Source of the DNA: a virus
Strand: one strand, 5' to 3'
IMG/VR virus record: IMGVR_UViG_3300043774_001251
Coordinates: 1-20,363 of that record
Length of the DNA: 20,363 nt
Shown: piece after piece, positions 1 to 20,363 of the stretch
Numbering within the stretch: the first letter of the stretch is position 1
Layout of the letters: each line of letters opens with the position of its first letter
Notes under the pieces: generated by a model
The model's database searches: none
What the model saw: only the letters and a program-made list of their open reading frames with translations
What the model was told of the DNA's origin: nothing
Position numbers and translations under genes: made by a program

Positions 1-75
1 AGGTTTGGATCTGGACGGTCGCCTTTTACCTGGGCAAAACAGGAAATCATAAATAAGATTAAGAACCTTCACTGA
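1..75 (+). CDS. C-terminal end of an unidentified protein (partial)
   Basis: Frame 1 is open from the window edge to TGA at 73-75 and encodes 24 residues beginning RFGSGRSPFTWAK and ending IKNLH. The mix of aromatic, basic and small residues looks coding. The start lies outside the window. The gene runs rightward, so it converges with the leftward HNH gene across the non-coding region. Too little is present to name a function, and a chance open frame is possible at this length. Confidence 0.45.
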   Translation, partial: RFGSGRSPFTWAKQEIINKIKNLH

Positions 76-93
76 AAAATCGTGGAAGTTTTG

Positions 94-140
94 GCAGCTT
101 CGCTGCGGCCCAAAGGGCCAGGGTATATAAAAGATATACC
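94..140. other. Three tandem perfect hairpins
   Basis: GCAGC/GCTGC (94-106), GGCCC/GGGCC with an AAA loop (107-119) and GGTATAT/ATATACC with an AAAAG loop (122-140) follow each other almost without a gap. The first two are GC-rich in very AT-rich surroundings. They lie 19 nt after the stop of the partial gene, so one may act as a terminator, but no good T-run follows on the plus strand. A structural element of the origin is the alternative. Confidence 0.5.
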
Positions 141-303
141 ATTATCCCCCTATATACAAATACAACAAATACCAAACCTTTTATCTGGATTTCTGGATAT
201 TTTGCTACAGTTTATAAAGGTTTTATAACTTTTTTGGCTATTTTTATATGGCGATATTGGGGCTATAAAGGTTTGAGGTTTGGGGTTTTTTATGGTTTGG
301 CTA

Positions 304-332
304 TTGACATATGAGGTTTGTTATGGTAAAAT
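304..332 (+). promoter_or_regulatory. Consensus promoter with no gene behind it
   Basis: TTGACA (304-309), a 17-bp spacer and TAAAAT (327-332) make a strong sigma-70/SigA-type promoter pointing right. No reading frame with a ribosome binding site follows. The transcript would run through the DnaA boxes and antisense into the HNH gene. A 7-bp stem (352-358 with 376-382) could form near its 5' end. A non-coding RNA or an origin-activating transcript is possible. Confidence 0.5.
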
Positions 333-428
333 TGATTACGGCCTTACGATCTGTGGGGCTCCGTTCACCACTTGTCTCCACAATAAACCACACCTATCCA
401 AACCTCTATAACTTCAGTAAGATTTATA

Positions 429-481
429 TGTGGATAACTATGTGTATAACCCTGTGTATAACTATCCAAACCTGTGTATAA
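429..481 (-). promoter_or_regulatory. Cluster of four DnaA boxes
   Basis: Read on the minus strand, 429-437 is TTATCCACA, the perfect bacterial DnaA box. 441-449, 453-461 and 473-481 are TTATACACA, which fits the TTATNCACA consensus. Start-to-start distances are 12, 12 and 20 bp, all in one orientation. A CAAACCT heptamer sits between the third and fourth boxes. This suggests that host DnaA, or an analogue, loads here. Confidence 0.65.
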
Positions 482-538
482 TTTCGGGGTAGATATCAAA
501 CCTTGCTATCGGGATATGGGGCTATCTGGGCTATCAGG

Positions 539-1078
539 CTATAGTGGTTTGTCTATGTATTCTTCTATATAGGGTGATGAGGTTTGAGGTTCTGTATACC
601 CTCGAAATTTCTTCATGTACTCAACACTAGCGTGTTTGATATTGTTGCAATACCCATGAGCTGGTTTAACGTTATCCAAAGTATCAGAACCACCTTTGGA
701 CATAGGGAAGATATGATCTATCTGCAAACCCCATTCCCAACCTTTCTTACCACATTGTCTTGGAGCTTCAAAGTCAATAGGTTTGCTACAGATATGGCAG
801 TCTGTTCCATATAGGTCTATTACGTCTTGGTCTGTGTAGTAATCATAATCTACCCCAAGTCTTCTGGCTCTTTGTCTACCAGCTGAACGATTATGCTTTA
901 GTTTCTGTTCTTTTCTCCAAGCTCTACGCTTGATGTTGATCTCTTCATTACGAACCTGCCTCTGGGTCTTCCAGTAATGCTTCATAGCATCTCTACAAGG
1001 CTCACAAGGCAGCTCACCCTGGATCCTGGTATGCCTGTTATACCCAGCTAGGGTTCCGTGTTCAAAGTTATTTTCCAT
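539..1078 (-). CDS. HNH endonuclease
   Basis: This 179-residue protein ends in a zinc-supported HNH nuclease domain. Visible are CHIC (94-97), IDHIFP with the catalytic D121-H122, N136 in the LDNVKP stretch, and HGYCNNIKH (141-149) with the last ligands. The N-terminus has HGTLAGYNRH and PCEPC (24-28), a small Cys motif often seen at the start of actinophage proteins, followed by a very basic linker (about 38-75). It probably nicks or cuts DNA, as a homing-type or packaging-associated nuclease. The start codon lies 1 nt after the discriminator base of tRNA-Leu, and the only Shine-Dalgarno candidate (GAGGG) is the tRNA acceptor strand itself. The stop falls in the origin-like region, and one repeat heptamer lies inside the gene. 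Confidence 0.9.
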   Translation of the reverse strand: MENNFEHGTLAGYNRHTRIQGELPCEPCRDAMKHYWKTQRQVRNEEINIKRRAWRKEQKLKHNRSAGRQRARRLGVDYDYYTDQDVIDLYGTDCHICSKPIDFEAPRQCGKKGWEWGLQIDHIFPMSKGGSDTLDNVKPAHGYCNNIKHASVEYMKKFRGYTEPQTSSPYIEEYIDKPL

Positions 1079-1079
1079 G

Positions 1080-1152
1080 TGCCCTCAGTTGGACTCGAAC
1101 CAACACTGAATAGATTTTAAGTCTACTTCCTCTGCCATTGGGATATGGGGGC
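1080..1152 (-). tRNA. tRNA-Leu(UAA), short variable loop
   Basis: Read on the minus strand, the cloverleaf has acceptor GCCCCCA/TGAGGGC with one C-A mismatch, a short D stem, anticodon arm GTAGA-CTTAAAA-TCTAT (anticodon UAA), T arm GTTGG-TTCGAGT-CCAAC and discriminator A. CCA is not encoded. The variable region is only 5 nt, whereas bacterial tRNA-Leu is normally class II with a long variable arm. The discriminator A fits leucine. It is probably co-transcribed between a small gene and the HNH gene. Confidence 0.85.
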
Positions 1153-1159
1153 TGTAAGT

Positions 1160-1378
1160 TTATACTGCTTCGTAAGGCTCCCAGTCACCCTCATAGCCAA
1201 AGCATACCCCACCTGTATCCAAATCCCAAACCGCTATCTCTCCAAATTCTAGATACTTAACCTGATTGGGTGATGTGATATGAAACATCCACTTACCTTC
1301 TGGGATAGCAAACTCTACGTCTACATCTCGCATTAGGTTAATATGGGTATCTCGTTTAGCTGTTACAAACTGACTCAT
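1160..1378 (-). CDS. Small hypothetical protein (72 aa)
   Basis: I do not recognise this protein. It is acidic and probably beta-rich, with a KWMFHI segment followed by alternating hydrophobic residues and a C-terminal GYEGDWEPYEAV. There is no signal peptide or membrane segment. The start is supported by a near-perfect promoter whose -10 box ends 6 nt before the ATG, so the message should be leaderless. It is the first gene of a unit that continues through tRNA-Leu into the HNH gene. Confidence 0.75.
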   Translation of the reverse strand: MSQFVTAKRDTHINLMRDVDVEFAIPEGKWMFHITSPNQVKYLEFGEIAVWDLDTGGVCFGYEGDWEPYEAV

Positions 1379-1384
1379 GTATAA

Positions 1385-1413
1385 AGTATACAGGGGATAC
1401 TAGAGAATGTCAA
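1385..1413 (-). promoter_or_regulatory. Promoter for a leaderless transcript
   Basis: On the minus strand: TTGACA (1408-1413), 17-bp spacer, TATACT (1385-1390), then 6 nt to the ATG at 1378. Transcription should begin at or next to the start codon. It would drive the small protein, tRNA-Leu and HNH gene. Confidence 0.75.
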
Positions 1414-1460
1414 GCACTTGTGCTTGTATAGATCTCTATTTTACCGCCGAACTTTAGTTG

Positions 1461-1469
1461 TGCTATAAT
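1461..1469 (+). promoter_or_regulatory. Extended -10 promoter (TGCTATAAT)
   Basis: A perfect extended -10 box ends 6 nt before the ATG at 1476. A weak -35 (TTTACC, 1440-1445) lies 18 bp upstream. The identical nonamer precedes three other leaderless genes in this window. Confidence 0.65.
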
Positions 1470-1475
1470 TTCTAT

Positions 1476-1589
1476 ATGCCGAAGAAAACTAAGGGCGAAA
1501 GAAATTCGCAACGAAATAACGGGAAAGCTTCAAAGAAGCACCCAAAGGTCTGGGACCCAGCTAAGCGTAGACTCGTTAAGAAAGATTAA
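1476..1589 (+). CDS. Tiny basic protein (37 aa)
   Basis: The peptide starts MPKKTKGERNSQ and ends RRLVKKD. About a third of the residues are Lys or Arg, and the middle holds KHPKVWDPAKRR. Perfect extended -10 TGCTATAAT sits 6 nt before the ATG, which is the best evidence that it is real. It is the only rightward gene among leftward neighbours, and its last 14 bp overlap tail-to-tail with the gene ending at 1576. A nucleic-acid-binding role is plausible from charge alone. I know of no family for it. Confidence 0.6.
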   Translation: MPKKTKGERNSQRNNGKASKKHPKVWDPAKRRLVKKD

Positions 1590-1794
1590 CAATCTCTCTT
1601 ATCTTAGCAAACATTGTCTCTTGATACAATGGAGTCTTGGTAGCATGAGATTGATCCTCTAGCTTTTTAATACCCTGAAGAATTCTTTGACGCTCCAGGT
1701 GCTGAACATTCTCAACAAACAGATTTAACGCTGCTTGGTCATCCTTACTGTGGCTGGGATCTAAAACCAGCATATTAGCTTCATATTTAATCAT
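1576..1794 (-). CDS. Small hypothetical protein (72 aa)
   Basis: The predicted protein is mostly alpha-helical with charged and amphipathic stretches (about residues 17-45 and 58-70). It has no cysteine motif, membrane segment or recognisable domain. The start ATG lies 6 nt after a good promoter (TTGACT-17-TACAAT), again implying a leaderless message. It is convergent with the tiny basic gene. Function unknown. Confidence 0.7.
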   Translation of the reverse strand: MIKYEANMLVLDPSHSKDDQAALNLFVENVQHLERQRILQGIKKLEDQSHATKTPLYQETMFAKIREIVNLS

Positions 1795-1800
1795 GTATTA

Positions 1801-1829
1801 ATTGTATAGTGTTTAAAGAGAATAGTCAA
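1801..1829 (-). promoter_or_regulatory. Promoter for a leaderless transcript
   Basis: On the minus strand: TTGACT (1824-1829), 17-bp spacer, TACAAT (1801-1806), then TAATAC and the ATG at 1794. The -35 lies immediately after the stop codon of the upstream lysozyme-like gene. Confidence 0.7.
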
Positions 1830-1831
1830 GT

Positions 1832-2371
1832 CTATTCTGGAAACTCTTTCATCCATTCCTGAGTACGCTCAGTGATACCGTGCCAAGCTGACCAATTCTC
1901 TCCACCATTTGACATTTGAAAAGCAATCTTTGCATTCACCAATGGATCAAACAAGTCTTCATAACTGTCTAATCCATATTGCTCAAGCCTTGCTGGCCCC
2001 AAGCTTCCAATCATGTTAATTTGAAATAATCCATGTGAGTTGTCCCCTGTGTCAGGGTTATCGTTGTGAGACCTTGGCCTGCCAGTTGATTCTTTCATTG
2101 CTGTTCCCCAGGCTTCACGCAGACGCTCTCCACGAAAGCCAACTTCATATAATACAGCTTTTAATTCTTCAGGAGCCAGTTGCTCATTCTTTTTGTATTC
2201 TTTCTTTATCTGTAGTGGGATTTTTTCTGCAGACTTTTCTAATGCAAGAAACCTTTGGGTCTCTACTCTGTCTATTGAGATAGTCTGAGCACTAGGTTCA
2301 GGTTGGGCAAACGTTGTTAAACCCACAAACATCAGGGCACACGAAAGTACAGTTATTACAGTTTTCTTCAT
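1832..2371 (-). CDS. Secreted lytic transglycosylase-like / lysozyme-like protein
   Basis: The 179-residue protein starts with a Sec-type signal peptide (MKK, hydrophobic core to about 20, TFAQ near the cleavage site). Residues about 66-170 form a lysozyme-like/SLT fold: the likely catalytic glutamate E94 in MKESTGRP, then GDNSHGLFQIN (109-119), the classic downstream motif of goose-type lysozyme/SLT enzymes. The expected reaction is cleavage of the peptidoglycan glycan strand. Its start lies 3 nt after the stop of the NlpC/P60 gene, so the two are co-transcribed and probably translationally coupled. Together they resemble the Rpf/RipA glycosidase-endopeptidase pairing of actinobacteria. A role in lysis or in wall entry is inferred. 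Confidence 0.85.
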   Translation of the reverse strand: MKKTVITVLSCALMFVGLTTFAQPEPSAQTISIDRVETQRFLALEKSAEKIPLQIKKEYKKNEQLAPEELKAVLYEVGFRGERLREAWGTAMKESTGRPRSHNDNPDTGDNSHGLFQINMIGSLGPARLEQYGLDSYEDLFDPLVNAKIAFQMSNGGENWSAWHGITERTQEWMKEFPE

Positions 2372-2374
2372 GAT

Positions 2375-3133
2375 TTAGTTGTTGGTCTCGATGATTCTAG
2401 TGTAAACAACATCACTGTTGTTATTATCTTCTGCCCACTCACTAATAGAGATTATCTTAGTTCTGTCTCCAGTCTTACCCCCAGCGTGAAGCATTTCATC
2501 AGGACCTACGTAGATTCCAATGTGATATGCACTTGAGTAGTTGCTATAGCTAAAGGATACTAGGTCTCCAATTTTAGGCTCAGTCACAACCGCACCTAAG
2601 TGTCTTTGCTTGGTAGCACTGTGGTATAGGTCTATGCCAAGTTGGGCGTAGGTCCATTTCACAAGACCAGAACAGTCCCAAGCACGAGGACTAGATCCCT
2701 GGAAAACCCAAGGAGTTATTCCAACTTGTTTTTTAACCAAGACAAGAGTCTCATTTAGGGCTTTAGTGTCTGCGGCGATTTTCTCTAGCCTATCAATCTC
2801 AGCTTCTAGCTCAGCTTGCTTGTGTTCAGCGTCTCTTTTTAGCTTATTTTTTGCAGCCTTTACCTGTGCCATCCAGTCGTATGACCCAACCTTTGGTGGG
2901 TCTGACTTAAGCACTGGACCTGAAGCTACCTCTAGCGACTGAACTGGTCCAGAAAGAACCACTTCCCTTTTTACAGGGGAATCAACTATTGGTGCTGGTT
3001 TTGTTACTTGTGTTGCTGGTAGTTCTTTGTTGGATGACTCCGTGGATTCTATCATAGCAGCAAAGGCTACTCCAGTTCCTGTAGTCATCAAAAATGCAAT
3101 CATACCAATTGCGATGAACCTTTTTCTTTTCAT
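2375..3133 (-). CDS. Secreted NlpC/P60 endopeptidase with coiled coil
   Basis: This 252-residue protein has a basic N-terminus and hydrophobic signal segment (7-26), a Pro/Ser-rich stretch, a coiled coil (about 88-135) and a C-terminal NlpC/P60 domain. The catalytic Cys154 is in AWDCSGLVKW, His204 in YHIGIYVG, and His216 in LHAGG is the third polar residue. The order signal-coiled coil-NlpC/P60 is that of RipA-like actinobacterial wall peptidases, which cut peptide cross-links. The start has a good ribosome site (AAGGAAAGG). A 150-bp leader with a hairpin and T-run lies upstream. It is followed by the transglycosylase-like gene. Confidence 0.9.
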   Translation of the reverse strand: MKRKRFIAIGMIAFLMTTGTGVAFAAMIESTESSNKELPATQVTKPAPIVDSPVKREVVLSGPVQSLEVASGPVLKSDPPKVGSYDWMAQVKAAKNKLKRDAEHKQAELEAEIDRLEKIAADTKALNETLVLVKKQVGITPWVFQGSSPRAWDCSGLVKWTYAQLGIDLYHSATKQRHLGAVVTEPKIGDLVSFSYSNYSSAYHIGIYVGPDEMLHAGGKTGDRTKIISISEWAEDNNNSDVVYTRIIETNN

Positions 3134-3183
3134 TTGGCGATCTACCTTTCCTTGTTAGTTAGTACTCGATCGTTGAGCGTTAG

Positions 3184-3197
3184 TGGGTGGTTACCCA
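3184..3197 (-). other. Small hairpin in the leader of the NlpC/P60 gene
   Basis: TGGGT/ACCCA forms a 5-bp stem around a 4-nt loop, between the terminator-like hairpin and the ribosome site. It may be part of a regulatory fold. No known riboswitch could be matched. Confidence 0.3.
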
Positions 3198-3208
3198 TAT
3201 TCAGTTAT

Positions 3209-3246
3209 AAGAAAAGAATTTGCCCATGACGTTGGCCATAGGCAAA
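3209..3246 (-). terminator. Intrinsic terminator or attenuator before the NlpC/P60 gene
   Basis: On the minus strand a 10-bp stem (3237-3246 with 3219-3228, one G-U pair) closes an 8-nt loop and is followed by TTCTTTTCTT. It may end the transcript of the upstream membrane-protein gene. If the -10 box at 3260-3268 is used, it would instead act as an attenuator. Confidence 0.5.
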
Positions 3247-3259
3247 AACTTGTAGTACT

Positions 3260-3268
3260 ATTTTACCA
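3260..3268 (-). promoter_or_regulatory. Possible extended -10 promoter (TGGTAAAAT)
   Basis: The box sits in the gap upstream of the NlpC/P60 gene on the minus strand. There is no convincing -35. A transcript from here would run directly into the terminator-like hairpin at 3219-3246. Confidence 0.35.
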
Positions 3269-3285
3269 CAAAGTTGAGTTTATCT

Positions 3286-3528
3286 CTACTTCTTGGTCTT
3301 TTTAATGTTTTTTAGCTTATTAATCCACGGTTTCTCTGCATACTTTACCCACTCATATACAAAAATGCATACGGCAATTAAGAGACCTAGAGATATAGAT
3401 TGAATTATGTAATAAGGACTTGGATCAATAAGATATGTTTCCCAAGGAAAGCTGTAGGCAATAACTGGAAACGCAATAATGTTACCAAACACTACTGAAA
3501 GAACAATGCTTTTATATATATTTTTCAC
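3286..3528 (-). CDS. Small two-helix membrane protein, holin candidate
   Basis: The 80-residue protein has hydrophobic segments at about 8-26 and 41-60, a short polar loop between them, and a strongly basic tail (KKTKK). The start is GTG, with AAAGAG 5 nt upstream. Size, two membrane spans, charged C-terminus and position next to two wall hydrolases match a class II holin, but small membrane proteins are common in phages and no family signature is seen. It is probably co-transcribed with the larger membrane protein upstream. Confidence 0.7.
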   Translation of the reverse strand: MKNIYKSIVLSVVFGNIIAFPVIAYSFPWETYLIDPSPYYIIQSISLGLLIAVCIFVYEWVKYAEKPWINKLKNIKKTKK

Positions 3529-3563
3529 TTATACTCTTTTCTTTGTTAGATTATTATATTGTA

Positions 3564-4247
3564 CTACAACTTGATTGATTTAGCAAATACAACACGAGAT
3601 GCCATTTTAGAAGCAGTAATGATTGCTATTGGTGCAGCTATAGATAATACAACACCAGCCCACATTTGAGGACTAGTCCAATCAAACTGCCAAAAGTCAA
3701 AGGTATGGAAAGCATTTGCAAATACCGCAATGCCTCCAAAAGAAACCATGCCCCAGAAAGCACCACGTGTTTTTTCTGGATTTCCCTCTTCATCAATACG
3801 AGAACCAAGAACAAGATAGGCAATGAGGTAAAGAAGATACATCAGCTCAATAAAGAAAAAGAATAGCGATGCCATCCATGCTTGAGAAAGACCTACAAAA
3901 GCAGCAACTGATGTAATACCATTAAAAGAAACAATGGCTGAAGCAATAAAGGCAATTGCTATACCAAACAACCATGCTCGTAGCACAAACCTTTGGTCAA
4001 CCTGTATTTTTGGAGCACGCTTAGACTCTTGAATCCTGTAACGCTTCTTCTTATCACTTTGGATAATGTCGTTATGTGATCGTTTTCTAGTTCTTGGCAT
4101 CTTGCTTTTTGTCTCCTTAAAGCTATCTGTTTTGTCCTGACCCTCAAAAAAATTCTCAACATCGCCAGCTTCTATCCTGGCAAGCAGTTGCTCTCTTGAT
4201 CTGAGTTTTCCGCTATAAGTTTGGTCAAATGGCACGTTATTGCTCAT
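3564..4247 (-). CDS. Four-span membrane protein with cytosolic N-terminus
   Basis: The first 85 of 227 residues are hydrophilic and very basic (RTRKRSH, KKKRYR). Four hydrophobic segments follow (about 90-110, 120-147, 162-182, 193-212). The layout loosely resembles DUF2637/SpdB-like actinobacterial membrane proteins, but I cannot confirm this. The start is fixed by a promoter whose -10 ends 5 nt before the ATG. It may begin a leftward unit leading into the small membrane protein and the lysis-like genes. Confidence 0.75.
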   Translation of the reverse strand: MSNNVPFDQTYSGKLRSREQLLARIEAGDVENFFEGQDKTDSFKETKSKMPRTRKRSHNDIIQSDKKKRYRIQESKRAPKIQVDQRFVLRAWLFGIAIAFIASAIVSFNGITSVAAFVGLSQAWMASLFFFFIELMYLLYLIAYLVLGSRIDEEGNPEKTRGAFWGMVSFGGIAVFANAFHTFDFWQFDWTSPQMWAGVVLSIAAPIAIITASKMASRVVFAKSIKL

Positions 4248-4252
4248 ACCTA

Positions 4253-4280
4253 ATTATAACATAAATGGCATATTTGTCAA
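4253..4280 (-). promoter_or_regulatory. Strong promoter for a leaderless transcript
   Basis: On the minus strand: TTGACA (4275-4280), 16-bp spacer, TATAAT (4253-4258, preceded by TGT), then 5 nt to the ATG at 4247. Its -35 overlaps the -35 of the divergent rightward promoter. Confidence 0.75.
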
Positions 4281-4302
4281 ATTTTAATTTTTGTGATATG
4301 AT
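4274..4302 (+). promoter_or_regulatory. Divergent promoter for the small membrane gene
   Basis: TTGTCA (4274-4279), 17-bp spacer and TATGAT (4297-4302). The two opposing promoters share the TTTGTCAAA core, so RNA polymerase could occupy only one at a time. The -10 lies in a 14-bp palindrome. Confidence 0.6.
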
Positions 4303-4310
4303 ATATCATA
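4297..4310. promoter_or_regulatory. 14-bp palindrome over a -10 box, possible operator
   Basis: TATGATATATCATA is a perfect palindrome covering the -10 and initiation region of the rightward promoter. It could be a repressor dimer site. It is wholly made of AT-rich sequence, so chance is possible. Confidence 0.4.
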
Positions 4311-4338
4311 CACGCAAAATATATCAGAGAGGGTATAT

Positions 4339-4548
4339 ATGAAAAAAATATTAGCTTTATCGTGGGTAGCATTTATGATTATCCTAACTTTGTCTTCAGC
4401 TATTGCAATTGCTGGTGCAATCTTTAATTTTCTAATCAACACCATTGGATGGTTGCCAATTGTTGCCCTGTTTGGCCTTGGTGCTGGAATGACTATCTTG
4501 TTTAAAATAACTTCCTGGGCTGATAACGTCTTGGACAAGGGCGAATAA
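4339..4548 (+). CDS. Small two-span membrane protein (69 aa)
   Basis: Two hydrophobic segments (about 4-31 and 36-56) are joined by a short loop and followed by an acidic tail (WADNVLDKGE). The ribosome site AGAGAGGG lies 5 nt before the ATG, downstream of its own promoter. It is followed 2 nt later by the next gene. The function is unknown. A holin- or antiholin-like role is conceivable because it is divergent from the lysis-like region. Confidence 0.75.
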   Translation: MKKILALSWVAFMIILTLSSAIAIAGAIFNFLINTIGWLPIVALFGLGAGMTILFKITSWADNVLDKGE

Positions 4549-4550
4549 TC

Positions 4551-4745
4551 TTGAAAAGATATGAGTTGCGGAAAAACAAAAGGCAAGCAGAAAAACTTTT
4601 GGGGCGAGCAAAGCAGGATATGCACAACTACGTTGTTGAATATGCAACTAAGACTGAGGGTACTCCAACAGAATGGGAGCTAAAGGCTTGGCAGGCAGGA
4701 TACATTGCTGGCCTTAACAGATCTAGCAACTGGGAAAAAGATTAA
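4551..4745 (+). CDS. Small hypothetical protein (64 aa), TTG start
   Basis: The N-terminal half is very basic and helical (MKRYELRKNKRQAEK). The C-terminal half contains TEWELKAWQAGYIAG, a helix-forming motif of a type common in small phage proteins. TTG at 4551 is the likely start, since the preceding gene ends 2 nt upstream, AAGGGCG lies in its tail, and no in-frame ATG occurs before residue 24. Function unknown. Confidence 0.65.
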   Translation: MKRYELRKNKRQAEKLLGRAKQDMHNYVVEYATKTEGTPTEWELKAWQAGYIAGLNRSSNWEKD

Positions 4746-4753
4746 GCCTTCTG

Positions 4754-4762
4754 TGATAAAAT
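4754..4762 (+). promoter_or_regulatory. Extended -10 promoter (TGATAAAAT)
   Basis: The box ends 6 nt before the GTG at 4769, giving a leaderless transcript. No clear -35 is seen. Confidence 0.55.
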
Positions 4763-4768
4763 ATAGAT

Positions 4769-5041
4769 GTGGTAAGTAAAGAAATTATTGAATTTACCAA
4801 CAAAGACTCTGAAATCTCAAAGGTAATGGAGCCTATTGTTGAAGAGCTGATCAGTAGTGATCCTGAGATTAGTTATACCAGGATCAATGAAGAAGATGAA
4901 CCAGACCTAAGAAAGCTTATCGTTGTAAGCAAGCAAGCAGTAAATCACCCATGCTTTGTCGGACTTGTTGGTGGAAAAGTTTCTGGCATGTCATCTGGTA
5001 TGACACTATCAAAAGAAGATCTTAAATCTCTTGTAGATTAG
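4769..5041 (+). CDS. Thioredoxin-fold-like protein lacking the CXXC active site
   Basis: The 90-residue layout follows a thioredoxin. A first strand (EIIEFT) is followed where WCGPC would be by NKDSEIS, then KVMEPIVEEL (like KMMKPIVEEL), a second strand and acidic turn (SYTRINEEDEP), a cis-proline-like NHPCF (P61), two strands around GGK, and a last helix KEDLKSLV. The only cysteine is C62, so it cannot be a dithiol redox enzyme. A scaffold or binding role is more likely. The fold assignment is by eye. The gene starts with GTG 6 nt after an extended -10 box. Its end overlaps the next, leftward gene by 20 bp. Confidence 0.6.
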   Translation: MVSKEIIEFTNKDSEISKVMEPIVEELISSDPEISYTRINEEDEPDLRKLIVVSKQAVNHPCFVGLVGGKVSGMSSGMTLSKEDLKSLVD

Positions 5042-5210
5042 AGACAAAGGATTCATGACACCCATAGCAGTATAGCTTAGGAGAGTCTGGATAAACAAAG
5101 CGTCCACCTAGAGCAATACCCTCAGTTTTTGCCATGTCAACCATAGCTGGGCTAGGATAGCCATAAAAAATATTAACTAACTCATGTTGACATTCTGGAC
5201 AATTATTCAT
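5022..5210 (-). CDS. Small zinc-ribbon protein
   Basis: The 62-residue protein has CPEC (4-7) and CYGC (48-51), an arrangement of a structural zinc ribbon. Between them lie YGYPSPAMVDMA and IALGGRFVYPDSPK. I recognise this pattern as a conserved small protein in phages and actinobacteria, but it has no assigned function. The start is fixed by an extended -10 box 6 nt upstream. Nucleic-acid or protein binding is likely. Confidence 0.75.
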   Translation of the reverse strand: MNNCPECQHELVNIFYGYPSPAMVDMAKTEGIALGGRFVYPDSPKLYCYGCHESFVSNLQEI

Positions 5211-5216
5211 ACATAA

Positions 5217-5225
5217 ATTATAGCA
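5217..5225 (-). promoter_or_regulatory. Extended -10 promoter (TGCTATAAT)
   Basis: On the minus strand the box ends 6 nt before the ATG at 5210, so the transcript should be leaderless. It is just downstream of the oxygenase gene and touches its stop codon region. Confidence 0.65.
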
Positions 5226-5810
5226 TTATTGGCTGAAGTTAATTTCATATTTAGGATTGGCTGTTATCCACATAGGGATCGAATATCTGGCGTTTAAAAT
5301 TTTGTCTACGTGATGCTCATACTCTTCTCCTTGGGATGGAAAAACAATTGCCTCAAAGGCTTTTGGTGTGTAAGAGTATTCTAAGCTATCAAACTTTATT
5401 GTTCCATCATTTTCATTAGAGTTAAGGTATAAAACAAAACTATATTTAAAGTGACTATTGTCGTTTGGACCTGCGTCTAGATGCCTATTTACAATTGCAC
5501 CAGGAAACTGTTTTGCTAAATGAAAAGAGGTAACATATAGCTCTTCTGGATCATTATATGCAAGCTTTATTTGCTGAACAACATCCCTGAATAAAAGACG
5601 TAGCTCTTCGTGTATGTCAGGTATTTTTTCAAGAGTTGGGTTTGAGTCTGTCCAAACCTCATCAACCCCGAATCTCCATACACACCTGTTGGGATTGCCC
5701 ATTTCAGAGTAAGTGCTAAAATTATTAATGTTGAGGTCAATATAGTCGATATAAAAATCTGCTTCTCGTGGTGTAATAATGTTTGGAAGTATCTTAATAT
5801 TTTTATTCAT
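5226..5810 (-). CDS. 2OG-Fe(II) oxygenase, prolyl 4-hydroxylase type
   Basis: The double-stranded beta-helix core shows the full metal and cosubstrate set: NRHLDAG gives the iron ligands H110 and D112, YEHHVDK the distal histidine (H166 or H167), and ARYSIPMWI the arginine (R175) that binds 2-oxoglutarate. The length (194 aa) suits a minimal P4H-like enzyme that hydroxylates a protein side chain or small molecule using O2. I chose the ATG at 5810. A TTG at 5822 would add four residues but has AGAAAGG directly abutting it. It is divergent from a GT8-like glycosyltransferase, whose promoter overlaps its 5' end. Confidence 0.85.
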   Translation of the reverse strand: MNKNIKILPNIITPREADFYIDYIDLNINNFSTYSEMGNPNRCVWRFGVDEVWTDSNPTLEKIPDIHEELRLLFRDVVQQIKLAYNDPEELYVTSFHLAKQFPGAIVNRHLDAGPNDNSHFKYSFVLYLNSNENDGTIKFDSLEYSYTPKAFEAIVFPSQGEEYEHHVDKILNARYSIPMWITANPKYEINFSQ

Positions 5811-5815
5811 AACTC

Positions 5816-5843
5816 TTGACAACCTTTCTGCTTTTGATATAAT
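5816..5843 (+). promoter_or_regulatory. Strong promoter for the GT8-like gene
   Basis: TTGACA (5816-5821), 16-bp spacer and TATAAT (5838-5843) preceded by TGA. The predicted start of transcription (about 5850) is immediately before a 17-bp hairpin. Confidence 0.75.
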
Positions 5844-5852
5844 TATATCAGT

Positions 5853-5901
5853 AAGTTGCCTTTATGGGAAGGTGGAATTGGTGGTCCTATGAAGGCAACT
5901 T
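5853..5901 (+). promoter_or_regulatory. 17-bp hairpin at the 5' end of the GT8-like mRNA
   Basis: Arms 5853-5869 and 5885-5901 pair over 17 continuous base pairs, including two G-U pairs in the RNA, around a 15-nt G-rich loop. No T-run follows, so it is not a classical terminator. It would form the very 5' end of the transcript, as a stabiliser, a protein-binding site or an unrecognised regulatory RNA. The loop contains GGTGGAATTGGTGG, reminiscent of a tRNA D-loop, but no cloverleaf can be drawn. Confidence 0.6.
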
Positions 5902-5926
5902 GCTATTTAATTAGAGGGTATTGTGA

Positions 5927-6751
5927 ATGTCAAATTATTGTATAGTCTATAGCATCCATTCAGACAAGACAGATATAGATAATCTATTACAGTGGAGAGA
6001 GTTGCTTTTTTCTTTGAAGACATTGAGGTCTGTAAATAAAGAAGTAAACGTAAAGGTTTATGTGTCGCCGCCAGATCGCATTAACAATATAACCATGTTT
6101 CCAGACATGAATAATTTAGAAATTATTCCAATTAAAAATCCCAACAATAACTATTCTATTCTGGGAAAAGAAGTTGCCATGTGGCTTGAAATGAAATATA
6201 ATGCTGCATTTCATACGCTTAGCACATCTTCTTATGACAAAATTTTAATGATAGATCCAGATACAATTTATTACAAGGATCCAAATAGTCTTGTTGAGAA
6301 ATACCAAGAGGATGCTTTTTATTCTGCTCCAGATGAAAATCAAGAACTATTTAACTACCTAGAAACAGACAAAAAATATATGAATGATGGGGTTGTTATT
6401 GTTCCAAGATGGTCCCTTGACATTAAAGATGAACTACTGCTTGCTAGATATAACTTTACCAATGATATAATAAATAAGCATAAAGATACCTTTAGCGATG
6501 AAGATATTTTTTGGAGGAATAGTGTTGGTTGGGCATCTCCTCAATACGGCATATATGAATATTTATTAAATGCTAATAGACCAGTTAAATATTTTGATTC
6601 TAAAGATGTGGCTAACTTGTCAGATTGGAATTCAGAGCTACCCCCCATTATTTTGCACTATTGGCATGTTGGATATCAAGATCACTTGCCAAAAGAATAT
6701 TGGCCAGACATTGATGACACGCATATGACAAAAATCCACGAAAAGGTTTGA
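5927..6751 (+). CDS. GT8-like glycosyltransferase
   Basis: This 274-residue protein has a GT-A fold. It shows an N-terminal strand (YCIVYSIHSD), the nucleotide-sugar/metal motif IDPDT (D110, D112) after a hydrophobic strand, YMNDGVVIV (151-159), which is the acceptor-side motif of GT8-like enzymes, and LHYWHVG (243-249) carrying the late metal-binding histidine. It should transfer a sugar from a nucleotide diphosphate donor. Donor and acceptor cannot be read from sequence. The start has AGAGGG 8 nt upstream, beyond a long hairpin leader. The stop codon is embedded in the -35 box of the tRNA promoter. Confidence 0.85.
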   Translation: MSNYCIVYSIHSDKTDIDNLLQWRELLFSLKTLRSVNKEVNVKVYVSPPDRINNITMFPDMNNLEIIPIKNPNNNYSILGKEVAMWLEMKYNAAFHTLSTSSYDKILMIDPDTIYYKDPNSLVEKYQEDAFYSAPDENQELFNYLETDKKYMNDGVVIVPRWSLDIKDELLLARYNFTNDIINKHKDTFSDEDIFWRNSVGWASPQYGIYEYLLNANRPVKYFDSKDVANLSDWNSELPPIILHYWHVGYQDHLPKEYWPDIDDTHMTKIHEKV

Positions 6752-6776
6752 CAATTTGATAGCCATCATATATAAT
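6748..6776 (+). promoter_or_regulatory. Perfect consensus promoter of the tRNA cluster
   Basis: TTGACA (6748-6753), 17-bp spacer, TATAAT (6771-6776), all consensus. Transcription should start about 6 nt before tRNA-Asn. The -35 overlaps the TGA of the preceding gene. Confidence 0.85.
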
Positions 6777-6788
6777 TAAAACACAAAT

Positions 6789-6860
6789 TGACCATTAGCT
6801 CAACGGCAGAGCAGAGAGCTGTTAACTCTAAGGTTCCTGGTTCGAATCCAGGATGGTCAG
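6789..6860 (+). tRNA. tRNA-Asn(GUU)
   Basis: Acceptor TGACCAT/ATGGTCA, D stem GCTC/GAGC, anticodon loop CTGTTAA, T arm CCTGG-TTCGAAT-CCAGG, discriminator G. CCA is not encoded. The outermost anticodon-stem pair is a G-A mismatch. It is the first of four tRNAs from a shared promoter. Confidence 0.93.
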
Positions 6861-6914
6861 CTAATGGTGTGGTCCATACCACTCTCACAGGGTAGGAGAT
6901 AAAAATGGACACTA

Positions 6915-6985
6915 GTGACTATTGCATAGTGGTAGTGCGTAACCTTGCCAAGGTTAATGTGCGAGTTCGATTCTCGCTAGTCGCT
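6915..6985 (+). tRNA. tRNA-Gly(GCC)
   Basis: Acceptor GTGACTA/TAGTCGC (one G-U), D stem GCAT/GTGC, anticodon arm TAACC-TTGCCAA-GGTTA, T arm GCGAG-TTCGATT-CTCGC, discriminator T, which is usual for glycine. CCA is not encoded. A ribosome-site-like AGGAG and an ATG lie just upstream (6894-6907). Confidence 0.93.
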
Positions 6986-6989
6986 CTGT

Positions 6990-7066
6990 GGTCTTGTAGC
7001 TCAGTTGGTTAGAGCACTACCCTGTCACGGTAGGGGTCGCCAGTTCAAGTCTGGTCAAGATCGCCA
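6990..7066 (+). tRNA. tRNA-Asp(GUC)
   Basis: Acceptor GGTCTTG/CAAGATC (one G-U), D stem GCTC/GAGC, anticodon arm CTACC-CTGTCAC-GGTAG, T arm GCCAG-TTCAAGT-CTGGT, discriminator G. A CCA end is encoded (7064-7066), alone among the tRNAs here. It starts 4 nt after tRNA-Gly. Confidence 0.93.
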
Positions 7067-7067
7067 C

Positions 7068-7140
7068 GCCTCTATAGCTCATCTGGTAGAGCGACGCACT
7101 TGTAATGCGTAGGTGACGGGTTCAAGTCCTGTTGGAGGCT
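7068..7140 (+). tRNA. tRNA-Thr(UGU)
   Basis: Acceptor GCCTCTA/TGGAGGC, D stem GCTC/GAGC, anticodon arm ACGCA-CTTGTAA-TGCGT, T arm ACGGG-TTCAAGT-CCTGT, discriminator T. CCA is not encoded. Last of the four-tRNA cluster. A TATAAT (7147-7152) follows directly and may help express the next gene. Confidence 0.93.
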
Positions 7141-7170
7141 CTGTAGTATAATTAATAAAGAGGAGAAGTT

Positions 7171-7983
7171 GTGAGATATACAGAAAGTATTGAGTATCCA
7201 GGTATTAATTTTATTAAAGATAATGCAGATTTTTATAAAGAAAAATTTATGAAAGATACAATATTAGTTTTTAGAAATGCAAATCTTTCTTACGATCAGC
7301 ACGAAGAATTACAAAGAGTTCTTGGAGATACCTTTGGATGGTTTCCAAACACTACCAGTGGCGGTATTTCTAGATATATTGAAAACCACTCAGCCAATCA
7401 TGCCGTTAATAAAAACAATAAAGCCGAAGTAATCTTGCCTTGGCATATTGAGCACCCATATCTAAAAAATCCTATTATTGCTGGATTGTGGAATATGTTT
7501 AAGTTTAACTTAGAAAAAGATCATGGAGAAACTTTATTTATAGATACCGCTAAGATTTATGCCATGCTTTCCAATGAAGATAAAGAGTTTTTGGATAAGT
7601 GTATAGTTAATTCATTTCCATATGGTAATGGCACAACAATGCAACGTGGTCCAGCAGTTGGGCCACATTGGCTTACTGGTGAAACAATTATAAGATTTAG
7701 TCTTAATGATATTAGAAAAAATTGGCATGACCTATATTCTTTTGATGGACGACAGCCAACAGAAGAAGAAAATGAACGATTTATAGAAATTGGTAACTGG
7801 GTTATTAACACTATCTGGAATAACGACGAGCATCTTTTAGTTCACCAATGGCAGCAGGGAGATGTCATTATCCCAGACTTACATAAACTGGCTCATGCGG
7901 TTAGAGGTGGATTTACTCCTGATGATAGAGAGTTTACTGGGCTGTGGTCTTACCAAACCACGGAAGAAGAGTCTTATCAATAA
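7171..7983 (+). CDS. TauD/TfdA-like 2OG-Fe(II) dioxygenase
   Basis: The 270-residue protein matches TauD-type clavaminate-synthase-like dioxygenases in layout. It shows the first iron ligands in PWHIEHP (H92, E94), GETLFIDTAKIYAML (119-133), and the distal region QGDVIIPDLHKLAHAVRG with H242 and an arginine in DDREFTGLW (R253) for 2-oxoglutarate. The length is typical. The predicted reaction is oxidation or hydroxylation of a small molecule or modified residue. GTG is the start, with AAAGAGGAG 5 nt upstream. It may be co-transcribed with the tRNAs, and it is followed by two putative virion genes. Confidence 0.85.
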   Translation: MRYTESIEYPGINFIKDNADFYKEKFMKDTILVFRNANLSYDQHEELQRVLGDTFGWFPNTTSGGISRYIENHSANHAVNKNNKAEVILPWHIEHPYLKNPIIAGLWNMFKFNLEKDHGETLFIDTAKIYAMLSNEDKEFLDKCIVNSFPYGNGTTMQRGPAVGPHWLTGETIIRFSLNDIRKNWHDLYSFDGRQPTEEENERFIEIGNWVINTIWNNDEHLLVHQWQQGDVIIPDLHKLAHAVRGGFTPDDREFTGLWSYQTTEEESYQ

Positions 7984-7987
7984 AGCA

Positions 7988-7996
7988 TGATATAAT
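7988..7996 (+). promoter_or_regulatory. Extended -10 promoter (TGATATAAT)
   Basis: The box ends 6 nt before the ATG at 8003, giving a leaderless transcript for the putative virion gene pair. Confidence 0.65.
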
Positions 7997-8002
7997 TAAA
8001 AC

Positions 8003-8284
8003 ATGGCTGAACATGCACTAATTACTTTATCTAATACAACTGCTCTTAGATTGACACCACTTGGAACACATTCTGGAATGGACTTTACCCTGCAAAATGT
8101 AAACGCTTCTGGATACATTTATATTGGTGGCGAAGGGGTTACTTCAGAAAATTATGGATTTAGGATTCTTCCTAATCACTCTGTCTCTTTTGAGCTACCA
8201 CCAAAAGATGCTTTGTTTGCTATTTCTTCTGTAGATGCAATGAAGCTTGCAAAGATCACAATGGGGCTAGAGGTTCAAGACTAG
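8003..8284 (+). CDS. Putative virion protein, beta-rich (93 aa)
   Basis: The protein is composed of short beta strands separated by Gly/Asn turns, for example SGMDFTLQNVNASGYIYIGG and NHSVSFELPPKD. This pattern is familiar from small phage decoration, fibre or baseplate proteins. There are no catalytic motifs and no cysteine. It overlaps the next gene by one base (TAGTG), so the two are translationally coupled and probably function together. The assignment is by style and context only. Confidence 0.65.
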   Translation: MAEHALITLSNTTALRLTPLGTHSGMDFTLQNVNASGYIYIGGEGVTSENYGFRILPNHSVSFELPPKDALFAISSVDAMKLAKITMGLEVQD

Positions 8285-8730
8285 TGGCTAGATTTACTCA
8301 TCCAGCATTTGGAGATGTTGGTGGTTTGACAACTGAGGTTAAAACATATTCTCCAGTTTGGTCTGGAACAGGGTTAGCTTTTACTGGTGCCCCAGCAACT
8401 GGGTCTTATGTCAAGATTGGCAATATGGTAATTGTACAAATAGAGGTTATTTTTACAAATGTTTCAAACTTTGGAACTGGCCAATACTCTCTGACCCTAC
8501 CGTTTGCTTCAAAATACCACACTGACGTTTATGGTGGATCTATCCATGACGTAGTTAATCAGGGTGTGGACCACTATAGCATCAAGGGTCATCTATCTGA
8601 TTCAAGCACGGCCATGACTATCTGGGGTGTTGGAAGTTCTGCAAAAGACGAACCCTTTGACCACAACAGTCCAATAAACCTTACAACGACAGACAAATTC
8701 CACATGTCATTTACATACATTTGTGAATAA
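8284..8730 (+). CDS. Putative tail-fibre/appendage C-terminal-domain protein
   Basis: The protein begins MARFTHPAFGDVGG and continues into a beta-rich domain with YSPVWSGTGLAFTG, GSYVKIGNMVIVQIEV and FGTGQYSLTLPF. Repeats of this kind (alternate hydrophobic strands, G-x-G turns, LTLP) are typical of receptor-binding or capping domains at the ends of phage and marine-virus fibre proteins. At 148 aa it is a stand-alone domain, without a long fibre shaft. It starts with GTG overlapping the upstream stop. It is a possible target for the nearby modification enzymes, by inference. Confidence 0.7.
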   Translation: MARFTHPAFGDVGGLTTEVKTYSPVWSGTGLAFTGAPATGSYVKIGNMVIVQIEVIFTNVSNFGTGQYSLTLPFASKYHTDVYGGSIHDVVNQGVDHYSIKGHLSDSSTAMTIWGVGSSAKDEPFDHNSPINLTTTDKFHMSFTYICE

Positions 8731-8739
8731 AATATCTTC

Positions 8740-8768
8740 TTGCAGAATAATAATTTTTCTGTTATAAT
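8740..8768 (+). promoter_or_regulatory. Promoter of tRNA-Glu
   Basis: TTGCAG (8740-8745), 17-bp spacer, TATAAT (8763-8768). The start of transcription falls within a few bases of the tRNA 5' end. It probably also serves the exonuclease-nrdH genes downstream. Confidence 0.75.
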
Positions 8769-8777
8769 TTTACATAA

Positions 8778-8850
8778 GGTCCGTTAGGGTAGCGGTCATC
8801 CCACCTGCCTTTCATGCAGGGCATCACCAGTTCGAATCTGGTACGGACTG
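8778..8850 (+). tRNA. tRNA-Glu(UUC)
   Basis: Acceptor GGTCCGT/ACGGACT (G-U at the first pair), anticodon arm CCTGC-CTTTCAT-GCAGG, T arm ACCAG-TTCGAAT-CTGGT, discriminator G. CCA is not encoded. It lies alone, 18 bp before the exonuclease gene. Confidence 0.92.
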
Positions 8851-8868
8851 CTTAGTAGAAAGATTTAA

Positions 8869-9438
8869 ATGATTACATATATTGGACTAGATGGAGAAAT
8901 GTCTAGTGCAGACATTCACACTGGTGGAAAACTTATTCAAATTGGTATGGCAAAAATGCAAGATGGAAAAATGATATCTATTGCTAGCATGCTAAATCCA
9001 GGTAGCATGGAGTGGTCTGAAGAGGCTGAAGCTGTCCATGAATTTACACAAGACTACGTCGAAAAGTTTGGGCTAGACCCATCACTGGTTGATCAAGAGC
9101 TTGCATCTTGGGTTGGTCATGGCTTAGAGCGTAGAGATACTATTGCCGTAGGCTTTAATGTTGGATCTTTTGATATGCCATTTGTAAAGCAATCATTACC
9201 AATTTTATTTAGCAAATTTTCTAGACGTACCGTTGATCTAAACGCACTAATTTTTTCTTTATCTGATACTGATAAGGAATTTCAAAAGATTAAAGCCAAT
9301 GCAAAACGCTATGCTGAGCAGCAAATGAACAACATGTTTGATGGATTTAAAAACAGGCAACACGATGCAGAATATGATTCCGTAATGGCATTGTATTGTT
9401 TCGAATACATTCGTAGTCTTATGAAAAAGGAGAAGTAA
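8869..9438 (+). CDS. DEDDh 3'-5' exonuclease (oligoribonuclease/DnaQ-like)
   Basis: All the acidic motifs are present: GLDGEMS (D8, E10) for Exo I, GFNVGSFDMPF (D102) for Exo II, and RQHDAEYDS with H165 and D170 for Exo III. HDAEYDS marks the DEDDh subgroup. At 189 residues it is a single-domain enzyme similar in size to oligoribonuclease. It should remove nucleotides from 3' ends using two metal ions, in RNA turnover or proofreading-like trimming. The start has AGAAAG 6 nt upstream. It overlaps nrdH by one base (TAATG). Confidence 0.88.
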   Translation: MITYIGLDGEMSSADIHTGGKLIQIGMAKMQDGKMISIASMLNPGSMEWSEEAEAVHEFTQDYVEKFGLDPSLVDQELASWVGHGLERRDTIAVGFNVGSFDMPFVKQSLPILFSKFSRRTVDLNALIFSLSDTDKEFQKIKANAKRYAEQQMNNMFDGFKNRQHDAEYDSVMALYCFEYIRSLMKKEK

Positions 9439-9659
9439 TGACAACAGTATACACAAAACCGTCATGCGTTCAGTGTGACATGACAAAGAGGTACATGGAC
9501 AAGCTTGGTATTGAGTATAATACCGTTGATATTACTGAAGATGAAGAAGCCCTTGATATGATTATGGAGCTTGGCTTTAAGTCAGCACCAGTAGTTATAT
9601 CAGATGCTGGCAGCTGGGCTGGGTTTCAGCCTGAAAAGATCAACCTTTTAGCTGCTTGA
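9438..9659 (+). CDS. nrdH: NrdH-redoxin
   Basis: The 73-residue glutaredoxin-like fold has the CVQC active site (10-13), which is the signature of NrdH, a cis-proline in SAPVV (P51) and the C-terminal WAGFQPEKI (60-68) close to the W-S-G-F-R-P-D-K motif. NrdH supplies electrons to class Ib ribonucleotide reductase from thioredoxin reductase. No reductase genes are in the window, so it may serve the host enzyme or one encoded elsewhere. It is translationally coupled to the exonuclease. Its stop overlaps the promoter of groES. Confidence 0.93.
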   Translation: MTTVYTKPSCVQCDMTKRYMDKLGIEYNTVDITEDEEALDMIMELGFKSAPVVISDAGSWAGFQPEKINLLAA

Positions 9660-9684
9660 CTTTTCTTTACTAAATTAGTATAAT
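9656..9684 (+). promoter_or_regulatory. Promoter of the groES unit
   Basis: TTGACT (9656-9661, overlapping the nrdH stop), 17-bp spacer, TATAAT (9679-9684). A 25-nt leader with a strong ribosome site follows. Confidence 0.8.
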
Positions 9685-9709
9685 AAATATATAACAGAGG
9701 GAGAACTTA

Positions 9710-10003
9710 GTGATCAAACCACTAGAAGATAAGGTTGTTGTAAAACCTATCATTGAAACAGAGAAGACCAGTTCAGCTGGTCTAATTATTGCAGCACTTG
9801 AAAAAGAACGTCCTACTGAGGCAATCGTTGTTGCGGTTGGTCCAGGCACTGTTTTTGGAAACGGAGACAAGATGACTATTGATCTTAAGATTGGAGACAA
9901 GGTTGTGTTCTCTAAGTATCAGGGTACAGAGATTACGGTAGATGGTGAGGATCTTTTGATTCTTGCATACCGTGACATTTTTGCTGTGCTTGAGGGAGAG
10001 TAA
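9710..10003 (+). CDS. groES: Co-chaperonin GroES (Cpn10)
   Basis: The 97-residue protein has the family start (IKPLEDKVVVKP), a mobile-loop region (ETEKTSSAGLII, about 16-28), VVAVGPGTV (41-49), the KIGDKVVFSKYQGTEI block and the final DLLILAYRDIFAVLE. GroES caps GroEL and sets the size of the folding chamber. Phage versions, such as T4 gp31, adapt the host chaperonin to fold a capsid protein, and no GroEL is present here. The GTG start has AGAGGGAG 6 nt upstream. It overlaps the next gene as TAATG. Confidence 0.93.
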   Translation: MIKPLEDKVVVKPIIETEKTSSAGLIIAALEKERPTEAIVVAVGPGTVFGNGDKMTIDLKIGDKVVFSKYQGTEITVDGEDLLILAYRDIFAVLEGE

Positions 10004-10191
10004 TGTCTTTGCCAGATCTTGATTGGTCTTACGACTATGAACGTGGTTATAAGGATGCATTAAGCAAAATGATTGAAAAGTTTAATCAAGAATATAACGA
10101 GACCGCTGCTGAAGATCCACACTTTGCTTTTTATGCAAGGTATGTTGTTGATACCTTACAGAAAGAGCTCGATCCGCAGATAGAAAATTAG
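10003..10191 (+). CDS. Small acidic hypothetical protein (62 aa)
   Basis: This is an aromatic-rich, acidic, mostly helical protein (DLDWSYDYERGYKDAL, then EDPHFAFYARYVVDTL). It overlaps the groES stop by one base and so is translationally coupled to it. The motif YERGYKDA is common in tiny phage proteins. No function is known. Confidence 0.7.
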   Translation: MSLPDLDWSYDYERGYKDALSKMIEKFNQEYNETAAEDPHFAFYARYVVDTLQKELDPQIEN

Positions 10192-10193
10192 CT

Positions 10194-10340
10194 ATGGGAC
10201 AAACGTGGATTGACATCTTGTCTGACCCCCATCATATTCTTGCTGACTTTATAATGAATGTTGGCTTTGAAATAGCTTTTGCCTGGCTTACATATTTGAT
10301 CATTATTAAAATTATTGATAATCGACAAAGAAAAAAATAA
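10194..10340 (+). CDS. Tiny single-span membrane protein (48 aa)
   Basis: MGQTWIDILSDP is followed by an interfacial stretch, one long hydrophobic helix (about 24-41) and a basic tail (NRQRKK), giving an N-out/C-in membrane peptide. It starts 2 nt after the previous stop, inside the groES unit, and ends 2 nt before the next small gene. The tight spacing and sensible composition support it. Function unknown. Confidence 0.6.
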   Translation: MGQTWIDILSDPHHILADFIMNVGFEIAFAWLTYLIIIKIIDNRQRKK

Positions 10341-10342
10341 TC

Positions 10343-10498
10343 TTGAATGATTTTGAAGCTGAATTGGCAAGCGTTAGCAAAAAACTTGATCAAATTGAAG
10401 CTGAACTTGTAATGAACCAAGAAGCCATAGAATCTATAGAAATGAGGCTTCGTCTGCTTAAAACAGAGTTAGACTTTGAAGCTGATAAAATGGTATAA
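10343..10498 (+). CDS. Tiny coiled-coil protein (51 aa), TTG start
   Basis: The reading frame from TTG at 10343 encodes a heptad-patterned helix: EAELASVSKKLDQIEAELV, then MNQEAIESIEMRLRLLKTEL. It follows the membrane peptide by 2 nt, and the pair recall a small membrane protein plus coiled-coil (spanin-like or Rz-like) arrangement, though that is speculative. Its stop codon lies in the -10 box of the next promoter. Confidence 0.6.
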   Translation: MNDFEAELASVSKKLDQIEAELVMNQEAIESIEMRLRLLKTELDFEADKMV

Positions 10499-10499
10499 T
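10491..10499 (+). promoter_or_regulatory. Extended -10 promoter (TGGTATAAT)
   Basis: TGG followed by TATAAT, with a poor -35. It precedes the first cupin-like gene by 25 nt and overlaps the stop of the coiled-coil gene. Confidence 0.55.
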
Positions 10500-10524
10500 A
10501 TATAGGCAAACAGAAAGAGCTGGT

Positions 10525-11103
10525 ATGAACTTAAAAGACTTGGCACTAAAACCAACAGCCACCTATATTCAGGGGTACACAACAGAATACCCAGATAAAT
10601 GGGATTATTTTATTAACTTTGTTGACTACTGTAATAAGGTAGATTGGGTACAGCAAGACGAAGCAGAGCGTAAACGCTTTATTGAAAGTGGTCGCTTAAG
10701 AAAAGGTCTGTTACAAATTTGGGGATATTTTACCATGTTTGCAGAAAATCCAACCGAAACACCAGACATCATGATTAATATAGATAAACTAAATGCTCAA
10801 ATTAAATCTGATTATGGTGAAGAAAAAAGATCTTCTTTTGCAATCGTTAATTTTAGCAATGCTGAAAATGTAACAAACAGACATAATGACTTAACTCATA
10901 ATTTCTACGTACAGTGCATTGGCTCTGTTACATGGAAAATCTATGAATCAATTAGTTCACCAGAATATAAAGAGTATACGCTAGAGCCTGGAGATGCAAT
11001 TCTTGTGCCAGCTGGAGTTTCTCACGAAGTGGTAGCTCTAGAACCACGTGCTGCAATTACCATGGCCTTTCATGGACTAGGTGAAGAGGTTTCCGAAAAA
11101 TAA
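10525..11103 (+). CDS. JmjC/cupin-like putative 2OG oxygenase (paralogue A)
   Basis: The 192-residue protein ends in a cupin barrel. TNRHNDLTH supplies H120, D122 and H125, and after GSVTWKIYE and the turn LEPGDAILVPAGV the distal histidine is H167 in SHEV. R175 in EPRAAITMAFH could bind the cosubstrate. The H-x-D...H set matches JmjC/cupin-8-type Fe(II)/2OG hydroxylases. It aligns along its core with the protein at 11607-12164, with the same residue numbers for the ligands. The start has AGAAAGAG 7 nt upstream. The stop overlaps the next ATG. Confidence 0.75.
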   Translation: MNLKDLALKPTATYIQGYTTEYPDKWDYFINFVDYCNKVDWVQQDEAERKRFIESGRLRKGLLQIWGYFTMFAENPTETPDIMINIDKLNAQIKSDYGEEKRSSFAIVNFSNAENVTNRHNDLTHNFYVQCIGSVTWKIYESISSPEYKEYTLEPGDAILVPAGVSHEVVALEPRAAITMAFHGLGEEVSEK

Positions 11104-11594
11104 TGTATCCATTAATTTTAGAATATGATAACGCAATTGATCAAGAAGACCTAGACGCTATGCTTAGTATAGCCAACTCATCTTCTAATTTAGATTGGTC
11201 AAAAATGGATAACCTCGAAGAGACTGGACCGTTTTGGCTAGGCAAAAGAATGATAATTACTGAAACAGTTTTACCATCATGGCATGAAAAAATTGTAAGC
11301 CTGAGATCAGAAATTGATTTTTTTAACATTACAGAGCCAAGGAAAATTCAAAGATTTAACTATGGTGACTCTTTAGGGCCATTAGTTGATAGTGATCATG
11401 TTGATTCAATTAGACATGGAGCAATTCTTTTTTTAAATGAGCCTAGTGGATCTGAAATATATTTTCCAAGAATTAATTACAAGGTAAAAGCAAAGGCTAA
11501 TAGACTTGTTGTCTATGGCGGAAACCAAGAATACATTATTCGTGGGTCAAAAAACCAAGATTATTTATATTTTTCAACTGTATTCATGAGCTAG
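11103..11594 (+). CDS. P4H-type 2OG-oxygenase-like protein with an incomplete active site
   Basis: The 163-residue protein keeps the P4H layout: IQRFNYGD, then DSDHVDS with H99 and D101, then AILFLNEPSGSEIYFP. Where the intact family member at 5226-5810 has YEHHVDKILNARYS, this one reads YIIRGSKNQDYLYFS. Both the distal histidine and the 2OG-binding arginine are missing. It may be non-catalytic, a partner of the cupin-like proteins on either side, or an enzyme with a different metal geometry. The frame is intact and coupled to the upstream gene by TAATG, so it is not decaying obviously. Confidence 0.7.
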   Translation: MYPLILEYDNAIDQEDLDAMLSIANSSSNLDWSKMDNLEETGPFWLGKRMIITETVLPSWHEKIVSLRSEIDFFNITEPRKIQRFNYGDSLGPLVDSDHVDSIRHGAILFLNEPSGSEIYFPRINYKVKAKANRLVVYGGNQEYIIRGSKNQDYLYFSTVFMS

Positions 11595-11606
11595 AAAGAG
11601 GATAAA

Positions 11607-12164
11607 ATGTTTACTACTGAAGAAATTAAGGATGCAATTGCAAATCCTAAATTAGTTATTAAAAAGAAGATTTTTTTAAACACCCCTTCTTGGGAAAGCT
11701 TTATTGGTCATCTTAATTATGAGTTTTACAATGACATATATCCCCCAGGTGATGAGGACGAGCCTTATAACCCAGACGATACCGTTATCAATGGGGTTAA
11801 TATTCGTGAGCACTTTTATTTGATGAACACTGCAGCTGATAACCCAAAGTTTTTCCCTCAGTTTTTTGACATACAGGATGAGCTTAATAAAGTAATGGAA
11901 ACAGAATACTTTGGGTCTTTTACTTTAATAAACTTTGTGGGTGGTGAGCGACCAATAAATGTTCACTGTGATCCAAGACACTCATTTTATTGGCAAACTC
12001 ATGGAACGTCAATCTGGCAAGTTTTTTCAGAAAAAGATCTTGAGAATCCACTAAAAGAATATGAGATAGGTCAAGGCGACATGATCTTTGTTCCCCACGG
12101 CATATATCATAGCGTTGTTGCTCCAGAGCCAAGAACGGCTATTTCATTTATGTATAGTCTTTAA
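11607..12164 (+). CDS. JmjC/cupin-like putative 2OG oxygenase (paralogue B)
   Basis: This 185-residue protein has the same core as 10525-11103: NVHCDPRHSFYW (H120, D122, H125), TSIWQVFS, GQGDMIFVPHGIYHSVV (H168) and EPRTAISF (R176). The N-terminal half differs, with an acidic Pro-rich stretch (YPPGDEDEPYNPDD), which may set substrate choice. AGAGG precedes the ATG. It ends the rightward unit and faces a leftward glycosyltransferase. Confidence 0.75.
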   Translation: MFTTEEIKDAIANPKLVIKKKIFLNTPSWESFIGHLNYEFYNDIYPPGDEDEPYNPDDTVINGVNIREHFYLMNTAADNPKFFPQFFDIQDELNKVMETEYFGSFTLINFVGGERPINVHCDPRHSFYWQTHGTSIWQVFSEKDLENPLKEYEIGQGDMIFVPHGIYHSVVAPEPRTAISFMYSL

Positions 12165-12183
12165 GTTATTTTTAACTTTAAGA
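12158..12183. terminator. Weak bidirectional terminator candidate
   Basis: Arms 12158-12168 and 12173-12183 pair over 11 positions with one T-T mismatch around a TTTT loop. It spans the stop codons of two convergent genes. It is AT-rich and so of low stability. Confidence 0.35.
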
Positions 12184-13134
12184 GTAATATAAAGTATCAG
12201 AGTAAGTTCCATACTTTAATACGTGGTTTCTATACCATTCTTGATGAGCATTGTAAAGCTTTTCATTAAAATTTTCATTAACTATTCCACTATAAAACTT
12301 TTTTAAAAAATCGTGAGAATTTGATATGTAAATTAAAGAAATATCCTTAAGCTCTTCTTTGTACTTTTTGTGTTTTAAATCTGGTTGGTCTAAGAAAAAT
12401 GCAAGCCTTCTATTTTCAAAGCCACCTTCATAATCATGAAAAACATAAGATTTAGTGGGAGCAACTATTTTAATTTTGCTGGCGTATAAAGATATAGACA
12501 TATATGGCTCTTCTCCGTTGTAAAAAATACTAGGGTTATACTTATGATTATAAAATATTTCTGAATATCCAAATGCAAATCCCCCACAAAAATAGTTAGT
12601 CAGTTCTCCAAAAACGTTACCAGCATAAGCTTTGGTTCTGCCACCATACCTTGAAGGATGTCCTGGCTTATCTTCTAAAATTTCTACAGAAAGAACATTG
12701 TTTCTAGTGTCATAAAATAAGGTTCCGTCTAAATACCCATAGTTGTGAGGGTAAACAGAATAAATAAAAGATCCCCAATGCTTTGTTGCTTTTTCGTAAT
12801 CATCTATTATTACTGTGTCCCAATTATCAATAAACCTTGAATGAGCGTCAACTTGCAAATAATATCTATGTATAATAGGATTAATATGTTCCTGTGTCTG
12901 TCTCCTAGCATACCCAACCCCCCTGGCCTCAAGGATTCCGACTTGTTTAAACTTTAAAGTTGATTTAAAGCTTTGCACTATCTCCAAGATTTGTTTTTCA
13001 AATGGGTCATTGTCTTGAACAAAAACAGATAAGGTGATTTTTTCTGGATATGTTGCTTTTTCTAAAATATCTTTTATTGTAGGAACAAGCTCTGTGTCTG
13101 CCATTGACGCTATAGAAACAAAAATAGTATTCAC
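12178..13134 (-). CDS. Skp1-GlcNAc-transferase-like glycosyltransferase (PF11397-type), copy 1
   Basis: The 318-residue protein fits the GlcNAc-transferase family whose best-known member acts on hydroxyproline of Skp1. It shows IFVSIASMADTELVPTI at the start, ARGVGYARR (70-78), YYLQVDAHSRF with the D-x-H metal motif (D96), NWDTVII, GFAFGYSEI, NGEEPYMS (206-213) and VFHDYEGG (231-238). The GTG start lies 6 nt after TGCTATAAT. Compared with the copy at 16782-17693 it has a longer C-terminus. Donor and acceptor are unknown. Its presence among hydroxylase-like genes suggests action on a hydroxylated target. Confidence 0.85.
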   Translation of the reverse strand: MNTIFVSIASMADTELVPTIKDILEKATYPEKITLSVFVQDNDPFEKQILEIVQSFKSTLKFKQVGILEARGVGYARRQTQEHINPIIHRYYLQVDAHSRFIDNWDTVIIDDYEKATKHWGSFIYSVYPHNYGYLDGTLFYDTRNNVLSVEILEDKPGHPSRYGGRTKAYAGNVFGELTNYFCGGFAFGYSEIFYNHKYNPSIFYNGEEPYMSISLYASKIKIVAPTKSYVFHDYEGGFENRRLAFFLDQPDLKHKKYKEELKDISLIYISNSHDFLKKFYSGIVNENFNEKLYNAHQEWYRNHVLKYGTYSDTLYYS

Positions 13135-13140
13135 AGATAT

Positions 13141-13149
13141 ATTATAGCA
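13141..13149 (-). promoter_or_regulatory. Extended -10 promoter (TGCTATAAT)
   Basis: On the minus strand the box ends 6 nt before the GTG at 13134, giving a leaderless transcript. It is divergent from the promoter at 13179-13187. Confidence 0.65.
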
Positions 13150-13178
13150 TTTAGAGCATATCAGCGAGCTTCTAAATG

Positions 13179-13187
13179 TGATAGAAT
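13179..13187 (+). promoter_or_regulatory. Extended -10 promoter of the glycosyltransferase operon (TGATAGAAT)
   Basis: The box lies 22 nt before the ATG at 13210, which has its own ribosome site (AGAAAGAG). No clear -35 is seen. Confidence 0.45.
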
Positions 13188-13209
13188 AGATGTATTCAGA
13201 AAGAGATCA

Positions 13210-14154
13210 ATGGCCAATATAGCGTTTTTAGGAAATTTTAGATTTGACTTTAGTTCAGAAACTCATCACGTAAAAAGCCTAGAGTCTTTAGGGCATACTG
13301 TTGTAAAGCTGCAAGAAAATAGAGTAAGTAGTCAAGATGTATATCATGCTGCTTCAAAGAGTGATTTATTTATCTGGGTTCATACGCATGGCTGGAAGAC
13401 ACCTGGAAATTTCCCTATGGAAAAAGTTTTAGAAAAACTAAAGGCCAAGGGAATCCCAAGCATGACATATCATCTAGACCTATGGCTTGGTCTAGAAAGA
13501 CAAAAAGATTTAGACTCTGATCCAATCTATAAGCACATTGATCATTTTTTTACGGTAGATAGCAAAATGGCAGATTGGTTTAACGAAAATACAAACGTAA
13601 AAGGTCATTATATGCCTGCAGGAGTATTTGGTGAAGAGGCATACTACAAGCCCACAATAAAGAGACTTGATTTAGTTTTTGTTGGCAGCAAAGGATATCA
13701 CCCTGAGTGGCCATATAGACCGCAACTAATTGATTGGTTATCAGAAAACTATGGAAAAAGATTTAGGCACTATGGGAATGGTGGAGTTAAAGCAATTAGA
13801 GGTGACGAGCTAAACACGCTATACGGAACTACAAAAATAGTTGTTGGAGATACATTATGTCCAAACTTTAACTACCCAAGTTATTGGTCAGACAGGGTTT
13901 ATGAAACTCTAGGCCGTGGAGGATTTATTATTCATCCATATATTCAGGGAATGGAAAAAGAATTTACAGACAAAGAGCATTTAGTATTTTATGAATATAA
14001 CAACTTTGAGCAGCTAAAAGAACTAATTGACTACTACCTAGAGCATGACGAAGAGCGTGAGAAAATTAGGTTAGCTGGTCATAATCTAGTTAAGAATAAC
14101 TATACATATATGCATAGGTGGCAAAGTATCCTTAAGGAGCTTGGCGTTGAGTGA
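13210..14154 (+). CDS. GT-B glycosyltransferase, CgeB / Glyco_trans_1_2 type
   Basis: The 314-residue protein has an N-terminal Rossmann-like half (NIAFLGNFRFDF, LFIWVHTHGW, GIPSMTYHLD) and a C-terminal donor domain: LDLVFVGSKGYHP, a short helix with TTKIVVGDTL, then YWSDRVYETLGRGGFIIHP and a final EKIRLAGHNLV. SDR-x-(Y/F)E-x-L-x-x-GG is the donor-site motif of CgeB-like enzymes. It should transfer a sugar from a nucleotide donor. It is the first gene of a four-gene overlapping operon, and the AAGGAG in its tail serves the next gene. Confidence 0.82.
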   Translation: MANIAFLGNFRFDFSSETHHVKSLESLGHTVVKLQENRVSSQDVYHAASKSDLFIWVHTHGWKTPGNFPMEKVLEKLKAKGIPSMTYHLDLWLGLERQKDLDSDPIYKHIDHFFTVDSKMADWFNENTNVKGHYMPAGVFGEEAYYKPTIKRLDLVFVGSKGYHPEWPYRPQLIDWLSENYGKRFRHYGNGGVKAIRGDELNTLYGTTKIVVGDTLCPNFNYPSYWSDRVYETLGRGGFIIHPYIQGMEKEFTDKEHLVFYEYNNFEQLKELIDYYLEHDEEREKIRLAGHNLVKNNYTYMHRWQSILKELGVE

Positions 14155-15004
14155 CATAAAAGCATACTTGTTTAGTATAGGAAATAGAGCATTTGCTAGT
14201 CATAAAGATGACTTTGGTTTTGTGAGGCAAGCCTTTATCAGAAATAAAATTGAAATTGTTGAGACCTTGTCTTTGCCAGAGGTTGATAAAGCATTTGTGG
14301 TTTTGTCTGGATCTGACCTAACTGGATTAGAAGAATTTGTATCTGAAAGACTACAGGTTATTAAAAAAATAGTTTTGTTTATTACTTCAGATGAGTGTGG
14401 AACTTTTAATGTTGACAAAATAAAGCATCCTGATATTAAAATTTGGAAACAGTATCCATATCCAAAACACAAAAAATACTTTAAGATGCCTTTGGGAGCT
14501 CCCATAATGCTTGAAAAAAACATTCCACAGTATAGTCAAAAAGATATTGACTTATTCTTTGCTGGACAAATTACTCATCAAAGAAGGCAAGAGCTTGGTG
14601 TTGTTATGGATTCTTTAAATACAGAGCACTATTTGCCTACTGCTGGATTTATGCAAGGTAGTCCTTCTAAAGATTACTATGCAAAAGTTGCTAAGGCAAA
14701 AGTAGTTCCTGCACCTGCAGGCTCAGCTACAATAGATTCATTTAGATTTTATGAGGCTCTAGAGCTATTGGCTATGCCTATTGGAGATACAAAAAATTCT
14801 TCTGGAGAAGACTTTGATTATTGGGACTATGTATTTGAACAAAGCGTTCCATTTCCCAAAACAAATGATTGGAATTCTTTACCATCTATGGTTGATCAAA
14901 TAACATCTGAGTACCCTGAAAATATGCACAAGGTTGTTGCCTGGTGGATTAAATACAAACGAGATTTCTGCAATAAAATTATGGAGCAAATAAATGAACA
15001 TTAA
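14147..15004 (+). CDS. Exostosin-like (GT47-type) glycosyltransferase
   Basis: The C-terminal half shows IDLFFAGQITHQRRQEL, YYAKVAKAKVVPAPAGSAT and DSFRFYEALELLAMPIGD, the pattern of exostosin-type GT-B domains (arginine after the strand, then S-x-R-x-x-E-A-L). I chose TTG at 14147 rather than 14141 because AAGGAG (14134-14139) then lies 7 nt upstream; this gives 285 residues and an 8-nt overlap with the preceding gene. The N-terminal half is weakly conserved. Acceptor unknown. Confidence 0.72.
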   Translation: MSDIKAYLFSIGNRAFASHKDDFGFVRQAFIRNKIEIVETLSLPEVDKAFVVLSGSDLTGLEEFVSERLQVIKKIVLFITSDECGTFNVDKIKHPDIKIWKQYPYPKHKKYFKMPLGAPIMLEKNIPQYSQKDIDLFFAGQITHQRRQELGVVMDSLNTEHYLPTAGFMQGSPSKDYYAKVAKAKVVPAPAGSATIDSFRFYEALELLAMPIGDTKNSSGEDFDYWDYVFEQSVPFPKTNDWNSLPSMVDQITSEYPENMHKVVAWWIKYKRDFCNKIMEQINEH

Positions 15005-15755
15005 TGATATTACAATTGTTATGCCAACATCAGTACTGCCAAGTCATCCAGATACTGGAATTCTTGATGAAGTAATCAGGAGTATTAGACAATACTTTCC
15101 AGATAATGAGATTGTCTTACAGGTTGATGGGCTTCGAGAAGAACAGTCTCATCGTAAAGAGCAGTATGATGAGTATAAAAGCAGGGTGCTTTGGAAGTGT
15201 TTGCATGAATACAAAAATGTGCTGCCAATAATGTTTGACGAACATTCTCATCAGTCTACTATGATGCAACAAAGCCTTCACCTAATTACTACCCCATTAA
15301 TGTTTTATATTGAAAGTGATATAGCCCTAAGAGACAATCTTAATCTTGATTGGCAAAAAGCTTTGGATATGCTTGACTCAAAAACAGCATATACCATAAG
15401 GTTTTACACATTTGAGACACAGGTTGTACCAGCACACGAACCACTCATGATGGATAGAGATGGAGATTTTGTGCAGACCTTTCAGTGGAGTCAGCAACCG
15501 CACATAACGTATGTGTCTTACTACAGAGATATGGTTTTGCCAAATACTAACTATAAATCTTTTATTGAAGATACCTTTTATGGCAAGGTTTTTTCCGACT
15601 GCTACGAAACTAAGGAAGCGTGGAATAATCACAGACTATGGCTATACAATCCATTAAACAAAGATGATATTAGAATTGTTAACAACCTGGATGGAAGAAA
15701 GCACCTTAGAAAGTTTACCTCTGATGATGAGGCGTGGGGATTAACTGAGGCATGA
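14994..15755 (+). CDS. GT-A (family 2-like) glycosyltransferase
   Basis: The 253-residue protein opens with the family-2 pattern DITIVMPTSVLPSHPDT...EVIRSIRQYFPDNEIVLQVDG, and has FYIESDIALRDN, in which ESD takes the place of the DxD metal motif after a hydrophobic strand. The later DTFYGKVFSD and NLDGRKHLRKF may form the acceptor side. It overlaps the upstream gene by 11 nt, with TGGAG before its ATG, and the next by 4 nt (ATGA). Confidence 0.75.
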   Translation: MNINDITIVMPTSVLPSHPDTGILDEVIRSIRQYFPDNEIVLQVDGLREEQSHRKEQYDEYKSRVLWKCLHEYKNVLPIMFDEHSHQSTMMQQSLHLITTPLMFYIESDIALRDNLNLDWQKALDMLDSKTAYTIRFYTFETQVVPAHEPLMMDRDGDFVQTFQWSQQPHITYVSYYRDMVLPNTNYKSFIEDTFYGKVFSDCYETKEAWNNHRLWLYNPLNKDDIRIVNNLDGRKHLRKFTSDDEAWGLTEA

Positions 15756-16795
15756 GACTAGGAATAATTGCAAGATCTGATAAGACTGGCTTGGGCAATC
15801 AGACTTACGAGCTAACTAAGATGCTTAATCCTGATAAGGTTTTGCTGATTAATTCTACCCACTTTAATCAAAACCAGCAGTTTCCAGAGCTGTATGATGG
15901 CTACAACGTCATAGAAACTAGCAGGGGGTTTGCCACAGACAAAGAGGCTGCGGCCTTCCTGGAGGGCCTGGACGCCGTTCTGAGCTGTGAAACCTTCTAT
16001 AGCACAACCTTAATTGATTTAGCCAAAAAGATGGGCATCAAGACACTGCTACAGTATAACTTTGAATTTTTAGATAACCTGAAGCATCCAGATTGGCCAC
16101 TGCCAGATGTTCTAATTTCTCCTAGCTTTTGGAATTTTGACCTTGTGTATGATAAGTTTAGCAGTAAATGTAAGGTTGTACATTTACCACCACCAGTTTC
16201 TGAAGAAAGATTTGCTAAAGCAAGATCAATTAATCAAGGCAGTAACTTAAATAAAATACTTCATGTTGCTGGTAAAATTGCTGATGCAGATCGAAATGGA
16301 ACTAACACTGTAATGCAAATGTTAAAGTATTCTACTGCAGATTATGAGCTAGTTATTAAGGTTCAAAATCCAGAACGCCTGGAAGATATTTCAAAAGATC
16401 CTCGTTTAAGTATAGATACTTCTAACCCAGATAGCAATATGGATCTTTACTCTGGATTTGATGCAATGGTTCTCCCACGTAGATATGCTGGACTTTGTTT
16501 GCCAATGAATGAAGCATTAATGAGTGGGCTTCCTGTATTTATGACAGACATATCCCCAAACAATTTTGTTTTGCCAAAAGATTGGCTGATAGAGTCAAAG
16601 CAAATAGGAAAAATTAAGACTAGGTCTATTCTGCCAGTTTATGAGGCAAACCCAAGAAAGCTTGCTGAAACAATTGATAATTTTATTAATGATAAAAATA
16701 AAAGTATAGAAAAAGAAAAAGCTTTTATGCTTGGACAAGAACTTTTTTCTGTTGAATCTTTAAGAGAAAAATATATTAATCTTATTTGTGAGTAG
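15752..16795 (+). CDS. GT4-like (GT-B) glycosyltransferase
   Basis: The 347-residue protein starts MRLGIIARSDKTGLGNQTYEL, the glycine-rich acceptor-side loop of GT4-like enzymes, and in the donor half has KILHVAGKI, LVIKVQNPE and FDAMVLPRRYAGLCLPMNEALMSGLPVFMTD, the E-x7-E region (P-x-E-A-L-x-x-G-x-P). It should use a nucleotide sugar with retention of configuration. It ends the operon and overlaps the leftward gene by 14 bp tail-to-tail. A short GC-rich segment lies at about 15940-15990. Confidence 0.85.
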   Translation: MRLGIIARSDKTGLGNQTYELTKMLNPDKVLLINSTHFNQNQQFPELYDGYNVIETSRGFATDKEAAAFLEGLDAVLSCETFYSTTLIDLAKKMGIKTLLQYNFEFLDNLKHPDWPLPDVLISPSFWNFDLVYDKFSSKCKVVHLPPPVSEERFAKARSINQGSNLNKILHVAGKIADADRNGTNTVMQMLKYSTADYELVIKVQNPERLEDISKDPRLSIDTSNPDSNMDLYSGFDAMVLPRRYAGLCLPMNEALMSGLPVFMTDISPNNFVLPKDWLIESKQIGKIKTRSILPVYEANPRKLAETIDNFINDKNKSIEKEKAFMLGQELFSVESLREKYINLICE

Positions 16796-17693
16796 AATAA
16801 AATTCCTTAAATGAAAATCCTACCATACTTTCATATGCCTCTATTGTTCGATTAGCTCCTAGGCCAAACTGGCCCTCCTCAATGCCACATAAAATACGCT
16901 TTTGTTTTTCATATGAAATTTTTTGTAGCTCAGTCCAGGAGATAGGCCTAATGTTGTTATCGTTCCAAACCTTTTTAAATCCTCCACGATGATAAAAGTG
17001 GTAGGCTAATACAATTGATGGAGAGTATATGTCCCAGCCTTTAGTCCAGGCTCTTGCAGCAAAACAAATCTCTTCTCCAAAGAAGCTTATTTCTGGATCA
17101 TACGGAATTTCTTTTACAATTTCTCCGTAGGTGAATACAAATCCAGCTAGTATTGTATTTGATGGTTCTGGTATAGACCTCTCTGGATCATCAAACTCTA
17201 CACGCTCTGCCCCCCATTCATTAGATCTTCTAAGTATGACTTTTTGTTTGGTAGGATGCACTGCCCAGTCTCCAACTTGCTTGGTATGCAAGACCGTGGT
17301 CTTTCCTTCTAGGCTGTATGGGGCAGGAAAAGAAGAAAGAATTACTTTATTGCTTGTGAGCATTTGAGCATCTTTTAACTGTTTAATAGCAAGCCTATCC
17401 CAATTTTCAACAAACCTCATATGAGAATCTATTTGCAAAAAATATGTTTCTTCTTGGTATAGAGACATAGCTTTTGATCTTGCAAATCCAACGCCTCTAG
17501 CATCTCTTGGGTGCATTGATATTAGGGAGTATTTAGGTAAAAATGAGAGGTCTGGTCTTTCACGATCCGTACCCTGATAAACAATACCAAAATGCAAACG
17601 CTCTGGCTTCTCTGCTTTTTCAACCATATCAATTAAGGTTGACTGTAATTCTGGATCCCTATAGCTTGCTACTGAAATAAAAATAGTTGACAT
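16782..17693 (-). CDS. Skp1-GlcNAc-transferase-like glycosyltransferase (PF11397-type), copy 2
   Basis: At 303 residues it is close to the standard family pattern: TIFISVASYRDPEL, ARGVGFARS (65-73), YFLQIDSHMRFVENWD (84-99) with the D-S-H metal motif, ILAGFVFTYGEI, FFGEEICFAARAW (204-216) and YHFYHRGG (231-238). The ATG at 17693 is the start: an upstream in-frame ATG at 17702 lies within the -10 box and cannot be transcribed from that promoter. It is similar to copy 1 and also leftward, and the two bracket the rightward operon. Confidence 0.87.
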   Translation of the reverse strand: MSTIFISVASYRDPELQSTLIDMVEKAEKPERLHFGIVYQGTDRERPDLSFLPKYSLISMHPRDARGVGFARSKAMSLYQEETYFLQIDSHMRFVENWDRLAIKQLKDAQMLTSNKVILSSFPAPYSLEGKTTVLHTKQVGDWAVHPTKQKVILRRSNEWGAERVEFDDPERSIPEPSNTILAGFVFTYGEIVKEIPYDPEISFFGEEICFAARAWTKGWDIYSPSIVLAYHFYHRGGFKKVWNDNNIRPISWTELQKISYEKQKRILCGIEEGQFGLGANRTIEAYESMVGFSFKEFYSTHK

Positions 17694-17700
17694 ATATACC

Positions 17701-17709
17701 ATTATAGCA
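17701..17709 (-). promoter_or_regulatory. Extended -10 promoter (TGCTATAAT)
   Basis: On the minus strand the box ends 7 nt before the ATG at 17693. It directly follows a terminator for the upstream gene. It decides the start of the glycosyltransferase. Confidence 0.7.
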
Positions 17710-17714
17710 AAACA

Positions 17715-17738
17715 GGCTACCCCAAAAATGAGGTAGCC
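17715..17738 (-). terminator. Intrinsic terminator after the lysine-tailed membrane gene
   Basis: GGCTACC/GGTAGCC forms a perfect 7-bp stem around a 10-nt loop. On the minus strand it is followed by TGTTTTG. It separates the 18-20 kb leftward gene chain from the glycosyltransferase promoter. Confidence 0.7.
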
Positions 17739-17753
17739 CGTAATGCGTTCTTA

Positions 17754-18038
17754 TTACTTCTTAGCAGTCTTCTTTGCTACTGCAGCAGGCTTCTTCTTAA
17801 CTGGAGCCTTCTTTGGTGTAGCCTTCTTTAATGCTTCCTCAACATCCTTAGCGTTTGGAGTAATACCAAATGCAGGATCGTTAGGATTGATGTAGCGAAT
17901 TGCTACTGGCAAAATTGCTGCTACTAGTGACCATGCCAGGTCTAGTGGGTCTGTGACGCCAGCCAAGTAAAGGGCTGATGCTGCTCCCAAAACGCTACGC
18001 CCATATGAGGCAAGCAGTGCTTTTAATGATGTATTCAT
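17754..18038 (-). CDS. Membrane protein with lysine/alanine-rich tail, possible holin
   Basis: The ATG at 18038 has AAGGAG 6 nt upstream, better than an in-frame ATG 72 nt earlier that lies within the neighbouring gene. The 94-residue product has two hydrophobic segments (about 14-27 and 33-50) and, after NPNDPAFGITPN, a histone-H1-like tail of KKA/KKP/AKK repeats (about 71-94). Two spans and a cationic tail fit a holin or a membrane-to-DNA or wall tether. I cannot decide between these. A terminator follows. Confidence 0.75.
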   Translation of the reverse strand: MNTSLKALLASYGRSVLGAASALYLAGVTDPLDLAWSLVAAILPVAIRYINPNDPAFGITPNAKDVEEALKKATPKKAPVKKKPAAVAKKTAKK

Positions 18039-18054
18039 TTTTTTCTCCTTGTTT

Positions 18055-18228
18055 TTACCACAATGTCCATTTATTGTCATTGAGTATTTTACTGTGTAAA
18101 TCGCATACATCTATAATGCGATCATCAGATGACTCAAATATATCAAGTGCTTCGTTCTCACAATTTGAGACCTCACACACCTTATATAGATAGTCATCTA
18201 ATTCTGATATATCTTTTAGTCCAAGCAT
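18055..18228 (-). CDS. Small acidic hypothetical protein (57 aa)
   Basis: The protein begins MLGLKDISELDDYLYKV, contains C18, C23 and C42, and ends KWTLW. It is acidic and helical. It lies in the chain of leftward genes: its start is next to the stop of the upstream gene (TAAAATG) with GAGG 9 nt upstream, and it ends 16 bp before the membrane gene. Function unknown. Confidence 0.6.
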   Translation of the reverse strand: MLGLKDISELDDYLYKVCEVSNCENEALDIFESSDDRIIDVCDLHSKILNDNKWTLW

Positions 18229-18229
18229 T

Positions 18230-18511
18230 TTATTTTTCCTCTGGCAATAGACTAATCAATCTGTTGTAAGATTCTTTAATTTCTGCTTTGTTTTTTGATT
18301 CAGTTTTATTTTTAAAATCAAGAACAGATAGCTGAACCTGTTCGATATAGCTAAATGCAGCTTCACGTGAATCTTCTAAAAACTTAGAATATCCTGGTGG
18401 TTCTGATTCTGACTTTTCTTTTATCTCTTTAATCCTGGATTGTAAAACTAGGATTTGGTGTAGAAGAATACTACAAACTATTAAGGATATGCCAAGAAGA
18501 ATCTCAATCAT
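18230..18511 (-). CDS. Single-span membrane protein with helical cytosolic part (93 aa)
   Basis: One N-terminal transmembrane helix (about 3-23) is followed by a charged, helix-forming region with coiled-coil character (SRIKEIKEKSESE; later FSYIEQVQLSVLDFKNKTESKNKAEIKESYNRL). It resembles spanin- or stalk-type small proteins. It overlaps the upstream gene by 4 nt (ATGA). Function unknown. Confidence 0.72.
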   Translation of the reverse strand: MIEILLGISLIVCSILLHQILVLQSRIKEIKEKSESEPPGYSKFLEDSREAAFSYIEQVQLSVLDFKNKTESKNKAEIKESYNRLISLLPEEK

Positions 18512-18741
18512 TTTAAAGCCTTTCTAACAACTAAAACTACAGCACCATTTTCTTCTAGTGCCTTTTTTAACTTAATTACATACTCTAAAGCTGCTCTTTT
18601 ATCTTCATCAGACAGAGTTGCAAAGTTCTTTTCATCTAATCTAAGAGATAAAAAAAACTCATTATCAATTAGCTCAACACCAGCAAATCCCTTTGGTGGC
18701 TGAACCTGATGAAATGCTCTACGCATTGCGTCAGTGTACAT
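18508..18741 (-). CDS. Small hypothetical protein (77 aa)
   Basis: The ATG at 18741 is favoured, with GGAAG 6 nt upstream within the tail of the upstream gene. An ATG two codons earlier is too close to that site. The protein contains HQVQPPKGFAGVELIDNEFFLSLRL, a helix ATLSDEDKRAALEYVIKLKKAL and a final strand AVVLVVRKAL, a compact alpha/beta layout. I know of no family. Confidence 0.68.
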   Translation of the reverse strand: MYTDAMRRAFHQVQPPKGFAGVELIDNEFFLSLRLDEKNFATLSDEDKRAALEYVIKLKKALEENGAVVLVVRKALK

Positions 18742-18955
18742 TTGCATCTTCCTTCCAGTGCAGATAAGACTTAATATATACCGCCGCATATGCTATAGCA
18801 GAAACAATAAATCCATACTGCTCAGTAACTATTGCGTAGACAGTCCAGATTACCTCATTAAACAACAAAACAAACCAGCCCCAAAGAGTTTTCTTGCCCA
18901 CAAAATAAATTCCTGCTACGCCAATAGCAGCAAGGATCCATGACCATAGTTCCAT
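18731..18955 (-). CDS. Small three-span membrane protein (74 aa)
   Basis: Hydrophobic segments lie at about 4-20, 25-45 and 48-63, with KK between the first two, and an aromatic-rich pattern WGWFVLLFNEVIWTVYAIV. It resembles small PnuC-fragment-like membrane proteins of actinophages, but this is by eye. It starts 2 nt after the whiB-like stop and overlaps the next gene by 11 nt, so translation is coupled. Transport or membrane-anchoring roles are possible. Confidence 0.72.
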   Translation of the reverse strand: MELWSWILAAIGVAGIYFVGKKTLWGWFVLLFNEVIWTVYAIVTEQYGFIVSAIAYAAVYIKSYLHWKEDANVH

Positions 18956-18957
18956 AA

Positions 18958-19242
18958 TTATTGCTCCGTCGTTAATGCTTGCCAGGTATTAGCCCAGTCT
19001 CGCTTTGTTTTGTGCTTATTAAACTCTCTAGATATGTCGCCTTGGTCGAGATAAACTCCACCCCAAACTCCAGTATTCTTGCCAGAAATTCCATTAGCAA
19101 AACAAATCCTGCGAACTGGACAAGACTTACATATGCTGTCAATCTCTTCTCTAATTTCTGGTTGTTCTTCATAGTTATCGAAAAAGTCATTAGTTTCCAT
19201 ACCCAAACAAGCTGAGTCATCTTTCCAAAGATGTGGCTCCAT
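18958..19242 (-). CDS. WhiB-like [4Fe-4S] regulatory protein
   Basis: The 94-residue protein has the four cluster cysteines in Wbl order: C12 (SACLGME), C38 and C41 (ICKSCPV), C47 (RRICFA). These are followed by the family turn GVWGG (58-62). Wbl proteins bind the primary sigma factor domain and change promoter choice, often with a basic DNA-contact tail, here only moderately basic. Phage Wbl proteins (for example mycobacteriophage TM4 WhiB) can repress host whiB genes. This is the strongest sign of an actinobacterial host. The ribosome site GAGG overlaps the stop of the upstream gene. Confidence 0.93.
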   Translation of the reverse strand: MEPHLWKDDSACLGMETNDFFDNYEEQPEIREEIDSICKSCPVRRICFANGISGKNTGVWGGVYLDQGDISREFNKHKTKRDWANTWQALTTEQ

Positions 19243-19244
19243 GT

Positions 19245-19454
19245 TTACCTCACATACTTATTTGGAATGCTCCATCCGTCTTCGGTGACTGTGAAGATGT
19301 TCTTGTAATACCAAGAACCTTTAACAAAAGCACCACTTGGTTTAGCCCAAGCTCCTGGTGATTTAATTAATTCGACTACGTCCCAACCATCCCAAGACAA
19401 AGACTTATTGTTAGCAACAATAGTCTCCATTTTCTCTAAGGAATTGATAACCAT
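19245..19454 (-). CDS. Small hypothetical phage-type protein (69 aa)
   Basis: The protein contains LSWDGWDVVELIKSP, GAWAKPSGAFVKGSWYYKN and ends GWSIPNKYV. It is Trp/Gly-rich and probably beta. The style is that of small conserved actinophage proteins of unknown function. The start has AAGGGG 7 nt upstream. It is followed 2 nt later by the WhiB-like gene. Confidence 0.75.
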   Translation of the reverse strand: MVINSLEKMETIVANNKSLSWDGWDVVELIKSPGAWAKPSGAFVKGSWYYKNIFTVTEDGWSIPNKYVR

Positions 19455-19481
19455 TTTATTACCCCTTGTTCGTTATTTTTT

Positions 19482-19841
19482 TTAATATGAAAACTTAAAC
19501 CAGCCATACTCAACTGTTTTAGATTTATCTATGAGCTCTGCGATCTTAGATTGATTTTCAGTTGGCTTACTTAAAAAGGCAAAGTAATTTAACTTTTCAA
19601 TATTTTGTTGCATCCATGAAGGTGGGACCTTAAAGAAACGTATTTTAATTCCACGTGACTTTAAGCTATTTTCAGTTATGTTTGAAAACTCAGCAACAAA
19701 GTTATTAACTCTTGCAGGCCCAGCAGAATAGATAAGGATCTCATTGTCCCCTTCTTTTCTATCAGACATGGCAACTGCCATTGCTCTCATAAACACCTGA
19801 TAACTATCAAATGTCAGACTTCCCTGAACACCAATAATCAT
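19482..19841 (-). CDS. Possible Rossmann-like (SLOG/DUF2493-type) protein
   Basis: The 119-residue protein opens with a strand-loop IIGVQGSLTF and continues RAMAVAM, EILIYSAGPARVNNFVAEF and IKIRFFKVPPSW. This beta-alpha order with a glycine loop and a second SAGPA loop recalls YspA/SLOG nucleotide-binding proteins (G-x-R-x-F then SGGA-x-G-x-D), but the typical D is absent. The assignment is tentative. It is located 4 nt after its upstream neighbour. Confidence 0.6.
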   Translation of the reverse strand: MIIGVQGSLTFDSYQVFMRAMAVAMSDRKEGDNEILIYSAGPARVNNFVAEFSNITENSLKSRGIKIRFFKVPPSWMQQNIEKLNYFAFLSKPTENQSKIAELIDKSKTVEYGWFKFSY

Positions 19842-19845
19842 TTTT

Positions 19846-20166
19846 CTACCGTTCTATTAATGCACCCATTATTGTAATCAGTTTTTCTAACTCATTTGCG
19901 TTTAGGTTTTCAAGTGAAACAGATGTTTTGTTTTCTGCATCCCACGTGCCATCTTCATTTAAAGTTGACATATACATCTTGTTATCTTCAATCCAGTAAA
20001 TTTCATCATCTGGAGTTTGAACAAACCTAATACGTTCAAATGAGTCGAAATCCTGTGACTCATCTACAGCTTCGTTGTCTTGGCCATAGCCCAGCTTCCA
20101 AATCTGTTCTTTTAGTATATCAAGGATAAGCCTTCCTGTCAAGAGCCCAAGTAAAAATTTTAACAT
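19846..20166 (-). CDS. Hypothetical protein with N-terminal hydrophobic helix (106 aa)
   Basis: A hydrophobic helix (about 2-19) is followed by an acidic linker, a beta-strand pair (RIRFVQTPDDEIYWIEDNKMYMS) and a C-terminal helix (NANELEKLITIMGALI). The N-terminus could be membrane-bound. It overlaps the gene upstream by 7 nt. Function unknown. Confidence 0.7.
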   Translation of the reverse strand: MLKFLLGLLTGRLILDILKEQIWKLGYGQDNEAVDESQDFDSFERIRFVQTPDDEIYWIEDNKMYMSTLNEDGTWDAENKTSVSLENLNANELEKLITIMGALIER

Positions 20167-20363
20167 TTATCTTTTAAATATTCTAGGTATTTTTGTGGCA
20201 CAAAATCTGCATAATTTTGGTTTAGGTAATGAAAAACTATTACCTTTTTCTTATCTTCATCTGGCATGTCTCTATACTCATGGATGATTGAAACATCCAT
20301 TGGATCAAACTCTAAAAAGTGCTTGTCAATGCTTGCCAAATACTCAGAAGTTGCATACTGACA
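20160..20363 (-). CDS. C-terminal part of an unidentified protein (partial)
   Basis: A frame open to the window edge encodes 67 residues (CQYATSEYLASIDKHF... FVPQKYLEYLKDKC) ending at TAA 20160-20162. It is aromatic and charged with a helical pattern, and its stop overlaps the next start (ATGTTAA). The overlap and coding-like composition support it. The start lies outside the window. Confidence 0.65.
   Translation of the reverse strand, partial: CQYATSEYLASIDKHFLEFDPMDVSIIHEYRDMPDEDKKKVIVFHYLNQNYADFVPQKYLEYLKDKC

Follow-up and report, generated by a model that had tools for sequence, protein, structure and literature searches.

Glycosyltransferase cassette and accessory hydroxylase-like genes in a putative surface-modification region of an uncultured actinophage

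The window, the whole stretch of 20,363 nucleotides of IMG/VR record IMGVR_UViG_3300043774_001251 analysed here, is an actinophage fragment with a putative surface-modification region. Its core glycosyltransferase cassette is independent of P4H-type oxygenases. A second, accessory set of oxygenase and glycosyltransferase genes encircles a fibre locus (8003–8730). The preferred reading, to which we give an even chance, is a region of two layers in which virion-fibre hydroxylation and virion glycosylation are coupled perhaps for the accessory genes only. Gene identities, the state of the active sites, the independence of the core cassette from P4Hs, the swapped alleles of GT_B, TauD and the fibre gene, and the P4H-array/fibre module of relatives are observed; which molecule is modified, that it belongs to the virion, and in what order any reactions run are inferred. 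A first-pass annotation had listed five 2OG-oxygenase/cupin-like and seven glycosyltransferase genes, and an ORF check found all twelve reading frames in place with small start-codon differences (5822 versus 5810 and 17702 versus 17693). The phage is an uncultured actinophage, as evidenced by a WhiB gene. The sole match to known phages at the DNA level was to tRNA. The window and the related records compared with it are fragments throughout. The features of the window are as follows.

5226–5822, minus strand: OX1, P4H-type 2OG-Fe(II) oxygenase (PF13640 5e-8, above cut-off; HxD..H..R intact as H, D, H, R)
5927–6751, plus strand: GT_A, probable GT-A-type glycosyltransferase, divergently placed from OX1 (weak Pfam matches only)
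6789–7141, plus strand: four tRNA genes, Asn, Gly, Asp and Thr (ARAGORN)
7171–7983, plus strand: TauD/TfdA-family oxygenase, HxE..H intact (PF02668 7e-20)
8003–8284, plus strand: small conserved protein, a marker of the fibre locus (homologues adjoin collagen-like genes in G009, G014 and G018)
8284–8730, plus strand: variable fibre-like protein (phrog_13144 only)
10525–11103, plus strand: JmjC1, cupin/JmjC_2 oxygenase, HxD..H intact (PF08007 2e-6, above cut-off)
11103–11594, plus strand: OX2, P4H-fold pseudo-oxygenase (phrog_61, 2OG oxygenase, 7e-7)
11607–12164, plus strand: JmjC2, paralogue of JmjC1, HxD..H intact by alignment (PF08007 2e-7, above cut-off)
12178–13134, minus strand: GT_B, second PF11397 glycosyltransferase, lineage-specific (PF11397 3e-24)
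13210–14154, plus strand: GT_C, GT-B glycosyltransferase, core cassette (PF13524 7e-24)
14141–15004, plus strand: GT_D, exostosin/RXYLT1-like probable glycosyltransferase (weak RXYLT1_C PF24785 3e-4, below cut-off)
14994–15755, plus strand: GT_E, predicted GT-A fold glycosyltransferase (AF2 pLDDT 86.7; Foldseek POMGNT1/B4GALNT1/LH3/TarP/COLGALT1)
15752–16795, plus strand: GT_F, GT-B glycosyltransferase (group 1), core cassette (PF00534 8e-6, just below cut-off; phrog_2170 glycosyltransferase 6e-8)
16782–17702, minus strand: GT_G, PF11397 glycosyltransferase, core cassette (PF11397 1e-58)
18958–19242, minus strand: WhiB-like regulator, actinophage marker (PF02467 1e-10; phrog_472)

Profile searches upheld most of the earlier oxygenase and glycosyltransferase calls; the gene at 11103–11594 is not catalytic and two glycosyltransferases are probable. 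The iron ligands are kept in four of the five oxygenase-like genes (5226–5822, 7171–7983, 10525–11103 and 11607–12164), and the four likely encode hydroxylases. OX1 combines the PF13640 profile match with the HxD..H..R motif of P4H-type enzymes, and its nearest relative outside its own lineage is a P4H of an unrelated phage (G004/G005). The H, E and H of the TauD gene are invariant at the WHIEH and LAH positions in an alignment of three relatives, a HxE..H metal motif of the clavaminate synthase/AsnO type. The HxE motif also suits enzymes working on free amino acids. No relatives of TauD were found in the viral contigs searched and no match in a PDB sequence search. JmjC1 and JmjC2 both pair a JmjC_2 profile match above cut-off with HxD..H. 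The predicted cupin core of JmjC1 resembles ycfD, NO66, MINA53 and JMJD5 (AF2 pLDDT low for the whole model, 80–87 in the core), and by profile and modelled fold the protein resembles protein hydroxylases. It is confined to the window lineage and G004/G005.

OX2, the fifth of the oxygenases claimed earlier, is dead. It had no match in Pfam, and its catalytic columns (H, D, H, R) read L, D, I, Y in both the window and the G001 relative, so that the HxD..H metal triad of a PF13640 P4H-type oxygenase is lacking. The relative in G003 has LID at the HxD site. OX2 is a conserved pseudo-enzyme, since both metal-binding His are gone and the same is true of G001, and its dN/dS of 0.17 shows that it is maintained. 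By its residues it is read as a maintained non-catalytic 2OG-fold protein and no oxygenase.

Three of the seven glycosyltransferases were above Pfam cut-offs, one had a glycosyltransferase-annotated PHROG match and one was recognised by predicted fold; the remaining two (5927–6751 and 14141–15004) gave weak matches and are called probable. A GT_A paralogue in a related contig matched PF03407 just below cut-off and PF01501 weakly. GT_A pairs with OX1 in G001 and L255 and is absent from G003. GT_E matched no Pfam family and is a glycosyltransferase by its predicted fold; in five relatives it is fused with GT_D as one gene. A kinship of GT_C and GT_D was rejected, a profile comparison having shown no similarity. 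PDB sequence searches with GT_G, GT_D, GT_E and GT_A gave no match. GT_C was found at 63 viral loci (47–97% identity) and GT_F at 65. GT_B and GT_G both match the PF11397 GlcNAc transferase profile above cut-off. GT_G also occurs in relatives without oxygenases, while GT_B orthologues were found only in G001 (53%) and G003 (38%), each with oxygenases.

Co-occurrence was assessed in 31 related records with the window's glycosyltransferase cassette. P4H-type oxygenases are present in only three of these. Sixteen records carry PF11397 but no P4H, and two carry P4Hs but no PF11397 (Fisher p = 0.58). A set of 38 records with FFP-repeat genes has P4Hs in 36 and PF11397 in only six. Dozens of viral contigs keep the core cassette, WhiB and the 17754 gene and have no window-type oxygenases. 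Comparison of related contigs had been set beforehand as the refutation test for a PF11397 transferase working on a P4H product, as in the Skp1-type hydroxyproline GlcNAc pathway. The two families assort independently across the 31 records, the outcome that this test named as refuting, and the counts from both sets rule out an obligate pairing. An accessory subset (5226–5822, the JmjC genes and 12178–13134) moves together in the lineage and a similar set occurs in unrelated G004/G005, where P4Hs and a JmjC1 homologue are interleaved with two GT61s, a sugar nucleotidyltransferase and PF11397. The coupling of hydroxylation to glycosylation is possible for this accessory subset only, a layer documented in essentially one lineage and one unrelated phage.

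Related phages point to a fibre as the substrate. G009 has GT_C, GT_F, WhiB and the 8003 marker in common with the window; in it the genes for an fn3-(FFPP)n protein and a collagen-like protein are immediately followed by six PF13640 P4Hs and DUF6065. At 72 of 80 testable viral FFP loci the P4H array lies downstream of the FFP gene on the same strand; P4Hs lie upstream at only 2 of 54. Arrays typically comprise 5–8 P4H-type genes with DUF6065 proteins, and their neighbours are virion or tail-fibre families. Neither isolated phages nor bacterial genomes yielded the module, the FFP gene had no match in isolated phages, and literature searches on phage prolyl hydroxylases with tail fibres and on DUF6065 returned nothing. 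It is apparently a widespread phage module not described before. We consider it evenly balanced whether, in many phages including G009, the fn3-(Phe-Phe-Pro)n fibre protein is hydroxylated by its own P4H array and DUF6065 as dedicated fibre maturation, with the window as a diversified, glycosylation-linked version. The window, itself a fragment, does not show an FFP-repeat gene immediately ahead of a P4H array: neither it nor G001 has an FFP gene, and no FFP or long collagen-like protein was seen in the fragments of the window, G001 and G003.

In the two-layer reading, the core cassette from GT_C to GT_G probably builds up a glycan of several sugars on a virion protein, and would do so without any P4H- or JmjC-type hydroxylase. 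The lineage-specific accessory layer would comprise OX1, TauD, JmjC1, JmjC2, the dead partner OX2, GT_A and GT_B around 8003–8730. Its most likely role is side-chain hydroxylation on a virion fibre or surface protein. GT_A or GT_B may glycosylate some of these hydroxyls in an optional, putative step. A stricter scheme, in which the hydroxyl that a P4H or JmjC enzyme places on a fibre residue receives its first sugar from the PF11397 transferases, is unlikely. The Skp1 pathway is a precedent for PF11397 GlcNAc transfer after P4H, GT_B occurs only alongside oxygenases in the window lineage, and the interleaved genes of G004/G005 fit the scheme; however, 16 records hold the core gene GT_G and no P4H, and most P4H arrays are found where PF11397 is absent. 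Independent functions are unlikely too, by a slightly smaller degree. Here the glycosyltransferases would mask receptors or exclude superinfection by modifying the host surface or the virion, and the oxygenases would serve metabolism or regulation (2OG, amino acids, host proteins). The independent assortment agrees with this, as does the interpretation of cyanophage 2OG oxygenases as 2OG/NtcA or DNA-repair genes (PMC3037559), but the strong strand and side bias of oxygenase arrays behind fibre genes and the interleaving of P4Hs, JmjC and glycosyltransferases in G005 argue against it.

Modification of DNA by the window genes is unlikely. The first-pass annotation had offered DNA as a substrate, and TET/JBP-type phage oxygenases are a precedent for base preparation before glycosylation. 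The window oxygenases are instead P4H-, JmjC_2- and TauD-type, and the supporting genes are absent from 15 records: PF12851 (Tet_JBP) above cut-off and PF00303 (thymidylate synthase/hydroxymethylase) were each found in 0 of 15, PF00145 (C5 methylase) only in G017, itself oxygenase-free, and none of these fragments combined Tet_JBP above cut-off with a base supplier. Hypermodification in which an oxygenase readies bases for the glycosyltransferases is thus given very little weight. Equally improbable is that JmjC1 and JmjC2 hydroxylate host ribosomal proteins and tune translation. The best structural matches are the ribosomal oxygenases ycfD, NO66 and MINA53, but the match is limited to the cupin core of a weak model and the dimerisation and winged-helix C-terminal domains are absent (192 and 185 aa compared to 360–460 aa).

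Phage-encoded 2OG oxygenases are common and their role is unsettled; so far they have been ascribed to metabolism or DNA repair. T4-like cyanophages carry multiple 2OG-Fe(II) oxygenases, read as 2OG/nitrogen signalling or DNA repair, with several PF13640-type genes per genome (PMC3037559), but among the matches listed the closest to the first array gene is ≤33% identical. The Nanopelagicales phages E7 and F5 (39 kb genomes) are also freshwater actinophages with WhiB, glycosyltransferase and collagen-like proteins in a variable island, though the word 'oxygenase' is absent from the main text of PMC10202952. Mycobacteriophages likewise have their own glycosyltransferases, with glycans on capsid and tail tube (Freeman et al. 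2023, cited in PMC12619734), while the portion of PMC12619734 consulted names no oxygenase layer. Like Dictyostelium with its Skp1 P4H-GlcNAc transferase pathway, the window has both enzyme families, but in related phages each of the two comes and goes independently of the other, and no Skp1-like substrate was seen. In mimivirus and chlorovirus, collagen is hydroxylated and glycosylated by viral enzymes. Those viruses also direct hydroxylases and glycosyltransferases to fibre proteins, but they are eukaryotic giant viruses, whereas here the viruses are bacteriophages with FFP repeats rather than collagen and many paralogous P4Hs. If true, fibre hydroxylation would mean that bacteriophages use protein hydroxylation as giant viruses do. 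The strict linkage of P4H arrays to one repetitive fibre protein provides a concrete testable substrate, and the window illustrates how one phage region can hold both a glycosyltransferase cassette and hydroxylases as stacked layers that evolve independently.

The fibre locus had been put forward earlier as the candidate target. Comparison supports a virion-fibre target. The genes at 8003–8730 had no Pfam match and a single PHROG without known function. Relatives bear collagen-like N-terminal repeats at the 8284–8730 position. A collagen-like substrate within the window was rejected; none is there, and collagen-like genes occur also in G014 and G018, which are free of PF13640. A Pro/Glu/Thr-rich protein of G001 was rejected as acceptor, similar Pro-rich proteins being present in the same two records. 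Proteins of the window and G001 are mostly 85–98% identical, yet GT_B (dS 2.4), TauD (62% amino acid identity, dS 1.5, with the neighbouring 8003 protein at 98%) and the fibre-like gene at 8284–8730 (dS 1.6) are replaced by divergent homologues. Such replacement is a common pattern for surface traits.

Nothing similar to the window was found among isolated phages by DNA comparison except one tRNA gene. Its sole near relative is viral record G001 (34 kb), with most common proteins 85-98% identical; fragments G003 and L255 are further kin. A profile match identified a WhiB-like regulator in the 20,363-base record, and WhiB is an actinophage marker (PMC10202952). SLT_3 lysozyme-like and NlpC/P60 genes lie side by side at 1832-3133 and probably encode lysis or wall-degrading enzymes. 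RNase_T-type exonuclease, glutaredoxin and GroES-like genes (8869-10003) separate the fibre block from the oxygenase block.

Oxygenases and glycosyltransferases (GTs) of the window; P4H, prolyl-hydroxylase-like
5226-5822, P4H-type oxygenase: PF13640 over curated cut-off; HxD..H..R intact
7171-7983, TauD oxygenase: TauD profile over curated cut-off; HxE..H intact
10525-11103, JmjC1: JmjC_2 profile over curated cut-off; HxD..H intact
11103-11594, OX2, P4H-fold protein: phrog_61 its only match
11607-12164, JmjC2: JmjC_2 profile over curated cut-off; HxD..H intact
5927-6751, GT_A: weak match; paralogue near GT8/PF03407
12178-13134, GT_B: PF11397, clear assignment
13210-14154, GT_C: PF13524, clear assignment
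14141-15004, GT_D: weak exostosin/RXYLT1-like match
14994-15755, GT_E: no family; confident predicted GT-A fold near POMGNT1, B4GALNT1, LH3, TarP and COLGALT1
15752-16795, GT_F: slightly below Pfam cut-off; PHROG match annotated glycosyltransferase
16782-17702, GT_G: PF11397, clear assignment

The first-pass annotation, five oxygenases and seven GTs possibly forming a hydroxylate-then-glycosylate pathway, was largely right in observation and partly supported in interpretation. Four oxygenases and five GTs (GT_B, GT_C, GT_E, GT_F and GT_G) were upheld; GT_A and GT_D are weakly supported and OX2 appears dead. Five relatives (L052, L055, L072, L079 and L080) encode GT_D and GT_E as one fused polypeptide of about 550 aa. 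In alignment OX2 carries L, D, I and Y at the four catalytic columns in the window and G001 alike, and its G003 counterpart has LID at the HxD site. By comparison, H, D/E, H and R/K were retained in 393/410 related array oxygenases of viral loci. Because dN/dS is 0.17, indicating purifying selection, and the catalytic residues are lost, OX2 is predicted to be a maintained, catalytically dead P4H-fold pseudo-enzyme. It is flanked by two JmjC-type oxygenases with intact ligands, and perhaps acts as their partner, e.g., activator or scaffold. The JmjC1 model was weak overall (pLDDT 55) with a confident core, whose best structural matches were protein hydroxylases (ycfD, NO66, MINA53, JMJD5 and a putative asparaginyl hydroxylase), in agreement with profile search.

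GT_B, TauD and the fibre-like 8284 gene were 52, 62 and 79% identical to G001, respectively, with dS of 1.5-2.4 compared to 0.06-0.8 for other genes. These three were probably exchanged through recombination. Exchange of divergent alleles is common for surface-exposed traits.

The GT_C search returned 63 viral loci. Counted by gene, 65 loci had GT_C and GT_F and about 49 had GT_D/GT_E; WhiB and the gene at 17754 were usually present too, and window-type oxygenases were nearly always missing. Among 31 records with the core cassette (GT_C to GT_G), all fragments and some near duplicates, P4H-type genes occurred in three (G001, G009 and G028). As several P4H-free records are about 100 kb (G008, G014, G017 and G018), the cassette is, on this gene content, independent of P4H- or JmjC-type hydroxylases. 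Obligate PF11397-P4H coupling was not borne out: PF11397 occurred in 17/31 records and showed no association with P4H (Fisher p = 0.58). GT_B, the second PF11397 gene, was restricted to the oxygenase-bearing lineage. Among loci sharing the cassette, TauD of the window's type was confined to the window lineage. The closest out-of-lineage relatives of the window P4H and JmjC lie in a second cluster of G004/G005, where P4Hs and a JmjC1 homologue are interleaved with two GT61s, a sugar nucleotidyltransferase and a PF11397 gene. The strongest hint of a possible link between hydroxylation and glycosylation comes from this one independent lineage.

DNA, one target proposed, is unlikely for the window enzymes: no Tet_JBP over cut-off and no thymidylate synthase/hydroxymethylase were found among 15 records, and the only C5-methylase was in oxygenase-free G017. 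Virion protein gained comparative support. Record G009 (108 kb) has GT_C, GT_F, WhiB and the small 8003-8284 gene in common with the window. At 92.2-100.7 kb (G009:92244-100665, L097) it encodes a fibronectin III protein ending (FFPP/FFPF)n (FFP protein); behind this lie six oxygenases scoring above the PF13640 cut-off, together with a DUF6065 gene and an SDR. The arrangement recurs in G005 (99 kb; GC 0.45, compared to 0.36) at 49.1-55.0 kb (G005:49078-54979, L099/L100). A DNA-pattern scan found the repeat in at least 120 viral-contig stretches. Among the matches listed, about 90 of loci L133-L252 held the module, a same-strand P4H-type gene lay within 2.5 kb downstream of 72/80 FFP genes having that much downstream sequence (36/42 clusters at 70% identity) and upstream in just 2/54 loci, and the typical array had 5-8 P4Hs and two DUF6065-like families. 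PF13640 was present in 36/38 FFP records and PF11397 in just 6/38, again among the matches listed. Neighbouring large genes matched tail-fibre and virion structural PHROGs. From this genomic linkage, the FFP fibre and P4H array appear to be a new lead.

The FFP protein had no match among 50,697 phage records, and the repeat occurred once in the genome collection, in a contig bearing the same phage module. The module recurs across many viral contigs; no isolated phage was found to have it, and bacterial genomes essentially lack it. One phage fragment bearing the module, the 5.3 kb contig L253 (JAFMJX010000128.1), had been assigned to a Chitinophagaceae MAG. In the archaeal tailed haloviruses HRTV-17 (L264) and HF1 (L265), DUF6065 relatives adjoin adhesin/tail-fibre genes. 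In G001, a possible glycan acceptor is the 464-aa protein at L093:7655-9049, which has a long tract rich in Pro, Glu and Thr (PEPT) and is encoded close to ribonucleotide reductase genes. The C terminus of FFP-repeat proteins varies: in some it is a Hint/intein-like domain (L155:6071-7393, L195:5250-6659), in many others a Cys-rich tail.
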